In this document: positions 1 to 64,000 of the stretch, one piece after another
Position numbering within the stretch: the first letter of the stretch is position 1
Layout of the letters: each line of letters begins with the position of its first letter
DNA from: Lachnospiraceae bacterium
GTDB taxonomy: Bacteria > Bacillota > Clostridia > Lachnospirales > Lachnospiraceae
Length of the DNA stretch: 64,000 nucleotides
Assembly (NCBI GenBank): GCA_017439665.1
Contig: JAFSIS010000060.1
Span: 1-64,000, forward strand
Reading direction: 5' to 3'
Translations under genes and position numbers: made by a program
The notes under the pieces: generated by a model
Databases searched by the model: none
The model's input: the letters and a program-made list of their open reading frames with translations, nothing else
Told to the model about the DNA's origin: nothing

Positions 1-86
1 TTTGTCAAGGTTCCGGTCCTTAAAGAAGCTCTTTTTCTTCCTTAAAGCCTGCTGTTTTAAGGTGTGTTCCCCGTGACAGCTTAATC

Positions 87-115
87 ATACTACCACAGCC
101 CTTTTTCTCTGTCAA
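87..115 (-). promoter_or_regulatory. rRNA-type promoter P2 reading out of the window
   Basis: On the minus strand a perfect -35 box TTGACA (110-115) is followed after 17 bases by TAGTAT (87-92). The start point would be near position 80 and the transcript leaves the window at position 1. No minus-strand coding region lies between the promoter and the edge, so it should drive a gene off the window. Its strength and tandem arrangement suggest an rRNA or tRNA operon; that part is inference. Confidence 0.75.
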
Positions 116-157
116 CAGCTTTTTTTGTTTTTTTTGAAAAATCTGTGGTGGACTTTT

Positions 158-186
158 ATCCTAGCATTTGCTCAGCCCTTTGTCAA
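158..186 (-). promoter_or_regulatory. rRNA-type promoter P1, upstream of P2
   Basis: A second minus-strand promoter has a perfect TTGACA (181-186), a 17-base spacer and TAGGAT (158-163). It lies 71 bases upstream of the first promoter and just downstream of the cvpA-like stop codon. Two TTGACA promoters in tandem with 17-base spacers is the usual layout in front of Firmicute rRNA operons. Confidence 0.7.
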
Positions 187-193
187 GGCTGAT

Positions 194-676
194 CTATACT
201 ACTTTTACCATCAAAATCAGCTTAACCAGATAGTTATATTCATAAAGAGTAGACAGAATCTGGCTGCTTGCCGTATCCCGGCTGATTATTTCTCCAAATT
301 CTCCCAAGAGTCCTGCTTCATTTATGACAAAGAGAAGCCAGATCAAAATTATCCCTTCTGCCACACCTACTGCCAGTCCCAGGAGTTGGTCCAATAACCG
401 AAATACAGGAAGCTTTGCGATCATCCTGATCGATCTGACCACAAAATGGATTATTCCATAAATAAATCCTACTAAGACCAGTGCAATAATCATGACTACA
501 GTTAATTTTATATTTTCATTTTTAAAGCCCAGATAAATAATTACGAGTAATGTGATGACCAGAATAGCCACTATCCAGGCGATCAGGCTGCCTAATACCT
601 TCGTCATCCCCTCGCGAAAACAGAGTATACACAATAACAGAGTAACAAAGCCTGCAATAATCAGAGTAATATTCAT
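194..676 (-). CDS. CvpA-like integral membrane protein
   Basis: This 160-residue protein has four hydrophobic segments at about residues 3-20, 27-51, 58-80 and 97-118, with few charges between them and a short polar tail. Length and topology fit the CvpA (colicin V production) family, whose cellular role in Gram-positive bacteria is not settled. It is the last gene of a co-directional group with the DUF5711 and LysM proteins, starting 18 bases after the DUF5711 stop codon. All three are membrane-linked, so a role at the cell envelope is likely. The family assignment rests on topology and overall pattern, not on a catalytic motif. Confidence 0.7.
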   Translation of the reverse strand: MNITLIIAGFVTLLLCILCFREGMTKVLGSLIAWIVAILVITLLVIIYLGFKNENIKLTVVMIIALVLVGFIYGIIHFVVRSIRMIAKLPVFRLLDQLLGLAVGVAEGIILIWLLFVINEAGLLGEFGEIISRDTASSQILSTLYEYNYLVKLILMVKVV

Positions 677-694
677 TATCTTCTCTTTTCGTAG

Positions 695-1888
695 TTAATT
701 TAGTTCTATCAGATCTATGGTATCTGCGGTTACCATTACGAATCGTTTTGTGGAATCCGTAGGAATCAACAGGCTTACTTTTTTTGCAAAGGTTCCCTGA
801 TATTTTTCACCCCCGGACATATTATACATAATACACTCATGGTCATTATAAATAACGATATAATTTTTTTCCAAAAGAATATTCTGAAATTCTATTTCTA
901 TATTTTTTTGAAATAGGAGGTTTCCTTTCTTATCATAAACTTCCAGTCGGTAGAGGCTGGCTCCGGTAGTGTCCAGATAAACCAGTGCTACATGTTCCCC
1001 ACCTGTATATGCCGCCTGAATTTCTTCATTTAATAATTTTTCTGCCACACTGACGGGTTTGTCTGTACCACTGTAGAAATTAATTCTACTGTCTCCGATG
1101 GCAAAAGCAGCATCTTTTCCCAAAAAACCGACATAGGGTATGACTGTATCCGCATAGTCATTACCACTGACCAAGCGGTCTACACTGTTCTGCCCTACAT
1201 CAGAAAAATTATAAAAGGCCACGCTGGATTTCATTACTCCACTATCTACATATAAATAGGATACAGCCATTACTTCACCGTTATCTGATAATGAAACAGA
1301 AACGGGATAACCGTTCTGATTCATTCTGACCTCAGACTTCACTGCTTCTTCTCCAGTAGAATTATACACGTTCAACCGGGTTAACTTCGTGTCCTCCAGA
1401 ACAACCGCGACTACACCGGTTTTAGATACACAAAAATCACGGATCGGCAGATTCGTATCAATCTCCCCCGCCTTGCCTTTTTCATCCATTACATAAATAA
1501 CATTTCCGTTATAATCACCTACAGCAACTGCATTTTCATTCACCCGGACGATGGGATTCTGCATCTGATAGGTTTCATTCCAGATAACATTTCCTTTGGC
1601 ATCAGTACTGCTGATACCATCTTTACTATAGGTCAATACCCTTCCGTTATGGTTCAGGCAGGTACTGTCACTGGCCCCGCTTCTGTCCACACTGCTGATC
1701 TGTCCGTAAGAGGTATATCTTACGTTATCAACATACAGATAAATTCCCGCAAACAAAAGGAAGACAACCAACATGAGGCTGCCGATCTTAAACAGGCGGG
1801 AACGTCTGTATTTTTTTATTTTATCTTCAAATTCCATTTTATTTTCAGCATTCCCTTTTTTTGGAACAAACTGTTTGATCTGAGCCAT
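695..1888 (-). CDS. DUF5711-type membrane-anchored beta-propeller protein
   Basis: The protein has about 397 residues: a basic cytoplasmic N-terminus, one membrane segment at about residues 33-53, and a long extracellular part made of repeated short beta-strand units (patterns such as 'GNVIWNETYQM' and 'GNVIYVMDEKGKAG'), which suggests a WD40/PQQ-like propeller. This matches the DUF5711 family common in Lachnospiraceae; its function is unknown. The start at 1888 was chosen because AGAGGA lies 5 bases before that ATG; the open frame extends 30 bases further to a TTG without a good site. It sits between the LysM gene and the cvpA-like gene, and a surface scaffold role is inferred. Confidence 0.7.
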   Translation of the reverse strand: MAQIKQFVPKKGNAENKMEFEDKIKKYRRSRLFKIGSLMLVVFLLFAGIYLYVDNVRYTSYGQISSVDRSGASDSTCLNHNGRVLTYSKDGISSTDAKGNVIWNETYQMQNPIVRVNENAVAVGDYNGNVIYVMDEKGKAGEIDTNLPIRDFCVSKTGVVAVVLEDTKLTRLNVYNSTGEEAVKSEVRMNQNGYPVSVSLSDNGEVMAVSYLYVDSGVMKSSVAFYNFSDVGQNSVDRLVSGNDYADTVIPYVGFLGKDAAFAIGDSRINFYSGTDKPVSVAEKLLNEEIQAAYTGGEHVALVYLDTTGASLYRLEVYDKKGNLLFQKNIEIEFQNILLEKNYIVIYNDHECIMYNMSGGEKYQGTFAKKVSLLIPTDSTKRFVMVTADTIDLIELN

Positions 1889-1943
1889 ATATTCCTCTGT
1901 CTTTTGTATCTTCAACAACTATATCTGCAAAAAACATCCTTCC

Positions 1944-1979
1944 GTAACTTTGTACTTATCAGGAAGTTACATTATATCA
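1944..1979 (-). promoter_or_regulatory. Extended -10 promoter and leader stem-loop for the DUF5711 gene
   Basis: Minus-strand TGATATAAT (1971-1979) is an extended -10 element with a perfect TATAAT; no good -35 box is visible. It is followed by an inverted repeat, GTAACTT (1964-1970) and AAGTTAC (1944-1950), which would form a hairpin at the very 5' end of the transcript. The repeat has no T-run after it, so it is more likely a stabilising or regulatory leader than a terminator. Confidence 0.45.
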
Positions 1980-1984
1980 TACTT

Positions 1985-3067
1985 TTATTTTGGAAGGTAG
2001 AGTTTTTGTCCCGGTGCAATATGATCTTCATTTTTGATCTCATTATACTCACACACTTCTTTTAACCTTGCAGTACTTCCATAATAAAGCTGGCAGATTC
2101 CTGCAAGGGTATCTCCCTCCCGGACAATATAGCTTTCATATTCTTCCTCTGCACTACTCTCTTCTACGATGGAAATAACAGATGACGATGAAGCAACTTC
2201 CTGTATACTTTCTTGCGTGGAAGCTTCTTCAGCCATTTCAGCAGAATTTACTACTGCCTGATCAGACGGCATATTTGCCTCTGTTTCTGCAGCTGTACTC
2301 TCCGGGGTTTCTGATGTGGCCTTTGTGGCTGCACTTTCTGATGTATTCGCTGTAGTCTCTGCAACCGTACTTTCCGGTATTTCTGTCATCGATTCGCTAA
2401 ATATGGCTGCCGTTTGTTCCTCCACAACAAACTCCTCCGTTTCTTCCAAAGAATCCGACATTGCAGAATAGACCATTTCTTTTAAATCAGAAAGCTTCCC
2501 GTAACCGTTTCCACTGGTAATCGCAACAGCCAAAAGGATCAGAGCTAAAAAGCAGCCTGCAAGGAAAACCATATTTCCGATATCCTGCTTTCTTTTTCCT
2601 TCCGGAATATATTGCCTGAAGGATTGAGGCCTTCCAAATGCGGCAGGCTTTGCCTCCCTTCCCTGTTTCTCTGCCTTGGAAACTGTTCTTTCTTCTTTAT
2701 TTCCTCTGCTGTTATCGATCAGGTACTCCTGCATTCCCTGATTAGATGCATAAAAAACATAAAAGCCGGTCAGGTGGATCTCCTCTCCCCTTTTGCCGAC
2801 CAGATATTTTTCTCCATTCCTTATTTTTAAACTTCCCAGCGAATACCAGTTTTTGAAATATCGGTTCTCTTCCCTGGGGGAATCGGAAATTCCATATATG
2901 TACCACCGTTCCTTATCACCTGTCACTTCTTTTTTTCCGTAAAGATAGTATTTTTTTCTGTCTGTGTCCTGCTGTTTTTTCAGATAGGTATATGCATAAT
3001 CCTCCAGATAAATTCCTTTTCCCTCAACTGGATTCCCAATCTGCGTGACGTGATCCATTCTGGCCAT
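1985..3067 (-). CDS. Single-pass membrane protein with C-terminal LysM domain
   Basis: The protein has 360 residues. The N-terminal 125 residues form a Tyr-rich domain without a recognised family; then comes a basic linker, one membrane segment at about residues 165-184, a Ser/Thr/Ala/Glu-rich stretch (about 205-305) with near-repeats of 'SETPEST' type, and a C-terminal LysM domain (about 311-360, 'YIVREGDTLAGICQLYYG' to 'PGQKLYLPK'). The LysM domain should bind peptidoglycan outside the membrane, with the low-complexity stretch as a spacer through the wall. The start has GGAGG 7 bases upstream. It leads the group that continues with the DUF5711 and CvpA-like genes. Confidence 0.8.
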   Translation of the reverse strand: MARMDHVTQIGNPVEGKGIYLEDYAYTYLKKQQDTDRKKYYLYGKKEVTGDKERWYIYGISDSPREENRYFKNWYSLGSLKIRNGEKYLVGKRGEEIHLTGFYVFYASNQGMQEYLIDNSRGNKEERTVSKAEKQGREAKPAAFGRPQSFRQYIPEGKRKQDIGNMVFLAGCFLALILLAVAITSGNGYGKLSDLKEMVYSAMSDSLEETEEFVVEEQTAAIFSESMTEIPESTVAETTANTSESAATKATSETPESTAAETEANMPSDQAVVNSAEMAEEASTQESIQEVASSSSVISIVEESSAEEEYESYIVREGDTLAGICQLYYGSTARLKEVCEYNEIKNEDHIAPGQKLYLPK

Positions 3068-3145
3068 CTCTTTCCTCCATTATTTTTTCTCAAACTGTTC
3101 ACTTTCCCGGTGGGATGCTATCTCCCTGAACAGTATCTTTTTTAC

Positions 3146-3154
3146 ACTATAACA
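3146..3154 (-). promoter_or_regulatory. Candidate extended -10 promoter for the LysM gene
   Basis: Minus-strand TGTTATAGT is a TGn-extended -10 element about 80 bases before the LysM start and downstream of the galM terminator. The -35 region is poor, which is tolerated by extended -10 promoters. Confidence 0.4.
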
Positions 3155-3209
3155 CTGGTAAAACAAAGAATTTAGCAAATCCTGTAAGGGTTGGACAAGT
3201 TTCCTTCGA

Positions 3210-3241
3210 CAAAAAAAGTGCAGTCCGGTTTGACTGCACTC
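3210..3241 (-). terminator. Intrinsic terminator of the dnaX-ybaB-recR-galM operon
   Basis: Minus-strand AGTGCAGT and ACTGCACT form a perfect 8-base-pair stem with an 8-base loop, followed at once by seven T residues. It lies 5 bases after the galM stop codon. Confidence 0.92.
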
Positions 3242-3246
3242 TTTGC

Positions 3247-4281
3247 TTAAATAAACTTGTAAATTGTAGTAGATTCATACTTTCGTTTCGGTCCAAATAC
3301 GACGGAAGGAAAGTTCTCCTTATGAATACTGTCCGGATAGTACTGAGTCTCCAGGCACAGCCCACTTCGTTTTCCATAACCTGCTCCTCCCTTTCCGGTC
3401 TGTTCATCAATAAAATTACCGGCATAAAACTGCACTCCCGGCAGATCCGTATACACCTCCATGGTTCTAAGGGCATCAGGAGCTTTTACCGTAGCGATCA
3501 GCCGTACCTCTCCGGTACAGTCATCGGTAACCCAGTTATGATCATATCCTCCGGCAGACTGTAACTGTGGGAAAGAAGAATCTATTTTTTCACCTACCAC
3601 CGTTTCCCGGCGCAGATCCATAGGGGTTCCCTCCACTGAAGCAATCTCACCTGTGGGAATAGAGGCTGCATCTGCAGGGGTATAGCAGGATGCCAGAAGA
3701 GTAATCGTATGATCCATGATATCTCCTGCTTTATGTCCCTTCAGATTAAAATAAGAATGATTGGTAGGATTAATGATTGTATCCCGGTCAGAACTGATCT
3801 CGTATTGAATCTTTAACTCATTCTCTTCCGTTAAGGTATAAGTAACTGCCAGGTCTTTATTTCCGGGAAAACCCATATCCATATCTTCCATGCAAAGGGT
3901 AAAGCAGACACTTTCACCCTCCGTTTCTGCCTTCCATATCCGTTTGTGGGAGGCTTTCTCTTCATCACTATGTAAGTTGTTTTCTCCGTTGTTCTTTTTT
4001 AAGGTATAACTTATTCCCTTTATCATAAAAGAAGCACCGCCAATGCGATTGGCACTGGGAGCAATCAATGCGCCAAAAAAGCTGGGATTTTTTTCATAGT
4101 CCGCTACCGAATCAAAACCTAACACCACATCTTCAACCCGGCCATTTTTATCCGGTACCATTAGCCTGACCAGATTGGCTCCATAATTGGTTACGGCAGC
4201 CTTCATTCCCCGACTGTTTTCCAATATGTACAGGATTGCTTCCTGTCCATCCTTCGTTGTCCCGAATCCTTGTGTCTGCAT
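3247..4281 (-). CDS. galM: Aldose 1-epimerase (mutarotase)
   Basis: At 344 residues this is the normal length for GalM, which interconverts the alpha and beta anomers of galactose and other aldoses in the cytoplasm. Family features seen are 'NPTNHSYFNL' with the catalytic acid histidine, the 'GGYDHNW' motif, and near the C-terminus 'LETQYYPDS' with the catalytic base glutamate. The start has AGGAGGGAG upstream. The gene begins 11 bases after the recR stop codon, so it is probably the last gene of the dnaX operon, although its function is unrelated to DNA replication or repair. A strong terminator follows. Confidence 0.93.
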   Translation of the reverse strand: MQTQGFGTTKDGQEAILYILENSRGMKAAVTNYGANLVRLMVPDKNGRVEDVVLGFDSVADYEKNPSFFGALIAPSANRIGGASFMIKGISYTLKKNNGENNLHSDEEKASHKRIWKAETEGESVCFTLCMEDMDMGFPGNKDLAVTYTLTEENELKIQYEISSDRDTIINPTNHSYFNLKGHKAGDIMDHTITLLASCYTPADAASIPTGEIASVEGTPMDLRRETVVGEKIDSSFPQLQSAGGYDHNWVTDDCTGEVRLIATVKAPDALRTMEVYTDLPGVQFYAGNFIDEQTGKGGAGYGKRSGLCLETQYYPDSIHKENFPSVVFGPKRKYESTTIYKFI

Positions 4282-4292
4282 AGCGCTCCCTC

Positions 4293-4889
4293 CTACAATT
4301 CTATTCTTCCCTCCAAAGCACGGAGTAAGGTTACTTCATCGATATACTCCAGATCCCCACCTACCGGCACACCACTGGCAATTCTGGTTACCTTTACTCC
4401 TGTGGGTTTGATCAGCTTACTGATATACATGGCAGTAGTTTCCCCTTCCAGACTGGAATTGGTGGCAATAATCACCTCATTCACCTCTCCCTGCAGACGT
4501 TGCAGGAGTTCCTTCAGCTTGATATCGGCGGGACCAATGCCGATCATCGGAGAAATAGCCCCATGGAGTACATGATAAATCCCCTCATACTTACCGGTTT
4601 TTTCATAAGCTGCCAGATCTCTGGTATTTTCCACTACCATGATCGTACTGTGATCTCTTTTTTCATTGGCACAGATGGGGCAGATTTCCTGGTCTGTAAG
4701 GGTAAAACACTCCTGACAATACTGTACATGCTCCTTGGCCTCCAGTATGGTCCTGGCCAGCTTTTCCACCTTCGGTGCCGGCATATTGATCAGATGAAAG
4801 GCCAGCCGGGAGGCAGATTTCTCTCCGATTCCCGGCAGTGATGCCAGTTCTGTAATCAATTTATTGATATGTCCGCTGTACAGATCCAT
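4293..4889 (-). CDS. recR: Recombination mediator protein RecR
   Basis: This 198-residue cytoplasmic protein acts with RecF and RecO to load RecA on gapped DNA. The helix-hairpin-helix region '[19 protein letters not shown]' is at about residues 16-34, the four-cysteine zinc motif at C58, C61, C70 and C73, and the Toprim domain follows from about residue 81 ('[18 protein letters not shown]'). The ATG overlaps the stop codon of ybaB by one base (TAATG), which implies translational coupling. The order dnaX-ybaB-recR is a widely conserved bacterial operon, so the identification is secure. Confidence 0.97.
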
Positions 4890-5233
4890 TAGAAGGGCAT
4901 TCCTCCACCCAGTCCGGCAGTCATTCTTCCCATCATGGCAGAGCTTTCTTCTTCCGCCATCTTAATGGCTTCATTGGTTGCTGCCATGATCAGATCCTCA
5001 AGCATTTCTACATCATCAGGATCTACAACGTCCTTGGAAATGCTGATCTTGGTTACGATTTTTTTGCCGGTAACCGTTACCTCTACAGCACCGCCGCCGG
5101 CCTTTGCCGTAAATTCCTTTGCCTCCAGCTCACGCTGGCTTTCCTCCATCTGACGCTGCATACGCTGTGCCTGCTTCATCAAATTATTCATGTTACCGGG
5201 CATTCCTCCCCCGAATCCACCTCTTTTTGCCAT
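4889..5233 (-). CDS. ybaB: YbaB/EbfC family nucleoid-associated protein
   Basis: The protein has 114 residues, the typical size for this DNA-binding family of dimeric nucleoid proteins. It has a Gly/Met-rich N-terminus, a helical region ('[18 protein letters not shown]'), the central beta-strand segment '[19 protein letters not shown]' and a Gly-rich tail. The start at 5233 was chosen over an in-frame ATG 39 bases upstream, which would fall inside the end of dnaX; GGAGGAAAAT immediately precedes the chosen ATG. It is flanked by dnaX and recR, the classical arrangement. Confidence 0.93.
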
Positions 5234-5268
5234 ATTTTCCTCCATTCTTCTGCCTGCTATACCGGCAG

Positions 5269-6846
5269 TCATTCATTTTCTTCTTCTATTTCCATATTGA
5301 TTATTTGGCTTAAATCAACATAGCTTGCTTCAAACGATCTGTTCTCTTCCAGGGAACGGATCTCAATCTCCAGAGTTTTCCCCAGAAAATTTTCGATTAG
5401 CTGCAGAACTGCTGCCTGGTTATCCGGTTTGCTCAGATAATCATATACAACTCCATCCTCTGTCACCAGAAGCAGATTCTTTCCCTCACCTGCTGAAGGC
5501 CTTACTTTCCTTAAATAGCTTTTCAGCGGCATCGTTGCCTCGGCTACGATTCCCTGCCATTTTGCCCCTACCTGCTTCAGTTCTTCGGGAAGGGCCTGTG
5601 GCAGAATTTTGGGTGCCTGGGGAGCCGTATTTACCATTTCCGGAGGTTGGGACCCTGCCCATCCCCCAACGTTTTGCGGCGAAAGAGCAATTCCCTGTTC
5701 CAGCTTCTCTTCCAGGCTGCGAATCCTGTCTAATAAAGAATCCGTACTGGTCTCCATCTCTGGTTTACATAATTTTATCAATGCCACCTCTACCAGAATC
5801 CGCTTTTGTACGGCATATTTCATCTGGGAAGCCAATCCGGCAAAAATACGGATATATCGCAGAATCGTTTCTGCATCCGTCTCCTTCGCCTCTTCCTTAA
5901 GACGATTCAGATTTTCCCGGGAAAAATCCAGCATTTCTTCCATATTATCAGATGTTTTTACTAAAAGCAAATTTCTGAGATACCAGGAAAGATCATTGAC
6001 AAATTGGGTAAGCTCTCTTCCCTGCATAATGATGTCTTCCAGAAGATGAATGCAGCCGGGAATGTCTCTGGCCAGGATCAGCCTGAACAATTTACTGAAC
6101 ACTTCTGTATCTACAGCTCCCAAAACATCCAGTGTCTTTTCATAAGTCAGCTCCTGCCCAAAATGGAAGGCAATGCACTGATCCAGAAGGCTCAGTGCAT
6201 CACGCATAGAGCCATCTGCCGTTTTTGCCACAAATCGCAGAGCCTTTTCCTCTACCGGAATATGCTCTGCCTCCATCAGCTCCTGAAGCCTTCCGACAAT
6301 GGTGTCTATACTGATCCGTTTAAAATCGTATCGCTGGCAGCGGGACAGAATGGTGATGGGAATTTTATGGACTTCCGTCGTTGCCAGAATAAAGATCACA
6401 TAGGAGGGCGGCTCCTCCAGAGTCTTCAACAGGGCGTTAAAGGCTCCGATGGAAAGCATATGCACCTCATCAATAATATACACCTTGTACTTTCCCTCTG
6501 CCGGAGAATAGGAAACCTCATCCACGATCTCACGGATATTATCCACACCATTGTTGCTGGCTGCATCGATTTCGATGACGTTCATGCTGGCTCCGGAAAC
6601 GATCGCCCTGCAGGATGGGCATTCACCACAGGGGCTTCCTTCCTTTGGAGCCTCACAATTTACTGCCTTGGCAAAAAGCTTGGCAATGGAGGTCTTTCCC
6701 GTACCTCTGGTTCCACAAAAAAGATAGGCATGACCCAGACGGTCTGCCTCTATCTGATTTTTCAGGGTAGTCACAATATGATCCTGCCCTTTTACATCCT
6801 TAAAATTATCCGGTCTGAATTTTCGATAAAGAGCGGTATATGACAT
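5269..6846 (-). CDS. dnaX: DNA polymerase III subunit gamma/tau
   Basis: This clamp-loader ATPase of the replisome has 525 residues. Seen are the typical opening 'MSYTALYRKFRPDNF', the Walker A motif GTRGTGKT at residues 45-52, the four-cysteine zinc module (C64, C73, C76, C79), the Walker B 'IIDEVHM' at about 124-130, and the sensor region 'FILATTEVHKIP'. The C-terminal third is less conserved, as is usual for tau. The start at 6846 was preferred to an upstream in-frame ATG because the family begins with this sequence. No promoter is obvious between the pfkA terminator and the start, so expression may depend on read-through or a weak site. Confidence 0.97.
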   Translation of the reverse strand: MSYTALYRKFRPDNFKDVKGQDHIVTTLKNQIEADRLGHAYLFCGTRGTGKTSIAKLFAKAVNCEAPKEGSPCGECPSCRAIVSGASMNVIEIDAASNNGVDNIREIVDEVSYSPAEGKYKVYIIDEVHMLSIGAFNALLKTLEEPPSYVIFILATTEVHKIPITILSRCQRYDFKRISIDTIVGRLQELMEAEHIPVEEKALRFVAKTADGSMRDALSLLDQCIAFHFGQELTYEKTLDVLGAVDTEVFSKLFRLILARDIPGCIHLLEDIIMQGRELTQFVNDLSWYLRNLLLVKTSDNMEEMLDFSRENLNRLKEEAKETDAETILRYIRIFAGLASQMKYAVQKRILVEVALIKLCKPEMETSTDSLLDRIRSLEEKLEQGIALSPQNVGGWAGSQPPEMVNTAPQAPKILPQALPEELKQVGAKWQGIVAEATMPLKSYLRKVRPSAGEGKNLLLVTEDGVVYDYLSKPDNQAAVLQLIENFLGKTLEIEIRSLEENRSFEASYVDLSQIINMEIEEENE

Positions 6847-6885
6847 CTCTTCTACTCCGATTTCTCTGCTTGATCTCTCTAACAA

Positions 6886-6939
6886 GGAAAAGGGCCGCTA
6901 CAGTAAGAATCCTTCTACAGTTCTTAGTGCCGCAGCCCT
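6886..6939 (-). terminator. Terminator of pfkA
   Basis: Downstream of the pfkA stop codon the minus strand holds a long imperfect hairpin: AGGGCTGC pairs with GCGGCCCT through one G-T pair, and the inner CTAAGAA/TTCTTA parts also pair in register. It ends in TTTT. It separates pfkA from dnaX. Confidence 0.65.
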
Positions 6940-6951
6940 CTAAACTATCCT

Positions 6952-8025
6952 TTAATCACCAAAGCTGATTCCCAATAGTTTTGCTTCTTTGACCATAGCA
7001 GAATCAGGCTGTACCATTTTCAGCTTTCCTGCCACATCTGCCAGGGGTACCTTCACGATTTCACGATTTTTATAGCCTACCATGAAACCATATTCTCCTT
7101 CCAGGATCGACCTTCCTGCCTCTGCACCCAGACGACTGGCAAATACACGGTCATAAGGGCAGGGACTTCCACCTCTTTGCGTATGACCCGGGACGGTAAC
7201 CCGAACCTCTTTTCCCGTCTTTTTCTGAATTTTCTCTGCAATTTCATAAGAAATTGACGGGTATTTATAATTCTTCATCTTTTCTTTATATTCTTTTTTG
7301 GAAAGGGCAGCATCCTGCTTGGAAATAGCACCCTCTGCCACTGCCAGAATGGTAAACCGGCTTCCCCGCTTATCCCTTGCTTCGATAGCTTCCACCACCT
7401 TATTAATGTCATAAGGTATCTCAGGAATCAGAATAATATCAGCACCACTGGCTATGCCTGCATTCAGGGTAAGATAGCCTACCTTATGCCCCATAACCTC
7501 AACGATAAATACACGGCCATGGCTGGAGGCTGTGGTATGAATACAGTCGATACAATCGGTAGCAATATTTACCGCACTCTGGAATCCAAAGGTCATATCC
7601 GTTCCGTACAGATCGTTGTCAATGGTCTTGGGCAAAGTAATCACTTTAAGACCTACATCACGTAAAAGATTGGCAGTTTTATGGGTTCCGTTACCTCCCA
7701 GGATCACCAGGCAATCCAGACGAAGCTTATAATAATTCTGCTTCATGGCTTCTACCTTATCCAGACCATTCTCATCAGGCTCCTTGATGGTTTTAAAAGG
7801 AGTACGGCTGGTTCCCAGTATGGTTCCTCCTTTAGTCAGAATACCGGTAAAATCTGCTCCGGTAAGCATACGGAAATCACTGTAGATCAATCCCCGGTAG
7901 CCATCCAGAAATCCATACATTTCGATGTCTTCACCACTACAGGTCAGAACCTTAACCACACCCCGCATGGCTGCATTCAATGCCTGACAGTCACCGCCAC
8001 TCGTTAACATTCCGATTCTTTTCAT
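6952..8025 (-). CDS. pfkA: 6-phosphofructokinase, PPi-type lysine with ATP-type glycine
   Basis: This 357-residue enzyme phosphorylates fructose 6-phosphate in glycolysis. Motifs seen are 'LTSGGDCQALNAAMRG' at the N-terminus, 'GGNGTHKTA' at 110-118, 'LPKTIDND' at 131-138, 'HGRVFIVEVMG', and 'GHTQRGGSP' near the C-terminus. In the family, Gly after the 'GGxG' motif favours ATP, whereas Lys in 'PKTIDND' (Gly in classical ATP enzymes) is typical of pyrophosphate enzymes and of a mixed third group. This protein has Gly113 with Lys133, so the phosphoryl donor cannot be assigned safely. The start has AGGAGG 8 bases upstream, and a strong promoter lies at 8100-8128. Confidence 0.93.
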   Translation of the reverse strand: MKRIGMLTSGGDCQALNAAMRGVVKVLTCSGEDIEMYGFLDGYRGLIYSDFRMLTGADFTGILTKGGTILGTSRTPFKTIKEPDENGLDKVEAMKQNYYKLRLDCLVILGGNGTHKTANLLRDVGLKVITLPKTIDNDLYGTDMTFGFQSAVNIATDCIDCIHTTASSHGRVFIVEVMGHKVGYLTLNAGIASGADIILIPEIPYDINKVVEAIEARDKRGSRFTILAVAEGAISKQDAALSKKEYKEKMKNYKYPSISYEIAEKIQKKTGKEVRVTVPGHTQRGGSPCPYDRVFASRLGAEAGRSILEGEYGFMVGYKNREIVKVPLADVAGKLKMVQPDSAMVKEAKLLGISFGD

Positions 8026-8099
8026 ACAGGGAATCCTCCTTTATTTATGCTATTCAAGCCGGAATATCGGAAGCTGTCGGACATCCCGGTTATTGCTTC

Positions 8100-8128
8100 A
8101 TTATATAATATTTTTGACCTAACCTCAA
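8100..8128 (-). promoter_or_regulatory. Promoter of pfkA
   Basis: Minus-strand TTGAGG (8123-8128), a 17-base spacer and a perfect TATAAT (8100-8105). It gives a leader of about 70 bases and stands back to back with the tRNA-Ser promoter. Confidence 0.8.
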
Positions 8129-8139
8129 TGATTTTTCCC

Positions 8140-8168
8140 TTGCCAGAAACCTCTTTTTCTTATACAAT
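8140..8168 (+). promoter_or_regulatory. Promoter of tRNA-Ser
   Basis: Plus-strand TTGCCA (8140-8145), a 17-base spacer and TACAAT (8163-8168). Transcription would start a few bases before the tRNA at 8182. Confidence 0.75.
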
Positions 8169-8181
8169 GAATAAGGCTTAT

Positions 8182-8270
8182 GGAGATGTACCCAAGTGGC
8201 TGAAGGGACCGCTCTCGAAAAGCGGCAGGCCGGTAATCCCGGTGCGAGGGTTCAAATCCCTCCATCTCCG
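8182..8270 (+). tRNA. tRNA-Ser(CGA)
   Basis: An 89-base type II tRNA. The acceptor stem GGAGATG/CATCTCC is complete with discriminator G, the anticodon stem is CCGCT/AGCGG with loop CTCGAAA (anticodon CGA), a long variable arm GGCCGG...CCGG follows, and the T arm is GAGGG-TTCAAAT-CCCTC. No CCA is encoded. It reads UCG codons. It is one of only four plus-strand genes in the window and has its own promoter and terminator, so it is a single-gene transcription unit. Confidence 0.97.
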
Positions 8271-8290
8271 TTAAAGATTTATTTATGGCA

Positions 8291-8318
8291 AAAGGCATCT
8301 TAAAGACATGCCTTTTTC
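8291..8318 (+). terminator. Terminator of tRNA-Ser
   Basis: Plus-strand AAAGGCAT and ATGCCTTT form an 8-base-pair stem followed by a T-rich run. The preceding A residues mean it could also stop minus-strand transcription arriving from the rhamnosidase pseudogene. Confidence 0.8.
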
Positions 8319-8324
8319 TTATTT

Positions 8325-11086
8325 TTATCTTTCCAACCGGAAGTGGTATGTTCCCGATCCCAGTTCCATATTCTGATAGTCCTTGTGTGGAAGTGTCACT
8401 GTTGCCGTTGTATTTGCTGGTATGGTGAAATGAAATTCTGTTTCACCTTCTGATATTTCCCATGAGCTTTCAATCTTACCATACATACTGTCATAGCTTC
8501 CCTCTGCATAGGTCAAACCGCCTCCAACCTGAGGCTCAAGATAAAAATGCTGATAGGCAGGGTGTTCTTCATCCCTTCTTATCCCCAGGATATCCGTATA
8601 GAACCACTGTCCAACTGAACCCAGCCCCAGATGATTGAGGGAACCATTTATTACCAATCTGCCGTCTTCATTTTCATACAATGTCTTCCAGCCTTCAGCC
8701 AATGTCGTACTTCCCTGAGAAAACAGATAGTTCCAGGAAGGGCTTCCTTCCTGTTGTAATAACTGATAAGCCTCTTCTACATATCCGTACTTACACAGTA
8801 TTGGCAATAGATGAGGCATTGTAATATAGCCTGTCTGTATATGATAATCACTCATCTCTACTGACAGCTTCAGTTTTTCTGCACCAGCTGTTTCCAGCTC
8901 TTCAGGATATAAGCCATATGCAAGCCCAAGAGTATATTCTGATTGAAGCCAATTTCCTATGGAGCCATCCTCACCCAGAAAATTGATCTGCCATGACTCT
9001 TTATATTGTTCAAAATGTTCCTCATATCAGAAAGCCAGTTCCTCTTCCCCTATAGCCTTACACATCTGTGACAACAGGTTCATTACATATGTACATTGAG
9101 CCGTATTACAACAGCTGTCATCCAGATAAGAAATCGCATTATGATCATTATATCCTGTCCGTTCCCGAATATACCCATTACTTGTCTCTACCAAATAATC
9201 CGCATAATCACACATAGCCTGAAGATTATCTGTAATGATTTGTGTGCCTCCATATTGCTGGTACATTTCCCACACTAATATTACTCCGGCATCGCTCCAA
9301 CCGTTTTCACCGCCAATTTGATCCACATGAGGAGCAATCTGCGGATATACACCATCATCATTTTGGCTGATTCTCAATGCCTCTATGTATTTTTTCATAA
9401 AATTCATTGTATTGGCATTCAATGAACCTGTGTAAGCGAATACCTGCGCATCTCCACTCCAGCCCAATCGCTCATCTCTTTGTGGACAATCTATGGGAAT
9501 ATCCACATAATTGCTCAGCCGTGTCTTGCCTCCAGGGTACCTATACAGATCACCCCATTATCCGGAGCTGCTTTCTTTCTTAATCCACTCTTTTCCTCAT
9601 ATATCCGGGCATATTGCCAGCCTTTTTCATCACACTCAACCGTTGACCAGTTATCCACTTCATAATTTGTATCATAGTATTCTCCCGAAAACAGGTCATC
9701 ACTTCTGATCGGTCCGTCAGAATATACAGACCAGCTTTCATCGGTTCCGAAAATATCTTTGCTGCCATCCTCATATTGAATAGTCAGCTGCCCACACAGG
9801 GCAAGTTCATCTCCCCATCTTCCATGAGCTCTGTCATACCGTCCATGCCCCAGAATAAAACCAATGGCATTTTTTCCCTCCTGGAGGTATTCCGATACAT
9901 CATAGGTACGATAGTATACCTCCTGTGAATATACTGATTGACCCGGTGCTCCATATTCTTCACAAATATCCTGACCATTGATAAAGGCATCATATATTCC
10001 TAAAGCAGATATATAGAGTCTGGCAGAGTCAATTTCTTTATTTGCCGGAATTTCAAAGACCTTTCGGAACATGGGGGCAGGTTCCTCACCTCCCGGCTGC
10101 ATGATATAGCCTGAATCCGCTCTGCCCCATCCATTTCGTATCTTCATGTAATAGGGGGAAAAAATATGCTCCTGGACATCAGAAAAACTTTCCCGCAAAA
10201 CAACCTGATCCTTACTATCACGAATAATGATATTATCATACCAGCATTCATCTGTTCCCCTGGTTACCCATAGACCAATGCCTAATACCTGAGTAGGTAT
10301 GATGGCCTTCTTTTCTGATATAAGCCTGCCATCCAAATAGGTATCCACTTTTTCCTTCTGCACATGAATACGCATCCGATGAAATTTTTCTGTAAATTCC
10401 TCTATTGTATACCCTTTTAGAGGGAGCACTTCCTCTTCCAGAATTTCTTCATTTTTCCTTCTGGTCATTACTAATTCTACCTGATCACCGGTAGTATCAA
10501 TCTGCCACAGATAGTATTCACCATATCTGCTTTGTTCGGCACCCCAAATAAATCCCGAAGAGGTTTTATTCATTTCAAATTCATATTCTATTTCATACCA
10601 CAAATCCTCTTCAGCTATGATTTCATCCCGGTCCGGTTCCTCTGCAATGATCCAGCTTGCTCCTTCCCATTCAGTATCCATTTTTCCGGTTTCGAAGGTT
10701 GCTCTCTCCGAGGTAATCCTGATCCCATCCTGATTCCATACATCCACCTTCCAACAGTATATTGTCTCCGGTAAAAGTTTTTCCCCTTCATATGGTATGG
10801 CAACTGAGACTCCCGATTCTACCTTTCCCGAATCCCATACATACTGGCTTTTTTCTTCCCCATGTTTGGTATAGAATACCTGAATCTGATAAGCAGTCTG
10901 CTTCTGTCCCTGCTTATCATCCTCCATCTTCCAGGAAAAACAGGGTATCCCCTCGATCCCTATAGGATTAGTTTTATAATTTACCGTTAAATCAAAAATC
11001 TTGGCAGATGCAGATGAACTACTGCACCCTGCCAAGATGATCATCAGAAAAGCTATTAACGGTATGACTCTACCTATTCTTTTCAT
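8325..11086 (-). pseudogene. Decayed alpha-L-rhamnosidase (GH78) lipoprotein gene
   Basis: The intact 5' part (9515-11086) encodes a lipoprotein signal with lipobox LAGC, an Ig-like N-terminal domain and the rhamnosidase N-terminal sandwich ('YISALGIYDAFINGQ'). It then runs out of frame at 'GTLEARHG'. In another frame the sequence resumes at once with 'LSNYVDIPIDCPQRDERLGW', the start of the conserved catalytic motif. About 170 residues normally found between these points are missing, so there is an internal deletion plus a frameshift near 9515-9540. The catalytic frame then has an in-frame TGA at 9027-9029, after which the same frame continues to 8325 ('SLNHLGLGSVGQWFYTD'). At least two independent lesions make this a pseudogene. 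The intact ancestor would have removed rhamnose from plant glycans at the cell surface. Confidence 0.9.
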
Positions 11087-11145
11087 TTTCTTTTGTCTTC
11101 CATTACCTAAATTACAGATGGGTTTTCCCTATTTTACACCTTCGC

Positions 11146-12384
11146 TTAGCTGTTCAGATACGCTATCTGCTCCTCGGTTAAGGTATCGATTTCCTTACCC
11201 ATAAAAGCCAGCTTTCTTTCTGCCACGTCGCGATCTACCTCTACCGGTACATCAATCAGCATGTTATCCATTTTTCCTGCATTTTCCACCAGATATTTTG
11301 CAGAAAGAGCCTGAATAGCAAAGCTCATATCCATAATCTCCGCCGGATGTCCGTCACCGGCTGCCAGATTCACCAGTCTTCCTTCTGCCAATACAAAGAT
11401 CCACTGTCCACCGGGCAACTTATAACCCATAATATTATTCCGCATTTCTTTGGATTCTACTGCAATTTTTCTTAAATCTGCCATATTGATCTCGCAGTCA
11501 AAATGGCCTGCATTACAAAGAATTGCTCCATCCTTCATTACGGCAAAATCGTCTACGTCGATTACCTTGTCACAGCCCGTAACGGTCACAAAGAAGTCTC
11601 CGATCTTCGCAGCTTCCAGCATAGGCATCACTTCAAATCCATCCATTACTGCCTCGATAGCTTTAATAGGATCAACCTCGGTAACGAATACCTTGGCACC
11701 CAGCCCCTTGGCACGCATGGCCACACCCTTGCCACACCAGCCATAGCCTGCAACCACTACATTCTTTCCTGCAACGATCAGATTGGTCGTCCGGTTAATA
11801 CCATCCCAAACGGACTGTCCGGTACCATAACGGTTATCAAAAAGATGCTTACAGTCAGCGTTATTTACCCGAACCATAGGGAATTTCAACTTACCGGCTT
11901 TGTCCATAGCTTCCAGACGGATGATGCCGGTAGTGGTTTCCTCGCATCCACCGATCACATTTGGGATCAGATCGGTAAATTCCGTATGCATCATATGCAC
12001 CAGGTCTCCGCCGTCATCAATAATGATATTGGGCCCAGCCTCCAGCACTCTGCGGATATGAGCCTCGTACTCTTCAGGTGTAGCATTATACCAGGCATAT
12101 ACGTTTAAACCTGCTGCCACCAGAGCTGCAGCTACATCATCCTGGGTAGACAGAGGATTGGAACCGGTAACATACATCTCAGCTCCGCCTGCTGCCAGAA
12201 CCTTACAGAGATATGCAGTTTTTGCTTCCAGATGAACGGAAAGGGCTACTTTTTTTCCTGCAAAGGGTTTAGTTTTACTAAACTCCTCTTCCAGCATTCT
12301 TAACAGGTCACAGTTACGTTTTACCCATTCAATCTTTTTCTCACCTGATTCGGCCAGTTCAATGTTTCTGATTTCACTACTCAT
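11146..12384 (-). CDS. ahcY: Adenosylhomocysteinase
   Basis: This 412-residue cytoplasmic enzyme hydrolyses S-adenosylhomocysteine to adenosine and homocysteine, clearing the inhibitory product of methylation. Seen are 'SVHLEAKTAYL', 'GGCEETTTGIIRL', 'NRYGTGQSVWDGINRTTN', the NAD-binding loop 'AGYGWCGKGVA' and the C-terminal 'LAAGDGHPAEIMDMSFA'. The start at 12384 has AAAGGAG 7 bases upstream; the longer frame to 12411 lacks a site. It follows a D-2-hydroxyacid dehydrogenase gene by 85 bases and precedes the rhamnosidase pseudogene. The short length, without the eukaryotic insert, is typical of archaeal and clostridial forms. Confidence 0.95.
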   Translation of the reverse strand: MSSEIRNIELAESGEKKIEWVKRNCDLLRMLEEEFSKTKPFAGKKVALSVHLEAKTAYLCKVLAAGGAEMYVTGSNPLSTQDDVAAALVAAGLNVYAWYNATPEEYEAHIRRVLEAGPNIIIDDGGDLVHMMHTEFTDLIPNVIGGCEETTTGIIRLEAMDKAGKLKFPMVRVNNADCKHLFDNRYGTGQSVWDGINRTTNLIVAGKNVVVAGYGWCGKGVAMRAKGLGAKVFVTEVDPIKAIEAVMDGFEVMPMLEAAKIGDFFVTVTGCDKVIDVDDFAVMKDGAILCNAGHFDCEINMADLRKIAVESKEMRNNIMGYKLPGGQWIFVLAEGRLVNLAAGDGHPAEIMDMSFAIQALSAKYLVENAGKMDNMLIDVPVEVDRDVAERKLAFMGKEIDTLTEEQIAYLNS

Positions 12385-12431
12385 TTGTATTCTCCTTTTT
12401 TTCATAATCATTCCAGCCGAATTTTTATTAG

Positions 12432-12459
12432 AGTGATGGTCGTCTGTCCTATCATCACT
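12432..12459. repeat. Inverted repeat in the ahcY leader
   Basis: AGTGATG (12432-12438) and CATCACT (12453-12459) form a 7-base-pair perfect stem with a 14-base loop between the dehydrogenase stop codon and ahcY. On the minus strand it is followed by CTAATAAAAATT rather than a T-run, so it is not a convincing terminator. It does not show the conserved core of known SAH riboswitches. Confidence 0.4.
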
Positions 12460-12469
12460 TTGTTTCTTT

Positions 12470-13429
12470 CTAGATATCTACACGATTTCGTTGTTCGCCT
12501 TTTGCAAAGGCTTCAATATTCTGGTACACCTCATCAAGACACCTTGTTCTAGACTCCACACTGGCCCAGGCCATGTGGGGTGTGATCAACAGCCTTCGAC
12601 TGTCCTTGATCCGACCCAGAGGATTGGTTTTCTCCATAGGTTCTTTTCCCAATACATCCAGACCGGCTCCGGCAATGATTCCCTGCTCCAATGCCTCGCA
12701 GAGATCTCCATCATTTACCACAGGTCCTCTGGCCACATTCACCAGAATGGCTGAGGGCTTCATCTGCCTTAACGTATCTTTATTGATCAGATTCCTGGTT
12801 CTGTCAGACAGAGGGCAATGAATGGACAGCACATCCGATTGGGCAAGCAGGGTATCCAGCTCTACCCGTTCATAGTCCGTAGAGGTATTTTTCCCCGAGG
12901 CAGAGTAAAAAATTACTCTGCAGCCGAAAGCTTCTGCAATTCTGGCCACGTTGCGGCCGATATTTCCCATACCGATGATTCCCCAGGTCTTTCCTTCCAG
13001 TTCCCAGAACCTTTCGTCAAAGTTGGAAAATCCCAGCTGGTTGCTGTAAGCTCCGGACTTAACATATTCATCATAATAGCTGATTTTTTCCAATACGTAA
13101 AGAGCCATGGCAAAGGTATGCTGGGCCACTGCCGGAGTGGAATAATCCCGCACATTGCTGACTGCGATCTGCCGGCTTCGGGCATAGTTTAAATCGATAT
13201 TGTCGTAGCCCGTTGCCGTCACGCACAAAAGCTTTACCTTGGGAGCGTCTTTAAGCATATCCTCATCCATTACTGTTTTATTGAAGATAACTACATCAGC
13301 ATCTTTTATCCAGTTTTTACATTCCTCCCGCCCAGCCACGGGATGAGCCTCAAAATCACCCAGCTTTTCATAAATGGACACATCCATATCCATCCCCAGG
13401 CTGTTTCGATCCAGCATGACAATCTTCAT
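12470..13429 (-). CDS. D-2-hydroxyacid dehydrogenase (hydroxypyruvate/glycerate type)
   Basis: This 319-residue NAD(P)-dependent enzyme interconverts a 2-ketoacid and a D-2-hydroxyacid. The Rossmann motif 'GIIGMGNIGRNVARIAEAFG' is in the middle. The catalytic triad residues are visible as Arg in 'LVNVARGPVV', Glu in 'LDVLGKEPM' and His in 'ITPHMAWAS'. The overall pattern resembles glycerate dehydrogenase/hydroxypyruvate reductase more than D-lactate dehydrogenase or SerA, but the substrate cannot be fixed from sequence alone. It lies 16 bases after pgi and before ahcY on the same strand, so the three may be co-transcribed. Confidence 0.88.
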   Translation of the reverse strand: MKIVMLDRNSLGMDMDVSIYEKLGDFEAHPVAGREECKNWIKDADVVIFNKTVMDEDMLKDAPKVKLLCVTATGYDNIDLNYARSRQIAVSNVRDYSTPAVAQHTFAMALYVLEKISYYDEYVKSGAYSNQLGFSNFDERFWELEGKTWGIIGMGNIGRNVARIAEAFGCRVIFYSASGKNTSTDYERVELDTLLAQSDVLSIHCPLSDRTRNLINKDTLRQMKPSAILVNVARGPVVNDGDLCEALEQGIIAGAGLDVLGKEPMEKTNPLGRIKDSRRLLITPHMAWASVESRTRCLDEVYQNIEAFAKGEQRNRVDI

Positions 13430-13445
13430 CGGTTTCCTCGCTTTT

Positions 13446-14795
13446 TTACAGTCTCTTCAGCAGCTCTTCTCTCTGTGCTTCGTATCCGGGCTTGCCTAAC
13501 AGAGCAAACATATTCTTCTTATAGCTCTCCACACCCGGCTGATTAAAGGGATTTACTCCCAACAGGTATCCACTCACTCCACAGGCAAACTCAAAGAAAT
13601 AAAAGAGCTGTCCCAGATAGAATTCATTTGCCTCAGGCACATGGATCATAAAATTGGGAACCTGTCCATCGGTATGAGCCAGAATCGTTCCGTTCATAGC
13701 CGATTTGTTCACAAAGTCCACTGTTTTTCCTGCAAGATAGTTGAGTCCGTCCAGATCTACGGCCTCTTCTCCCAGAATGATCTCCCCCCTGGAGGTCTCC
13801 ACATCGATCACCGTCTCAAAGAGAGTGCGGGCTCCATCCTGAATAAACTGTCCCATGGAATGAAGGTCTGTGGTCAGATCCACACTGGCAGGAAAGATAC
13901 CCTTCTGATCCTTACCTTCACTCTCACCATAAAGCTGCTTCCACCACTCGGATACATAGTGTACGGAGGGCTCGTAATTGGCCAGAATCTCAATTCCCTT
14001 TCCCTTACGCAGCATAATATTTCTCAATGCTGCATACTGTAAAGCATCGTTATCTTCAAAAGGATTTTCCAGAGCCTTCTTTCTTCCGTCTGCAGCTCCT
14101 TCCATCAGCTGATCAATATCTGCTCCACTGACTGCAATGGGAAGCAGGCCTACTGCTGTGAGCACAGAAAAACGGCCTCCGATGTCATCGGGTACAACAA
14201 AGGTTTCATAGCCTTCGGCATCTGCCACTTGCTTCAGAGAACCTCTGGCTTTATCGGTGGTGGCATAAATTCTCTTTGCTGCCCCCTCCTTACCATATTT
14301 TTTTTCTGCCATTTCCTTGAATACACGGAAAGCAATGGCCGGTTCCGTAGTCGTTCCGGATTTGGAGATCATATTAATGGAAAAATCTCTGTCTCCGATG
14401 ACGTCTATCAGATCCCGAATATAGGTGGAACTGATCGAATTACCAACAAAGTAAATCTCCGGTGTCTTACGCACCGACTTGTCCACTGTATTATAAAAGC
14501 TGTGGCGTAAAAATTCTATTGCTGCTCTGGCGCCCAGATAGGAACCACCGATCCCGATTACCAGTAAAATCTCTGAATCCTCCTGGATTTTGGCAGCTGC
14601 CTTTTTTATCCTTGCAAAGTCCTCTTTATCGTAATTTACCGGCAGATCGATCCAGCCAAGAAAATCATTTCCCGCACCACTTTTGCTTACCAGAACCTCT
14701 TTTGCATCAAGGGTCAGCTTTTTCATGTACTCTATCTCATGTTCGCTGACAAAACCGACTGCTTTGGAATAATCAAATGCAACTTTACTTCCCAT
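13446..14795 (-). CDS. pgi: Glucose-6-phosphate isomerase
   Basis: At 449 residues this is the compact bacterial PGI that interconverts glucose 6-phosphate and fructose 6-phosphate. Seen are '[18 protein letters not shown]', '[17 protein letters not shown]' (the phosphate-binding SIS loop), '[18 protein letters not shown]' (PGI signature 1 region), and near the end '[19 protein letters not shown]' (signature 2). The start has GGAG 7 bases upstream. A promoter at 14864-14892 is well placed. The downstream genes are the hydroxyacid dehydrogenase and ahcY. Confidence 0.96.
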
Positions 14796-14863
14796 TTGTA
14801 TCTCCTCTCTATTATACCGCCTGTGGCAATAAAAGTTAATTTTTTCACTACCTTACTATTGTC

Positions 14864-14892
14864 AGTGTAGCAAAGAGACTTTCCTTTTTCAA
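14864..14892 (-). promoter_or_regulatory. Promoter of pgi
   Basis: Minus-strand TTGAAA (14887-14892), a 17-base spacer and TACACT (14864-14869). The -35 box overlaps the reconstructed stop codon of the upstream gene. A second, less likely candidate (TTAACT-17-TATAAT at 14811-14839) would leave almost no leader. Confidence 0.6.
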
Positions 14893-15496
14893 GCCAAAAT
14901 TTCCCTGAGAAGCTCCTTAAGCTGTTCCTCTTCCTGCTGGCCGAAATAATCCTCTGTTTTCTTCTCAATCTGCCTTTCTTTTCCAAATGGCTGCTTCCCC
15001 ACAGAAAAGGTTTTTGATTTTCCAGAAAATCCAAAAGATTCGTTTTAATGATCTCTTTCTTTTCTTCTGTATCGATCATTCCGGAAATAGAAAAGTGAAG
15101 ATACAGCCCCAAAAAACAGACGATATAAAAAGGCAGTATCTGACCCAGGGTTGCTCCATCTATGATTCCACGACAGGCCCCTACGCCGGATAAAAATACT
15201 CCCAACAATAAAAACTGACCCGACAGATGTTTTAGCTTAAGCAGACTGAACCTTCCTGCCTTAAACTCCTGCAGTCCTTTATCCACAAAGGCTTCCCTGT
15301 TGCCAATCTGCCCCTCCTCCTTCAGATATTGCTCCAGCCATTTTCGCAATAGCCTGGGGCTCTCCTCTTCGAGTTTTTTTGATTCCTTCATCAACTGCAG
15401 CAGAAAATAACCGGTAATCAGCTGACACCCTGTACTGAGCAGAAAAAGCAGAATAATCCCTGCTGCCAACAGACTCTGGTCCCAAAAATAATTCAT
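14889..15496 (-). CDS. Small membrane protein of unknown function, frameshifted near its 3' end
   Basis: From the ATG at 15496 (AGGAGGAGACAGG upstream) the frame encodes two or three membrane segments (about residues 7-30, 88-105 and 110-130) and charged cytoplasmic parts. At the run of five A residues at 15011-15015 the original frame enters sequence that no longer looks coding and would run to 14732, overlapping pgi and the spacer. One base added there moves to a frame that reads 'TFSVGKQPFGKERQIEKK' and then a charged helix ending 'QLKELLREILA' with a stop at 14889-14891. The restored protein has about 202 residues. The shift may be a real mutation, a sequencing error in a homopolymer or slippage. 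I do not recognise the family. Confidence 0.6.
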
Positions 15497-15526
15497 CCCT
15501 GTCTCCTCCTTTTTTCTTTTGCTAAC

Positions 15527-15555
15527 AGTATAAAAAAATCCTTTTTTTCCTACAA
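15527..15555 (-). promoter_or_regulatory. Promoter of the small membrane protein gene
   Basis: Minus-strand TTGTAG (15550-15555), a 17-base spacer and TATACT (15527-15532), giving a leader of about 25 bases with an AGGAGGAG site. Confidence 0.55.
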
Positions 15556-15681
15556 TAACTAATGGTATCAAGTCCTCGCTCCTTTTTTCTCCATTCTCTC
15601 TCTTTCGCCAGCCTTCCCGTTTTTCGCTTATCGGGAAGCCTTATACAGGTGAAAAGAGGACTGGCAAGAGCTTCCTGTTTC

Positions 15682-15690
15682 TGCTATACT
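15682..15690 (+). promoter_or_regulatory. Extended -10 promoter of the MurG-like gene
   Basis: Plus-strand TGCTATACT is a TGn-extended -10 element 45 bases before the ATG at 15736. The -35 region (TGGCAA at the right distance) is weak. Confidence 0.5.
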
Positions 15691-15735
15691 TACAAACAGA
15701 ATGATTACAGCAAAGACTTCTATGAGGTTAACATA

Positions 15736-16800
15736 ATGAACAAAAAGATTGTATTGACCGGTGGTGGTACGGCAGGGCACGTTACCCCCAATATTGCTCT
15801 CCTTCCCTCTCTGGAAAAGGAAGGTTTTGAGATCAGCTATATCGGTTCCTACGCAGGAATTGAAAAAAGATTGATCGAAGACTTTAACATCCCCTACTAC
15901 GGGATCTCTACAGGACGATTCAGGCGTTATTTTGATCTGAAAAATTTTTCTGATCCTTTTCGGGTAATGAAGGGCTATAATCAGGCCAGAAAAATACTGA
16001 AAGAAATCAAGCCTGACGTGGTCTTTTCCAAAGGAGGCTTCGTCTCCGTCCCTGTGGTTCGGGCCGCTTCCTCCCTGAAAATCCCCTGTATTATCCATGA
16101 ATCCGATATGACGCCCGGTCTGGCCAACAAACTATGTATTCCGGTAGCAAATAAAATCTGTTGTAATTTTCCGGAGACTATGCAAAATATTGCATCGGAT
16201 AAAGCCGTTCTTACCGGATCTCCCATCCGTCAGGAGCTTACCCGGGGGAACAAACTGGCTGCTTTGGATCTCTGTGGTTTTACTGCCAACAAGCCTGTGA
16301 TCATGGTTATTGGCGGTTCCCAGGGTGCTTCCAGTGTAAATATCATGGTCCGCGAAGCCCTTCCCAAACTTCTGCCGGATTTTCAGGTGGTTCACCTGTG
16401 CGGCAGGGATAAGGTAGATAATCTGATGCTGACCATTCCGGGCTACAAGCAGTTTGAATACATCAAAGCAGAGCTTAAAGATTTATTTGCCATGGCCGAT
16501 TTAGTGGTTTCCCGCGCCGGCGCCAATGCCATCTGCGAGCTGCTGGCCCTGAAAAAACCCAATCTGCTGATTCCTCTTCAGATCGGAAGCCGGGGAGATC
16601 AGATCTTAAACGCCCGTTCCTTTGAAGAGCAGGGTTTCAGCATTGTATTGAGGGAAGATTATCTGGATTGTGATATCCTGGTGGAAAAAATATATGAACT
16701 CTATGCCAATCGACAGATTTATATCGATAATATGTGTGAGAGTAAACAGATGAATTCTATAGATACGATCATGAAATTAATTAAAGAAGCTGTTGCATAA
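15736..16800 (+). CDS. murG: MurG-like UDP-GlcNAc glycosyltransferase (lipid II synthase family)
   Basis: The 354-residue protein belongs to the family that transfers GlcNAc from UDP-GlcNAc to lipid I on the inner face of the membrane. Seen are the N-terminal glycine loop 'LTGGGTAGHVTPNIALL', 'GFVSVPVVRAA', 'IHESDMTPGLANKL', the second-domain loop 'VIGGSQGASSVN', and the donor-binding segment 'VSRAGANAICELLALKKPNLLIP'. The frame is open 174 bases upstream, but the family start and GAGGT before 15736 fix the ATG. It stands alone on the plus strand with its own promoter and terminator, outside any division/cell-wall cluster, so it may be a second MurG paralogue or a related enzyme rather than the housekeeping copy. 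Confidence 0.85.
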   Translation: MNKKIVLTGGGTAGHVTPNIALLPSLEKEGFEISYIGSYAGIEKRLIEDFNIPYYGISTGRFRRYFDLKNFSDPFRVMKGYNQARKILKEIKPDVVFSKGGFVSVPVVRAASSLKIPCIIHESDMTPGLANKLCIPVANKICCNFPETMQNIASDKAVLTGSPIRQELTRGNKLAALDLCGFTANKPVIMVIGGSQGASSVNIMVREALPKLLPDFQVVHLCGRDKVDNLMLTIPGYKQFEYIKAELKDLFAMADLVVSRAGANAICELLALKKPNLLIPLQIGSRGDQILNARSFEEQGFSIVLREDYLDCDILVEKIYELYANRQIYIDNMCESKQMNSIDTIMKLIKEAVA

Positions 16801-16822
16801 AAATTATGCAACAGCCTTTTTC
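16789..16822 (+). terminator. Terminator of the MurG-like gene, overlapping its stop codon
   Basis: GCTGTTGCATAA and TTATGCAACAGC form a 12-base-pair perfect stem around a 3-base loop, followed by CTTTTT. The first arm includes the last codons and stop of the gene. The convergent HIT gene ends just beyond, so the hairpin may also slow minus-strand transcription. Confidence 0.92.
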
Positions 16823-16825
16823 AAC

Positions 16826-17227
16826 TCACCCTAAGAGTTCCCTGATCTCATCCAGTTCCTGAGATGTGGGTTCTCCCGGCTTCCATCCGATTTTCTGTCC
16901 GTCCTCCCGATATCGGGGAATGACATGCAGATGAAAGTGGAAAACAGTTTGTCCGGCTGCCTCTTCATTATTCTGTAGGATATTTACCCCGTCACAATGG
17001 AGTCGTTCCTTCATCCTCTGTGCCATTTTTTGGGCCAGCTTCATTGCCTCAGCTGCCATTTCTTCCGGCAGATCATACAGATTGGTGTAATGAGCCTTCG
17101 GCAGAATTAAAGCATGTCCTCTGGTAGCAGGAGATACGTCCAGCACCACTCTGAACTGATTCGTTTCCTCAATTGTTCCGGAAGGGATTTCACCCTTTGC
17201 TATTTTACAAAAAATACAGTTTTCCAT
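16826..17227 (-). CDS. HIT family nucleotide-binding protein
   Basis: This 133-residue cytoplasmic protein has the opening 'CIFCKIAKGEIPS' and the histidine triad 'HFHLHVIPRY' near residue 100, as in Hint/HinT purine nucleoside phosphoramidases. Those enzymes hydrolyse AMP-linked phosphoramidates and possibly other AMP esters. The start has GAAGGAGG upstream. It begins 12 bases after the flavodoxin-SCP2 gene and is the last member of the long minus-strand run that starts with the Tad genes. A physiological link to the pilus is not evident. Confidence 0.93.
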   Translation of the reverse strand: MENCIFCKIAKGEIPSGTIEETNQFRVVLDVSPATRGHALILPKAHYTNLYDLPEEMAAEAMKLAQKMAQRMKERLHCDGVNILQNNEEAAGQTVFHFHLHVIPRYREDGQKIGWKPGEPTSQELDEIRELLG

Positions 17228-17239
17228 ACCTGCCTCCTT

Positions 17240-18235
17240 CTATTGATTAAAGATAAAAATCTGATCTAAGGTCCTGAGGATTCTGAAGTCCCCTTTCATC
17301 GTCATCTCTCCGCCCATGAATGCTCTCTGAAAGGTCATATGACCGGCTATGATCGTATTCATTGTATCTTCCTTCATCTGGATCTCTACGTCCGCTTTGT
17401 CAATATCCTGGTAGACACACTGCAGGTTTCCTCCATCCACAAGAATCACCAATGGTTTCCGGCTGCCTTCAATATTGATCTTATATCTTCCCTTGAAGCC
17501 TGCCTGAGGTTTAAAATTCTGCTCCAGCTTGCGGATAAACAGGGTATCATCACTGCTGTCTTTACCTCCCATCATCCCCCGGAACATACTCGCCAGTTCC
17601 TGTAAATCTTCTTTCTGCCTCTGTACATAATCATCATCAGAAACATAATGGGACAGCTGTTCAGTCTCCTGAGGAGTAAGATCAAAATTCTTGGAAACAG
17701 CCACTTTCTGCTTAACGGCCTGATTACTGGCAGGAAAACAGGTGACTCTCTGGTTAATGGTCCGATACATATTCTCTGCTTTTCTTTCAATCAGGCGGAT
17801 ATAATCATCATTCATCTCCAAAAGAGCTGTATCAGAAATATATCCACAGATTCCGGTACAGGGGAGTCCTCCCAGGATCTCCCAAGCCACTCTCAGATTC
17901 AGCTTCGCTTCCCGTTCTCCATAGGTAGTTGCCATTACAATGGGACTCATATATATTTTAGCAATTTTTTCCTTATCACCATAGAGCCAGCAGGCATCCA
18001 GAAACTGCTGCATATAGCCCCCAATTCCATACCACTCCACAGTTGTTGCCAGAATAATACCATCCACATCCTTCAGGGTCTGGGGAAGAGTGGTAATGGA
18101 ATTCTTCAGCTCATAAAGATTATAGCGCTCAACATTTACGTTCAGCTCCTGAAAAACTCCCTGTATTTTGTTAATGACGAACAGTGTCGGGTCATCCATC
18201 ATCCCTCTTCCGCCATAATAGATATTTATCTTCAC
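17240..18235 (-). CDS. Flavodoxin/FMN-reductase-like protein fused to a C-terminal SCP2 domain
   Basis: The protein has 331 residues from a GTG start at 18235, chosen because GGGAGG lies 7 bases upstream and the flavodoxin fold starts right there ('KINIYYGGRGMMDD'). Residues 1-160 look like an NADPH-dependent FMN reductase/flavodoxin-like domain, with 'ATTVEWYGIGGYMQQFLDACW' in the place of the flavin-contacting loop. The middle is a helical linker. The last 100 residues ('FKGRYKINIEGSRKPLVILVDGG' up to 'AGHMTFQRAFMGGEMTMKGD') match the SCP2 sterol-carrier fold, a hydrophobic ligand pocket. The combination suggests redox chemistry on a lipophilic substrate; this is inference. It lies 38 bases after the FHA gene. 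Confidence 0.75.
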   Translation of the reverse strand: MKINIYYGGRGMMDDPTLFVINKIQGVFQELNVNVERYNLYELKNSITTLPQTLKDVDGIILATTVEWYGIGGYMQQFLDACWLYGDKEKIAKIYMSPIVMATTYGEREAKLNLRVAWEILGGLPCTGICGYISDTALLEMNDDYIRLIERKAENMYRTINQRVTCFPASNQAVKQKVAVSKNFDLTPQETEQLSHYVSDDDYVQRQKEDLQELASMFRGMMGGKDSSDDTLFIRKLEQNFKPQAGFKGRYKINIEGSRKPLVILVDGGNLQCVYQDIDKADVEIQMKEDTMNTIIAGHMTFQRAFMGGEMTMKGDFRILRTLDQIFIFNQ

Positions 18236-18273
18236 CGCATATCCTCCCTTATCCTTGTATAAACTCTTTCCCA

Positions 18274-19383
18274 TTATACAACAAATATCCTTACTTTACC
18301 AACGCGGATTTCATCATTTTTTGCAATTCCCAGAATTTCCCCTGATTTCAGCCTCATTCCATTGAGCCAGGTTCCATTCGTAGAGTTCATATCCATCACT
18401 CCGATGCCTCCATCATGTTCAAGAAATCGACAGTGGATCCTGCTGACAGAGCTGTGTTCCATAATCACCGACACCTCTCCCTTAAGCTTTCCTACAGTCA
18501 GGGGCAGCTCTTTAAGAGGGGCCGTTCTGGTCCTTCCTTTTTCTTTCCACTGCAAAGCCCATTCCTCTTTATACTCTTCAAAAAATACAGTTTCCGGGCA
18601 ACCTGATAACTCATTTATCTCATCATTACCGATATCTGCATCCGCAGATAAATCATATTCCGGGTTTATTTCCTTCTTTCTTGAAAAGAGCCAGGAAAAA
18701 AATCCTTTCTTTTTCTTCTTCTTTCCTTCCCTTTCCGGAATTATTTCTTCATCCCAGAGGGCCCTTTCTTCTGAAAAATTTATTGCTGCAGCTTCTCCAA
18801 AATCTCCTTTTTCTTTTTCCTTTTTCTTCTGCCTTTTTAAAATATTCTCTCTTTCCATGGCAGGGAGAAACCGGTACAAAGAAAAATTGGGATTACTCTG
18901 CTGTTTATAAAAAAGATAGGCTGTATTAATTCCGTTTTCATCCTTGGGATTCATTTTTTCCAGAAAAAATTCTGCCAGCTTACGCAGTCCCTGTTCCTCC
19001 TTTCTCTCCCAGGGAAGTACGGCTACCGATAATTTCTCTGTTTCCAGATCCCGGTAAATAAACTCCGGCTCTGCCAGAATAAATCTGTCTGTGAGAAGGT
19101 AGTTTCTTAATTCTTCAAAAACAGCAATCAACTGCCTGAAAATATCGGTCATTTCCTCCAGTTCCATTTCTCTGTCTTTGAATTCCTGCTGTAAACTTAT
19201 CTTTCCTGTAACATCCAGATAAAGCCAGGCTTCTCCTTCTTCAATTCTTTCTTCTGCCTCCAGAACTCCCGGTATAGTATTTTTTTCCAGCATTTGGAAT
19301 GCATACTGCTTTCGATCTTTTTCTTCGGGAATACGAACCTGAATATGGCTGGCATATAAATCCGATTTATAACGTATGTTCAT
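18274..19383 (-). CDS. DUF6382/FHA domain protein of the Tad locus
   Basis: The protein has 369 residues from the ATG at 19383 (GGAGG 6 bases upstream). Residues 1-180 form a conserved alpha/beta region resembling DUF6382. A Lys/Glu-rich linker with a run of lysines before 'GFFSWLFSRKKE' follows, and the C-terminal 80 residues are an FHA phosphothreonine-binding domain with 'SSVSRIHCRF' and 'DMNSTNGTWLNG'. FHA proteins bind phosphorylated partners, so it may link pilus assembly to Ser/Thr kinase signalling. It follows the TadE-like gene by 21 bases. No kinase gene is in the window. Confidence 0.8.
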   Translation of the reverse strand: MNIRYKSDLYASHIQVRIPEEKDRKQYAFQMLEKNTIPGVLEAEERIEEGEAWLYLDVTGKISLQQEFKDREMELEEMTDIFRQLIAVFEELRNYLLTDRFILAEPEFIYRDLETEKLSVAVLPWERKEEQGLRKLAEFFLEKMNPKDENGINTAYLFYKQQSNPNFSLYRFLPAMERENILKRQKKKEKEKGDFGEAAAINFSEERALWDEEIIPEREGKKKKKKGFFSWLFSRKKEINPEYDLSADADIGNDEINELSGCPETVFFEEYKEEWALQWKEKGRTRTAPLKELPLTVGKLKGEVSVIMEHSSVSRIHCRFLEHDGGIGVMDMNSTNGTWLNGMRLKSGEILGIAKNDEIRVGKVRIFVV

Positions 19384-19404
19384 TCTTCCTCCATCTTCTA
19401 GCAC

Positions 19405-19845
19405 TTATTCTCCCACCATTCTTATTCCCCGGATAAAGGACACCATATCCAGTCTCTTTGCCACAGCCTCATCTTCAAATTTCCATAGACTGGCTTTTTC
19501 AAAGAACAGATCGGTCAGCGGAGAATAAGTCTGCAAAAAAATCTTCACTTTTACTTTGGTTAAGGATACCTCTACCTGATACTCCATATCTTCCACGGCA
19601 ATCAGCCTGTTTCCGACCAGTTCCATCAACTGTTCTTCTGTATACTCTTCTATCTCGGCATTGCTTCCTTCTGTCAGCAGGCTTCCTCTCAGTGCTGCTG
19701 TATAAGCTACCTGCCTGAGAATACATACATTATAAAGATAAAATCCCAGAAACAGTATAAATACGATTCCCAACAGGACCAGGGGCATGATCAGAGAAGC
19801 CTCCACCGTCATATATGCATTTTTTCTTCCTTCTTTCCTACCCAT
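19405..19845 (-). CDS. TadE-like minor pseudopilin
   Basis: The protein has 146 residues from the ATG at 19845, which overlaps the end of the upstream prepilin peptidase gene and follows a GGGGG site. A short basic leader ends in 'NAYMTVEASLIMPLVLLG': the alanine before YMTVE with glutamate at +5 fits a Flp/TadE prepilin cleavage site, followed by a hydrophobic helix and a soluble domain. TadE-like proteins are processed by the Tad prepilin peptidase and help assemble the Flp pilus. It shares the MTVEA core with the larger protein at 20325-21128. Confidence 0.82.
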   Translation of the reverse strand: MGRKEGRKNAYMTVEASLIMPLVLLGIVFILFLGFYLYNVCILRQVAYTAALRGSLLTEGSNAEIEEYTEEQLMELVGNRLIAVEDMEYQVEVSLTKVKVKIFLQTYSPLTDLFFEKASLWKFEDEAVAKRLDMVSFIRGIRMVGE

Positions 19846-20269
19846 AGCCAAACCCCCAGATCATTATGGCTGCCAGCCACAAAAAAGGGAGAAAGGGAAT
19901 ACGGGTATTTCGGTTTCCTTTTTTTGTACAGAGTAAAAATCCTGCCCAAAGGGTAATCAGAAACACTGCCGTTATCCAGGTCTGCCAAAGAAAGGCAGCC
20001 GGAAAACAGAGTCCCAGTATCAACAGAATCATTCCATCTCCATACCCTACCTTTTCCCGGGTAAACCGGCTGCAAAGAAGAAAAACTATTCCCGGAAGCA
20101 GACGAACCGCCAGCTCTTTTACTTCCAATCCTCCATAACTTAATTCCTTCCACAAAAATCCCAGGGCCAGCACAGTTCCTATCCATAAATAAGATACTCT
20201 GACCATCTTTCGCCTGCCATCCATAATCGCTCCTGCCCCCAGATAACAGACCAGTAATGCTTCTCTCAT
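19838..20269 (-). CDS. Prepilin peptidase (A24), second and divergent copy
   Basis: The protein has about 143 residues and is almost entirely hydrophobic, with about five membrane segments. The first catalytic aspartate is in 'GAIMDGRRKMV' and the second in 'VGYGDGMILL', the GxGD motif of A24 aspartyl proteases. In the usual GxGD[VIL]K motif a lysine follows; here it is replaced (GDGM). It lacks an N-methylase domain, as is normal for TadV/CpaA. The start at 20269 has GAGAGGA upstream; an earlier in-frame ATG at 20281 has no site. It lies directly before a TadE-like gene, while a separate prepilin peptidase gene heads the locus at 27120-27632. Confidence 0.78.
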   Translation of the reverse strand: MREALLVCYLGAGAIMDGRRKMVRVSYLWIGTVLALGFLWKELSYGGLEVKELAVRLLPGIVFLLCSRFTREKVGYGDGMILLILGLCFPAAFLWQTWITAVFLITLWAGFLLCTKKGNRNTRIPFLPFLWLAAIMIWGFGYG

Positions 20270-20324
20270 CTTTCCTCTCATTCTGCTGCCTTAACAGCTT
20301 TTTTCTTCCTATTGTCTCTATCCT

Positions 20325-21128
20325 TTATCCTCCGCACTTACTGCAGGCCGGTACTCCTGTAATCTCTGAAAGATACACAGCTCTCACGGTTCGCTTCAAG
20401 CTCCGACAGCCCAGAGAAGAATGGTAGCGGTTCCCCTGGTCGGTAATATAGACTGCAGTACCAAAATTTCCGATTCCACAGTATTCACAGGGACTGTATC
20501 CTGAGCCTGCCAGATTTTTTTCCTTTTTAATGGCAGAAAAAGCAGCAACTCTGATAGAAAGAGCAAGATGGCTGCAGTTTCTGCTCCTATGGTATACTTC
20601 TCCATGATCTGCCATAAATACAGTTTCCTCCTCTGCTTCACGCCCTGCACCGTTTACCACATCATATCCCGTCCAGGGCTTGATGACACACCTTACTTCC
20701 AAAGAGGCCTCCGGGGTCATAAGAACAGGAAAGGGGGATTCTGCCTTTTCCGAAGTGGTTAATCGGATCAATTCTTCATTTCCACTGCCTTCAGCCTGCA
20801 GGGTATAGGCATACATGGCCAGTTCCTTTCCCTGTTGCTGCAGTTTTTCCAGCCTTTCTCCATATTGGATAAACAAAAAAATCAAGGAAAAAATATTTAC
20901 CAGAAAAAAGAGAAACAGGGAGAACGCCAGTGCTGCCTCTACAGTCATGGATGCCTTCTGATAAGAAGGAGCAGAACGGAATGTTCTTTTGCTGCAGAAA
21001 AAAGAATAATGTACAGGGAAAACATCGTATTTGCTGCTATAGGGATTAAGCTTTTTAGAATCATTATTGACCCGGAGAGAAGCTTTTGTGTCTTGTTGAT
21101 TGGTTACATGATCTGCCCAAAAGAACAT
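20325..21128 (-). CDS. TadE-like pseudopilin with a duplicated YHxxxxC...CxxC motif
   Basis: The 267-residue protein has an unusually long polar leader (about 60 residues), then 'KASMTVEAALAFSLFLFF' with the same A|xMTVE pseudopilin cleavage pattern as the neighbour, one membrane helix and an exported domain. That domain carries two copies of a Cys/His motif: 'VYHRSRNCSHLALS' followed by 'YSPCEYCG', then 'RYHSSLGCRSLKRT' followed by 'VPACSKCGG'. Similar YHxxxC/CxxC units occur in competence and surface proteins and may bind metal or form disulfides. AGGAGG lies about 11 bases before the start, rather far, so a shorter form is possible. Confidence 0.72.
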   Translation of the reverse strand: MFFWADHVTNQQDTKASLRVNNDSKKLNPYSSKYDVFPVHYSFFCSKRTFRSAPSYQKASMTVEAALAFSLFLFFLVNIFSLIFLFIQYGERLEKLQQQGKELAMYAYTLQAEGSGNEELIRLTTSEKAESPFPVLMTPEASLEVRCVIKPWTGYDVVNGAGREAEEETVFMADHGEVYHRSRNCSHLALSIRVAAFSAIKKEKNLAGSGYSPCEYCGIGNFGTAVYITDQGNRYHSSLGCRSLKRTVRAVYLSEITGVPACSKCGG

Positions 21129-21167
21129 CCCGTTCTACTCCTCCTTTCCCGAAAACCGGCTAGCTAC

Positions 21168-22622
21168 TTAATAACAGAAGGTTCTCGTAATATCATAGCT
21201 GTGTCCGTATCCACTGGTAACACTGGCTCTTGCCCTGACTGCTTCCAGGCAGCCATCCATCCGGAAATATTCATTGCCTGCAGTAAGCCGGATATCCATT
21301 TCGCAGATATCCATAAATTTCTCCAGAGTCTTCTCCTCTCCATTCAGATAAAGAAACATCTCCAGATAGTCCCGGTAATCCATTCCCTCTTCACTTCTCT
21401 GATAGTCCTCCAGATAAGCTGTAAAATTCACCAGCTGCAGAAGCGAAGTATTCCAACTGCTGTCATCCTTCATCACAGGAACCTTATTTCCATCCAGTAA
21501 GATATGAATATCCCTTACACTTTCGGCATATCCCCAGGCAAACAATATCGTCAGCTTTATCAGCTCAACCAGCTCCGGCAAAAGAAGAACCGCTGAAATA
21601 ATCGTTGCCAGTGTTTCTGCCTCTGCCTGTTTATCCGCACTGGAAAAGAGATACGCTGTATTGGCCGCCTGCCGGATCAGTAAAATATCCTCCAGAACTT
21701 CTTTTAAGTTCTCATCGTCTCTGCTTTCTCCTTTAAGCAGATATTCTATCTGATAAGCAAGTACCCCTTTATCCAGCGTATTTCCATAATAACCGCATTT
21801 TTCAAAGAGATATTCCTGAAGAAGGACCCTTCCAGCAGCTGCTTCGATCAGGTTCTCCTCATTTTTTAACTGTCCTTTTCCCACAAGAGCTTCACGGTGA
21901 CTGAAGTAATATTCCGGATGAATCTCTACCGCAGATACCGTCTTTCCCTTGGGCAGAGCCATCTGTAAAATTCCCTGACCTCTCGTTCCTCTGACGTAAT
22001 CCGCCGGATTATCGATGGAAACCTCCACCTCTTCTTCCGGAAATTCTTCCTCCAGCTGCCTTTTCCTTTCATTCAGCAGCTCATTGATCTGTTCATGGGC
22101 CTGGTCCCACTGGGCATTGATTTCTCCCGCATCCATATTGACGGATTGGATCAGATTCAGATTCTTTGCTGCATCCTCCACCAGACTCAGACCTTTTTTA
22201 CTCTTCATATACTCCACGATCTGCCTTTTCAATACCTGTCCCTCTTCATCCGATGCCCGTACATACGCCTCCAGAAGGACGTTGTCACAATGGATAGCCG
22301 TCAGATCCCGGTAGCTTCCGAAGCCTGTTCTTTCCTTCTCAAAATTCTCATTCATATAATATTGAAGATGTTCCTCCACCCGGTCTATAGAAGGATTCCC
22401 TTCTCCATAGGTCGTGTCAATGTAAAAAAGATCATATTGTTCAAGCAGCTGACGATGATATTCTCCGAAAATGGAATGCAGACCTATATCCATCACTCCC
22501 TCCGTTTCCAAACGGATCGTCTGCATTCGCACACCGGAAATCAGGGTAAAAATCAACGACATCATTATGCCCAGTGTCAGGGCAAGATACAGGGTAATAT
22601 ACCCTCCCGTCTGCCTTTTCAT
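21168..22622 (-). CDS. DUF5702 protein of the Tad locus
   Basis: The protein has 484 residues. It opens with 'KRQTGGYITLYLALTLGIMMSLI', a pseudopilin-like hydrophobic helix in which the +5 glutamate is replaced by tyrosine, followed by a large extracytoplasmic domain rich in Glu and Tyr and a second hydrophobic stretch at about residues 345-370. It matches DUF5702, a family found in clostridial Tad loci, probably a TadG-like structural component. The ATG at 22622 overlaps the TGA of the flp gene (TGATG), so translation is probably coupled. No enzyme motif is visible. Confidence 0.72.
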   Translation of the reverse strand: MKRQTGGYITLYLALTLGIMMSLIFTLISGVRMQTIRLETEGVMDIGLHSIFGEYHRQLLEQYDLFYIDTTYGEGNPSIDRVEEHLQYYMNENFEKERTGFGSYRDLTAIHCDNVLLEAYVRASDEEGQVLKRQIVEYMKSKKGLSLVEDAAKNLNLIQSVNMDAGEINAQWDQAHEQINELLNERKRQLEEEFPEEEVEVSIDNPADYVRGTRGQGILQMALPKGKTVSAVEIHPEYYFSHREALVGKGQLKNEENLIEAAAGRVLLQEYLFEKCGYYGNTLDKGVLAYQIEYLLKGESRDDENLKEVLEDILLIRQAANTAYLFSSADKQAEAETLATIISAVLLLPELVELIKLTILFAWGYAESVRDIHILLDGNKVPVMKDDSSWNTSLLQLVNFTAYLEDYQRSEEGMDYRDYLEMFLYLNGEEKTLEKFMDICEMDIRLTAGNEYFRMDGCLEAVRARASVTSGYGHSYDITRTFCY

Positions 22623-22792
22623 CAAATGGAATTGGCCTGTCGGGTAATCTTTTCGAAAATAGTCTCTACCAGAGAGGTAAGCTGTTCCTTGAAAATGATT
22701 ACCAGGCTGATCAATACCACAATGATCAGAATAATTTCCACCGTTCCCATTCCATCTTCCTCTTTCAAAAAATTTTTTACTTTTTCTAACAT
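22622..22792 (-). CDS. flp: Flp-type IVb pilin (short)
   Basis: This 56-residue gene is very short. It reads 'MLEKVKNFLKEEDGMGTVEI' followed by a hydrophobic helix and a short amphipathic tail ending 'RQANSI'. The Gly14|Met15 site with Glu19 at +5 (G|MGTVE) is the Flp prepilin cleavage pattern. GAGGA precedes the ATG by 5 bases. It is the probable major pilin of the Tad pilus. Its position after tadC, behind a stable hairpin, suggests separate control of its mRNA level. The stop overlaps the next start. Confidence 0.87.
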   Translation of the reverse strand: MLEKVKNFLKEEDGMGTVEIILIIVVLISLVIIFKEQLTSLVETIFEKITRQANSI

Positions 22793-22808
22793 ATATTCCT
22801 CACTTTCT

Positions 22809-22823
22809 GCTGCCTCAGGCAGC
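22809..22823 (-). other. Intercistronic hairpin between tadC and flp
   Basis: GCTGCC-TGA-GGCAGC is a perfect 6-base-pair GC-rich stem with a 3-base loop, 17 bases before the pilin start. No T-run follows, so it is more likely an mRNA stability or processing element at the 5' end of the pilin message. Confidence 0.5.
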
Positions 22824-22831
22824 CTGCATAC

Positions 22832-24130
22832 TTACATCTGAAAGGAAAAGCAGGCCGGTACGATAATCAGGATCATTACCATTCCCAGCATCAGCATCAT
22901 AGGAAACAACAGTTTTGTTCCCGCTTCCTCTCCCTTACGTTTGATCCGGTTCTTTCTGTCTTCATTGGTCTGCCAGCTTTCCTGGCGAAGGGTTTCCAGC
23001 ATTCCATAGCTTCCCTTCTGTATATTCTGGATCAGCAGTGTGGAAAGCTTCCTGTAAATGGGAAGCTCACATCTTTTTCCCAGCAATTCATAGGCATCTT
23101 TTTCTCCCATTCCATTATTCATCCGACGGCAGATATACTGCAGCTCTTCGTACAGATATTCCCTTTCCTTTCCCCTCTCTGATCCTATCTGCTTAGTTTG
23201 AACGATTCTGTATATGGCTCCTTTAGCCGTCATTCCCGCTTCCATAAATAAAATCAATTTACTGACAAATTCAGGATAACGGCTGATCAGACAGTCCTCT
23301 CTTTCTTTTACCTGATCATGGACTTCCTTATCCTTTTCCCTCCAGAGGATCACTAATAGGAAAGGAAAGAAAAGGATCAGCAGGAATATCCCTTTATTCA
23401 GAGGATATCGCCAGCTCAGCTCCTCCCCGCTCTCATATAGGGGCAGGTTTACTTCTTCCTCCAGGCGGCTTTCCTCTTCTTCTTTTTTCACCTTATCCGA
23501 CAGCTGCTTCAAAAAAAGTTCCGTCTCCGACAGGGGAATATCTGCTATCCGCACGAAGAAGCTATGCTCCCTTTTCCATTCCTGATATTCCATGGTCACA
23601 CTCAGCGAAACCAGCTCTCCACCTTCCTTAAGCCTGTCCATATGTACCGTTCCGCCACTATCCAGAAGTTTATCATTACTGCTTTTCCAGGTGAGATAGA
23701 AGGGATAGCCTTCCACCTCCCGGGGGAGATTAAGATCCTGTTCAATCTGGTCTATACTCGTATTTTTTCCCAGGATAAGTTCCGGAAGCTCTTTCTCCAG
23801 TCGATCAAAATATTCCTCAACCTCTTCCTTTGTATATTCTTTTTCCCGAAGCTCTACGGCAATGGCCTGCCAGTCCCCTTCTCCTTTTTTTACCTCCAGA
23901 TTTACTTCCTTAAGACCCTCTCCATAGGAATTTCTTTTGATCGTATTTCCGGTTTCCAGTGCCCCGTCCTGAACAACCTTTGCCAATAGCAAACCCAGGA
24001 TAATGATTCCGCCCAGAAAAAGAAGCAGCATATCCTTTTTCTTCTTTTTGTAATAGTTTTCTACCAGAATTTTTCTGTTTCCGCCTGCATACAAACGGTC
24101 AAAATCCCATTCAATCTGTTTTTTTCCCAT
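22832..24130 (-). CDS. tadC: Tad pilus inner-membrane platform protein TadC-like
   Basis: The protein has 432 residues. It has a membrane helix at about 32-52, a large external domain (about 60-250), another helix (about 255-275), then a type II secretion F domain ('RYPEFVSKLILFMEAGMTAKGAIYRIV' region, 'CELPIYRKLSTLLIQNIQKG', 'LLFPMMLMLGMVMILIIVPAC') typical of TadC. F-domain proteins form the platform that the TadA ATPase drives. The long N-terminal external domain is an addition compared with proteobacterial TadC. The start has AGGAGGAG upstream and lies 12 bases from tadB. Confidence 0.85.
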   Translation of the reverse strand: MGKKQIEWDFDRLYAGGNRKILVENYYKKKKKDMLLLFLGGIIILGLLLAKVVQDGALETGNTIKRNSYGEGLKEVNLEVKKGEGDWQAIAVELREKEYTKEEVEEYFDRLEKELPELILGKNTSIDQIEQDLNLPREVEGYPFYLTWKSSNDKLLDSGGTVHMDRLKEGGELVSLSVTMEYQEWKREHSFFVRIADIPLSETELFLKQLSDKVKKEEEESRLEEEVNLPLYESGEELSWRYPLNKGIFLLILFFPFLLVILWREKDKEVHDQVKEREDCLISRYPEFVSKLILFMEAGMTAKGAIYRIVQTKQIGSERGKEREYLYEELQYICRRMNNGMGEKDAYELLGKRCELPIYRKLSTLLIQNIQKGSYGMLETLRQESWQTNEDRKNRIKRKGEEAGTKLLFPMMLMLGMVMILIIVPACFSFQM

Positions 24131-24142
24131 TTTCTCCTCCTT

Positions 24143-24889
24143 TCACATAACAATATTTGTTATCTTCTTCATCCAGATAACCGAAAAACAGTAAATTCCC
24201 AGACAGCCGGTCATGATACAGATTCCGGCTATATTATGGTACAAAGGGTCAAAATAACCGCTGGAGGTCAGGTCGATATAAAGCAGGATAACGAAGGGAA
24301 TCAGGCACATGATCCTGCTCTCCATGCGTTTGGCATGGATCAGGGTTTCTATTTCTTCCTTTAGCTCTGCCTTTTCCCGGATCATATCAATGGTCTTTTT
24401 CATTACCTCCAGCCATTTCCCGCCTGTCTTTTTTGCCACCTGAAAAACCTCTCCAAACTCCGCAATCTCTCCTCCCGGACATCTTCTTCCCAGGTCAGCC
24501 AGAAGCTGTTCCAAAGGAATTTTATTGTTTATTCCCCGACGGATAAGCTGTAGCTCCCTGACGATATCCGACCCGCTTCCAAAAAGATTCATCATATCCC
24601 GATAGCTTTCCAGAAAAGCATTTTCAATGGAATAACCGGCCTGCAGATTCACACTTACACACAGCAGCAGTTCCCGGAACTCCTTTTCCAGCTTCTCACT
24701 GTGCTTTTTCCTGATCGACGCTCTCTTTTCTTTACGATAAAAGAAGAAAATCGGCAGAAGCCCCAAAAAGGCATATATACTTCGATAAAAAAACCAGGCA
24801 AAAGCAGCCGTAATCAATAGGCCTTCCAGGATACACTCCAGTTCTTCTCTAAGACCCAGGGGATATTGTTCATAATCTACCGGCCCCAT
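24143..24889 (-). CDS. tadB: Tad pilus inner-membrane platform protein TadB-like
   Basis: The protein has 248 residues from the ATG at 24889. This start has AAGGA 6 bases upstream and follows the tadA stop at 24900; the longer frame would overlap tadA. Seen are two N-terminal membrane segments, the cytoplasmic F domain ('FRELLLCVSVNLQAGYSIENAF', 'FGEVFQVAKKTGGKWLEVMKKT', 'RMESRIMCLIPFVILLYID') and C-terminal membrane segments. It should pair with TadC to form the platform for pilin polymerisation. Confidence 0.87.
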   Translation of the reverse strand: MGPVDYEQYPLGLREELECILEGLLITAAFAWFFYRSIYAFLGLLPIFFFYRKEKRASIRKKHSEKLEKEFRELLLCVSVNLQAGYSIENAFLESYRDMMNLFGSGSDIVRELQLIRRGINNKIPLEQLLADLGRRCPGGEIAEFGEVFQVAKKTGGKWLEVMKKTIDMIREKAELKEEIETLIHAKRMESRIMCLIPFVILLYIDLTSSGYFDPLYHNIAGICIMTGCLGIYCFSVIWMKKITNIVM

Positions 24890-24899
24890 TCTGTTTCCT

Positions 24900-26129
24900 T
24901 TATGGATAGGAAATTCCGGCATTTTCCATCTTGTAGCGGTTGGTAAGCTGCCCAATATGTATCAGACCTCCCTTAATCTTATTTTCTTTTGTCTCTCCCA
25001 TTTCTTTAAATCGATAGAGTGGATTCAGAATAATCCGGTCATCCTTCATTCCTGCAACTTCTGTAATCTCCAGAACCTTTCTGCTTTTATCCCTGAGCCT
25101 TCCCAGATGGACAACAATATCAATTCCTGAAGCGATCTGCCTGCGGATAGCAGTTACCGGAAGCTCCACCCCCATCAGGATCATGGTCTCCAGACGGATC
25201 AGCATATCCGATGCACTGTTGGCATGGGCAGTGGACATACTTCCATCATGGCCACAGTTCATGGCACTTCCGATCATATCCAGGGCTTCCGCTCCACGCA
25301 CTTCTCCCACGATTATCCTGTCCGGCCTCATCCTCAAGCTGGCTTTAATCAAATCTCTGATGGTGATCACCTTACCTCCCTCCATGGCGGCATTTCTGGT
25401 TTCCATCCGGATCAGATTCTCCACTGACCAAAGCTGCAGCTCTGCACTGTCCTCTATGGTGATCACCCGCTCATCTGCGGGGATGTACTGCGACAGGGCA
25501 TTTAAGAATGTTGTTTTACCGCTGCCCGTTCCGCCACTGACCAGTATGTTATATCTTGCCTTGACTGCCTTGATCAGAAACTGGATCGCTTCTTCACTGA
25601 TGGCTCCCAGCTCCTTAAGCTTCCCTAAAGTCATGGGAACATCGGAAAACCGTCTTATGGTCAATATGGGACCGTTTAACGCGACAGGATAGAGAACTAC
25701 ATTTACTCTGGAGCCTCCCGGCAGTCTGGCATCTACAATAGGTGAGGATTCATTAACCGTCCGGTTACAGCCCGAAACGATCTGCTGGATTACCTGCAAA
25801 AGCTTTTCTCCTGATTCAAACTCAGCATTCAGCCGTTTCACCCTTCCTCCTCTTTCTACAAAAATATGGGAAGGTCCGTTGACCATAATTTCCGTTACCC
25901 GGTCATCCTCTAAAAGCTCCTGTAAAACGTCCAGCTTTCTTAAGGAATAAAAAATCTCTTTTCCTATTTTTTTGCGTTCCTGAAGGGAAAAACTGAGAGC
26001 CTCCTCCTTTCTCAAAAGATAACGGCTAATGAGTTCCTGTATCTGGTCATCACCAAGCTCATCTCCAAAAGCCAGATCCCGCATAATCTCCTGGCGTAAG
26101 CTGCTTACAAACTTCTGTCTATCTGTCAT
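24900..26129 (-). CDS. tadA: Tad pilus assembly ATPase TadA/CpaF
   Basis: This 409-residue secretion ATPase powers Flp pilus assembly. Seen are 'VTEIMVNGPSHIFVERGGR', the Walker A 'VSGGTGSGKTTFLNAL', the Asp box 'ERVITIEDSAELQL', the Walker B 'PDRIIVGEVRGAEALDM' and the His box 'NCGHDGSMSTAHANS'. All catalytic motifs are intact. The ATG overlaps the last 11 bases of the tadZ-like gene and AAAGGAGG lies upstream. This is the best marker that the locus is a functional Tad system. Confidence 0.96.
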   Translation of the reverse strand: MTDRQKFVSSLRQEIMRDLAFGDELGDDQIQELISRYLLRKEEALSFSLQERKKIGKEIFYSLRKLDVLQELLEDDRVTEIMVNGPSHIFVERGGRVKRLNAEFESGEKLLQVIQQIVSGCNRTVNESSPIVDARLPGGSRVNVVLYPVALNGPILTIRRFSDVPMTLGKLKELGAISEEAIQFLIKAVKARYNILVSGGTGSGKTTFLNALSQYIPADERVITIEDSAELQLWSVENLIRMETRNAAMEGGKVITIRDLIKASLRMRPDRIIVGEVRGAEALDMIGSAMNCGHDGSMSTAHANSASDMLIRLETMILMGVELPVTAIRRQIASGIDIVVHLGRLRDKSRKVLEITEVAGMKDDRIILNPLYRFKEMGETKENKIKGGLIHIGQLTNRYKMENAGISYP

Positions 26130-27117
26130 AAAAATCCTCCTTTATCCTTTCCCGAACAAATTCTGCCAGCTCCGTAAAAGTCAGCTGTAACAGATCTGAA
26201 GGCAGGTTCATCATATCCGGCATCGTATGCTGCTTCGTTTTTTTCCAGATATCCTCATAGCTGCTCTTCATCAGTACCTCCTTATACTGCTCGATCTTAG
26301 CCAGTGCCACACCATCTTCACGTCCCAGCGTATAGATCAGATCACACAATCGTAGTACATCATATAGTCCCTGTACTCCATCAGACAGGTCCAGAAGCAT
26401 ATATTCATAGTCACTTCCCCGCTCTATCTCTTTTAACAGCTCTATCCATTCCTCCCGACTGACGGAAACCAGATCCAGATAGGAGCCGAAGGGAGGAAGA
26501 ATATCCAGTCCGCCGATCCGTTCTACCATTCCGCCCAGCCGATAAGCAAATTTATCCGGCGCATTCTGCAGATAGTAAAGGAGCTCCGACATATCCGTGG
26601 AAAACTCTTTCTTCAATAACCTCCCCAATCCCGAATAGGCTTCCAGATTGAGATAGATAACCTTACTCTTTTTGCTCAGCTGCTGGCCCAGGACGAAGGA
26701 AAAAGAGGTCTTCAAACATTTTCCCACCGGAGAGTAAATACCGATCAGCTTCAATTGTCTTCCCGCTGATACCGGCCGTCCCAGAATTCCCTGCCCTGCA
26801 ATCCAATCCAAAAGCTCCTTTGCCAGTTTTTCGCAGGATTGATACTTCCAGATCGTTTTGACTCCCTCTTCCACATTTTCCCGATTCTCTCCCAATAAAA
26901 CGAGATGATCTACGGGCAGCTTCAGACTACCTTTTTTATAGTCTCTTCCCGCCACCAGGGCTACGGATAAAGGGTGCTTACATGCAAATTCATAAAGATT
27001 TTCGGTAGACGTAAAGACCTGTACCTCAAAGGGGAAGCCCTGCCTGGTGTTCAGATAATCTACCAGACCGTAAGCATATTCACTTTCACTGTCACATACT
27101 GCCAGAATATGATTCAT
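26119..27117 (-). CDS. tadZ: TadZ/CpaE-like atypical P-loop localisation protein
   Basis: The protein has 332 residues. An N-terminal receiver-like domain (about 1-120) precedes a MinD/ParA-like domain. The expected deviant Walker A is replaced by 'IYSPVGKCLKTSFSF', keeping GK and KTS but not the full KGGxGKT. 'YEYMLLDLSDGVQGLYDVLRLCD' corresponds to the Walker B region. TadZ proteins localise the Tad machine at the cell pole and often have altered nucleotide sites. The position directly between prepilin peptidase and tadA supports the call. Confidence 0.82.
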   Translation of the reverse strand: MNHILAVCDSESEYAYGLVDYLNTRQGFPFEVQVFTSTENLYEFACKHPLSVALVAGRDYKKGSLKLPVDHLVLLGENRENVEEGVKTIWKYQSCEKLAKELLDWIAGQGILGRPVSAGRQLKLIGIYSPVGKCLKTSFSFVLGQQLSKKSKVIYLNLEAYSGLGRLLKKEFSTDMSELLYYLQNAPDKFAYRLGGMVERIGGLDILPPFGSYLDLVSVSREEWIELLKEIERGSDYEYMLLDLSDGVQGLYDVLRLCDLIYTLGREDGVALAKIEQYKEVLMKSSYEDIWKKTKQHTMPDMMNLPSDLLQLTFTELAEFVRERIKEDFYDR

Positions 27118-27119
27118 AA

Positions 27120-27632
27120 CTAATTTCCTCCTAAAACAATGAGTGTGCTGATAAAAATGGGAAGAGCAAAGGAAATGCTGCTGTTCTGTCTCATGACCCT
27201 ACCTTCATCTCCCGGTGGATAGTAGGCCTTCAATCTGCCGCTTTTCAAACAATCCAAAATATATCTTCCGGCATAGCCCAGACGGCTGATCAACAACTTC
27301 TTTTGGATCAGAAAAATAAGAGAAATAATTCCTGCCAGAACAAAGCTTAAAAAGAGGCAGTGAAGGGTTTCCTGTACCGGTAGAAAGAAGCCTGCCATAG
27401 AAAGCAGCTTTATGTCACCGGCTCCCAGCGCTCCTATTAGATAGAGTGGGATACAGATGAGTATCGGGAGTATCATTCCCATGAAATGCGTTGAGACAGT
27501 TTCCATATTCTGTACCGGCATTAGCCTTGCCAGCCCCAGAACATAGCCTGTACAAATGATCAGATTGGGAATCTTCTTTTTCCAAAGATCCCATACAGCA
27601 GCAAAAAATAAGAGTGCTGCCAAAAGTACCAA
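27120..27632 (-). CDS. tadV: Prepilin peptidase TadV/CpaA-like (A24)
   Basis: The protein has 170 residues from a TTG start at 27632, preceded by GAAGGTG 5 bases upstream. The catalytic aspartates are in 'AVWDLWKKKIPN' and 'GALGAGDIKLLSMAG', the latter with the full GxGDxK motif. About five membrane segments are visible, with a basic cytoplasmic loop near the C-terminus. It should cleave the Flp and TadE prepilins. It is the first gene of the Tad run, and a 258-base spacer lies upstream. A second, divergent copy is at 19838-20269. Confidence 0.88.
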   Translation of the reverse strand: MVLLAALLFFAAVWDLWKKKIPNLIICTGYVLGLARLMPVQNMETVSTHFMGMILPILICIPLYLIGALGAGDIKLLSMAGFFLPVQETLHCLFLSFVLAGIISLIFLIQKKLLISRLGYAGRYILDCLKSGRLKAYYPPGDEGRVMRQNSSISFALPIFISTLIVLGGN

Positions 27633-27890
27633 CTATACACCTTCTTTCCTGTAATGGTTGATAGAAATATTGTAGCTATACTGAGTTTCGATTCGGCCGA
27701 TTCATCCGAATATCTTCGGACGGGCCAGATGGTTGCCGGATGGATATCCGGACGAAAGAAAAATATAAAATGTGTAAGATACATCGGGATAGCTCCCGTG
27801 TAAAGAATGTTTTCTTGTGAATGTGAGTATAACCCTTAATTTTCATCCTGTCCAGAGCAATTTTGCAAAAAAATAAACTTTGTTACTTTT
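27633..27890 (-). promoter_or_regulatory. Leader region of the Tad operon with two inverted repeats
   Basis: This 258-base spacer has no gene. It contains TCCGAA-TATC-TTCGGA (27705-27720) and CCGGA...TCCGG (27736-27751), with an internal GGATATCC palindrome; the two units share a TCCG(G/A)ATAT core. A candidate promoter upstream is TTTACA-17-TATCTT on the minus strand (about 27775-27803). The repeats could be operator sites or leader hairpins. I do not recognise a known riboswitch core. Confidence 0.4.
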
Positions 27891-28163
27891 TTACAACAGT
27901 CCATAAAATTTCATTCCAAAAAGCAGGATAACCCCTGGAAATCCAAGGATCGTACATGTCAAAACCGTACCCGGATTTATTCCCACAAAGACAGATAAGC
28001 CAACCGCCATGACCAACTGATCTGCCAGAAAAATAAGAATCGTTCCGCTTACTCCCCGATACACAAGATTCAGAATAAGGTGTGAATGCTGTTTCAGAGC
28101 CAGTATAAAAAGAATGATCGCACATACACCTACAATAAAAAATGCTCCCTGCCAGTTTTCCAT
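27891..28163 (-). CDS. bofA: Pro-sigma-K processing inhibitor BofA-like protein
   Basis: The protein has 90 residues from the ATG at 28163 (AGGAAG 5 bases upstream); a longer frame to 28205 has no good site. It is nearly all hydrophobic, and ends with the family pattern 'VGINPGTVLTCTILGFPGVILLFG'. In Bacillus, BofA sits in the outer forespore membrane and restrains the SpoIVFB protease that activates sigma-K. Its presence suggests a sporulating lineage, although BofA relatives also occur in non-sporulating Clostridia. It is divergent from yaaL; in Bacillus the two are adjacent and co-directional near recR. Confidence 0.85.
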   Translation of the reverse strand: MENWQGAFFIVGVCAIILFILALKQHSHLILNLVYRGVSGTILIFLADQLVMAVGLSVFVGINPGTVLTCTILGFPGVILLFGMKFYGLL

Positions 28164-28284
28164 TTTTCTTCCTACGGTTTGTACTCTTAGTCCATTTCTA
28201 TGCATGAGAATTTCTGATTATGATATGTATATTTTTTCCTGTATATGACTATACTTCTCATAAGAGAAAAGGAGGAAATCCATT

Positions 28285-28578
28285 ATGAAATTCCATTTTC
28301 GTCAGGCTTCCTGCCCCACTTTTGAAGAAGGACCCAAGACCTTAAGAGAGTCTATTCTGGAGGATCTGGAAAAAACACGATATGAACTGGAGACAGCCTA
28401 TCTGGGCTTTGATTATGTAACCGATCCGGATTTGATCGACTGCTATATTTATGAAGTGAATTCCATTATGAAACGCTATCGCTATTTATTAAATCAGGCA
28501 GCGTCCTTAAGTCCGCTGCCTGAAGAAGACATTTTACTTTCAAATCCGGAATCCCCTGTTGGTGCTCTGGTCGGCTAG
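28285..28578 (+). CDS. yaaL: YaaL/DUF2508 family protein
   Basis: The protein has 97 residues with a perfect AAAAGGAGG site. The middle reads 'DLEKTRYELETAYLGFDYVTDPDLIDCYIYEVNSIMKRYRYLL', split here only for description into an N-terminal helix, the 'FDYVTDPDLID' loop and a second helix. This is the DUF2508 (YaaL) pattern. Function is unknown. In Bacillus it lies between recR and bofA; here it keeps company with bofA but not recR. Its 3' end overlaps the 3' end of fliS on the other strand by 39 bases. Confidence 0.82.
   Translation: MKFHFRQASCPTFEEGPKTLRESILEDLEKTRYELETAYLGFDYVTDPDLIDCYIYEVNSIMKRYRYLLNQAASLSPLPEEDILLSNPESPVGALVG
28494..28523 (-). terminator. Candidate terminator of the flagellin operon inside yaaL
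   Basis: Read on the minus strand, CAGGCAGCG and CGCTGCCTG form a perfect 9-base-pair stem around a 10-base loop, followed by ATTTAATAAAT. It lies 17 bases past the fliS stop codon, within the yaaL coding sequence. The T-run is interrupted, so efficiency is uncertain. Confidence 0.45.
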
Positions 28579-29016
28579 GTCTACATTCAGGCTTCCTTTT
28601 CCATAGGTGAGGCCTGCATAGACAGTCTGAGCATTTTCCATAAGAGGAGCCGAGGTATCCAGTGAAGCAACCTGTTCGTAAGACTGCTTCAGTTCTTTGA
28701 TCATTTTTACTACCGGCTCCATTAATTCTTTCTTTTCCTGTACTCTGGCACTGGCCAGCTGACGCTTATAAAAGTAGTAAAGGCTGTGCAGCGTCAGTGC
28801 TATCTCATATTCCAGATCCAGGGAAGCAACCAGCTCATCCAGACAATTTTCCGCTTTTTTAATCCCATCCTTATAGTTCTGCATCTGCCCCAGATCAAAG
28901 GCTTCACCAGCCTCCTCAAGAAAGGCAAGAGTCATATCATAAAGAATCACGATCAGACCGGTTTTATTTGCCTGGGAAATTCTTAAGGTGAATTCCTGCT
29001 TCTTTTCCTTAGTCAT
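28540..29016 (-). CDS. fliS: Flagellar export chaperone FliS-like protein
   Basis: The 158-residue protein contains 'EFTLRISQANKTGLIVILYD' near the N-terminus, close to the FliS consensus, followed by helical segments as in the four-helix bundle that binds the flagellin C-terminus. FliS prevents premature polymerisation of flagellin in the cytoplasm. It lies 19 bases after the flagellin stop codon on the same strand, which supports the call. It is somewhat longer than a typical FliS (about 125-135 residues), with an extra C-terminal tail ending 'NRGFRI'. Confidence 0.85.
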   Translation of the reverse strand: MTKEKKQEFTLRISQANKTGLIVILYDMTLAFLEEAGEAFDLGQMQNYKDGIKKAENCLDELVASLDLEYEIALTLHSLYYFYKRQLASARVQEKKELMEPVVKMIKELKQSYEQVASLDTSAPLMENAQTVYAGLTYGKGSLNVDLADQSTNRGFRI

Positions 29017-29035
29017 AAGTATTCACCCCTGTTTT

Positions 29036-30175
29036 CTACTGAAGAAGCTGTAAAACGGTGGCCGGACGTTCATTTGCCTGAGCCAGCATGGAGGTTGCCG
29101 CCTGATTTACCACCTGATAGGTGCTGTATAAGGTCATTTCCTCAGCCATATCCGTATCCATTATCCTGGAATAAGCAGAGGTCATATTTTCTCCTGTGGT
29201 ATCCAGATTATTTACGGTATGCTCCAGACGGTTCTGGTAAGCACCCAGGGAGCTTCTTGCCGCGGAAACAAATTTAATGGCAAAGGCCACATCATTGATG
29301 GCATCTCCCGCATTATCCTGGGTAAGTACATCCGTCTTCAGGATTCCCATATTTTTTGTATTCATGGCAGGGATCTTCACTTCCAGAGTCTGCCCCTCAT
29401 TGGAGCCTACCTGCAGGGTCATGGAGCCCATGGCAGTAATGTCCACATTTACCGCAAATCCTTGCCCATTCGAATGTCCCTCATCCAGAGTCAGACGGAT
29501 CTCAAAATCCTGATATCCGGTTAAGGTAACTTCATTGTCCTTAACGCTTACGGTAAGCTGATTGCTGATGTTTGTTCCGGAAGGATCGGTTACATCTACC
29601 TTTGTCGCCTCTGTAAGAACCTGTTCCTTGGTACCGTCTGCAAGCTCCTTCTCCTCCCATGTGGGTGTAATCTGCATGACATACACTCCTGCTGGCACCT
29701 TGGCATCATAATAATCCACCTTCACTGCGTCTACATTCGTATAACCCTTCATGTCAAAGGTTCCATCCAGCAGATTCTTTCCATTGTACTGGGTGGTCTC
29801 AGCAATACGGTCACATTCATCCTTCAGCGCCTGGAATTCATCATCGATCATCGCTCTGTCATCATCAGAAAGAACACCGTGAGCAGATTTTACGGACAGC
29901 TCATTCATTCTCTGTAAAATTTCATGGAGCTCAGACATGGCCCCGTCTGCAATCTCAATCACGGAGATACCGTTGGTGGAGTTATCACCTGCCACATCCA
30001 GACCTCTGATCTGGGCATTCATTCTTCTGGACATGGCCAGTCCTGAAGGATTGTCCTTGGCACTGTTGATCTTATAGCCGGAGGACAGACGCTCCATGGC
30101 TTTGGTCAGCTTGGAATCATTTCTGTGCAGTGAGTTGTTGGTGAGCTGTGCGGTTACATTGTAATTTATTCTCAT
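29036..30175 (-). CDS. hag: Flagellin
   Basis: This 379-residue filament protein has the conserved D0/D1 N-terminus ('MRINYNVTAQLTNNSLHRND', 'AMERLSSGYKINSAKDNPSG', 'NGISVIEIADGAMSELHEIL') and C-terminus ('MTSAYSRIMDTDMAEEMTLY', 'QAATSMLAQANERPATVLQL'). The middle 170 residues are a variable, surface-exposed domain rich in Thr and acidic residues. It is exported by the flagellar type III apparatus with FliS. It follows the DUF6240 gene by 20 bases with GAAAGGACG upstream, so it is probably co-transcribed from the sigma-D-type promoter at 33322-33348. Confidence 0.97.
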   Translation of the reverse strand: MRINYNVTAQLTNNSLHRNDSKLTKAMERLSSGYKINSAKDNPSGLAMSRRMNAQIRGLDVAGDNSTNGISVIEIADGAMSELHEILQRMNELSVKSAHGVLSDDDRAMIDDEFQALKDECDRIAETTQYNGKNLLDGTFDMKGYTNVDAVKVDYYDAKVPAGVYVMQITPTWEEKELADGTKEQVLTEATKVDVTDPSGTNISNQLTVSVKDNEVTLTGYQDFEIRLTLDEGHSNGQGFAVNVDITAMGSMTLQVGSNEGQTLEVKIPAMNTKNMGILKTDVLTQDNAGDAINDVAFAIKFVSAARSSLGAYQNRLEHTVNNLDTTGENMTSAYSRIMDTDMAEEMTLYSTYQVVNQAATSMLAQANERPATVLQLLQ

Positions 30176-30195
30176 CGTTTCGTCCTTTCTGCCCC

Positions 30196-33100
30196 TTAGA
30201 TTTTCCTGACAAAGGCAATAAACTCTTTTGCTATCCTGTAGAGAAGTGCCGTATCAGGATTCTCCACCGGCTCATTTTCTTCAGGGTGATTAATATTCAG
30301 TTTCTGATTTTCCCCAAAAAGGATTCCTTTCAATTGGATCTTCGTTCCCTCCAGTGCCTCAGTGATGGCTTCTGTAAGGAGCGGTGCCTGAGCTTCAAGA
30401 ATATCCTTTTTATCCATATGCTGTGTTAAAATAGAACCCTCAAGGAAATTCAGATCGGCTCTGAACCTGGCTTCCACCTTACCCAGTTTTTCCGTTTCCA
30501 GGGTGATCTTTACCTCTCCGGTAATCTCTGCCCTGTGAATGATCTTCAGGTTTATGGAGGTAACCTCTTCTCCGATCCTCACCGGTATTTCATAATTTTC
30601 TTCCCCGGACAGATCGGAAGCAAGATGAAGCTGCTTATAAAGCTGCTGGATTCCCTTAATATCTACATAGGATGCTTCCTCTCCCAGTCCGGCCACCGCT
30701 CCTTCCAGGGCTGCTCCTGCTTCCTCAATAATGGACTGGTAGGCCTCCTGTCTTTCCTCAGGCTGATCCAGCTTATCCACAAACTGCTCCGCCTTTTCCA
30801 GAAAACCGAATACCTTTTCTTCCTGTGCCAGGCTTTCCTGTCTGGCCAGGAATTTCTCCTCCCAGGTTCTGATTTTCTGGAAGGTTTTTCCTCTCTCTCC
30901 ATTGAGGATACCGGCACTTTGCAGATTATCCAGGGTGGCCGGCTGGTGATAGGTTTTCAAATAATCTGCCTGCCTTCCATCCTCCTTTAAGATCTGGCGT
31001 ATTTCCTGCAGATTCTCTTCGGCATACTGCTCTTCCAGCTGCTTATCACCGGCAATTCTTTCCATCTCCTCTGCCAGCTGCTCCAGACTCCTGCCCTGCT
31101 GCAGACTCTGACGGATTCCCTGAAAGCCTTCCTCGATCTGTGCTGAAATGGAGATTCCCTTCAGTTTAAGATCCTGTAACGTTCCCACAGAATCATCCAC
31201 GCGGATATCGGTGGGCTTTGCTTTCCGGCTCCTCACTGCCGAAAGCAGATTGGACAGATTTATATCTGCTCCCTGTGCTATCAGGCTTCCGATGGCTGCA
31301 CCATCGGTTTTTTCAATCTGATGGAAAAGACGATAGATTCCGATATATGCCTTACGCTCATCCGCCGTTATATTCCCCTGCTGTTCCAGCTTATATAAAA
31401 ACTTACTGTATTTACCGGTATCTTCTCTGAATTCTCCCTCTTTTTCCTGAATATACTCCTGCAGTTCATCCAGAGTCATCTCCATGGGATTTTTCCCCTG
31501 GCGGATCATATCCAGAGTGAGCCCCGGCTTCATTCCCTCAATCACATCCTGAACCTGACGGTCTGCTTCCTTTACCAGCTGCAGGTTTTCCAGTGTAATT
31601 TCCATCCGGTTATAGCCCAGGATACGCACAGCCCTCTGATTCTCTTTACTCAGTTCCAGCTCCATATCCTGTAAGATATCATCTACATTTCTAAAGGCCT
31701 TGGCAATACTGTCACCCATATCTTTCCGGGGAGCAGTCATCAGGGTCTCATAGCTCTCACCAGCCGCTTTATAACGGCTTTCCAGGAGGCGTCCTTCTTC
31801 CCCTACCCGGCTTAAGGTAGGATTTTCCATAAAGGGGATTTTACCTGCCAGTGCCACAGGCATCCGGGGCAGCTCTTCTACCTGCCTTAAGGTCTGCAGG
31901 TACAGATCTCCTTTATTCACAGAACCATCCAGTGAACTGCTGCTGCCGAAAAGACTTTCTTCCCACTGTCTGGCAGCCTCATCCAGCTTTACGATCAACT
32001 CTTCCATGGGTGCCGTATCAATGGAAAAACCGGATTGAAGCAGCTTCAGATTGGCCTCCACGGTCATTTTCAGTCTTACTTCTTCCAGCGACTTTCTTGC
32101 CTGTATCTGTACCACAAAGCTTCCTTCTGCCCGGGCATAGCCCTCCATGTTGACCAGATTCAGGGAAAGCTTTGCTGATACCGCATAATCGGATGCCTCC
32201 AAAGGAAGCTGCTGATACCTCTCATAAACAGATGCTGCCTGTACATAGAGACTGGTTGTCTCTCCCGTCACCGAAATACTCTGAAGACTTCGGCCTTCAG
32301 CCAGTGCCTGTGCCCCCTGCCGGATAAGAATATCCTCATCCAGAGGGAAGGAAAGATCCTGTACAGTCTGAACCAGCTCTATATTTTCTTTGTTAACAGA
32401 AAGCCCTTTCTCCATCAGCCATTTGGCCGAATCCATATTTTCCGGGCTGGCCTCCATTCCGCTCTCTTCCACCCTCTGCTTCAACTGACTTTCCAGTTTG
32501 GCAATATCTGCATCCGTCACCTGAGTTCTGCGGATATCCTGCAGATTTTCTCCCTGTCTGCCATAGCTTCCGCTGGCATAACCGGTGTTCCCTCTTCCAC
32601 CTGCTGCATTTACACTGCTGTAGCTGGCTTTATAGAGATTGCCCAGGGTGGGCTCCATGGAATTAGCTGCCAGATAGGCCAGATTTCCTTCTCCCGGCTT
32701 CTCCAGGGCTTTGGCCTGTGTTAAAGCCGCCTCAATCTGGCGGATATTTTCCTCTGTAACCGGTGCGTCTGCTTCCTTGAGCGCCTTTGCAATCTTATTG
32801 GCATAGGCCCGGCTTCCCGTGATCTGTTCCAGCTTATCTGTGGAAAGGCTGTCGGTATAGCCTTCTACCTGTGTTCCCGATTTGGCCAGTTCGGCTTTGA
32901 TCTTATCCAGAATGGTGACTGCTTCTTCAGGGTCCATGCTGTAGACATCGAAGCCTTCTTTTTCCATTTCCATAAAATCTTTGCCGGACATAGAATTAGA
33001 CATTACCGCGTTAAAGTTACGCTGCAGGTGCATATACTCCTCTGCCCCTACCTCCTGTATGACCCTCTCATTGAACCCTCCCTGGTTCCCGTATCCAAAG

Positions 33101-33258
33101 TCATCCGTAACTTTACCGGAAATGTCTAATACAGTCTGTTTATTCCCGAAGGTGCCTATCCGGCCGTCCCCGCCGTGTATGGTCTGCCCTCTCGATCCAT
33201 ATGTATTTTTTAGCTGTTCTGTCTTCTGTTCATTCTGCCATTCAAAGCTTATTCTCAT
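30196..33258 (-). CDS. DUF6240 protein with FliK-like C-terminal region
   Basis: The protein has 1020 residues, without signal peptide or membrane segment. The N-terminus is Gly-rich; the rest is predicted largely helical, with many repeats of the pattern 'xxTLENLQxxKEADRQVQ' that define DUF6240. Near the C-terminus, 'GEVKITLETEKLGKVEARF' and 'EAQAPLLTEAITEALEGTKI' resemble the C-terminal domain of the hook-length control protein FliK. No FliK gene is otherwise visible. It precedes flagellin by 20 bases. A role in flagellar export or length control is inferred. The start has AAGGA 9 bases upstream, a mediocre site. Confidence 0.7.
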   Translation of the reverse strand: MRISFEWQNEQKTEQLKNTYGSRGQTIHGGDGRIGTFGNKQTVLDISGKVTDDFGYGNQGGFNERVIQEVGAEEYMHLQRNFNAVMSNSMSGKDFMEMEKEGFDVYSMDPEEAVTILDKIKAELAKSGTQVEGYTDSLSTDKLEQITGSRAYANKIAKALKEADAPVTEENIRQIEAALTQAKALEKPGEGNLAYLAANSMEPTLGNLYKASYSSVNAAGGRGNTGYASGSYGRQGENLQDIRRTQVTDADIAKLESQLKQRVEESGMEASPENMDSAKWLMEKGLSVNKENIELVQTVQDLSFPLDEDILIRQGAQALAEGRSLQSISVTGETTSLYVQAASVYERYQQLPLEASDYAVSAKLSLNLVNMEGYARAEGSFVVQIQARKSLEEVRLKMTVEANLKLLQSGFSIDTAPMEELIVKLDEAARQWEESLFGSSSSLDGSVNKGDLYLQTLRQVEELPRMPVALAGKIPFMENPTLSRVGEEGRLLESRYKAAGESYETLMTAPRKDMGDSIAKAFRNVDDILQDMELELSKENQRAVRILGYNRMEITLENLQLVKEADRQVQDVIEGMKPGLTLDMIRQGKNPMEMTLDELQEYIQEKEGEFREDTGKYSKFLYKLEQQGNITADERKAYIGIYRLFHQIEKTDGAAIGSLIAQGADINLSNLLSAVRSRKAKPTDIRVDDSVGTLQDLKLKGISISAQIEEGFQGIRQSLQQGRSLEQLAEEMERIAGDKQLEEQYAEENLQEIRQILKEDGRQADYLKTYHQPATLDNLQSAGILNGERGKTFQKIRTWEEKFLARQESLAQEEKVFGFLEKAEQFVDKLDQPEERQEAYQSIIEEAGAALEGAVAGLGEEASYVDIKGIQQLYKQLHLASDLSGEENYEIPVRIGEEVTSINLKIIHRAEITGEVKITLETEKLGKVEARFRADLNFLEGSILTQHMDKKDILEAQAPLLTEAITEALEGTKIQLKGILFGENQKLNINHPEENEPVENPDTALLYRIAKEFIAFVRKI

Positions 33259-33273
33259 ACCTTAAATTCCTTA

Positions 33274-33319
33274 ATAAAAAAGAGTGAATATAAGCATTCT
33301 TCCTGCTTACATTCACTCT
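33274..33319 (-). terminator. Terminator of glgB, overlapped by the flagellin-operon promoter
   Basis: Minus-strand AGAGTGAATGTAAGCA and TGCTTATATTCACTCT form a 16-base-pair stem with one mismatch and a 7-base loop, followed by TTTTTTATT. It lies 33 bases after the glgB stop codon. The transcription start of the promoter at 33322-33348 would fall inside its first arm. Confidence 0.88.
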
Positions 33320-33321
33320 CT

Positions 33322-33348
33322 ATTTCGGCTCGTTTAAAATGAAACTTA
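33322..33348 (-). promoter_or_regulatory. Sigma-D/FliA-type promoter for DUF6240-flagellin-fliS
   Basis: Minus-strand TAAG (33345-33348), a spacer of exactly 15 bases and GCCGAAAT (33322-33329) match the flagellar sigma factor consensus TAAA-N15-GCCGATAA at 9 of 12 positions. The -35 element begins 4 bases after the glgB stop codon. Transcription should start near 33315 and run into the flagellar genes. Confidence 0.72.
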
Positions 33349-33352
33349 ACCT

Positions 33353-35275
33353 TTACAGCTGAAATACTGCTGATCCAAAGGCCGGCAGGGTAAAGGCAAT
33401 GGAATAGGAACGTTCATCACATGCTTTCTTTTCCGGCATGATCTCTTTGGCAATCTTACCGCCCTTTCCGCCAAAGCGGACATCATCACTGTTGAGAAGC
33501 AGCCTGCATTTTTTCCGCCCCGGTACTCCAATCCGATAATCTTTCCAATCCATAGGGGTCATATTCATCACAAAGAGCAGTTTTTTCTTTCCGTCTGCCG
33601 ACTTGCGGATAAAGCTGTATACACTATGATCAGAGTCATTACAGTTTACCCACTCAAAACCACCCCAGTCATTATCGATCTCATACATGGCAGGATTAGA
33701 AGTATAGAGCTCCAAAAGCTCCTTTACATATTCCTGCATTCCCTTATTCAAGGGATTTTCCAGTAAAAACCAGTCCAGCTCACGGGCCTCGCTCCACTCT
33801 CTTTCCTGACCAAACTCCTGACCCATGAAGAGCAGCTTCTTCCCTGCATGTCCGAACATAAAGGTATATCCGGTACGCAGATTGGCATATTTATCCACCT
33901 GATAGCCTGGCATTTTATTCACCATGGAGCATTTCAGATGTACTACCTCATCATGGGAAAGAGGTAAAATGTAGTTCTCTGCACTGTTGTAGCTCATGGC
34001 AAAGGTCATTCCGTAATGAGCATTCTTTTTAAAATAAGGATCCAGTTTCATATACTCACAGAAATCATGCATCCAGCCCATATTCCATTTGAAGGAAAAG
34101 CCCAGTCCACCCTCCTCCAGCTTACCGGTGACCATGGGCCACGCAGTAGACTCCTCTGCAATCGTCATTACACCCGGATATGTACCATGAATAATGGAAT
34201 TAAAATGCTTGAAAAATTCAATGGCTTCCAGATTCTTGTTCTCACCATATTTATTGGCCACCCATTCTCCATCCCTTTTTCCATAATCCAGATACAGCAT
34301 GGATGCCACCGCATCCACCCGAAGGCCGTCAATATGAAATTCCCTGATCCAGAACAGAGCATTGGCAATCAGGAAATTTTTCACCTCAGTCTTGCCGTAA
34401 TTGAAGATCTTGGTTCCCCAGTCGGGATGTTCTCCCAGCCTCTTATCCGGATGCTCATATAAACAGGTCCCGTCAAATTCTGCCAGACCATGGGCATCTT
34501 TGGGAAAATGCGCAGGCACCCAGTCCAGGATCACTCCGATCTTGTTGCGGTGAAGCGTATTGATCAGATACATAAAATCTTCAGGTGTACCATAGCGGGA
34601 AGTAGGCGCATAATAACCGGTCACCTGATAACCCCAGGAACCATCAAAAGGATGCTCCGCTATTCCCATCAGCTCCACATGGGTATATTTCATTTTCTGT
34701 AAATATTCTACAATACGGTCTGCAAACTGACGATAATTATAAAATCCTTCCACCGTTTTGTCAGGATGCTTCATCCAGGAACCAATATGGCATTCATAAA
34801 TTGCCAGTGGCTCTTTATTCATGTCCTTCTTATCCCGTTCGGTCATCCAGCCGGCATCTGTCCACTTAAACCGGCTGATATCCGTAGTTTTGGAAGCCGT
34901 TCCCGGACGCATCTCTGCCTCATTGGCATAGGGATCAGCTTTATACAGCTTATTTCCTTCCGGAGTAATGATCAGATACTTATACAGCTCCCCCGTTCCT
35001 ACTCCGGGGAAAAATCCGGAAAAAATTCCTCCCGGTCCTAACCGTTTAAGCGGATGGCTGGTTTCATTCCATCCGTTGAAGGTTCCAATAACATGAACGG
35101 TCTCAGCATTAGGAGCCCATACGGCAAAATGCATTCCTTCCTCTCCATTTTCACAGGACAGGTGAGCTCCCAGCTTTTTATAAATGTCGTAATGGGTTCC
35201 CTCGGCAAATAAATATTCATCATCCCTGGAAATAAAAACCTGCTTTGGAACACTCTTCTTCTGTTTAACCGACAT
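33353..35275 (-). CDS. glgB: 1,4-alpha-glucan branching enzyme
   Basis: This 640-residue GH13 enzyme introduces alpha-1,6 branches into glycogen. It has an N-terminal CBM48-like domain ('HFAVWAPNAETVHVIGTFNGW') and the catalytic barrel with 'GVILDWVPAHFPKD', 'GLRVDAVASMLYLDYG' (nucleophile Asp), 'TIAEESTAWP' (acid/base Glu) and 'LPLSHDEVVH' (transition-state Asp). The start at 35275 has AGAGGA 4 bases upstream; the frame is open 33 bases further. No other glycogen gene is in the window. It follows the TPR/AAA-like gene by 37 bases and is probably co-transcribed with it. Confidence 0.96.
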   Translation of the reverse strand: MSVKQKKSVPKQVFISRDDEYLFAEGTHYDIYKKLGAHLSCENGEEGMHFAVWAPNAETVHVIGTFNGWNETSHPLKRLGPGGIFSGFFPGVGTGELYKYLIITPEGNKLYKADPYANEAEMRPGTASKTTDISRFKWTDAGWMTERDKKDMNKEPLAIYECHIGSWMKHPDKTVEGFYNYRQFADRIVEYLQKMKYTHVELMGIAEHPFDGSWGYQVTGYYAPTSRYGTPEDFMYLINTLHRNKIGVILDWVPAHFPKDAHGLAEFDGTCLYEHPDKRLGEHPDWGTKIFNYGKTEVKNFLIANALFWIREFHIDGLRVDAVASMLYLDYGKRDGEWVANKYGENKNLEAIEFFKHFNSIIHGTYPGVMTIAEESTAWPMVTGKLEEGGLGFSFKWNMGWMHDFCEYMKLDPYFKKNAHYGMTFAMSYNSAENYILPLSHDEVVHLKCSMVNKMPGYQVDKYANLRTGYTFMFGHAGKKLLFMGQEFGQEREWSEARELDWFLLENPLNKGMQEYVKELLELYTSNPAMYEIDNDWGGFEWVNCNDSDHSVYSFIRKSADGKKKLLFVMNMTPMDWKDYRIGVPGRKKCRLLLNSDDVRFGGKGGKIAKEIMPEKKACDERSYSIAFTLPAFGSAVFQL

Positions 35276-35312
35276 ATTTCCTCTCATTTCCGCTGCACAG
35301 GCAGCCATCTAT

Positions 35313-37811
35313 CTACATAAAATCTTTTTCTCTTAAAATGATCATATCTTCGTTATCATAACGTTTACCCAGGATCAGATCAAAGAAATGTTTAAGATTC
35401 TTGCGATCTGCATGGGCGATTGCCTCATCCACCAGTTCCCTGACCTCTGCTACAGTAACAATATGGTCACTGGTCTGTCTGTCTTCAATCCGGGTCTGAA
35501 GGGCCAGCATTCCCAGCTCATCGATAGAATACTCCATATGGTAAGCATACTGCCTTCCATATTCTGCCAAAGCACCATTGTTCAGCTCTTCAATCTCTAT
35601 CCTTGCATTAAAGAAAGTATCCATAGCCGGGTAGGCTGCCAGCATACGTTTTACAGCCTTCTTGTTATCCTCCAGGATCACTACGATTCCGGTCTGTTCC
35701 TGATTCAGTGCTTTCAACAGCTTGGTTACCGCCTGACTGCTCATCCCACTGGCTTTTTCAATGATCAGACCGCCATTATTCAGCTTGGCGATGGTTCCTT
35801 CCATATTTTTGCTGTTCAAGGAAGCTCCTGTCACTTTAGCGATCACTCCGGAAAAATTGGCATCCGTCATCTGAATATCCTTCATGATATTCTTTGCCAG
35901 ATTTATCGTTCCTGAGGCTCCTTCCCCAATGACGATCACGTTTCCGGTATAAGCAGCAAGACTGATCCTGTCCAGTGCCTGCATAAACCGTCTGCGTCCG
36001 CCTTTGGTCTGGATATAGGCTCCGAAAAGTGCTTTTTCTTCCTCTGTCAGTTCCCGGATATTATCCTGCTGGATATTATCCTGCACTTCCTCCTGACCAC
36101 TTTCCGGATCTCTTTCCTCCTGTTCCCCGGAAGCCTTCTCCACTTTCACAGCTTCTCCATCTTCCGCCATATCCCTTTCTTTGTGGATATGATCATCTAT
36201 TTTTTCAGTCTCTTCTGACAGACTTTCTTCTTCCTCATCTTCTCCTTCAGATAAAGCCGGATCCTGTTCTTCAATTTCTTCCAGCTCTTCTACCTCGGGA
36301 AGATCCTCAGTTTCTGCATCATTCACTTCTTCTGCTATTGCAGAAGCTGCCTTTGGCAGAACTTCCTCTTCCTTAATTTCCCGGCGGGGTCTGGATTCTT
36401 CCACAGGCATATTTTCCTTTTCCAATTGCTCCAGAATTCCATCCCGGATGGTTTCTTCAAAATTGGTAAACATACTTCCCGTCTGGGCAAGTACCTTCTC
36501 CGTCAGCTGGGCTCTTCGTTTCTCCTCATTTTCTTTTTTTGCCTTTTCCCACTCAACCAGAACGTCCTCAATATTCATCTGGCCGGTGATCTGCTTCTCT
36601 ACCTTGATATCCTCCGGTACTACCAGACTGATCTGTCCGTCATATTCCTGGGACAAATATCCTGCCATACGGGAAGGAACCTCATCCGGTATCGATACTG
36701 CCGCTTCTATGGGTTCTACCAATGGACGGCTCATAATCTCTTTAATGGAAGGGATATCTTTAATAGAAGGAATTTCTTTTGTAACCTCCGCTACCGGTCC
36801 CCTTCTCTCTTCCTGCCGGATTATTTCTTTTACCTCTATCTGTTCCTTCACAGGTGAGGGCAGCATGTCAGGCTTAAGCTCTCCGGCTATTTCCGTAGTA
36901 TTATCTTCAAAAAATACTTCCTGGACACTTCCTGCCGTATCGTACATAGGAGCCATGATCTGACCGGTGACCGTTCCCAGGCTTTCCTGCACAGGCTCAG
37001 ATGTCGGCAGCTGAAGAATATCTGCAGCCCGGCTGGCTTCTTCGGGACTTAATACCTCATTCACATATTCGGCCAGATTCTTCTGCAGATTAATGGTATC
37101 GTACTCTCCCAGCTTCATCGGCTGAACCTGAATATCCAGCTCTTCAGGCTGTGACTTTGTTTCTTCCGCCGCAGGACTGGAAGGAAGCACTTTCTTTCCT
37201 TTCACGAGACGCTCATAATTTGCCTGCTGGACAGCACTTAAGGGTTCATGGAGCATCTTTAGTTCCATGGCCTTTTTCACATATCTGCCGTCACTGAACC
37301 ACAGGATCAATTGATCACACTCTTCTACACACTTGGTGGCCAGACCAATGCGGTGATACAGATAGGCCAGCTCATAACCCCATTTTTCACGGTAATCCCT
37401 CTTCTTCAGCTCTTCCAGTACAGCAATCCTTTCCTCCAGGCTGACATCCTCAGCCTCATAAATTTTATACTGCAGGATATACTTTCCACTGTCCATGGGT
37501 GCCAGTTGTACATATTTCTTGCAGTATTCAAGTGCCTCTGCAGTCTCCCCCAGCTTGGTACAGAGTTCACAGAGAGAGTAGAGGATCATTCTCCCTCCGG
37601 GATGGCGTTCATAGGCCATCAGCAAAAGCTCCTTGCTCTCCTTATATCGACGGTTTATTTTATACAGATCGCTGACCGTACACAGCATGGCTACACTTCG
37701 TACGCGATTCCAGTCGATTTGATCTGCAATTTTGACCGCCTTCTGAAATTCTCTTTTAGAAATTAACGATTTAATCTCTTCTGCTTTCAGCTTATATTCC
37801 TGCTTGTCCAA
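35313..37811 (-). CDS. TPR protein with degenerate CbxX/SpoVK-like AAA domain
   Basis: The 832-residue protein starts at TTG (37811) with GAGGTG 6 bases upstream. Residues 1-200 contain tetratricopeptide-like helices ('KESKELLLMAYERHPGG', 'EALEYCKKYVQLAP'). The middle is an acidic, low-complexity region. The last 230 residues look like an AAA domain of the CbxX/SpoVK type, with 'GIVVILEDNKKAVKRMLAAYP' in the place of the sensor segment. The nucleotide-binding site is altered: 'IGEGASGTINLAK' lacks the Walker A lysine. It is probably not an active ATPase. It lies directly upstream of glgB. Confidence 0.65.
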   Translation of the reverse strand: MDKQEYKLKAEEIKSLISKREFQKAVKIADQIDWNRVRSVAMLCTVSDLYKINRRYKESKELLLMAYERHPGGRMILYSLCELCTKLGETAEALEYCKKYVQLAPMDSGKYILQYKIYEAEDVSLEERIAVLEELKKRDYREKWGYELAYLYHRIGLATKCVEECDQLILWFSDGRYVKKAMELKMLHEPLSAVQQANYERLVKGKKVLPSSPAAEETKSQPEELDIQVQPMKLGEYDTINLQKNLAEYVNEVLSPEEASRAADILQLPTSEPVQESLGTVTGQIMAPMYDTAGSVQEVFFEDNTTEIAGELKPDMLPSPVKEQIEVKEIIRQEERRGPVAEVTKEIPSIKDIPSIKEIMSRPLVEPIEAAVSIPDEVPSRMAGYLSQEYDGQISLVVPEDIKVEKQITGQMNIEDVLVEWEKAKKENEEKRRAQLTEKVLAQTGSMFTNFEETIRDGILEQLEKENMPVEESRPRREIKEEEVLPKAASAIAEEVNDAETEDLPEVEELEEIEEQDPALSEGEDEEEESLSEETEKIDDHIHKERDMAEDGEAVKVEKASGEQEERDPESGQEEVQDNIQQDNIRELTEEEKALFGAYIQTKGGRRRFMQALDRISLAAYTGNVIVIGEGASGTINLAKNIMKDIQMTDANFSGVIAKVTGASLNSKNMEGTIAKLNNGGLIIEKASGMSSQAVTKLLKALNQEQTGIVVILEDNKKAVKRMLAAYPAMDTFFNARIEIEELNNGALAEYGRQYAYHMEYSIDELGMLALQTRIEDRQTSDHIVTVAEVRELVDEAIAHADRKNLKHFFDLILGKRYDNEDMIILREKDFM

Positions 37812-37870
37812 AACAGCACCTCAACGTAAATCTATATTTTGTGTCCAGTAACCCATTTTTAATCCCATCT

Positions 37871-37899
37871 AGTGTATCATAGCCCATATAAAAATACAA
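37871..37899 (-). promoter_or_regulatory. Promoter of the TPR/AAA-like gene
   Basis: Minus-strand TTGTAT (37894-37899), a 17-base spacer and TACACT (37871-37876) with a TGA extension. Its -35 box overlaps the T-run of the upstream terminator. Confidence 0.5.
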
Positions 37900-37935
37900 G
37901 GAAGATATCCTTATCTTAAAGGTTATCTTCCTTGT
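37890..37935 (-). terminator. Terminator of the zinc-ribbon membrane protein gene
   Basis: Minus-strand ACAAGGAAGATA and TATCTTCCTTGT form a perfect 12-base-pair stem with a 16-base loop, followed by ATTTTTATA. Confidence 0.9.
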
Positions 37936-37978
37936 TATCTTGCCGGATTTATCGGAAAACTATTCCCCGAAATATTTA

Positions 37979-38365
37979 TCATGTCCGCCGGATCATTTTT
38001 TTGCCGCACATAGGGCAGGTGATCTCGATTTTTCCCTTACCCCTGGGTACTCTGATCTTACGTTTACAGCCCTTACAGCAGTAGATCTTATGGGTTTTTC
38101 GCATGGACAGCCGGAGCTTTAAGAACTGAACTTTCTGTAAAAATCTGCGGTTTTCCTCCCGCCGCTTATAGACATTTTTTGAAAGAATCCTGAAAAGGCT
38201 GTATAAAAGGCCCATCCAGGCAATAATTTCCAGAAGAGAAAAACGCAGCCAGACTCCCAGTATATACAGAATAAAGGAGGCATAAAATACTGCCAGCTCC
38301 AGCTCATCCCTTCCGTTCCTTCCGATCATAAATCGTTGTATATGCCATTTCAGTTTATTCCACAT
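37979..38365 (-). CDS. Small membrane protein with C-terminal zinc ribbon
   Basis: The protein has 128 residues from the ATG at 38365 (AGGAAG upstream). Two hydrophobic segments (about residues 24-42 and 45-60) follow a basic N-terminus. The C-terminal part is very basic and has four cysteines in two pairs, CKGC and CPMC, spaced as in a zinc ribbon ('YCCKGCKRKIRVPRG' and 'EITCPMCGKKM'). It may be a membrane-bound nucleic-acid or protein-binding factor. I do not recognise a named family. It has its own promoter and terminator. Confidence 0.75.
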   Translation of the reverse strand: MWNKLKWHIQRFMIGRNGRDELELAVFYASFILYILGVWLRFSLLEIIAWMGLLYSLFRILSKNVYKRREENRRFLQKVQFLKLRLSMRKTHKIYCCKGCKRKIRVPRGKGKIEITCPMCGKKMIRRT

Positions 38366-38432
38366 TCCTGCTTCCTTTCCACCGGATCTTGAGATACATC
38401 CTTTGTCTCCTACCCTGTTTTTACACATATAT

Positions 38433-38460
38433 ACTATAACACAGTAAAAAAAGAATGCAA
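38433..38460 (-). promoter_or_regulatory. Promoter of the zinc-ribbon membrane protein gene
   Basis: Minus-strand TTGCAT (38455-38460), a 16-base spacer and TATAGT (38433-38438) with a TGT extension. Confidence 0.65.
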
Positions 38461-38517
38461 TAAAGATTATTTTCTTTTAAGAAAATACAGATATTTTTTA
38501 GAACCCGTTAAAATCTT

Positions 38518-38546
38518 TTGCAGTATTCCTGCCTCTATGATATGAT
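38518..38546 (+). promoter_or_regulatory. Promoter of the ABC-F gene
   Basis: Plus-strand TTGCAG (38518-38523), a 17-base spacer and TATGAT (38541-38546) with a TGA extension. It gives a leader of about 90 bases. Confidence 0.6.
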
Positions 38547-38568
38547 ACCCTTGTTTATGCGCAGGTAA

Positions 38569-38627
38569 TGCCGGCTTTTAATAAAAACCCATGGCCGGCA
38601 GGAATAATCAAGCAGCTGTCGAAACAG
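38569..38627 (+). promoter_or_regulatory. Structured leader of the ABC-F gene
   Basis: The leader has TGCCGGC (38569-38575) pairing with GCCGGCA (38594-38600), then GCTGT-CGAA-ACAGC (38614-38627), before the GAGGAA ribosome site. Antibiotic-resistance ABC-F genes are often controlled by leader attenuation. Here no T-run follows either stem, so attenuation of transcription is not evident and a translational effect would be needed. Confidence 0.35.
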
Positions 38628-38644
38628 CAGAAATGTGAGGAATT

Positions 38645-40201
38645 ATGAGTATACTTAATGTGGAGCATCTCACCCATGGCTTCGGAGACAGGGCCATTTT
38701 TAACGACGTTTCCTTCCGTCTTTTAAAGGGTGAGCATATTGGCCTTATCGGTGCCAACGGTGAGGGAAAATCCACCTTTATGAATATCATTACCGGTAAG
38801 CTTATGCCTGATGAAGGAAAGGTGGAATGGGCAAAAAATGTCCGCGTAGGCTACCTGGACCAGCATACGGCATTAAAGCCCGGAATGACTATCCGGGACG
38901 TGCTGGCTTCTGCCTTCGACTTTCTTTTTGAACTGGAGACCCAGATGAATGAAATCTGTGACAAAATGGGAGAAGCCTCTGAAGAGGAGCTGGAAGCTTA
39001 TCTGGAGGAGCTGGGTACCATCCAGGATCTTTTGACCGTACATGATTTTTATCTGATCGATTCCAAGGTAGAGGAGGTAGGCCGTGCCCTGGGTCTTGCC
39101 GATATCGGTCTGGATAAAGAAGTCAGTGATTTAAGCGGCGGCCAGCGTACCAAGGTTCTTTTAGGCAAGCTCTTACTGGAAAAACCGGATATCCTTCTTC
39201 TGGATGAGCCTACCAACTACCTGGATGCTGAACATATTGAATGGCTGAAACGGTATCTGAATGAATATGAGAATGCTTTTATCCTGATCTCTCACGATAT
39301 TCCTTTTTTAAACAGTGTCATCAACCTGATCTACCATATGGATAATCAGGAGCTGAACCGCTATGTGGGCGATTACGATAAATTCCAGGAGGTTTATGCC
39401 ATGAAAAAGGCTCAACTGGAAGCAGCTTACACCAGACAGCAGAAAGAAATTGCTGATCTGAAGGATTTTGTGGCCAGAAACAAGGCCCGTGTAGCCACCC
39501 GGAATATGGCCATGTCCCGCCAGAAAAAGCTGGATAAAATGGAAATGATCGAGCTGGCGGCCGAAAAGCCCAAGCCGGAATTTCGCTTCAAGGAGGCGCG
39601 TACTCCCGGAAGATATATTTTCCAGACGAAGGATCTGGTGATCGGCTATGATGAACCTCTTTCCAGCCCTCTCACTCTGGAAATGGAACGGGGAGAAAAA
39701 ATTGCCCTGATCGGCTCCAATGGTATCGGAAAGACCACTCTCTTAAAATCTATCCTGGGTCTTATCCCTTCTCTGGAAGGAAGTGTTGAACTGGATCACT
39801 ATCTGCACATTGGCTACTTTGAACAGGAAACAGCAGCAGGCATCGAGACTACCTGCCTGGAGGAGATCTGGCAGGAGTTTCCCGGCTTTACCCAGTATGA
39901 GGTACGTTCTGCCCTGGCCAAATGCGGTCTTACCACCAAGCATATCGAAAGCAGGGTAAAGGTCTTAAGCGGTGGTGAACAGGCAAAGGTAAGATTATGC
40001 AAACTGATCAACCGGGAAACCAATGTACTTTTGCTGGATGAGCCTACCAACCATTTGGATGTAGATGCCAAAGAAGAATTACAACGTGCCTTAAAAGCCT
40101 ATAAAGGCAGTCTCCTGATGGTCTGCCATGAACCGGAATTCTATGAAGGCTGGGCTTCCAGGGTGTGGGACTGCAGCAAGTGGACGACGAAGATTTTCTA
40201 A
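38645..40201 (+). CDS. ABC-F family ATPase (ribosome-associated type)
   Basis: The 518-residue protein has two ATP-binding cassettes and no membrane segments: Walker A 'GANGEGKST' with signature '[13 protein letters not shown]' and '[14 protein letters not shown]', and Walker A 'GSNGIGKTT' with signature '[11 protein letters not shown]' and '[14 protein letters not shown]'. Between them is the charged interdomain linker ('[20 protein letters not shown]') that reaches the ribosomal P/A sites in ABC-F proteins. It is closest in pattern to the YbiT/YkpA group of translation factors, although resistance to ribosome drugs cannot be excluded. It ends in a 4-base overlap with the convergent deoB gene. 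Confidence 0.9.
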
Positions 40202-41388
40202 ATCAGATTTCCCAAAAGAGAAGTACCAATGGTTCCCTCCGGCATCTTTACACCAAAGTTTTCAGCCACAGTAGCTCCGATCACAGCAAAGCTGTCTGTT
40301 TCGGGCAGACTTCCGCTTCCCTTCATAGACTTTGACCAGGCCAGGAAAGGAACCTTCTCCCTGGTATGGTCCGTTCCCGTATAGGTAGGATCGTTTCCAT
40401 GATCAGCAGTGATGATCAACAGATCATCCTCTTTTAAGGTTTCCATAAGAATTCCCAGCTTTTCGTCAAATTTCTCTATTTCTCTGGCATATCCTTCAGG
40501 ATTTCTCCGATGTCCCCAGAGAGCATCAAAATCTACCAGGTTCACGAAGCACAGACCGGTGAATTCTTTTCCGGCAAGCTCTATGGTCTGCTCCATTCCA
40601 TGAACGGAGGACTGTGATTTATGGGCCTCCGTAATCCCTTCTCCGTCAAAAATATCCTTGATCTTTCCCACGGAGATGACCGTAAAGCCTCCCGCCTTTA
40701 AGGCGTCCATAGCCGTTTTTCCAAAAGGCTTTAAGGCATAATCATGGCGGTTGCTGGTACGCTTGAATTCCCCTTTTTTCTTTCCTACATAGGGTCTGGC
40801 AATGACCCGGCCCACCTTCCATTCGTCCTTCATGGTCAGCTCTCTTGCGATCTCGCAGCAGCGGTATAACTCCTCCAGGCCAAAGGTCTCCTCATTTCCG
40901 CAGATCTGCAGTACCGAATCCGCTGAGGTATAGACGATCATATGCCCGGTAGCGATCTCTTCCTCTGCCAGCTCCTCCAGAATCTCGGTTCCGCTGGCAC
41001 TCTTATTTCCGATGATCTTTCTGCCCGTTCTTTCCTCCAGCTCTTTGATCAGCTCCGGTGGGAATCCTGTATCGGTAAAGGTCTGGAAGGGTGTGGTCAC
41101 CTCCAGCCCCATCATCTCCCAGTGACCGGTCATGGTGTCCTTACCCTTGCTCTGTTCCTTCATTTTTGTGTAATAGCCCATGGGCCTTTCCACTGCCGGA
41201 ACCTGTTTTAAAGGAATGATATTGGCCATTCCCAGCTTCTGCAGGTTGGGAATGGTAAATTCATCAACTGCTTCGGATATATGACCCAGAGTATTCACTC
41301 CTACATCTCCAAAATCTGCTGAATCCGGCATTTCTCCTACTCCCAGGGAATCCACCACCAGGACGAATATTCGTTTATATTTTCCCAT
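40198..41388 (-). CDS. deoB: Phosphopentomutase
   Basis: This 396-residue metalloenzyme of the alkaline phosphatase superfamily converts (deoxy)ribose 1-phosphate to the 5-phosphate. Seen are '[20 protein letters not shown]', '[15 protein letters not shown]' with the catalytic threonine, and '[19 protein letters not shown]' with metal ligands. The start has AAGGAG upstream. It is the last gene of the nucleoside operon, 11 bases after deoC. No terminator is visible; its stop codon overlaps the end of the ABC-F gene on the other strand. Confidence 0.97.
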
Positions 41389-41399
41389 AAATAATCTCC

Positions 41400-42065
41400 T
41401 TAATATCCACCGGCCTCTTCATTTTTGATCAGTTTAATAATCCTGCTGGTTCCCAGCCGGTCTGCTCCCAGTTCAAGAAAATGCTCTGCATCCTTCATGG
41501 AAGAAATTCCTCCTGCCGCCTTCATCTTCACCTTAGGACCGATGTTGGCTGCGAAGAGAGCGATATCCTCAAAGGTAGCTCCGGCCGTAGAGAAACCCGT
41601 TGAGGTTTTGATATAATCTGCACCTGCAGCAGTAACGATCTCGCACATCTTTACCTTTTCATCCTGGGTAAGAAGACAGGTTTCAATGATCACCTTCAGA
41701 ATCTTTTCCCCGCAGACCTTCTTCAGTATACGGATTTCTTCCTCGATCAGATCATATTTCTTATCCTTCAGCCACCCGATATTGATCACCATATCGATTT
41801 CTCTGGCACCATTATTCAGGGCATCTCTGGTTTCAAACTCCTTTACTGCCGTCGTCATATATCCATTGGGAAAACCGATAACCGTGCACACGGCTACTCT
41901 TTCCTTAAGATATTCACTGGCCTGCTTTACATAGCTGGGGGGAATACATACACTGGCCGTTTGATAAGCGAGTGCGTCATCACAGATCTGTTTGATCTCT
42001 TCCCAGGTTGCCGTCTGGGTAAGCAGGGTATGGTCTACATGCTTCAGAATTTCTCTATTCTTCAT
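41400..42065 (-). CDS. deoC: Deoxyribose-phosphate aldolase
   Basis: This 221-residue TIM-barrel enzyme cleaves deoxyribose 5-phosphate to glyceraldehyde 3-phosphate and acetaldehyde. The Schiff-base lysine is in '[17 protein letters not shown]', the second conserved lysine in '[10 protein letters not shown]', and the N-terminus reads '[16 protein letters not shown]'. The start has GGAAGGG upstream. It follows the BMP lipoprotein gene after an 80-base spacer with two hairpins, and precedes deoB. Confidence 0.97.
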
Positions 42066-42093
42066 TTTCTTTCCCTTCCTATGGATAGAATTA

Positions 42094-42150
42094 CCCCGGC
42101 AGTAAGCCGGGGCCTTTCTTTTCCAAATAAGCCCTGTGCCGAAGCTTATT
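42094..42150 (-). other. Two stem-loops between the BMP lipoprotein gene and deoC
   Basis: AATAAGC...GCTTATT (42126-42150, covering the stop codon) is followed by CCCCGGC-TTACT-GCCGGGG (42094-42112). On the minus strand the second stem is followed by TAATTCT, a weak T-run. They probably protect the 3' end of the abundant lipoprotein message and reduce read-through into deoC-deoB. Confidence 0.55.
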
Positions 42151-43288
42151 TTATATTTTCAATTTCAACGATGGAAACAGGTACATCTGTAGGCTCTGCA
42201 CCAAGAGTATCATTTCCGATGGAGATCTCTCCACTCTTAATCGCTGCGAACACCTTGTCATAGTCTTCCTGGGTAAAGTTCTCAAACTTGGAGCTTTCCA
42301 TGGGAAGCTGGACACCGTCTTCTGCTGCAGTCAGAGTGGTACTGGTTCCTCCTGCAAAGGTTCCGTCGTAGAAGGAGGCCACCGCCTGATATACGGAGTT
42401 GGACAGGTTTTTCATTGAAGAGGTAATTACTGTCTCAGACTCTGCGGACTGATCGACATCTACACCAATGACTACCTTTCCTTCTCCTTCAGCCGCCGCC
42501 ATTACGGAGTTGCCCACTCCACCGCCACAGGCAAAGATACACTCAACACCTTCGGTATACCAGGATTTTGCAAGGGTCTGGTTCTCTGGTGAGGTATCAA
42601 AGTTGCCCACATAGGTGTACTTGATCTTCACATCACCTGCTGCAAGTCCCAGCTCTGCGGCTGCTGCCTCTGCTCCCTGAATATATCCGTAACCGAAACG
42701 GATAACTGCAGGTACAGCAATACCACCCATAAATCCAAGGTTACGATAGCCTTCCTTCACTGCCGCATAACCTGCCAGATATCCTGCCTGCTCCTCTGCA
42801 TAAAAAATGGAAACTACGTTATCGGCAATTTCAGTCGTTTTGTCCTTCGTCGGTGCTGCATCAATAATGACGAATTTTACATCCGGATATTTAGTCTGTG
42901 CTTCAAATATGGGTACCTCAAAAAGGAAACCGGGCGTAACGATCAGCTTTGCTCCGCCCTTCACCGCAAGGTCAATGGCTGCCAGGCAGGCTTCATCAGA
43001 TTTTTCTTCCGGCTGGTAGTATTTATAGCTGATTCCGTGTTCTTCTGCATACGCCTTCAGCCCTTCCCAGGATCCCTGATTGAAGGACTTATCATCAATG
43101 GTTCCTACGTCTGTGATCAGTGCCAGCTCATAGCCTCCTTCTGAACTGTCACCTGCTTCTTCCACACTTTCGCCTTCCTGAACCTCATTGGTTCCCTGAG
43201 GCTGTACAGCATCGTCTTTACTTACACAGCCTGTCAGGCTGAGTGCCATGGCCGCTGCCAAAAGCAAACTTACAATCTTCTTTTTCAT
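42146..43288 (-). CDS. BMP family nucleoside-binding lipoprotein (PnrA/NupN type)
   Basis: The 380-residue protein has a lipoprotein signal with lipobox LTGC, then an acidic linker, then a periplasmic-binding fold: '[26 protein letters not shown]', '[17 protein letters not shown]', '[21 protein letters not shown]', '[18 protein letters not shown]' and '[13 protein letters not shown]'. This is the Bmp/PnrA family, which binds nucleosides for ABC uptake. It is encoded in the same operon as the matching ATPase and permeases, but downstream of pdp rather than next to them. A small stable hairpin precedes its ribosome site. Confidence 0.93.
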
Positions 43289-43304
43289 TTTTCCTCCGTT
43301 TCTG

Positions 43305-43321
43305 CTGCCCTTTTGGCAGCC
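43305..43321 (-). other. Hairpin before the BMP lipoprotein gene
   Basis: Minus-strand GCTGCC-AAAAG-GGCAGC is a perfect 6-base-pair stem 17 bases before the lipoprotein start and just before its GGAGG. It resembles in form the hairpin before the flp gene and may act as a 5' stabiliser or processing site. Confidence 0.45.
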
Positions 43322-43363
43322 CTTCTTTGTTATACAGAATGGTCTTCTCTTAACGACTTTATG

Positions 43364-44698
43364 CTACACTATTATGTCCATTCTTTCAACCTTTTCTTCG
43401 CTCACTCTGGCATAAATCAGAGTCTGTACTTCCGGCTTTTGCTCACTGAAGGTGAGTGCTTGGCGATAACACTTCTCCGCCTCCTCAAACAGCTTTTCCT
43501 CTGAAGCATAAAAGTCGGCAAGCACCTCCCCTGCTTCTACATAGTCTCCCGTCTTCTTATGCAAAACGATACCTGCGGAAAAATCAATCTCACTCTCCTT
43601 CGTTTCTCTGCCCGCACCCAAAAGCGAAGAGGCAATTCCGCACAGCTCCGTATCCATCGCCGCAAGATAACCGGTCTCACAGGCAATAATCTTGCGCATA
43701 TAAGGAGCTTTGGGGAAGGTTTCCGGATCAGAAATAACGGAAGCGTCTCCACCCTGGGCCTCCACCATCTTTTGGAGACAATTCAGAGCGGAACCATCTT
43801 TCAGAGTGCCTTCTGCCAGTCTTAGGCATTCCTCCATCTCTCCCTTTCCTGCCAGATACAGCATACTGGCTGCCAGATGAATACAGACTTTGGTCAGATC
43901 CTCAGGGCCTTCACCTCTTAACGTCTCTACTGCTTCGATTACCTCCAGACTGTTTCCGATCTTATTTCCCAGAGGGATATCCATGCTGGTGATTAATGCC
44001 ATTATTCTCTTCCCTGCACCTGCACCGATTTTTACCATTTCCTGTGCCAGCAGTACGGAATCCTCCAAGGTTTTCATAAAGGCTCCGCTTCCGGTCTTCA
44101 CATCCAGCAGAATACCGTCACTTCCTGCCGCCAGCTTTTTACTCATAATCGAAACCGCAATCAGAGGAATGCTGTCTACCGTTGCCGTTACATCCCTGAG
44201 TGCATACAGTTTCTTATCTGCGGGAGCAAGATTTCCCGATTGTCCAATCACGCTGAGGCCGATTTTATTTACTACAGCAAAAAACTCCTCCCGATTCAGG
44301 CTGGTTCGAAAACCCGGAATGGATTCCAGCTTATCTACCGTTCCCCCCGTGTGCCCCAGTCCTCTTCCCGACATCTTGGCTACCTTCACTCCGCAGGCCG
44401 CTGCCATGGGTGCAACGATCAGTGTCGTTTTGTCCCCCACACCTCCTGTAGAGTGCTTGTCCACCTTGATTCCTTCAATGGACGACAGATCCACCATATC
44501 TCCGGACCGGGCAGCCTCCATCGTCATTGCCAGTGTTTCTGCTTCGGTCATCCCCTGAAAATAGACTGCCATCAGAAACGCAGACATCTGATAATCCGGA
44601 ATATTTCCCGCCACATATTCCCGAATCAAGAATCGAATCTCCTCTTCGCTCAGCTCCTCATTGTTTCTTTTCTTTTTAATCAGATCATACATACGCAT
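43364..44698 (-). CDS. pdp: Pyrimidine-nucleoside phosphorylase
   Basis: This 444-residue dimeric enzyme splits uridine, thymidine and deoxyuridine with phosphate to base and (deoxy)ribose 1-phosphate. Seen are 'KVDKHSTGGVGDKTTLIVAP', the signature 'SGRGLGHTGGTVDKLESIPG', 'SIMSKKLAAGSDGILLDVK' and the C-terminal beta-barrel part 'VLHKKTGDYVEAGEVLADFY'. It begins 14 bases after the second permease gene. An ATG two codons later would be equally possible. Confidence 0.96.
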   Translation of the reverse strand: MRMYDLIKKKRNNEELSEEEIRFLIREYVAGNIPDYQMSAFLMAVYFQGMTEAETLAMTMEAARSGDMVDLSSIEGIKVDKHSTGGVGDKTTLIVAPMAAACGVKVAKMSGRGLGHTGGTVDKLESIPGFRTSLNREEFFAVVNKIGLSVIGQSGNLAPADKKLYALRDVTATVDSIPLIAVSIMSKKLAAGSDGILLDVKTGSGAFMKTLEDSVLLAQEMVKIGAGAGKRIMALITSMDIPLGNKIGNSLEVIEAVETLRGEGPEDLTKVCIHLAASMLYLAGKGEMEECLRLAEGTLKDGSALNCLQKMVEAQGGDASVISDPETFPKAPYMRKIIACETGYLAAMDTELCGIASSLLGAGRETKESEIDFSAGIVLHKKTGDYVEAGEVLADFYASEEKLFEEAEKCYRQALTFSEQKPEVQTLIYARVSEEKVERMDIIV

Positions 44699-44712
44699 AT
44701 GCTTTTACCCCC

Positions 44713-45666
44713 TTATCTGCTTCCTTGATCATACGGAACACCGGATGCCCTGGGTGCCTGTGAATTCTTGGAAATAAAGGCAAGGACGATCAGAGTTGCC
44801 AGATACGGAAACATTTTATACATCTCATTCGGAAAGGGCAGGTCCTTAAGCACCGGAATAGCTGAATAAGCACTGGCCAGCGTCTTCATGACTGCAAAAA
44901 AGAAGGCTGCAAAGAAAATCTTTCTGCTTCTCCACTGTCCGAAGATCAGTACCGCCAGAGCCAAAAAGCCGTAGCCGGCAACACTGGCGTTGAATACCGT
45001 AGAGGTGGGAATGATAAACACCAGTCCACCCACTCCCGCCAGCACTCCGGAAATCAATACTCCTGCATAGCGGATCCGGTATACGTTTACCCCCACTGAA
45101 TCAGCCGCTCCCGGATGCTCTCCACAGGCCCTCAGCCTCAGACCGAAGCGCGTCCGATTGATCACGAATGCCGCAGCGGCAAAAATAAGAAGGCCGATAT
45201 ACGTGGTAATATAGCTTTTCTGAAAAAACATTGGCCCAATCAGAGGAAGATCCCCCAGTAAAGGGACTTTGCTAATCAAAAAGCTGTTTTTAAAAGGAAC
45301 CTGCTGCACTCCCAGGAGGGTACGCGCCACCAAAATAGCAAAGGCCGGTGCAAACATATTCAGAGCCGTTCCGCTGATCGTCTGATCCGCCTTCAGCTTA
45401 ATGGCTGCAAAAGCATGAAGAAGAGAAAAGATCCCTCCTACTCCTCCGGAGATTAAAAGCGCAATCAGCAATACTCCCTGACCGCTCATAACTCCATCGG
45501 TGAGATGGATAAATACAGTACCGGCCAATGCTCCCATAATCATAATTCCTTCCAGTGCGATATTCACTACACCGCTACGTTCGGAATACATCCCGCCTAC
45601 GGCTACAATAAGCAGGGGAATCGCAAAAAACATCGTCTGCTGAACCACAAAATACAGAATACTCAT
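44713..45666 (-). CDS. Nucleoside ABC transporter permease (NupQ type)
   Basis: The protein has 317 residues from the ATG at 45666, which overlaps the previous stop codon as ATGA, with GGGGGAAGG upstream. About eight to nine membrane segments are visible. The segments 'GMYSERSGVVNIALEGIMIMGAL', 'LKADQTISGTALNMFAPAFAI' and 'FGLRLRACGEHPGAADSVGV' are characteristic of the branched-chain permease-like (BPD_transp_2) family used by guanosine/nucleoside importers. It pairs with the upstream permease to form the membrane channel. Confidence 0.92.
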   Translation of the reverse strand: MSILYFVVQQTMFFAIPLLIVAVGGMYSERSGVVNIALEGIMIMGALAGTVFIHLTDGVMSGQGVLLIALLISGGVGGIFSLLHAFAAIKLKADQTISGTALNMFAPAFAILVARTLLGVQQVPFKNSFLISKVPLLGDLPLIGPMFFQKSYITTYIGLLIFAAAAFVINRTRFGLRLRACGEHPGAADSVGVNVYRIRYAGVLISGVLAGVGGLVFIIPTSTVFNASVAGYGFLALAVLIFGQWRSRKIFFAAFFFAVMKTLASAYSAIPVLKDLPFPNEMYKMFPYLATLIVLAFISKNSQAPRASGVPYDQGSR

Positions 45667-46772
45667 CTCTGACCTTCCCCCCTTTCTCTTGCCTGTCTTT
45701 TCTTGACTTTTATCCTTTCCAGCAGATTGCGGATAAGAAGAGACAGTGCACCGCAATAAATAATGGCGGCAACAATAATGTCGATGACCTCAGGGACAAA
45801 ATTGAACAGCTGCATATTCCCTCCGCCTACAGTGATATAGGCAATAAACAGACCCGCAAACAGAATCCCGATGGGGCTGGACTGCCCCAGTAAGGCTACA
45901 CAAATCCCATTGAAGCCTTCCGGTGCAATCACATCCAGTACCTGAAGATATTTTCCCGTATTGGACAGATAGAGTAAGGCACCGCCAATCCCTGACAGAG
46001 CACCTGCAATCACCATGGAAAGCACTACGTTTCTTTTCGCATTAATTCCTGCATATTTACAGGCATTCTCATTCTTTCCGCAGGCCTTCAGCTCATAACC
46101 GAAGGTAGTCCTGGAAAGCAGAACGTGAATGATGACCACACACAGAATGGCAATAAAAATTCCGATATTAAGTTTGCTTCCCGCAAAAATGTTTTCCAGT
46201 CCTGCCGTTGGCAGATAAGCACTGCTTTTTACTCCAAGTGACTGATTCTTCATCTGATCATAAATCGTATTGCGTACCAGATAGTTAACCAGATACATTC
46301 CAATGTAATTCATCATGATCGAGGCAATCACCTCATTTACATTTCGATATGCCTTTAACAGCCCTGGAATAAGTCCCCACAGAGCTCCTGCCAGCATGGC
46401 TGCAAGAATCGCCACAAGCCAGTGAATCCCTTCCGGTAAAAAGGTCCACTTTACTCCCACATACACTGCTGCAAAGGCACCCGCCGTAAACTGTCCGCTG
46501 GCGCCGATATTAAACAGGCCTGTCCGAAAGGCAAAGCCCACGGATAAGCCGGTCATGATAATGGGTACGGCATAGTAGAGCATCAGCCCTATACCGGCAA
46601 GACCGTCGGTAAAGCAGCCTTGCACTACCATCATGAAACCACCGTAAGCCTGAGAAGGATTGCTAATGAACAGAATCCCCAGACCAAACAGCAAACCGCA
46701 GGCAATTGCCAGAACAGAAGAAATAAAGCTGGCAAATCCTTCACTTTCAAAAAAATGATGTTTATGCTTCAT
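45663..46772 (-). CDS. Nucleoside ABC transporter permease (NupP type)
   Basis: This 369-residue integral membrane protein has 'LSVGFAFRTGLFNIGASGQFTAG', 'VNEVIASIMMNYIGMYLVNYLV' and 'FGYELKACGKNENACKYAGI', the family signatures shared with the partner permease. The N-terminus is short and cytoplasmic and the C-terminus is very basic. It overlaps the ATPase gene by 11 bases and the next permease gene by 4 bases, so the subunits are translationally coupled. Confidence 0.92.
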   Translation of the reverse strand: MKHKHHFFESEGFASFISSVLAIACGLLFGLGILFISNPSQAYGGFMMVVQGCFTDGLAGIGLMLYYAVPIIMTGLSVGFAFRTGLFNIGASGQFTAGAFAAVYVGVKWTFLPEGIHWLVAILAAMLAGALWGLIPGLLKAYRNVNEVIASIMMNYIGMYLVNYLVRNTIYDQMKNQSLGVKSSAYLPTAGLENIFAGSKLNIGIFIAILCVVIIHVLLSRTTFGYELKACGKNENACKYAGINAKRNVVLSMVIAGALSGIGGALLYLSNTGKYLQVLDVIAPEGFNGICVALLGQSSPIGILFAGLFIAYITVGGGNMQLFNFVPEVIDIIVAAIIYCGALSLLIRNLLERIKVKKRQARERGEGQR

Positions 46773-48300
46773 TTTTCACACTCCTTTTTGCACCTGCCAT
46801 ATACAGACCCAGTTCCTCTGCCGTAATTTCCTCCGGTTTTACATCTGCCACGATCTCCCCTTCATACATGACGAGAATACGATCGCTTACCTCCATCACC
46901 TCATCCAGCTCAAGAGATACCAGAAGAACCGCCTTTTTCCCATCTCTTTGGGCAATCAGCTGCTGATGGATATATTCAATGGCACCCACATCCAACCCCC
47001 GTACAGGCTGCACAGCAATAACGATCTCAGGATCTCTGTCCAACTCTCTGGCAATAATCGCCTTCTGCTGGTTGCCTCCCGACATTCCTCGCACGATGCT
47101 GTCTTCTCCCTGTCCGGAACGGATATCAAAGCGTTCAATCAGACCTCTGGCATAGCTTCGCACAGCATCAAACTTCAAAAACCCTCTCTTTTGAAAGCGT
47201 TGGGTAAAATAATTCTGCAAAATCAGATTTTCCTGCAGGGTATAGTCCAATACCAGACCATCCTTATGCCTGTCCTCCGGAATATGTGCCATTCCCGCAA
47301 GACTTCGTCTGCGGATACTGTCCTCGGTAATATCCCTGCCGTTTAAGCTTACACTGCCCGCTTCCATGGGAATCATCCCTGTTAACGCATAAACCAGCTC
47401 CGACTGCCCATTTCCATCAATTCCCGCTATGGTCAGAATCTCTCCTGCATGTACCTGAAAGGAAACATTACTCACCACATCCTTTCCGTATCGTGATTTT
47501 ACCGTCACTCCCTTTGCTTCAAGAATCGTCTTTCCTGGCTGATAAGGCTGCTTTTGCGGTTTGAAGTTTACCTTTCTTCCCACCATCATTTCTGACAGCA
47601 TTTCTTTCGTTGCTGTCTCCACCTCTACCGTACCGATATATTTTCCTTTTCTGAGTACACTGCACCGGTCTGCTACGGCCTTAATCTCGTTCAGCTTATG
47701 GGTGATGAAAATAATAGATTTTCCTTCTGCCACCAGCTGCTTCATCGCCTTCAAAAGCTCTCCTATCTCTTGGGGGGTAAGCACTGCAGTAGGTTCATCA
47801 AAGATCAGAATATCGTTGTCACAATACAGCATTTTCAAAATCTCCACTCTCTGCTGCATTCCTACTGTAATGTCAGAAATATAGGCATCCGGATCAATTT
47901 TAAACTTGTATCTTTCACTTAGCCCGGTAATCTTTTTTCTGGCCTCTGCCATTCGCAGAATACCTCCCTTCGTCGTTTCATGGCCAAGGACGATACTCTC
48001 CAGCACCGTGAAATTATGCACCAGTTTAAAATGCTGATGTACCATACCGATTCCAAGAGCATTGGCATCATTGGGATTGCTGATCTTAACTGCCTTCCCG
48101 TTTATTCGAATTTCTCCCTGCTCCGGCTGATAAAGGCCGAACAACACGCTCATCAGCGTGGATTTTCCTGCTCCGTTTTCCCCAAGGAGAGCATGAATCT
48201 CTCCCTTTTTTACCTTAAGCGTTACGTCATCGTTGGCTTTAAAGTTTCCAAACTGCTTGGTAATATGGTTCATTTCAATTACATATTCCGCCTGTCCCAC
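46762..48300 (-). CDS. Nucleoside ABC transporter ATP-binding protein (NupO type)
   Basis: The protein has 512 residues from a GTG at 48300, selected because AGGAGGAG lies 5 bases upstream and the ATPase fold begins at once; the start lies inside the end of cdd (26-base overlap). It is a tandem ATPase: first domain Walker A 'GENGAGKSTLMSVL', 'DNDILIFDEPTAVLTPQEI'; second domain 'IDGNGQSELVYALTG' without a full Walker A, and signature 'VRGMSGGNQQKAIIARELDRD'. This two-domain layout with a degenerate second Walker A is normal for sugar and nucleoside importers (RbsA-like). Confidence 0.93.
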   Translation of the reverse strand: MGQAEYVIEMNHITKQFGNFKANDDVTLKVKKGEIHALLGENGAGKSTLMSVLFGLYQPEQGEIRINGKAVKISNPNDANALGIGMVHQHFKLVHNFTVLESIVLGHETTKGGILRMAEARKKITGLSERYKFKIDPDAYISDITVGMQQRVEILKMLYCDNDILIFDEPTAVLTPQEIGELLKAMKQLVAEGKSIIFITHKLNEIKAVADRCSVLRKGKYIGTVEVETATKEMLSEMMVGRKVNFKPQKQPYQPGKTILEAKGVTVKSRYGKDVVSNVSFQVHAGEILTIAGIDGNGQSELVYALTGMIPMEAGSVSLNGRDITEDSIRRRSLAGMAHIPEDRHKDGLVLDYTLQENLILQNYFTQRFQKRGFLKFDAVRSYARGLIERFDIRSGQGEDSIVRGMSGGNQQKAIIARELDRDPEIVIAVQPVRGLDVGAIEYIHQQLIAQRDGKKAVLLVSLELDEVMEVSDRILVMYEGEIVADVKPEEITAEELGLYMAGAKRSVKNEA

Positions 48301-48742
48301 TGTTCTCCTCCTTTCCTCTGCCCTTTTCCAGATTTTTCGGACCAAATCCCAGAGGCAGCAGCTCCTCCAGCAAATATACCTGATATCCGCCCTTACCATC
48401 TGCCAGAATAATCCTAAATTCCTGGGGATGACAAAACTCCATCATCACCTGACGACAAACCCCACAGGGAGAACAGGTTTCCTCTGCCTCACCACTTTCC
48501 TTTCCCCCCACGATTGCAATGGCCGAAAAATTCCGTTCTCCCTCTGAAACTGCTTTAAAAAAAGCCGTCCTTTCAGCGCAGTTGGTCGGTCCATAAGCCG
48601 CATTCTCTATATTGCAGCCACGATACACCTTTCCCTCCTGCGTCAGTAGGGCTGCTCCCACCTGAAAACCGGAGTACGGTGTATATGCCCGTCTTCTTGC
48701 TGCTTTGGCTTCTTCCAGTAATTGTTCATAAGAAATTTTCAT
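48275..48742 (-). CDS. cdd: Cytidine deaminase
   Basis: The protein has 155 residues from the ATG at 48742 (GGGGAGG just upstream); another ATG 12 bases earlier has no site. This zinc enzyme deaminates cytidine and deoxycytidine to uridine and deoxyuridine. Seen are 'AYTPYSGFQVGAALLT', the catalytic 'GCNIENAAYGPTNCAERTA' with zinc ligand Cys and Glu, and 'CSPCGVCRQVMMEF' with the other two zinc cysteines. It is the first gene of the operon. The C-terminal tail is about 20 residues longer than usual and overlaps the next gene. Confidence 0.95.
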   Translation of the reverse strand: MKISYEQLLEEAKAARRRAYTPYSGFQVGAALLTQEGKVYRGCNIENAAYGPTNCAERTAFFKAVSEGERNFSAIAIVGGKESGEAEETCSPCGVCRQVMMEFCHPQEFRIILADGKGGYQVYLLEELLPLGFGPKNLEKGRGKEENSGTGGICN

Positions 48743-48804
48743 TTTCCTCCCCATTCCGTCGCCTTTACGCCTATGCTTCTGCCATTCTGAATAGTTACCT
48801 CTAT

Positions 48805-48834
48805 AGTATACAATAAGGCTTATCCATTGGACAA
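48805..48834 (-). promoter_or_regulatory. Promoter of the nucleoside operon
   Basis: Minus-strand TTGTCC (48829-48834), an 18-base spacer and TATACT (48805-48810). It gives a leader of about 55 bases before cdd. No clear operator is seen. Confidence 0.6.
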
Positions 48835-48900
48835 CTAGATTATTTTAGGGAAATATACAGAAAATATGAGAAGCAATCTATCATCTGCCCCTTAATCTGT

Positions 48901-48934
48901 AAAAGGGACCGTCTATTTTTCGACAGCCCCTTTC
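48901..48934 (-). terminator. Terminator of the amino-acid ABC operon
   Basis: Minus-strand AAAGGGGCTGTC and GACGGTCCCTTT pair through one or two G-T pairs around an A-rich loop, followed by a short T-run. It lies about 30 bases after the ATPase stop codon. Confidence 0.75.
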
Positions 48935-48965
48935 GTATTTTAAATCGATTCTATTTCTTAGTTGC

Positions 48966-49706
48966 TTATAACACCTTAGATAAAAATTCCCTTAGTCTGG
49001 GATTTTCAGGATTTTTAAAAAATTCATCAGGTGTATTTTCTTCCTTGATCTGTCCCTCATCGATGAACAGAACCCGGGTTCCCACTTCTTTGGCAAAACC
49101 CATTTCATGGGTAACCACCACCATGGTCATTCCCTGTGCGGCCAGGTCACGCATAACGCCCAGTACCTCTCCCACCATTTCCGGATCGAGAGCACTGGTC
49201 TGTTCATCAAAGAGCATAACATCCGGATTCATGCAGAGAGAACGTACAATGGCAATTCTCTGCTTCTGTCCACCGGATAACTGGGAAGGATAGGCATTTG
49301 CTTTTTCTTCCAGACCCACCCGCTTTAACAGTTCAAGTGCCTCTTTTTCTGCTTCCTCTCTGGGCTTTTTTAAGAGCTTGATGGGTGCAAGAGTCATGTT
49401 CTGCAGGATGGTCTTATGAGGAAAGAGATTAAAGTGCTGGAATACCATGCCGATCTTCTGGCGGTATTTATTGATGTTGCATTTGGGATCGGTAATATTT
49501 AAGCCTTCAAAGCAGATGCTTCCTCCTGTAGGCTCCTCCAACAGATTCAGAGAACGTAAAAAGGTAGACTTTCCGGAACCGGAGGGGCCTACGATCACCA
49601 CTACCTCGCCCTGGTGTATGTTGGTAGAAATATGGTCTAAAACCAGATTATCTCCAAAAGCCTTACAAAGATCCTTGATTTCAAATAATACGGTTTTATC
49701 GGACAT
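48966..49706 (-). CDS. Polar amino-acid ABC transporter ATP-binding protein
   Basis: This 246-residue ATPase is of the GlnQ/HisP type: Walker A '[16 protein letters not shown]', Q-loop '[17 protein letters not shown]', signature '[20 protein letters not shown]', and Walker B '[18 protein letters not shown]'. A glutamine replaces the usual proline after the Walker B DE ('DEQTSALD'), which is common in this subfamily. The start overlaps the permease gene by 11 bases, with GGAGG 10 bases upstream. Confidence 0.94.
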
Positions 49707-50397
49707 CGGTTCTCAGCCTCCTTTCCAGTTTACCTACACCCAGCGTCAGCAGGGAAACGATGATCAGATAGATCACTGCTGCTGCCAGCAAAGGAAGCAT
49801 AGGAGAATAGGTCTGGCTTCTGATGGTATTTGCTCCGTGGGTAATATCTGTCAGGGCGATATAACCACAGATAGAAGTTTCCTTTAATAAAGTAATAAAC
49901 TCATTGGCCAGGGCCGGAAGCACATTTTTAAAGGCCTGAGGGGCTACGATGTACCACATGGTCTGGGCATAGCTAAAGCCCAGGCTTCGTCCTGCCTCAA
50001 ACTGTCCCTGGTCAATGGACATGATGCCGGAACGGAAGATCTCTGCCACGTAAGCAGCTGAATTGATTCCAAAGGATAAAACAGCCACAAACTGCTTGCT
50101 CACATTGGGGCTGGCAAAAATAATATAGTACATGATCAGCAGCTGGATCATGGCCGGAGTTCCCCGGATAACTGTCAGATAGAGCTTACAGAACCAGTCC
50201 AGAAGCCTCAATACGAGGTTTTTGCTCCCGCTCTTGTCTGCCGTAGAACGAACCAGCGCAATGGCAAAGCCCAGTACCACCCCCAAAATAATGGCAAAGA
50301 TCGTCACCGTAAAGGTTGTACCCAAACCGTTAGTAATATACTTCCACCGGTTATCCTCAATAAAATTCAGATAAAATTGCTGTTTAAACTCTTCCAT
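49696..50397 (-). CDS. Polar amino-acid ABC transporter permease
   Basis: The protein has 233 residues from the ATG at 50397 (GAGGTGG upstream). It has about five membrane segments and the HisM/GlnP pattern '[17 protein letters not shown]', '[20 protein letters not shown]', '[26 protein letters not shown]' (EAA loop) and '[20 protein letters not shown]'. It is expected to form a homodimer. A terminator-like stem-loop separates it from the upstream binding-protein gene. Confidence 0.94.
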
Positions 50398-50405
50398 AGA
50401 CCACC

Positions 50406-50452
50406 TCAAAAAAGAAAACTGCTGCCTGAACCGGCCAGGCCCAGGTAGCAGT
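50406..50452 (-). terminator. Intra-operon terminator between binding-protein and permease genes
   Basis: Minus-strand ACTGCT-CCTG pairs with CAGG-AGCAGT around a GC-rich loop and is followed by TTTTCTTTTTTT. It sits 9 bases before the permease ATG and overlaps the start of its ribosome site region. Partial read-through would give more binding protein than membrane subunits. Confidence 0.8.
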
Positions 50453-50487
50453 AATGTTCATCTTACTCAGTTCTTCATTCCGGTTTT

Positions 50488-51339
50488 TTATTCTCCGCGA
50501 ACAATAATCACCTGAGTAGCAGTTGTATAAGGATCGGAGAAATCCACACTCTTTAAACGGTCCTCTGTTACCGTCATTCCGGCTACACCGATATCTGCTT
50601 TTCCACTGGTAACTGCATTGATGATGGAATCAAATTCCATATCTTCAATCTTTAATTCCATACCCAGAATATCACATACTGCCTGAGCCATATCTACATC
50701 AATACCGGTGATTTCCTGATTTTCATAGAATTCATAGGGCTCAAAGGCTGCGTTGGTAGCCATCACCAGGGTTCCGTTGCTGCGATCCACATCAGCGGGA
50801 GATTCATAGGGCATGGTTCCCTTCGTCTCATCTCCAATGTAGTTGGCGATGATCTGAATCAGTGTTCCGTCTGTCTGAAGCTGTTCCAGAGCAGCATTGA
50901 TCTTTTCTGTTAATTCCGGATTGTCCTTGGAAATACAGATTGCATATTCTTCCAGAGCAAACTCCTCTTCCAGGATCTTCAGATCCGGATTCTTCTCCAC
51001 AAAGGCAAGGGCAGGCTGCTCGTCAATAATTACACAATCCACTTTTCCCTGCTTTAAGGCCTGAATGGCATCTGCTCCCTTGTTGTAACGCTCAATAGTA
51101 GAGCCTTCTGCCTCATAGTCACTGGCATAAATGTCACCTGTAGTACCTAACTGTACACCGATGGTTTTCCCGGGAAGATCCTCCGCTGAAGAAACGGTGT
51201 TGGCCGGTATCTTGGATTCAGATTCGGTTGTGGCTTCGGAACCGGTTGTGGATTCAGAGCCGGCTCCTGATCCGGATCCACATGCAGTAAGGCTGAAAGC
51301 CATAGTCAAAGTCAGTAAACCAATTAAAAACTTTTTCAT
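50488..51339 (-). CDS. Amino-acid ABC transporter substrate-binding lipoprotein
   Basis: The protein has 283 residues from the ATG at 51339 (GAGGAGG upstream). The signal ends in lipobox LTAC, followed by a Gly/Ser/Thr spacer. The SBP_bac_3 fold has 'KTIGVQLGTTGDIYASDYEAEG', 'LKQGKVDCVIIDEQPALAFV', and then, after a linker, 'LVMATNAAFEPYEFYENQEITGIDVDMAQAV' in two pieces around residue 200-230. Unusually, the segment matching the normal N-terminal lobe lies in the second half, so the domain order looks circularly permuted compared with GlnH. Substrate unknown, probably a polar amino acid. Confidence 0.88.
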   Translation of the reverse strand: MKKFLIGLLTLTMAFSLTACGSGSGAGSESTTGSEATTESESKIPANTVSSAEDLPGKTIGVQLGTTGDIYASDYEAEGSTIERYNKGADAIQALKQGKVDCVIIDEQPALAFVEKNPDLKILEEEFALEEYAICISKDNPELTEKINAALEQLQTDGTLIQIIANYIGDETKGTMPYESPADVDRSNGTLVMATNAAFEPYEFYENQEITGIDVDMAQAVCDILGMELKIEDMEFDSIINAVTSGKADIGVAGMTVTEDRLKSVDFSDPYTTATQVIIVRGE

Positions 51340-51363
51340 CTTTTCCTCCTCATATTCTAACAG

Positions 51364-51377
51364 ACAGATGCATCTGT
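51364..51377. promoter_or_regulatory. Perfect 14-base palindrome in the binding-protein leader
   Basis: ACAGATGCATCTGT is a perfect palindrome between the -10 element and the ribosome site of the binding-protein gene, about 20 to 32 bases after the predicted start point. It could be an operator. Confidence 0.45.
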
Positions 51378-51402
51378 TACGCATATTTATAAATCAATTT
51401 TT

Positions 51403-51430
51403 ATCATAGCATTATTTTTCAAAAATGCAA
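51403..51430 (-). promoter_or_regulatory. Promoter of the amino-acid ABC operon
   Basis: Minus-strand TTGCAT (51425-51430), a 16-base spacer and TATGAT (51403-51408) with a TGC extension. It lies just after the stop codon of the upstream lipoprotein gene. Confidence 0.65.
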
Positions 51431-51437
51431 CATGATT

Positions 51438-51986
51438 TTACAAACTGGTGCAGTAATTCAAAAGATTTTCCAGGCTGTCTTCCCCTGCAAGGGTAACCGT
51501 CATGACCATCACCTTATCCTCTATTCGTCTTAAATAAAACTGTTGGGTCAATTGTGGCTTAGCCACAGCAGCAGAAAAGGTATAGTATACTTCACCCAAA
51601 AGCTCTGTCTCGGTTACCTCACTGCAGCTGTATTTATGGTTGCCGGAAAGCTTCAGATTTTCCTGAAAGGCAGCCAGATAATCCTCCATCCGGATCAGAT
51701 TACCGCCCTGAATCCGGTTCAGATCATCATAAAGAAGAGAAATTCCACTTCCTGTCACAACATCCTCTGCCACAAAATCATACCTCACTTCTGCAGAGCT
51801 TCCCTCTTCATATGTACTCACCGTCCAGCCCTCCGGAAAGGTAAACAGAAGCCTTCCCGGCTCACTGCTGATTTCCGTAGCCTGTACAGCCACTTCTTCG
51901 GCCTCTTTTTCCTTGCAGCCGCCAAGCATGCATAAGAGCAGAGTAAGTAAGGCAAATAAGCCTATGTAGTTTATTCTTTTTTTCAT
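51438..51986 (-). CDS. Small lipoprotein of unknown function
   Basis: The protein has about 182 residues from the ATG at 51986; another ATG three codons earlier is possible. The lipoprotein signal ends in LGGC. The mature part has a beta-rich pattern ('RLLFTFPEGWTVSTYEEGSS', 'QQFYLRRIEDKVMVMTVTLAGE') resembling PsbP/LpqN-like surface lipoproteins, but I cannot assign a family. It lies between rsmI and the amino-acid ABC operon on the same strand. Confidence 0.65.
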   Translation of the reverse strand: MKKRINYIGLFALLTLLLCMLGGCKEKEAEEVAVQATEISSEPGRLLFTFPEGWTVSTYEEGSSAEVRYDFVAEDVVTGSGISLLYDDLNRIQGGNLIRMEDYLAAFQENLKLSGNHKYSCSEVTETELLGEVYYTFSAAVAKPQLTQQFYLRRIEDKVMVMTVTLAGEDSLENLLNYCTSL

Positions 51987-52071
51987 CTTTACCATCCCTT
52001 TATTGTCTGATCTGAGATCATCCCTGCATAGCCACATAACCACTCTGGTCAGTGTGCTGTTATCCTGATGA

Positions 52072-52914
52072 TCAATATGTCAGCAGCTGCTGATAGACCT
52101 CCCTCTTGCTGATTCCCCGATCCTTTGCCACCAGCTTCATGGCCTCTTTACGGTCTATTCCCTTATCCTCGTAATGCTTCATATGCTCTTCATAAGAAAG
52201 CTCCTGCCAGGAGGCTCTTTCCTCCTCCTGTACGGCCTGAAGGCTTTTTCCCTCCACCACCAGTACGTATTCCCCTCTCGGTTCATTCTCTTCATAATAA
52301 AGAAGGGCCTCCTTAAGAGTGGTTGGAAATACGGTTTCAAATTTTTTGGTCAGCTCCCGGCACAGTGTGACCCGCCGGTCTCCCAGGGTCTCCCCAAGCT
52401 CCTTTAAGGTCTGCTTTAAGTGATGGGGAGCCTCATAAAGAATAATGGTTCTGGTCTCCCGCTCCAGCTCCTTTAAGATACTCCTTCTCTCCTTCTTTTC
52501 TGTTGGAAGGAAGCCTTCGAAACAGAAACGCCTTGTAGGCAGGCCGGACAGAGTCAGAGCAGTGATGCAGGCTGCCGGCCCCGGAAGAGAGGTAACCCGG
52601 ATTCCTGCCTCCTGGCATTTGGCTACCAGAACCTCTCCCGGATCCGAGATGGCGGGTGTTCCTGCATCTGTGATCAGGGCAATATTTTTCCCTTCCAGAA
52701 GCTGTCGGATCAGTACATCTGCCTTTTCATATTTATTGTGTTCGTGATAGCTGGTCATGGGAGTTTTGATCTGAAAATGGTTCAAAAGCTTAATGCTGTT
52801 TCGGGTATCCTCTGCCGCAATTAAGTCCGCTTCTTCCAGACATTCTGCCACTCTGAGGGTCATATCCTTCAGATTACCGATAGGAGTGGCACATAAAAAA
52901 AGCTGTCCTGCCAT
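52072..52914 (-). CDS. rsmI: 16S rRNA (cytidine(1402)-2'-O)-methyltransferase
   Basis: This 280-residue SAM-dependent enzyme methylates the 2'-OH of C1402 in 16S rRNA. Seen are 'LFLCATPIGNLKDMTLRVAE', 'EADLIAAEDTRNSIKLLNHF', 'ALITDAGTPAISDPGEVLV', 'VTSLPGPAACITALTLSG' and 'RRVTLCRELTKKFE'. The fold is the tetrapyrrole methylase type. A C-terminal helical segment ('DKGIDRKEAMKLVAKDRG') is typical. The start has GGGAGGA upstream and a strong promoter at 52965-52993. Confidence 0.96.
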   Translation of the reverse strand: MAGQLFLCATPIGNLKDMTLRVAECLEEADLIAAEDTRNSIKLLNHFQIKTPMTSYHEHNKYEKADVLIRQLLEGKNIALITDAGTPAISDPGEVLVAKCQEAGIRVTSLPGPAACITALTLSGLPTRRFCFEGFLPTEKKERRSILKELERETRTIILYEAPHHLKQTLKELGETLGDRRVTLCRELTKKFETVFPTTLKEALLYYEENEPRGEYVLVVEGKSLQAVQEEERASWQELSYEEHMKHYEDKGIDRKEAMKLVAKDRGISKREVYQQLLTY

Positions 52915-52964
52915 GGCTTCCTCCCTTGTATAGGTTAATTCTGCTTTTGATAAGGAACTTCCAT

Positions 52965-52993
52965 AGTATAACAGCTTTTTTTCTTAAACTCAA
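52965..52993 (-). promoter_or_regulatory. Promoter of rsmI
   Basis: Minus-strand TTGAGT (52988-52993), a 17-base spacer and TATACT (52965-52970) with a TGT extension. It separates rsmI from the DUF4132 cassette, for which no terminator is obvious. Confidence 0.72.
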
Positions 52994-53028
52994 TTTATTC
53001 CCTTTATTTACTGTACAAATATATTTCG

Positions 53029-56000
53029 TTATCTGCGATCTTTACATTCAGGATAAGGGAGCTGTTCCTTACTGGAGGCTGTCGCCCGGGTAAGCTGGTA
53101 TACGATCTCGCTGAAGTACCGGGGCTGAACCTGATCCGGCTTATAGTGGTTCTGCTCCTCAATCTTGTCGTAAACGTAGCTTCCCCGCTTTACTGTACCG
53201 GCTCTATAGAAGTTAAGACCGAATACGGTAATCTCTTCGTTCTCATCTGCCACATAACAGCCGGAAAACTCAAGCTCTGCTCCCCATTTTCCATCTTCCC
53301 GGTAAAAGGTAAAATACATTCCTGCATCCCCAGTAGAGCCCTTATACCAGCCCATGCCCTGCAGCTTGCCAGACAAGGACAGACCATTTAATAGCTTTCC
53401 GCCAAAACGGGTCAGCTCTGCTGCCCCTTTTTCCTCCTCCGTAATCCGGTAAACCGGGCGGTTCAGCTGTTCCACCGGTTGGGTGATCTCGTAGTCGCTA
53501 AGCTGCTCTTTCCAGTTCTTCAGCTCTTCTTCCTCCAGCTCTATGGGGTGTACCAGTCCGATCGAAGCCCCCTCAGGAAGCTCCAGCTCTTCCTCATCGC
53601 AGGTGGTAAAGCTGCCGTCCTCCATATACCGGAAACTCTTCGTCAGTCTTCCTTCTTCATATAGTCCCCAGATCAGACCAATGGCAAACTGATGCATAAC
53701 CGGATTTTTCACGAACAGCTCTGTCCAGCTTTCACTGCTCCACAGCCGTTCCGCAGATAAGGCATACTCAAGACGCTGCTTCTGGTTAGTGGTAACCGTT
53801 TTCAGCTGTTTCTTGAACTGCTTAAACTCCTCATAGGCAGCCTTTGCCTTCTCTTCCTCATCCTTTTTGCCGGGGGCAGGAAGATTCTTAAGCCGTTTCC
53901 CTTCTTCATCCAGGATCTCCAGCTCCAGAGAAGGGGTGAGGTAAACCTGAAAGCTTCTGGCTCCATAGTCGAAGGTTCGTTTCATCTCTTCATCGAATCC
54001 CAGGTTGGGTACGATCCTGTCCTCCAGCTCCTGCCTTGTGATGCCCAGCTCACCGGCCGCATTTTCCAGAGCCTGCAGGGCTGCCGTCTTTACCTGACGG
54101 TGCTTGAATTTACGGGCAATCTGATCCACCTGCATCAGTGCCTGGGAGCTTCCATTAAAGACCAGAGCCTTTACCGCTTCCGCGGCCAGGGCTCCTCTGG
54201 AATTTTGTGCCCACTCCTGAATATTTTTCCAGAAAATGGGAACCATTTTCTCCCCACCGTGGCAGGCCGCAGCATAGAGCACCCATTTCTTTTTGGCTTC
54301 CGCTCCACTTTCCAGCCATTTTCCCAAAAGCTCTGCCGCAAAGCGGTTAAGTTCCTCTTCCTTCAGGCTGGCTGCCAGCTGCTTTGCCTCCTCACTGATT
54401 CCGGGAACCGTCTTATCCGCATAGGCCACCAGAATTGCCTGTAAATATTTCTCTTCTGCTATCTCCTCCTGAAGCGTATGTACCGGCGAGAAAGGTGTTT
54501 CAAAGGCCCAGGATACCTTACGGGCTTTACCACCCTTTAACAGCAGGGTTACCATGTCCTGACCAGCCGGTGAAGCCTGATCCGTGTCGGATGTGCTCAC
54601 ACCCAGGCAGCCCCCCAAAAGCTCCTTTAACTTCTTACTTTTTTCCTTTTCCAAGGCTCCCACAAGCTGCTGATGGTATTTTTCAGCTCCCCATCCCTGT
54701 AAAGTGAGGATGGCCAGCTCCCTTTCCTGGGATTTTTTAGAGGACAGCATCTCGATCATCCTGCCTTCCCACTCCGGATGGCCCAGACAGATGGCTGAAA
54801 GAACCTCTCTCACCTGTTTGGAACTGTCCAGTGCAGTCTCTAAAATAGTCTCCTGCTCCTCTGCGGCAAAGCTGTCCAGTACCCTAAGGCAGATTCCTCT
54901 TCCCAGCACTGTTCCCTCCCGGACTCCTGCATGCACCTGCTCCACATGGTCGTTACGCCTCTTCACCAGGGCTTTCACTGCTTCATCCATAAAGGCAGCC
55001 TTCCATTTGTCATTATAGCTGCTCTCATAAACGGCTCCCAGGGCATCTGCCTGATAGACCACTGACAATCCTTCTTCTTCAAACAACTGAACCAGTGTAT
55101 CCATTTCTTCTTCCATTTTATTTCGCAGAAAGGCCTTTTCCTTCGTGATAAAAGTAAAGTTATTATTTAAAAAATTTCCTCTCATGGCCAGTGCCATCAG
55201 CACTGTACCCCGCGAATATAACTTGGGACTCTTATGCATAAGCTTCTTCAGCTTATCCTGTACTGTATACCCCGGATAGCGATAATAGGACAATCCTCTC
55301 CAGGCGTTGACAAAGGGATAGAGATCCTCCAGCTTCCTTTCTCCCAGCAGAAAGTCTCTTGCTTCCAGACTGCCTGAGGGAAGGCCCGATGTCATCTCAT
55401 GGGCCAGCTTAAAATCCAGCTTATTCTCCATATTTTTTGCAATCTCCTGATATAAGCCGGGATTTCCCACCTCTGCCTGCTTCATCAGGAAAAAATAATC
55501 ATCTGTACTTCCTTCTTTTGCCAGTTGCCGGTAAGCCTCCGGAAACTTTGCAGCTGCCTTCTGCAAAGCCCGTACCGCTTTATGATTTATACACCAACAA
55601 AGATAACGCCTGCTCTGCCGACCCAGTTCTTTGGTAAAAAGCTCCATATGATCCGTAAACCAGCTTCCATTTGTGGGAGCCATCTCTTTACAGGCAGTTA
55701 ATGCCACTTCAAAATCCATTTCCAGGGCCAGACGGATAAAATTCACAAACTTCCCGGAATGATCTATGGAAATAAAGGCCGTTCCGGTAAGGAGGGTAAG
55801 CAGATAGGTATGAAACCTCTTTCCCCGGATCAGGGTTACAGCCTTTTCGGGAAGCTCTTCTTCCGTTTGTGCCTGAAGGAAAGAAATAAGAGGCTTCAGC
55901 TCTTCCTGGGTTGGCTGGGGATCGGGGAACAGACCGGAAAGAGCTGTGATCAGATTATTTTCCAGATATTCCACCTGCTCCTGAAGAGAGGATTCCTTTT

Positions 56001-56595
56001 TCTCCTCCTTTGCAGAAAAAAGCTTTTTCAGGATGCCCTCTTTCCTTTCACTGCTTTGGGTCTTACAGGAAAATAAAAGAATCCCTGTCAGCAATACCTT
56101 TGCATTACTATATTTATGGTTGCACAATTGAATCGCTTTTTGAAGAGCCTTTGGATCCATCCTTCCGGTCTCAAACAGTTCTGCCAGACTTCTTTCCCTC
56201 AAGGCATAGCTGTTCCAGACCAGTGCCTCCGCCCGTATAGCTGTCTCCTGCTCCCTGGTCAGCCACTCCTTTAAATCCTTCAGCATCCACAGGCCATCAG
56301 CCAGTACATAATAAGCCGTGGAACCTCCCACTGCTGCTGCAAATTCTACATAGGCCTTCACTTCTTCTGTCCGTTTTCTTTTCTGCAGATATCCTGCATA
56401 TTCCCTGCTTTTTTTCTGTTTTTTTTCATCCAGCCGGGAAAAATCCTGGGGCTCTGCTGCCTTAAGAAGCACTGGGCCGCATCTCTTCGTTTCATCCAGA
56501 TACTGCTCTGCCAGCTTCTTGTTCTTCTCAGTCAGCTCCAGACTCTCCAATGCATCCATCAGCTTTTGATAGTGGTGTTCCTCTCTTAAATTCAT
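53029..56595 (-). CDS. DUF4132 protein (YehI/MolR-like) of the MoxR-VWA cassette
   Basis: The 1188-residue soluble protein is mostly helical, with HEAT-like repeats in the middle ('KKSQERELAILTLQGWGAEKYHQ', 'KFKHRQVKTAALQALENAAG' regions). The C-terminal 250 residues carry the DUF4132 signature region around 'KNPVMHQFAIGLIWGLYEEG' and 'RLTKSFRYMEDGSFTT'. The family includes E. coli YehI/MolR, whose function is unknown. Its start overlaps the SWIM gene stop codon by 4 bases (ATGA), so the two are translationally coupled. It is the last gene of the five-gene cassette. A scaffold role is inferred from the repeats. Confidence 0.85.
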   Translation of the reverse strand: MNLREEHHYQKLMDALESLELTEKNKKLAEQYLDETKRCGPVLLKAAEPQDFSRLDEKKQKKSREYAGYLQKRKRTEEVKAYVEFAAAVGGSTAYYVLADGLWMLKDLKEWLTREQETAIRAEALVWNSYALRERSLAELFETGRMDPKALQKAIQLCNHKYSNAKVLLTGILLFSCKTQSSERKEGILKKLFSAKEEKKESSLQEQVEYLENNLITALSGLFPDPQPTQEELKPLISFLQAQTEEELPEKAVTLIRGKRFHTYLLTLLTGTAFISIDHSGKFVNFIRLALEMDFEVALTACKEMAPTNGSWFTDHMELFTKELGRQSRRYLCWCINHKAVRALQKAAAKFPEAYRQLAKEGSTDDYFFLMKQAEVGNPGLYQEIAKNMENKLDFKLAHEMTSGLPSGSLEARDFLLGERKLEDLYPFVNAWRGLSYYRYPGYTVQDKLKKLMHKSPKLYSRGTVLMALAMRGNFLNNNFTFITKEKAFLRNKMEEEMDTLVQLFEEEGLSVVYQADALGAVYESSYNDKWKAAFMDEAVKALVKRRNDHVEQVHAGVREGTVLGRGICLRVLDSFAAEEQETILETALDSSKQVREVLSAICLGHPEWEGRMIEMLSSKKSQERELAILTLQGWGAEKYHQQLVGALEKEKSKKLKELLGGCLGVSTSDTDQASPAGQDMVTLLLKGGKARKVSWAFETPFSPVHTLQEEIAEEKYLQAILVAYADKTVPGISEEAKQLAASLKEEELNRFAAELLGKWLESGAEAKKKWVLYAAACHGGEKMVPIFWKNIQEWAQNSRGALAAEAVKALVFNGSSQALMQVDQIARKFKHRQVKTAALQALENAAGELGITRQELEDRIVPNLGFDEEMKRTFDYGARSFQVYLTPSLELEILDEEGKRLKNLPAPGKKDEEEKAKAAYEEFKQFKKQLKTVTTNQKQRLEYALSAERLWSSESWTELFVKNPVMHQFAIGLIWGLYEEGRLTKSFRYMEDGSFTTCDEEELELPEGASIGLVHPIELEEEELKNWKEQLSDYEITQPVEQLNRPVYRITEEEKGAAELTRFGGKLLNGLSLSGKLQGMGWYKGSTGDAGMYFTFYREDGKWGAELEFSGCYVADENEEITVFGLNFYRAGTVKRGSYVYDKIEEQNHYKPDQVQPRYFSEIVYQLTRATASSKEQLPYPECKDRR

Positions 56596-58637
56596 CCTTC
56601 TCTCCCTTCCCTGTGTTCACAGTCCTTTTCCATCGTAACCAGTGCCAGATCATAAGAGGCCTTTTTCCTGCACAGCATAAGACAAAGGGACAGATAAGCC
56701 CATGTCGTAAAAAGCTCCTCCATACAGGGCTTCACCCCATGACGCCTTTGATCCAGTCTCTCCTGCAAAAAATACAGCCTGTCTGCAAGTTGGTGAAGCC
56801 CCAGTGCTTCCCCTTCCTCACCCATGCTTTTTATCTCCTTAAGCAGCCTTTCCTGAACGGAATCCAGACCACAGACGAACAGATCTCCCAACACCTTTCT
56901 TATACTTTCCAGAAAGCTGCTCACTTTTTCTATACTTTCCTGTGCATAACCCAAGCCTATATCTGCTTCTTTTTCTTCCGCTGCCCATTCTTCTATGCCC
57001 AATTCCTCTTCAGTAAAATACTCAATGGGGTACAGACAGAGCTGCCCCTTTTCCAAATAGGGCTCTCCCAAAAAGATAACGCCGCTTTCCTTTTTCTCCT
57101 TTAGCTGCTTATTCAACCGTTCCAAAAACCGGATCGTAAGCTGTTCTTCTTTGGAATACTTTACGGCCACCAGAAGTATCCTTCCTGCTTCATCCTTAAG
57201 CTCCATGGAAAACCGCTGTTCTACAGGATCAAAAACCGCTTCTCCCAGTTTTCGGGCACCTGCCAGGACGGGCTGGCCCCTATGCTCATCCCAGCTTTTC
57301 AGCAGCCGGGAATAGTCCTTAAACACCAGCTCTTCCAATCCCTTATCATCAAGCTGTCGTTTTCCTGCGATCTCCCCTTTGGTTTCCTGACTTACCGACA
57401 GACGGCCGTCCCTGGTCACCCTGGCTCCCTTCAGATAAAACTCCGACTGTCCCAATTCTTCCCGGGTACAGTTAAGTCCCCAGGGAGCTTCTTCCCGGGT
57501 ATAGGCAGCAGCTGATCTTCTCCTTTTGGTTTCGTAAAACAGCGGCCTTGCATCCGTCCAGGTATAGAATCGTTTCTGGTTCAGCTCTAAAAAATAGTAG
57601 GTCTCTCCTTCATACCCCGTTTTACTGTGGAAAAAACGCTGGCCCATGGCTGCCAGATGAAGGCTGGCTACCGGCTCATAGGTGTCCCGGAAGCTTCCCG
57701 CCAGCTCCTTTATTTCTGAGGGTTCCTTCGCCTTTTCCAAAAGACAGGCCCGGTGGTAGAGCCACAGCAGCCTTTCCAGAAGCTCCTCTACCCGGAATGC
57801 TGCTTTTCTTTCCCTATACATCTGATACTCCGAAGCTGCCTTACGAAACTCATTTTCAACATCAGGAAGTCTTGCTCCCCGGCTGATGATGGCCAACCGC
57901 TCCATACTTTCCTGTGCCTCCCCTGAAAGCCGGGAGAGCCCTATGCCAAGCTGGAGTCCTATGACTTCCTTTATGGAGGCCGCTGTCTCCTTAAGTTCAT
58001 CCGGATCCCAGCTTTCCGCTGATTCTGCCTGCCGCTCCAGGTCTGCCAGAGATATTTTCCCCTCAGACAGCCAGATGGTCAAAATTGCCTGTGCCTTATG
58101 GACACACAGCTCCCTGCTGTGGCAGCTGCAGGTGGAAAACTCCAGTGGACTGAGCAGCTTTACTGCCATGTTCTCCCAGGGAAAGCTGACCGTAAATACA
58201 GAGCCCTCCTGCACCTGAGGAAGCTCACCGGCCTTAAGGTGAGCCAGAAACAGCCTGAAGCCTTTGGTCCGGCTAAAACGTTCCAGTTTCTTTTGAGAAA
58301 ATGCCATGATCTCCTCCTTCAGCTTTTCCCTTCCTTCTTCCACAGGCTCCTGCACGCTGTCACCATCTTCTCCCGCCTTCTGTCTGGCATAAAGGATGGC
58401 CGTGATCAGATGCCGGCAGATACTCCGGGAAGGACAGCTGCAGCTGCTCTCCCCCAGGGGAATGCGAAGCTGACACACTGCACCCTTCAGCTCTGTCCTG
58501 GCCTCTTTCTCCATCCACTCTATTTTGGGGTTTTCTGCTTCCAGATCCTTATAAGCCCGTTTTACGGTTCCTTTATTACTTATTCCGATCAGATATTCAT
58601 CGTCAGTCTGTAAAAGAAGCTGTTTTAATTCTTCCAT
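56592..58637 (-). CDS. SWIM zinc finger protein with two SWIM motifs (YehQ-like)
   Basis: The 681-residue protein has two CxCxnCxH motifs: C66, C68, C74, H76 ('SCSCPSRSICRHLITAIL') and C170, C172, C178, H180 ('TCSCHSRELCVHKAQAIL'). Each should bind zinc and may contact DNA or protein. The remainder is helical and then beta-rich with no enzyme motif; the C-terminus is acidic then helical. Length and neighbours match the E. coli YehQ type. The start has AAGGAG upstream. It lies 11 bases after the VWA gene and overlaps the DUF4132 gene. Confidence 0.85.
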   Translation of the reverse strand: MEELKQLLLQTDDEYLIGISNKGTVKRAYKDLEAENPKIEWMEKEARTELKGAVCQLRIPLGESSCSCPSRSICRHLITAILYARQKAGEDGDSVQEPVEEGREKLKEEIMAFSQKKLERFSRTKGFRLFLAHLKAGELPQVQEGSVFTVSFPWENMAVKLLSPLEFSTCSCHSRELCVHKAQAILTIWLSEGKISLADLERQAESAESWDPDELKETAASIKEVIGLQLGIGLSRLSGEAQESMERLAIISRGARLPDVENEFRKAASEYQMYRERKAAFRVEELLERLLWLYHRACLLEKAKEPSEIKELAGSFRDTYEPVASLHLAAMGQRFFHSKTGYEGETYYFLELNQKRFYTWTDARPLFYETKRRRSAAAYTREEAPWGLNCTREELGQSEFYLKGARVTRDGRLSVSQETKGEIAGKRQLDDKGLEELVFKDYSRLLKSWDEHRGQPVLAGARKLGEAVFDPVEQRFSMELKDEAGRILLVAVKYSKEEQLTIRFLERLNKQLKEKKESGVIFLGEPYLEKGQLCLYPIEYFTEEELGIEEWAAEEKEADIGLGYAQESIEKVSSFLESIRKVLGDLFVCGLDSVQERLLKEIKSMGEEGEALGLHQLADRLYFLQERLDQRRHGVKPCMEELFTTWAYLSLCLMLCRKKASYDLALVTMEKDCEHREGREG

Positions 58638-58648
58638 TTCTCCTTATC

Positions 58649-59776
58649 CTATTCCATGATCCTTCCTACGAAATCTCCAAGCTGGCAGGGTGTCATCGCT
58701 CCCACATAAGCTCCCCTGTCTGCCAGCATCTGTCCTGTTCTTCTGTCATAGGAAGGATTTGCATCCTTATCAAGCGCCGTCAGGCAGATCAGCTTTGCTC
58801 CGCTTTCGATGATCTTTGCCGCTGTACCTATGAGTCCCTCTACTCCTCCGCCTTCACAAAGATCGGAAACCAGTACCACCATAGTACGGTGGGGATTTTC
58901 CATAAGGCTCTCACAATACTGCAGGGCCCCTGCAATATAGGTTCCTCCTCCAAGCTGGATACTCATCAGCGTCGTCACCGGGTCCTCCAGATGAGCACTC
59001 AAATCTACCACCTGGGTATCAAAAATAACCAGTCTGGTGTCCAGCATGGGCAGCCTGGCAAAAATACCCGCCATGATCGCACTATGGATCACTGAGCCCA
59101 GCATGGAACCGCTTTCATCTACGGCAATGATCATTCTCCAGGAATTATATTTTTGTGTTCTTGCACTGAAATAGATCCTCTCCAGGATCAGCTGTCCCGT
59201 TTCCCTGTCATAATTCTTCAGATTTTTCTGAATCGTCTTTTGCATATCCAGATTACGGATGGAGGGCACATTGCTGGGCCTGTTCCGATCCAGTCTTCCC
59301 AAACGGGAACGTCGGATCTCTCTGTCCAGTTTTTCGGCAATCTCCTCTGCCACCTTTTTCACGATCCGGCGTGCAGCCTCCAAAATCTCTCCCTTCATCA
59401 GATGCTTTAGCTGTAAAATGGATTCCAGCAGCTCCTGATTGGGTTCCAGCTTTTCCAGCACCGTTTTGTCCGTCAGCAGTTCAGTCAGTCCATAGGTTTT
59501 TAATGCATGTCTTTCCAGAATCTCCACCGTTTCTTTGGGAAAAAGAGTACGGATCTTTCTGATCCAGGTGGCTGCTGTCAGGCGGCTTCCTTCTGTTCCC
59601 CCCTCCCTGCGGACATCCTCCCCATATTCTCTGGAGTAAAGAAAATCCAGAACCTCATCCATCTCCTGATAGGAGCTTAAGCTTTCCCCCTGAATCTCCC
59701 GGGTAAAAGAAATCTGCTTTTCGGCATAGCGTCCAAGCACCAGACGCCATCTGTTCAATATGTTTGGCTCCCTCAA
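58649..59776 (-). CDS. VWA domain protein with intact MIDAS (YehP-like)
   Basis: The 375-residue protein starts at TTG (59776) with GGGAGGA 5 bases upstream. Residues 1-205 are helical and charged. The C-terminal VWA domain has a complete metal-ion-dependent adhesion site: DESGS at 220-224, Thr279 in 'LGGGTYIAGAL', and Asp305 in 'VLVSDLCEGG'. VWA proteins with this layout work with MoxR AAA ATPases, as in RavA-ViaA, to remodel or load partners. It lies 14 bases after the DUF5682 gene. Confidence 0.9.
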   Translation of the reverse strand: MREPNILNRWRLVLGRYAEKQISFTREIQGESLSSYQEMDEVLDFLYSREYGEDVRREGGTEGSRLTAATWIRKIRTLFPKETVEILERHALKTYGLTELLTDKTVLEKLEPNQELLESILQLKHLMKGEILEAARRIVKKVAEEIAEKLDREIRRSRLGRLDRNRPSNVPSIRNLDMQKTIQKNLKNYDRETGQLILERIYFSARTQKYNSWRMIIAVDESGSMLGSVIHSAIMAGIFARLPMLDTRLVIFDTQVVDLSAHLEDPVTTLMSIQLGGGTYIAGALQYCESLMENPHRTMVVLVSDLCEGGGVEGLIGTAAKIIESGAKLICLTALDKDANPSYDRRTGQMLADRGAYVGAMTPCQLGDFVGRIME

Positions 59777-59790
59777 CTTCTTCCTCCCTT

Positions 59791-62253
59791 TTATCCTTTG
59801 ATGATAAGGCTGTTCTGCAGTTTTTCTGATACATAACGGTTTAACTGCTCTCCATAGGCATATTCCTCCGGCCTGATGGGTCTGGCCCTAAGAATATCCT
59901 TTCCCTGTTTTCCATAAAGAGCGGCTGCCTTACCGGCCAATCTATCCGTTTCCAACGGGGTAAACCAGGTAAAGGCCATCCTCAGCTGAGGTAAAAGCTG
60001 CATAAACTCCTCCGCTGACAGTCTGGCAAAAAGCTCATCCAAAAGCTCAATAAAACTGGGGTTGCCAAAGACAAAATCTCTGGCGGTAAAAAACAGTCCC
60101 TGCAAAAAGGCGGCACTTTGCTTTACCATTTCTTCTGTTCCTCTGATATAACCTTCTGCCGCCCTCATCATCTGCCGTTCATAGGAAGCATCATAGCCAT
60201 ACAAAAGTCCCAGCGCAGTTCCTTCAAGGCGGGGCCGGATTTCCTTTTGTGCCAGCAGCCTTTCCAACGCCTCCTTATATACCGGGCGCAGCTCTTCACA
60301 GCCTTCTCTGCCCATGGTCTGATAGAACATACGGAGTACCTCTGTACATTGTTCTTCCTGCTCCTCTGCCACAGTCCCCATGGAGGGCAGAAGTCCGATC
60401 AGCTTATGAAAGCAGCCCTGAAGCAGCTTTTGTAAATCCAGCTCTTTACTGACCTTATACAGTTCTCTCAGCTCTTTAAGCATCAGCAGATAAGAAAAAC
60501 CTTCTGACAGAGAGAAAAAATCTCCATCCTGTACCAGTACCCTGGAGATCTCCTCTCCCATTTTTCTTTGTTCATCTGCTATCCCCATCAAAAATCCCTT
60601 TACCAGAAGCTGTGCAGCTTCTCTGCAGCAGGTACTTTTGCTTAATCGGCTGTTTAACTGTGCCCGGACAGCTTCCTCCACCGTTCCACCGGATACCGAA
60701 TATTCGATCAGGGCAGGAATGATCCGACTGGACCACTTATAGCGCCAGATCTCCCGGATGCGGTTCTTATCCCTTCTTCTCACCAGATCCGCTCCTTCTT
60801 TTCTATGGGCAAAACCACAGGCCAGGAAATCGGTCTGATGGAGGAAACGACTTAACTTTAGATGCTTCCTGCTTCTGAAAATTTCCAGGGTAAGCTCTGT
60901 CTCCAGCGTGGAATGAAGCTTCAGGCCAAAAGCCTGGCATTGCTTCTCAAAATCCCCGATGAGAGGCGGCTGATCTGCTCCCGGACAGAGTCTGCCTACC
61001 TGACTTCCTCTGATCAGCTCCTCCAAAATCTCCAGAGGCTTACGACTGGAAATCGTATATTCTCCTTTGACAAAGGAGGACAAGGCCGCATCCTTCAGCT
61101 CGTACAGACCAGGCTCCTTTTTTCCTCTGAGCGCTGCCAGCCCCTCTGCCATGGAATAGCCACAGATCTCATCATAAGAGGAAATCCCTTCATCCTTCTG
61201 CCTGGCTTTTTTCCCCGAAAGTGCCAGATAGTGCAAAGCAGCATCCCGATAAGCACCCTCTGTATTTTCCTTCTCATCCAGCGTCTCCCATACTCTTTGA
61301 TAAAAGCCCGGTGACTGCATACCGCTGGCATAACCATTCAGGGCATCTGCTGCCTCCATGGAATAGGACATGGGATAAACCGGCTGATCTCCTTTCGGAA
61401 TTTTATGGAGCTTTACCTCCTGCCCGCAAAACTCATAGCTTCCACTTTTCTTTTCTAACAGACTGCAGATTCCCGAGCTGTGAAAACCTCCGGTAACGAC
61501 CAGAACTTTTCTGTATTTTGCTGATTCCTCTGCAATCTTCCATGCCATATACTGCTCACGGCCCAGGCAGCCATCCTCCTTAAGCTCCTGCTTCGTCGTA
61601 TACTGTCTGGACAAAAAGCAGTAGGTATGCATCTGTTCCACAAAATCGGCAGTAGTCTGTCTGAGTCCCTGGATTTCAAAATATTTCTCCCATAGCTCCT
61701 CAAAGCTGCGCAAGCTGGTTTTTTCACAAAGAAGCTCAAAAAAACGGCTTCGGCTCAACAGATAATCATCATTATAGCTTAACTCTTCCCCTTCCTTAAG
61801 CCTTTCTGCCCTTTCACCTGCAGCCTGCAGAAGGATCTCTCCATAAGGAAGATCTATAAAGTGAACAGGAATCTGCCCTTTTTTTGCCTCTCTGAGTGCC
61901 ACCAGCTCAGGGGAAAAATCCAGAAAAGGATAGTAACACTTATAATCCTCTTTTTTGTCGCTGATCAGACCCTCCTTATCGGAATAGGCATAATACAAAG
62001 CTATGGGAGCCTGGGTTTCATCCTCTGCCAGGACGGGGATCAGTGCACCTGCATTCTCCGGCCCCTCCACCAGAATACTTTCAGGCTCATATTCCTGAAT
62101 CGCTTTTTTCAGATGGAAGGCACAGGCCGGACTGTGGTGGCGGACAGGAAAAAACAGAACAGGAAGCTTAAGGTCATAGGACAGCTCTGGGGGAAGAGAA
62201 AGCCCCCCACCTTTTAGTTCAGGTATTTCCTGGCCTCGTAGTACTTCTTCCAT
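59791..62253 (-). CDS. DUF5682 protein (YehM-like) with TraB/TIKI/ChaN-like motifs
   Basis: The 820-residue protein has no signal or membrane helix. The N-terminal 270 residues contain 'FFPVRHHSPACAFHLKKAI' (RHHS at 38-41), 'ESILVEGPENAG' (62-68), 'GREQYMAWKIAEE' (231-243) and 'KVLVVTGGFHSSGI' (249-262). The order His...Glu...R(D/E)xxM...GxxH matches the pattern of the TraB/TIKI/ChaN/EreA hydrolase superfamily as I remember it; that link is inference. The C-terminal 500 residues are helical repeats. It overlaps the MoxR gene by 40 bases, with GAGGGAGG before the ATG. It is the second gene of the cassette. Confidence 0.82.
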   Translation of the reverse strand: MEEVLRGQEIPELKGGGLSLPPELSYDLKLPVLFFPVRHHSPACAFHLKKAIQEYEPESILVEGPENAGALIPVLAEDETQAPIALYYAYSDKEGLISDKKEDYKCYYPFLDFSPELVALREAKKGQIPVHFIDLPYGEILLQAAGERAERLKEGEELSYNDDYLLSRSRFFELLCEKTSLRSFEELWEKYFEIQGLRQTTADFVEQMHTYCFLSRQYTTKQELKEDGCLGREQYMAWKIAEESAKYRKVLVVTGGFHSSGICSLLEKKSGSYEFCGQEVKLHKIPKGDQPVYPMSYSMEAADALNGYASGMQSPGFYQRVWETLDEKENTEGAYRDAALHYLALSGKKARQKDEGISSYDEICGYSMAEGLAALRGKKEPGLYELKDAALSSFVKGEYTISSRKPLEILEELIRGSQVGRLCPGADQPPLIGDFEKQCQAFGLKLHSTLETELTLEIFRSRKHLKLSRFLHQTDFLACGFAHRKEGADLVRRRDKNRIREIWRYKWSSRIIPALIEYSVSGGTVEEAVRAQLNSRLSKSTCCREAAQLLVKGFLMGIADEQRKMGEEISRVLVQDGDFFSLSEGFSYLLMLKELRELYKVSKELDLQKLLQGCFHKLIGLLPSMGTVAEEQEEQCTEVLRMFYQTMGREGCEELRPVYKEALERLLAQKEIRPRLEGTALGLLYGYDASYERQMMRAAEGYIRGTEEMVKQSAAFLQGLFFTARDFVFGNPSFIELLDELFARLSAEEFMQLLPQLRMAFTWFTPLETDRLAGKAAALYGKQGKDILRARPIRPEEYAYGEQLNRYVSEKLQNSLIIKG

Positions 62254-63338
62254 ATGCCTCCCTCTCTATCCCCCTTATCACGTACAACGGTTTGAAAATA
62301 ACCTCTCAGTTTTTCCAGATCCTCTTTATTTTCCTTCTGTACCGCTCCCACCAGATTCTGCACCAGCTGCCCCAGATCCATGCGGGAGTCCCCGTAATAA
62401 TAAGCAGCCATCATGGTCTGGTAATAAACGGAAACGGCTTCTGCCGTACTCATCACTGCATTTGGACGGTCTATCCTGTGTCCCATGGAGGACTGACCCT
62501 CTCTAAGCTCGTGATAGGTAGAAGCCAGCAGCTGGGCTACATTCTCATCCATATCCATTTGGATCCGGTTTGCTTCGGCAAGCTCCTCCACCTCACTTAA
62601 AATGATCTGTTTCTCCATTGCCACATCCCGGATGGGCATCACCGTTTCAAAGTTAAATCGCCGCTTCAGGGCACTGCTCATTTCATTAACACCCTTGTCC
62701 CGGGTATTGGCCGTCCCGATGATGTTGAAGCCAGGCCTGGCAAAAAGAAGGCCGCTTTCTCCCAGCTCCGGAACGTTTAACACCTTATCACTGAGTACGC
62801 TGACCAGACTGTCCTGAATCTCTGAAGGGGTACGGGTAATCTCTTCAAAACGGGTCAGGATTCCTTTTTCCATTCCCACATAGAGGGGTGAGGGCACCAG
62901 TGCTTCCCTGACCGGTCCCTTTGCCAGAAGAAGGGCATAATTCCAGCTGTATTTGATCATATCCTCCGTGGTTCCTGCCGTTCCCTGGATGGTATTCGTG
63001 CTGACTCCGCTTATGGCCGCGGAAAGAAGCTCCGAAAGCATAGTCTTAGCCGTTCCCGGTTCTCCTACCAGCATCAGTCCTCTGTTACCCGCCAACGTGA
63101 TAATGCAGCGTTCCACCAGGGTATCATTTCCCAGATATTTTTTACGAATGCTGATCTCTTCTCCATTCCAGCTGATGGGTTCTTTACTTCCCAGAATGAA
63201 TTTTCGGACTGCCTGGGGGGACAGCTTCCAGTTCAGCGGCTTTTTCCCCTGATCCTCGGCTGCCAGAGCCTCCAGCTCCTTGCGATAGCGCACCTCTACC
63301 GGGGGACGCATTTCCATCCTGCTTACCTCTTCCTTCAT
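62214..63338 (-). CDS. MoxR-type AAA+ ATPase (YehL-like)
   Basis: The 374-residue protein has Walker A 'VGEPGTAKTMLSELL' (GEPGTAKT at 92-99), a MoxR-type insertion ('STNTIQGTAGTTEDMI'), Walker B region 'KGILTRFEEITRTP' (about 158-171) with Glu-Glu instead of Asp-Glu, sensor 1 'FNIIGTANTRDKGVNEM' and the arginine-finger segment 'SALKRRFNFE'. MoxR ATPases act as chaperone-like machines with VWA partners. The start has AAGGAGG upstream. It is the first gene of the cassette. Confidence 0.92.
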   Translation of the reverse strand: MKEEVSRMEMRPPVEVRYRKELEALAAEDQGKKPLNWKLSPQAVRKFILGSKEPISWNGEEISIRKKYLGNDTLVERCIITLAGNRGLMLVGEPGTAKTMLSELLSAAISGVSTNTIQGTAGTTEDMIKYSWNYALLLAKGPVREALVPSPLYVGMEKGILTRFEEITRTPSEIQDSLVSVLSDKVLNVPELGESGLLFARPGFNIIGTANTRDKGVNEMSSALKRRFNFETVMPIRDVAMEKQIILSEVEELAEANRIQMDMDENVAQLLASTYHELREGQSSMGHRIDRPNAVMSTAEAVSVYYQTMMAAYYYGDSRMDLGQLVQNLVGAVQKENKEDLEKLRGYFQTVVRDKGDREGGIWKKYYEARKYLN

Positions 63339-63359
63339 TTCAACCTCCTTCTGACCGTG

Positions 63360-63395
63360 TTAGTACACTAATATTTTTATGATTAGATGATAGCA
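63360..63395 (-). promoter_or_regulatory. Candidate promoter and operator of the MoxR cassette
   Basis: The minus strand holds the extended -10 element TGCTATCAT (63387-63395), and an alternative TATAAT at 63410-63415; neither has a good -35 box. Just downstream of the first is TTAGT-AC-ACTAA (63360-63371), an inverted repeat in the right place for a repressor site. No regulator gene is adjacent in the window. Confidence 0.4.
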
Positions 63396-63455
63396 TAAGT
63401 TTGATCTGCATTATACTGACCTGTAAAAAAAATACCTTTTCTCGTCAAATTTATT

Positions 63456-63490
63456 CAAATAAAAAGGTGCTGCAAAATTTTGCAACACCT
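63456..63490 (-). terminator. Terminator of the CPBP gene
   Basis: Minus-strand AGGTGTTGCAAAA and TTTTGCAGCACCT form a 13-base-pair stem with one G-T pair, followed by TTTTTATTT. It isolates the MoxR cassette from the upstream gene. Confidence 0.9.
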
Positions 63491-63542
63491 CGTGTTAACT
63501 ATTTTTCTTATTTCATCCCTGCCTTCTTTTAAAAGAAACCTG

Positions 63543-64000
63543 CTATGCTGTCTCTTCCAGTCGTCTTAATCTGACCATCCAAAAGATCATCGCAATAAAA
63601 ATAACTACTGCTGCTATTTCAATGATGATCGTAAGAACCATATTCTCTCCCAACAGATACCCTAAAAAGGGAGTACTACCCAAAAAATTAAAGACCATAT
63701 GAAAGAGAATCGAGGCCAGGACCGACTGGCAGTTCACAGAAACAAAGCACATCACCAGCCCCAGACAGGTGGCATAACCTATCCAGACGATCTGGCCATG
63801 GAAAAGTCCAAAAGCTATGCTTGATAAGATTGCTGCCACAACCAGCGGCATTGCTTTATTTAATCTGGAAAAGACCAGACCACGGAAGATAAGCTCTTCT
63901 ATGATCGGTGCTCCGATCACTGTAGACAAAAAAACGGCAACGGTATTTCCATAAAGCAGACTCGCGACGGAGGCCTCGTATTCCAGCATGATCTCTTCCG
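63543..64000 (-). CDS. CPBP family intramembrane metalloprotease, 5' end outside the window
   Basis: The C-terminal 150 or so residues are present; the frame is open to the window edge, so the N-terminal membrane segments are missing. The three abortive-infection/CPBP motifs are intact: 'EELIFRGLVFSRL', 'SIAFGLFHGQIVW' and 'SILFHMVFNFLG'. Such proteins are related to CAAX prenyl endopeptidases and bacteriocin self-immunity proteins. The C-terminus is basic and cytoplasmic. The role here is unknown. Confidence 0.9.
   Translation of the reverse strand, partial: EEIMLEYEASVASLLYGNTVAVFLSTVIGAPIIEELIFRGLVFSRLNKAMPLVVAAILSSIAFGLFHGQIVWIGYATCLGLVMCFVSVNCQSVLASILFHMVFNFLGSTPFLGYLLGENMVLTIIIEIAAVVIFIAMIFWMVRLRRLEETA

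Follow-up and report, generated by a model that had tools for sequence, protein, structure and literature searches.

The YehL system: a conserved five-gene MoxR-VWA cassette with a Tiki/TraB-like DUF5682 protein in a Lachnospiraceae genome

The cassette and its E. coli counterparts

Within the 64,000-nucleotide stretch of Lachnospiraceae DNA that we analysed (hereafter the window), five consecutive genes on one strand encode a MoxR ATPase, a DUF5682 protein, a VWA protein, a SWIM zinc-finger protein and a DUF4132 protein (Table 1). The spacing described in an earlier note, made from the sequence alone, is exact to the base in the ORF coordinates: MoxR and DUF5682 overlap by 40 bases and SWIM and DUF4132 by 4, while gaps of 14 and 11 bases separate DUF5682 from VWA and VWA from SWIM. 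The upstream terminator that the note had placed at 63456-63490 was found as a terminator-like hairpin with a T-run, lying between the cassette and a CAAX-protease-like gene. A search for a cassette promoter or operator returned 10 promoter-like matches against 9.7 expected from shuffles, i.e. no excess. Downstream of the cassette lies a tetrapyrrole-methylase-family gene, which we read as rsmI. The sole tRNA gene of the window, and its sole Rfam match, is a tRNA-Ser (anticodon CGA) at 8181-8271.

Table 1. Features of the cassette, with positions in the window.
Feature	Position	Strand	Length and domain match
MoxR AAA+ ATPase, YehL subfamily	62214..63338	-	374 aa; Pfam AAA_5 E 7e-33
DUF5682 protein, YehM counterpart	59791..62253	-	820 aa; Pfam DUF5682 E 3e-102
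VWA (CoxE-like) protein, YehP counterpart	58649..59776	-	375 aa; Pfam VWA_CoxE E 1e-41
SWIM zinc-finger protein, YehQ counterpart	56592..58637	-	681 aa; Pfam SWIM E 2e-5
DUF4132 protein, YehI counterpart	53029..56595	-	1188 aa; Pfam DUF4132 E 3e-56, weak HEAT_2
Terminator-like hairpin with T-run	63464..63491	-	

All five families occur together in the yeh cluster of E. coli, as the earlier note had stated. In MG1655 the order is yehH-yehI (two DUF4132 genes) followed by yehL-yehM-yehP-yehQ, so that the MoxR-DUF5682-VWA-SWIM order is identical in both bacteria, whereas DUF4132 precedes this block in E. coli and follows it in the window; the second E. coli DUF4132 gene, yehH, is a pseudogene in K-12. 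The window MoxR protein is 49% identical to YehL over 367 columns, compared with a 35-residue patch of similarity to RavA, which places it in the YehL subfamily, one of seven named MoxR subfamilies (PMC3893208). The VWA protein is 42% identical to YehP. A match to the yehL-Q block was found in 5301 of 5426 complete E. coli genomes (98%), nearly always on the chromosome, with at least 80% of the block covered in 5162 of them; the block is thus near-core in this species. The cluster is nevertheless dispensable, because a reduced-genome K-12 derivative lacks the block (PMC10652928) and the DUF4132 region is disrupted in a branch of ST131 (PMC9334617). In the literature searched, most subscription journals being outside its scope, the yeh genes appear mostly as list entries and DUF5682 is named nowhere.

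The MoxR-VWA pair, its relatives and its partner proteins

The MoxR protein retains the expected motifs in the alignment, namely Walker A (GEPGTAKT), a Walker-B-like RFEE(I/L)TR, the sensor TANTRD and the RRF arginines. The MIDAS motif of the VWA protein is likewise intact, with D220-x-S222-x-S224, T279 and D305 all in invariant columns, and in 10 aligned relatives the protein ends at the domain or within about 30 residues after it. By profile comparison, the nearest solved relative of the MoxR protein is midasin (Rea1/Mdn1; E 3.5e-22), which likewise couples AAA modules to a MIDAS domain. Midasin, however, is a single giant eukaryotic protein of ribosome assembly, whereas the window encodes separate small subunits together with a hydrolase-like partner.

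Two bacterial systems share the pairing of MoxR with VWA. The parallel with RavA-ViaA drawn by the earlier note stands as an analogy but not as family membership: only a Walker-A patch (E 0.003) and a short MIDAS patch (E 0.02) align, the ATPase and the VWA protein are not of the RavA and ViaA types, and the ravA locus of E. coli has no DUF5682, SWIM or HEAT partner. The vWA-MoxR ternary systems, like the cassette, combine a MoxR-vWA core with further dedicated components (PMC7159879). In contrast to them, the window has a constant enzyme-like partner, DUF5682, and none of the VMAP, iSTAND, FtsH or beta-propeller third components, for which Pfam found no match in the partner proteins up to E 1. 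Its MoxR protein matches the bpMoxR model below the cut-off only, and the partner set is constant, without diversifying effector domains behind the vWA domain. YehL, YehP and DUF5682 are not mentioned in the text describing the ternary systems (PMC7159879).

The SWIM protein of the window carries two C-x-C...C-x-H motifs, in agreement with its earlier description as a double SWIM protein. The second motif is optional, however: among 81 SWIM proteins, 39 have two motifs, 41 have one and 1 has none, and we therefore regard the doubling as a feature of a branch. In one planctomycete protein (L074:11164-13011), the cysteines and the histidine of the zinc finger are replaced while the remainder of the protein is kept. 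The DUF4132 protein consists of HEAT-type repeats and a C-terminal DUF4132 domain; HEAT_2 was detected in 7 of 15 DUF4132 relatives.

A Tiki/TraB-like domain in the DUF5682 protein

The DUF5682 protein is made up of an N-terminal Tiki/TraB-like hydrolase domain (about residues 30-270) and a C-terminal helical solenoid, and its AlphaFold models reach a pLDDT of 91 at full length and 94 for the N-domain. In 66 of 66 relatives, R38 H39 H40 S41 P42, E63, P65, S114 P115 E116, D134, W188, E193, R216, R232 E233, M236, G255 and H258 are invariant; the first position of the GxxH motif is Pro in 52 of these and Gly in 12. The invariant positions of a comparison set of ten TraB/GumN proteins include G90, H93, E117, D194, R264, G285 and H288. 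When the full DUF5682 profile was aligned with two TraB proteins, in a run without controls of its own, the match was collinear over residues 30-270 and paired H39 with H93, E63 with E117, R232 with R264 and H258 with H288. The spacing of 24 between H39 and E63 equals that between H93 and E117. DUF5682 thus has the conserved GxxH, Glu and second His of the superfamily, the whole GxxH...E...R...GxxH set being in the same order and at near-equal spacing. The N-domain profile alone matched the ten TraB/GumN proteins at 71% (E 4e-5), the aligned part being the C-terminal third of the domain, and all controls (twelve column shuffles, a reversed copy and four unrelated families) stayed at or below 1.2%.

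Because Foldseek returned only solenoid noise with the full-length model, the N-domain was searched separately. Near the top of the resulting list stand EreC, BcR135 and ChaN, fold neighbours from the TraB/PrgY/GumN and Tiki superfamily, which takes in erythromycin esterase; they hold ranks 2, 4, 5, 7, 10 and 11, each hit being weak (E 0.04-0.5, TM about 0.3). The N-domain may share the parallel beta-sheet core of Ere and ChaN. ChaN is also among the weak Pfam matches of DUF5682, and a sequence search of the PDB gave no convincing relative. One study lists BcR135 and ChaN as structures of the Tiki superfamily, takes the Ere family as mechanistic model and describes at least one protein of the superfamily with neither the catalytic motif nor activity (PMC6254334). 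Combined, these sequence and fold comparisons are good evidence that the N-domain is homologous to Tiki/TraB hydrolases, bearing on homology rather than on activity, and the hydrolase-like character that the earlier note had proposed is strengthened as a prediction. Unlike TraB and Tiki proteins, DUF5682 has the additional invariant SPE, W188 and E193, a long C-terminal helical solenoid and a place in a MoxR-VWA operon.

In five Streptomyces records (e.g. L007:8340-12107), DUF5682 and VWA are fused into a single uninterrupted chain of about 1255 aa. This fusion is our best hint that the two proteins may contact each other directly. At one other locus (L109, G142:C158), the DUF5682 frame is broken by one TAG.

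Distribution, layouts and genomic setting

Searching 84,980 species genomes with the VWA alignment gave at least 587 confirmed matches, of which the best 80 were used for a locus survey. These best 80 span about ten phyla, with several genomes being MAGs and the phylum taken as labelled: Clostridia, Bacilli, Bacteroidota, Spirochaetota, Verrucomicrobiota, Cyanobacteria, Pseudomonadota, Actinomycetota, Planctomycetota and Acidobacteria-type genomes. Of the 80 loci, 62 carry the complete set of five on a single strand, as the earlier note's idea of a dedicated set conserved between distant phyla had implied; many of the remaining loci end at contig edges, two (L060 and L088) have no partners within 10 kb and one (L067) is a short contig. 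The window's order is found in 38 of the 62, DUF4132 comes first in 23 and stands at both ends in 1. While MoxR-DUF5682-VWA is nearly invariant, DUF4132 may lie before, after or inside the set.

Given that the 80 loci had been selected by VWA score, we added an even draw of 438 genomes, 219 from Bacillota and 219 from the phylum of a Pseudomonas locus (L064). DUF5682 was found in 5 and 12 of these, respectively, and strong matches to YehP-type VWA occurred in the identical 17 genomes (Fisher p 6e-31, of descriptive value since the 438 genomes are not independent), so the co-occurrence predicted earlier holds in this sample. Both genes share one locus in 16 of the 17, the exception (G577) being split by a contig break. 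Strong matches to YehQ-type SWIM were present in 11 of the 17 (3 in Bacillota and 8 in the other phylum), and the cassette included DUF4132 each time; a further 4 Bacillota genomes and 2 of the other phylum had DUF4132 alone. In the window's own family, 21 of 200 genera have the VWA gene. The system is therefore fixed in content and patchy in occurrence. Mirror-tree correlations among the cassette proteins ranged from 0.78 to 0.97, values of little proof without a species-tree baseline.

A second layout, likewise of five genes (SWIM-DUF5691-MoxR-DUF5682-VWA), is present at eight loci (Fusobacterium L005, Methylobacterium L010, L104-L108 and L110), where a different HEAT-repeat protein occupies the DUF4132 slot; these loci were found with a profile built from six of these HEAT proteins and belong to Pseudomonadota, Fusobacterium and one Bacillota genome. 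Pfam assigned DUF5691 to 4 of the 6 proteins scanned. The upstream SWIM protein has roughly 435-480 aa, and the two kinds of SWIM protein are related beyond the zinc finger (hhalign 94.5%, E 8e-8). Most DUF5682 members of this layout outscore the window's type with the Pfam model. A three-gene minimal system was ruled out, as the SWIM and DUF5691 genes lie upstream in the loci concerned, indicating that the system has five slots and that two kinds of protein can occupy the HEAT slot. Accordingly, of the scaffold role that the earlier note had given to DUF4132, the HEAT-type candidate stands but the fixed component does not. DUF4132 and DUF5691 were rejected as clear homologues, since their profiles reach a probability of only 5% when compared. 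Cross-matches do occur, in a single case each, between a DUF4132 protein and the DUF5691 model (E 5e-4) and between a protein of the DUF5691 slot and the DUF4132 profile (E 9e-7); what can safely be said is that they share HEAT repeats. One genome (G593) holds both layouts, on contigs C24 (L108) and C32 (L112), the latter with three consecutive DUF4132 genes.

The genes around the cassette are of ordinary kinds (regulators, transporters, enzymes). Across 75 loci, no particular family turns up repeatedly in the flanks, and the neighbours give no hint of a substrate. The flanks are not rich in defence genes, almost all defence-type matches there being single. No relative of the cassette was found among 2.9 million viral contigs, and the curated defence families of PADLOC gave no meaningful match. 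Unnamed PHROGs families, of putative phage origin, match four of the cassette proteins. A record labelled 'Bacteriophage sp.' (MT835988.1), which contains MoxR-DUF5682-VWA, was considered as a case of phage carriage and rejected; its genes for a RarA/MgsA-type ATPase, DUF5717 and a polysaccharide deacetylase identify it as a bacterial fragment, and the label is probably wrong. The cassette also occurs on plasmids, some of them conjugative. On a mobilizable Iodobacter plasmid, the cassette adjoins type I restriction-modification genes, transposases and an integrase, and its SWIM gene is seemingly split into two reading frames.

A candidate ATP-driven machine and its rivals

The fixed gene set with its two layouts, the Tiki-type residues and the DUF5682-VWA fusion lead us to propose, with a probability of roughly one half, that the five proteins act as one ATP-driven protein-remodelling machine, the YehL system, in which a MoxR-VWA motor works with a Tiki-fold, hydrolase-like DUF5682 protein and adaptors. 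The MoxR ATPase would be the motor and the MIDAS-bearing VWA protein its co-factor, and the pair would pull on or rearrange a target in a midasin-like manner. DUF5682 would bind VWA directly within such a complex, and its active site would either cut the remodelled target or be switched by it, so that catalysis may be gated. The SWIM protein and the HEAT-repeat protein (DUF4132 here, DUF5691 in the second layout) would serve as adaptors that choose the target. MoxR-VWA machines as a kind are already known. More tentatively, the YehL system could represent an undescribed class of ATP-dependent regulated hydrolase, of protease or esterase type and unrelated to Clp, Lon, FtsH, HslUV and the proteasome, in which the motor feeds a Tiki-fold enzyme through exchangeable HEAT/SWIM adaptors; the literature searched contains no description of a MoxR-VWA machine with five slots and a Tiki-type partner.

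CoxD, NorQ and RavA-ViaA are thought to act as maturation chaperones, and dedicated maturation genes of the MoxR family (coxD, norQ) adjoin their target. The cassette might accordingly be a chaperone that assembles a dedicated complex or inserts its cofactor, with DUF5682 as a structural or cofactor-binding, ChaN-like protein rather than a hydrolase. Known MoxR proteins do mature specific complexes (PMC3893208), and ChaN, which appears among both the Foldseek and the weak Pfam matches, is a haem binder. No target enzyme accompanies the cassette, however, the flanks contain no recurring specific family, and the hydrolase-type residues of DUF5682 are invariant in all relatives aligned, which makes this reading rather unlikely.

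A slightly weaker case can be made for an accessory machine of the stress, DNA-damage or metal response, whose SWIM and WGR-bearing DUF4132 adaptors would bind nucleic acid. Deinococcus DUF4132/WGR genes are strongly up on DdrO depletion (PMC8533742), one DUF4132 relative carries a WGR domain, and a yehM mutation was seen in copper-evolved E. coli (PMC12409786). The Deinococcus genes, however, are not established as members of a full cassette, the copper link is this one mutation, and by Pfam the window's DUF4132 protein has no WGR domain. Such a role is compatible with the remodelling machine proposed above and differs from it mainly in setting. A defence or conflict system akin to the ternary systems, sensing invasion and using the Tiki hydrolase as effector, is improbable: the common MoxR-vWA core, the patchy spread and the plasmid copies, one of them beside a restriction-modification system, are outweighed by a partner set that does not vary as effectors do, by the negative viral, PADLOC, third-component and flank searches, and by the near-core presence in E. 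coli, so the phage-conflict role raised in the earlier note found no support.

The proposed remodelling machine bears on yehI, yehL, yehM, yehP and yehQ, five E. coli genes to which no function is assigned. The fixed set, an enzyme-like Tiki/TraB member with candidate catalytic residues and an exchangeable HEAT subunit allow a concrete and cheap test in a laboratory strain, and a positive outcome would place an ATP-dependent regulated hydrolase class in E. coli K-12 as well as across about ten bacterial phyla.

Follow-up and report, generated by a model that had tools for sequence, protein, structure and literature searches.

TraB, PrgY and TIKI proteins are mostly membrane-attached or secreted. 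PrgY has been described as a peptidase (PMC7117660) and TIKI as a Wnt metalloprotease (PMC12329661), and the TIKI enzymes have a 2His/2Glu site (PMC6254334). RRSP is an endopeptidase that does not need a metal, and PMT – a TIKI-fold relative without the catalytic set – has no endopeptidase activity on KRas (PMC6254334). A separate group of described systems is built on MoxR-type AAA+ ATPases paired with VWA proteins, among which CoxD/CoxE and NorQ/NorD mature the metal sites of partner enzymes (PMC3471820, PMC4240915, PMC13036017). MoxR and VWA proteins also make up RavA/ViaA, and are accompanied by a third conserved protein in the MoxR-vWA ternary conflict systems of Kaur et al. 2020 (PMC7159879), where this third component is VMAP, iSTAND, FtsH or a beta-propeller. 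TraB, Tiki, DUF4132 and YehL are absent from the text of that paper, and a title and abstract search of the open-access literature found no report in which MoxR and TraB are joined in one system.

Escherichia coli K-12 carries all of yehI (encoding a DUF4132 protein), yehL, yehM, yehP and yehQ, and yehM is found at 80% completeness or more in 5166 of the 5426 complete genomes of this species (95%). Genome-reduced E. coli is viable without the yeh region (PMC10652928), which is thus dispensable in the laboratory, and a yehM mutation arose in one copper evolution experiment (PMC12409786). The open-access literature that we searched for yehM yielded a deletion list, this copper-evolution mutation and a transcriptome mention, and no tested function; DUF5682, the family to which YehM belongs, was not found there by name. 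It is possible that the family (PF18934) already has a clan assignment in a database. A role in molybdate metabolism that had been linked to yehI/MolR was set aside because a Deinococcus study reported no molybdate effect (PMC8533742).

Here, we analyse a DUF5682 gene and its neighbours in a 64,000-nucleotide stretch of Lachnospiraceae DNA, referred to below as the window. The gene lies on the minus strand (59791..62253) and encodes an 820-residue YehM homologue (Pfam E 3.2e-102) that is 25% identical to YehM of E. coli K-12 over 90+% of its length; the plus-strand reading of 61467-62253 is riddled with stops. The protein has two parts. An N-terminal TraB/TIKI-superfamily domain, delimited by hhalign, AlphaFold and VIA-align, spans about residues 30-298 (61360..62166, minus strand), and a helical C-terminal region spans residues 315-820 (59794..61311, minus strand) in the full-length AlphaFold model (pLDDT 88.0, pTM 0.79) and in the VIA-align rows, which liken it to HEAT/ARM alpha-solenoids from about residue 525. 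A sequence-only reading of the window had placed the domain at 61467-62253, ending at residue 262; the observation is confirmed, and the domain extends further, to about residue 298. At one other locus (L128:1339-3078) a 580-residue protein without the TraB domain matches positions 292-357, in the middle of the DUF5682 model, with E 1.7e-4, and at another (L123) the match to DUF5682 falls within a frame of 1397 codons broken by one TAG, as would arise from recoding, a pseudogene or an assembly error.

The DUF5682 gene is part of a five-gene cassette encoded on a single strand in the window, all on the minus strand. Upstream is a gene for a MoxR-type AAA+ ATPase (62214..63338), a YehL homologue with the Walker A motif GEPGTAKT (AAA_5, E 6.5e-33), which overlaps the start of the DUF5682 gene by exactly 40 bases, as it does at 75 of 88 loci. 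Downstream are genes for a VWA_CoxE protein (58649..59776), assigned by Pfam, a YehP homologue with an intact MIDAS motif (DESGS), a YehQ-like SWIM zinc-finger protein (56592..58637) recognized by Pfam and by two CxC...CxH motifs, and a DUF4132 protein (53029..56595; Pfam) with a HEAT-like region, homologous to YehI. Among the 59 loci with long flanks, 57 have the order MoxR-DUF5682-VWA and 40 have all five genes in the order of the window. In Streptomyces atratus (L115:8953-12717) DUF5682 and VWA_CoxE are fused into one protein of 1255 residues, a natural pointer to a direct contact between the two. Some cassettes (L112, L113, L114 and L117) have DUF5691 in place of DUF4132, located 5′ of MoxR, giving the variant order SWIM-DUF5691-MoxR-DUF5682-VWA, although no separate SWIM gene was seen in L114; this suggests that DUF5691 and DUF4132 are interchangeable modules. 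A CAAX/Rce1-like protease gene (63543-63998) lies on the same strand just 5′ of MoxR and leaves the window, and the region 3′ of the cassette (42146-52914) holds ordinary genes for a tetrapyrrole-methylase-family protein, an amino acid-type ABC transporter, and a Bmp-type ABC transporter with a pyrimidine phosphorylase.

The E. coli yehL-yehM-yehP-yehQ genes are the same cassette, encoding MoxR, DUF5682, VWA and SWIM proteins in this order with DUF4132 alongside, except that DUF4132 lies 5′ of MoxR in E. coli and 3′ of SWIM in the window. The cassette of the window shares with CoxD/CoxE, NorQ/NorD, RavA/ViaA and the ternary systems the combination of a MoxR AAA+ ATPase, a VWA protein and a third conserved protein, and its VWA protein belongs to the same Pfam family as CoxE. 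The third component is however different from those of the ternary conflict systems, being a DUF5682 protein with a TraB-type domain. The bpMoxR model scores the MoxR protein of the window below its cut-off (23.1 of 27 bits), and PADLOC matched none of DUF5682, VWA and SWIM to a defence model and returned only weak generic AAA matches to MoxR.

In the lineage of the window the DUF5682 gene is sporadic, being present in 11 of 116 genomes (including that of the window) and in none of six congeners, and it was found in 8 of the 398 genomes of a phylum sample. A scan of viral contigs for DUF5682 relatives found none; one unverified phage record contains a copy, and phage carriage is no theme of this family.

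Four ordered motifs – RHHS (residues 38-41), VEGPENA (62-68), REQYMA (232-237) and VVTGGFHSSGI (252-262) – had been read from the letters alone as signs of a TraB/TIKI/ChaN-like hydrolase, and all four are at these residues in the 820-residue translation. Their conservation was assessed in 101 DUF5682 sequences comprising 80 public-genome loci (mainly from Lachnospiraceae and other Clostridia), relatives from the genome set, and diverse members from E. coli, Rhizobium, Methylosinus, Iodobacter, Deinococcus, Hymenobacter, Streptomyces, Nonomuraea and Fusobacterium, with six named phyla represented and the most distant members only 20-25% identical. All 101 keep R38, H39, E63, D134, E193, R216, R232, E233, M236, G255 and H258. 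Given such complete invariance, the four motifs are not a product of chance. D134, E193 and R216 are additional invariant charged residues that did not figure in the earlier list of motifs. Two of the residues proposed there for the active site need adjustment. Residue 64 is a glycine, and the glutamate is E63; and of the two histidines offered as alternatives, H39 is invariant (101/101) and H40 is not (93/101), so H39 is the relevant one.

The invariant residues are distributed along the domain in the order seen in TraB (coordinates on the minus strand). Motif 1 (R38-H39-H40-S41-P42, 62128..62142) lies just past strand 1, with H39 aligned to the histidine of the TraB GTAH sequence, and motif 2 (E63-G64-P65, 62059..62067) is at the end of strand 2, with E63 aligned to an invariant TraB glutamate. 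D134 (61852..61854), the last residue of a core strand, and the invariant E193 (61675..61677) pair with an invariant Asp and an invariant Glu of TraB, respectively. Motif 3 (R232-E233-x-x-M236, 61546..61560) corresponds to R-D-x-Y in TraB and begins the helix preceding the last core strand, and motif 4 (T254-G255-G256-F257-H258, 61480..61494), with G255 and H258 invariant, is the second GxxH of the TIKI superfamily. This second GxxH is present in all 101 homologues, whereas the first is PxxH in the window protein and 86 of the 101, and GxxH in 14; a proline at this position is also present in two of 21 TraB proteins.

Plain searches do not reveal this relationship. A single-sequence search of PDB sequences with the DUF5682 protein gave nothing usable, and a profile search with the N-domain gave only chance matches, so the link to TraB needs profile-profile or structure comparison. 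The first of these had been proposed as a check of the clan placement, and it came out clearly. With hhalign, the N-domain profile (residues 28-330) matches a TraB/PrgY profile with a probability of 95.7% (P 9e-9, score 67.6, 224 columns) and the motifs in register, a result reproduced with 21 TraB proteins (225 aligned positions). The controls failed to approach this score, reaching 16.1 with a reversed profile, 24.6 for the best of 100 column shuffles, and 19.7 for the best of 18 unrelated protein families taken from the flanks. H39, E63, D134, E193, R232, G255 and H258 each stand opposite an identical invariant TraB residue, E233 stands opposite a nearly invariant Asp, and the His-to-Glu spacing is 24 residues in both families; the nominal P of 5e-5 for matching the invariant residues is optimistic, since conserved columns are given preference in the alignment.

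HMM matches in both directions agree with this. The TIGR00261 traB model reaches one DUF5682 member (E 1.4e-5), PF01963 matches another (E 8e-4), and true TraB proteins recovered in the PF18934 genome scan match the DUF5682 model (E 4e-4). PF01963, PF04187 and TIGR00261 all touch the window protein at one place, residues 219-269, where motif 4 lies, with E values of 0.04 to 0.2 and scores short of the cut-offs; for PF01963 the protein scores 12.8 bits (whole protein) and 14.6 bits (domain) against a cut-off of 26.8 bits, and for PF04187 (ChaN) 12.2 bits against 27.7 bits. Because the window protein falls short of the PF01963 cut-off while being homologous at the profile level, DUF5682 is best regarded as a sister family outside PF01963. 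Profiles of other relatives match around motifs 3-4 at most (GumN, ChaN, Ere), with the GumN-type profile reaching 18.7% by hhalign in the motif 3-4 region alone, and the Ere profile (PF05139), made from one sequence, giving no match. On the profiles available the nearest branch to DUF5682 appears to be TraB/PrgY and not ChaN or EreA, for which only two and one sequences were compared, making the ranking against TraB an unfair one. DUF5694 (PF18950) also matches the DUF5682 N-domain weakly, in 10 of the 75 members (best E 0.0068); it may be another uncharacterised family of the TIKI superfamily.

The second proposed check, structure prediction followed by a fold search, led to the same superfamily. 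Helical repeats dominate a structure search with the full-length model, so the N-domain was searched separately; its AlphaFold model, built with 75 sequences, has a pLDDT of 90.7 and a pTM of 0.91. After VIA-align realignment the 13 best PDB rows all belong to the TIKI superfamily (Z 11.2 to 6.3), whose shared alpha/beta core is built on a parallel sheet, and the next row, which is unrelated, has a Z of 5.1. The top match is a subunit of Tetrahymena complex IV that carries the name TraB family protein (Z 11.2, 10.8 and 10.6), followed by ChaN in the fourth row (9.4), HopBA1 (8.4), EreC (7.8), Bcr135/136 (7.3-7.6) and RRSP (6.3-6.8), the last known here as a PDB search row and through the cited paper. 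Foldseek against the PDB also ranks the Tetrahymena subunit first, then Bcr135, EreC and ChaN, with modest E-values (best 3e-3), and in a viral structure library the sole match under E 0.001 is a TraB family protein (E 1.4e-4). In the predicted secondary structure H39 and H258 lie 2-3 residues past core strands, E63 is near a strand end and D134 ends a strand, in each case on the C-terminal side of the strand, so that in the model these four residues are predicted to occupy the active-site edge of such folds.

DUF5682 thus shares with TraB/PrgY (PF01963, TIGR00261) the fold, the ordered series H...E, D, E, R-D/E and G-x-x-H, and the common occurrence of P57 and S41, but is only 17% identical, usually has P-V-R-H where TraB has G-T-A-H, and lacks the hydrophobic segment of the sampled TraB proteins, having instead a 500-residue helical C-terminus and MoxR/VWA neighbours. 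The fold (Z 6.3 to 9.4 for the proteins among the PDB rows) and the His/Glu/His logic are also those of the TIKI Wnt metalloproteases, EreC, Bcr135/136, ChaN, HopBA1 and RRSP. ChaN sequences (GEFH) and RRSP (PMC6254334) have a Glu two residues ahead of the first His that is missing from DUF5682 and TraB, and DUF5682 shows no sign of being secreted or anchored in a membrane.

With the hhalign comparison, the reciprocal HMM matches and the AlphaFold-model search in agreement, as the sequence-only reading had anticipated, DUF5682 almost certainly belongs to the TIKI superfamily. A coincidental appearance of the motifs on an unrelated alpha/beta fold would fit the sub-threshold scores of the window protein with PF01963, PF04187 and TIGR00261, but is scarcely credible when the hhalign controls, the reciprocal matches and two independent structure libraries all point to the clan. 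What the domain does is a different question, and the total conservation of the polar set makes it rather probable that DUF5682 is an active hydrolase. The same conservation bears on whether the fold could serve without catalysis, by giving the MoxR/VWA machine a scaffold or a client-binding adaptor. There are precedents, in that PMT has the TIKI fold but lacks the catalytic set (PMC6254334) and in Tetrahymena complex IV a TraB family protein serves as a structural subunit, and the big solenoid C-terminus suggests protein binding; we nonetheless regard this role as unlikely, because scaffolds usually lose such residues somewhere, and here they are kept in 101 of 101 sequences including members that are 20-25% identical.

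If DUF5682 is a hydrolase, the nature of its substrate is less clear. The descriptions of PrgY, TIKI and RRSP are the basis for reading it as a peptidase, which by this analogy has roughly an even chance of being correct. An EreA-like esterase, or another ester or amide hydrolase acting on a metabolite or antibiotic, would account for EreC and Bcr135 among the structural matches (Z 7.3-7.8), and Ere enzymes have the same His-Glu mechanism (PMC6254334). The profile match is nonetheless to TraB/PrgY and not to Ere (although the Ere profile is one sequence), and the fixed AAA+/VWA partnership suits a protein client, so that such an activity seems quite improbable. A ChaN-like protein binding haem or another cofactor, which would serve metal homeostasis or deliver the cofactor and have MoxR/VWA for its insertase, has in its favour the fourth-ranked structural match to ChaN (Z 9.4), weak PF04187 matches (34 of the 75 members, the best with E 0.0039), and the yehM mutation in one copper evolution experiment (PMC12409786). 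Both the sequence affinity of DUF5682 to TraB and the failure to find a hydrophobic export signal or segment in it argue against this, and we consider it very unlikely.

The reading that we prefer, and think likely overall, is that DUF5682 is a distinct, apparently soluble TraB/TIKI family – a predicted hydrolase, probably a peptidase – that is loaded or switched by MoxR/VWA. Residues 30-298 are predicted to form a TIKI alpha/beta fold with the H39, E63, D134, E193, R232, E233 and H258 set, in which H39, E63 and H258 (with D134) would bind a metal or activate water; metal dependence is not to be assumed, since RRSP needs no metal. The MoxR/VWA pair would dock on DUF5682 through VWA, and would then load or switch its active site or present a protein client, an arrangement favoured by the maturation of partner metal sites by CoxD/CoxE and NorQ/NorD. 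SWIM and DUF4132 may provide substrate recognition or may be clients themselves. That MoxR/VWA performs metal loading or gating of DUF5682 is a tentative proposal, and a comparable degree of doubt attaches to the complete scheme of an AAA+-operated hydrolase, in which a cytosolic TraB-type peptidase is metal-loaded or gated by MoxR/VWA with SWIM/DUF4132 choosing the clients. Counting against this preferred reading are the modest Foldseek E-values and the missing Glu ahead of the first His, although TraB itself lacks it. In contrast to most TraB, PrgY and TIKI proteins, moreover, no clear membrane segment was found in the DUF5682 family by hydropathy, a crude measure by which the highest 19-residue mean is 1.05 in the window protein and 1.6-3.0 in the sampled TraB proteins, and exceeds 1.6 in 10 of 102 homologues.

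We place DUF5682 within a known superfamily, as a new family with new partners, rather than calling it a new kind of enzyme. DUF5682/YehM, for which the open-access literature searched gives no function, gains a predicted fold, a candidate active site and a chemistry that can be tested. The MoxR/VWA pair likewise gains a predicted hydrolase, and the targets of such machines could be tested through H39, E63 and H258 mutants. If the proposed scheme is true, nearly every E. coli would carry an AAA+-operated peptidase of this type in the form of YehI/YehLMPQ.
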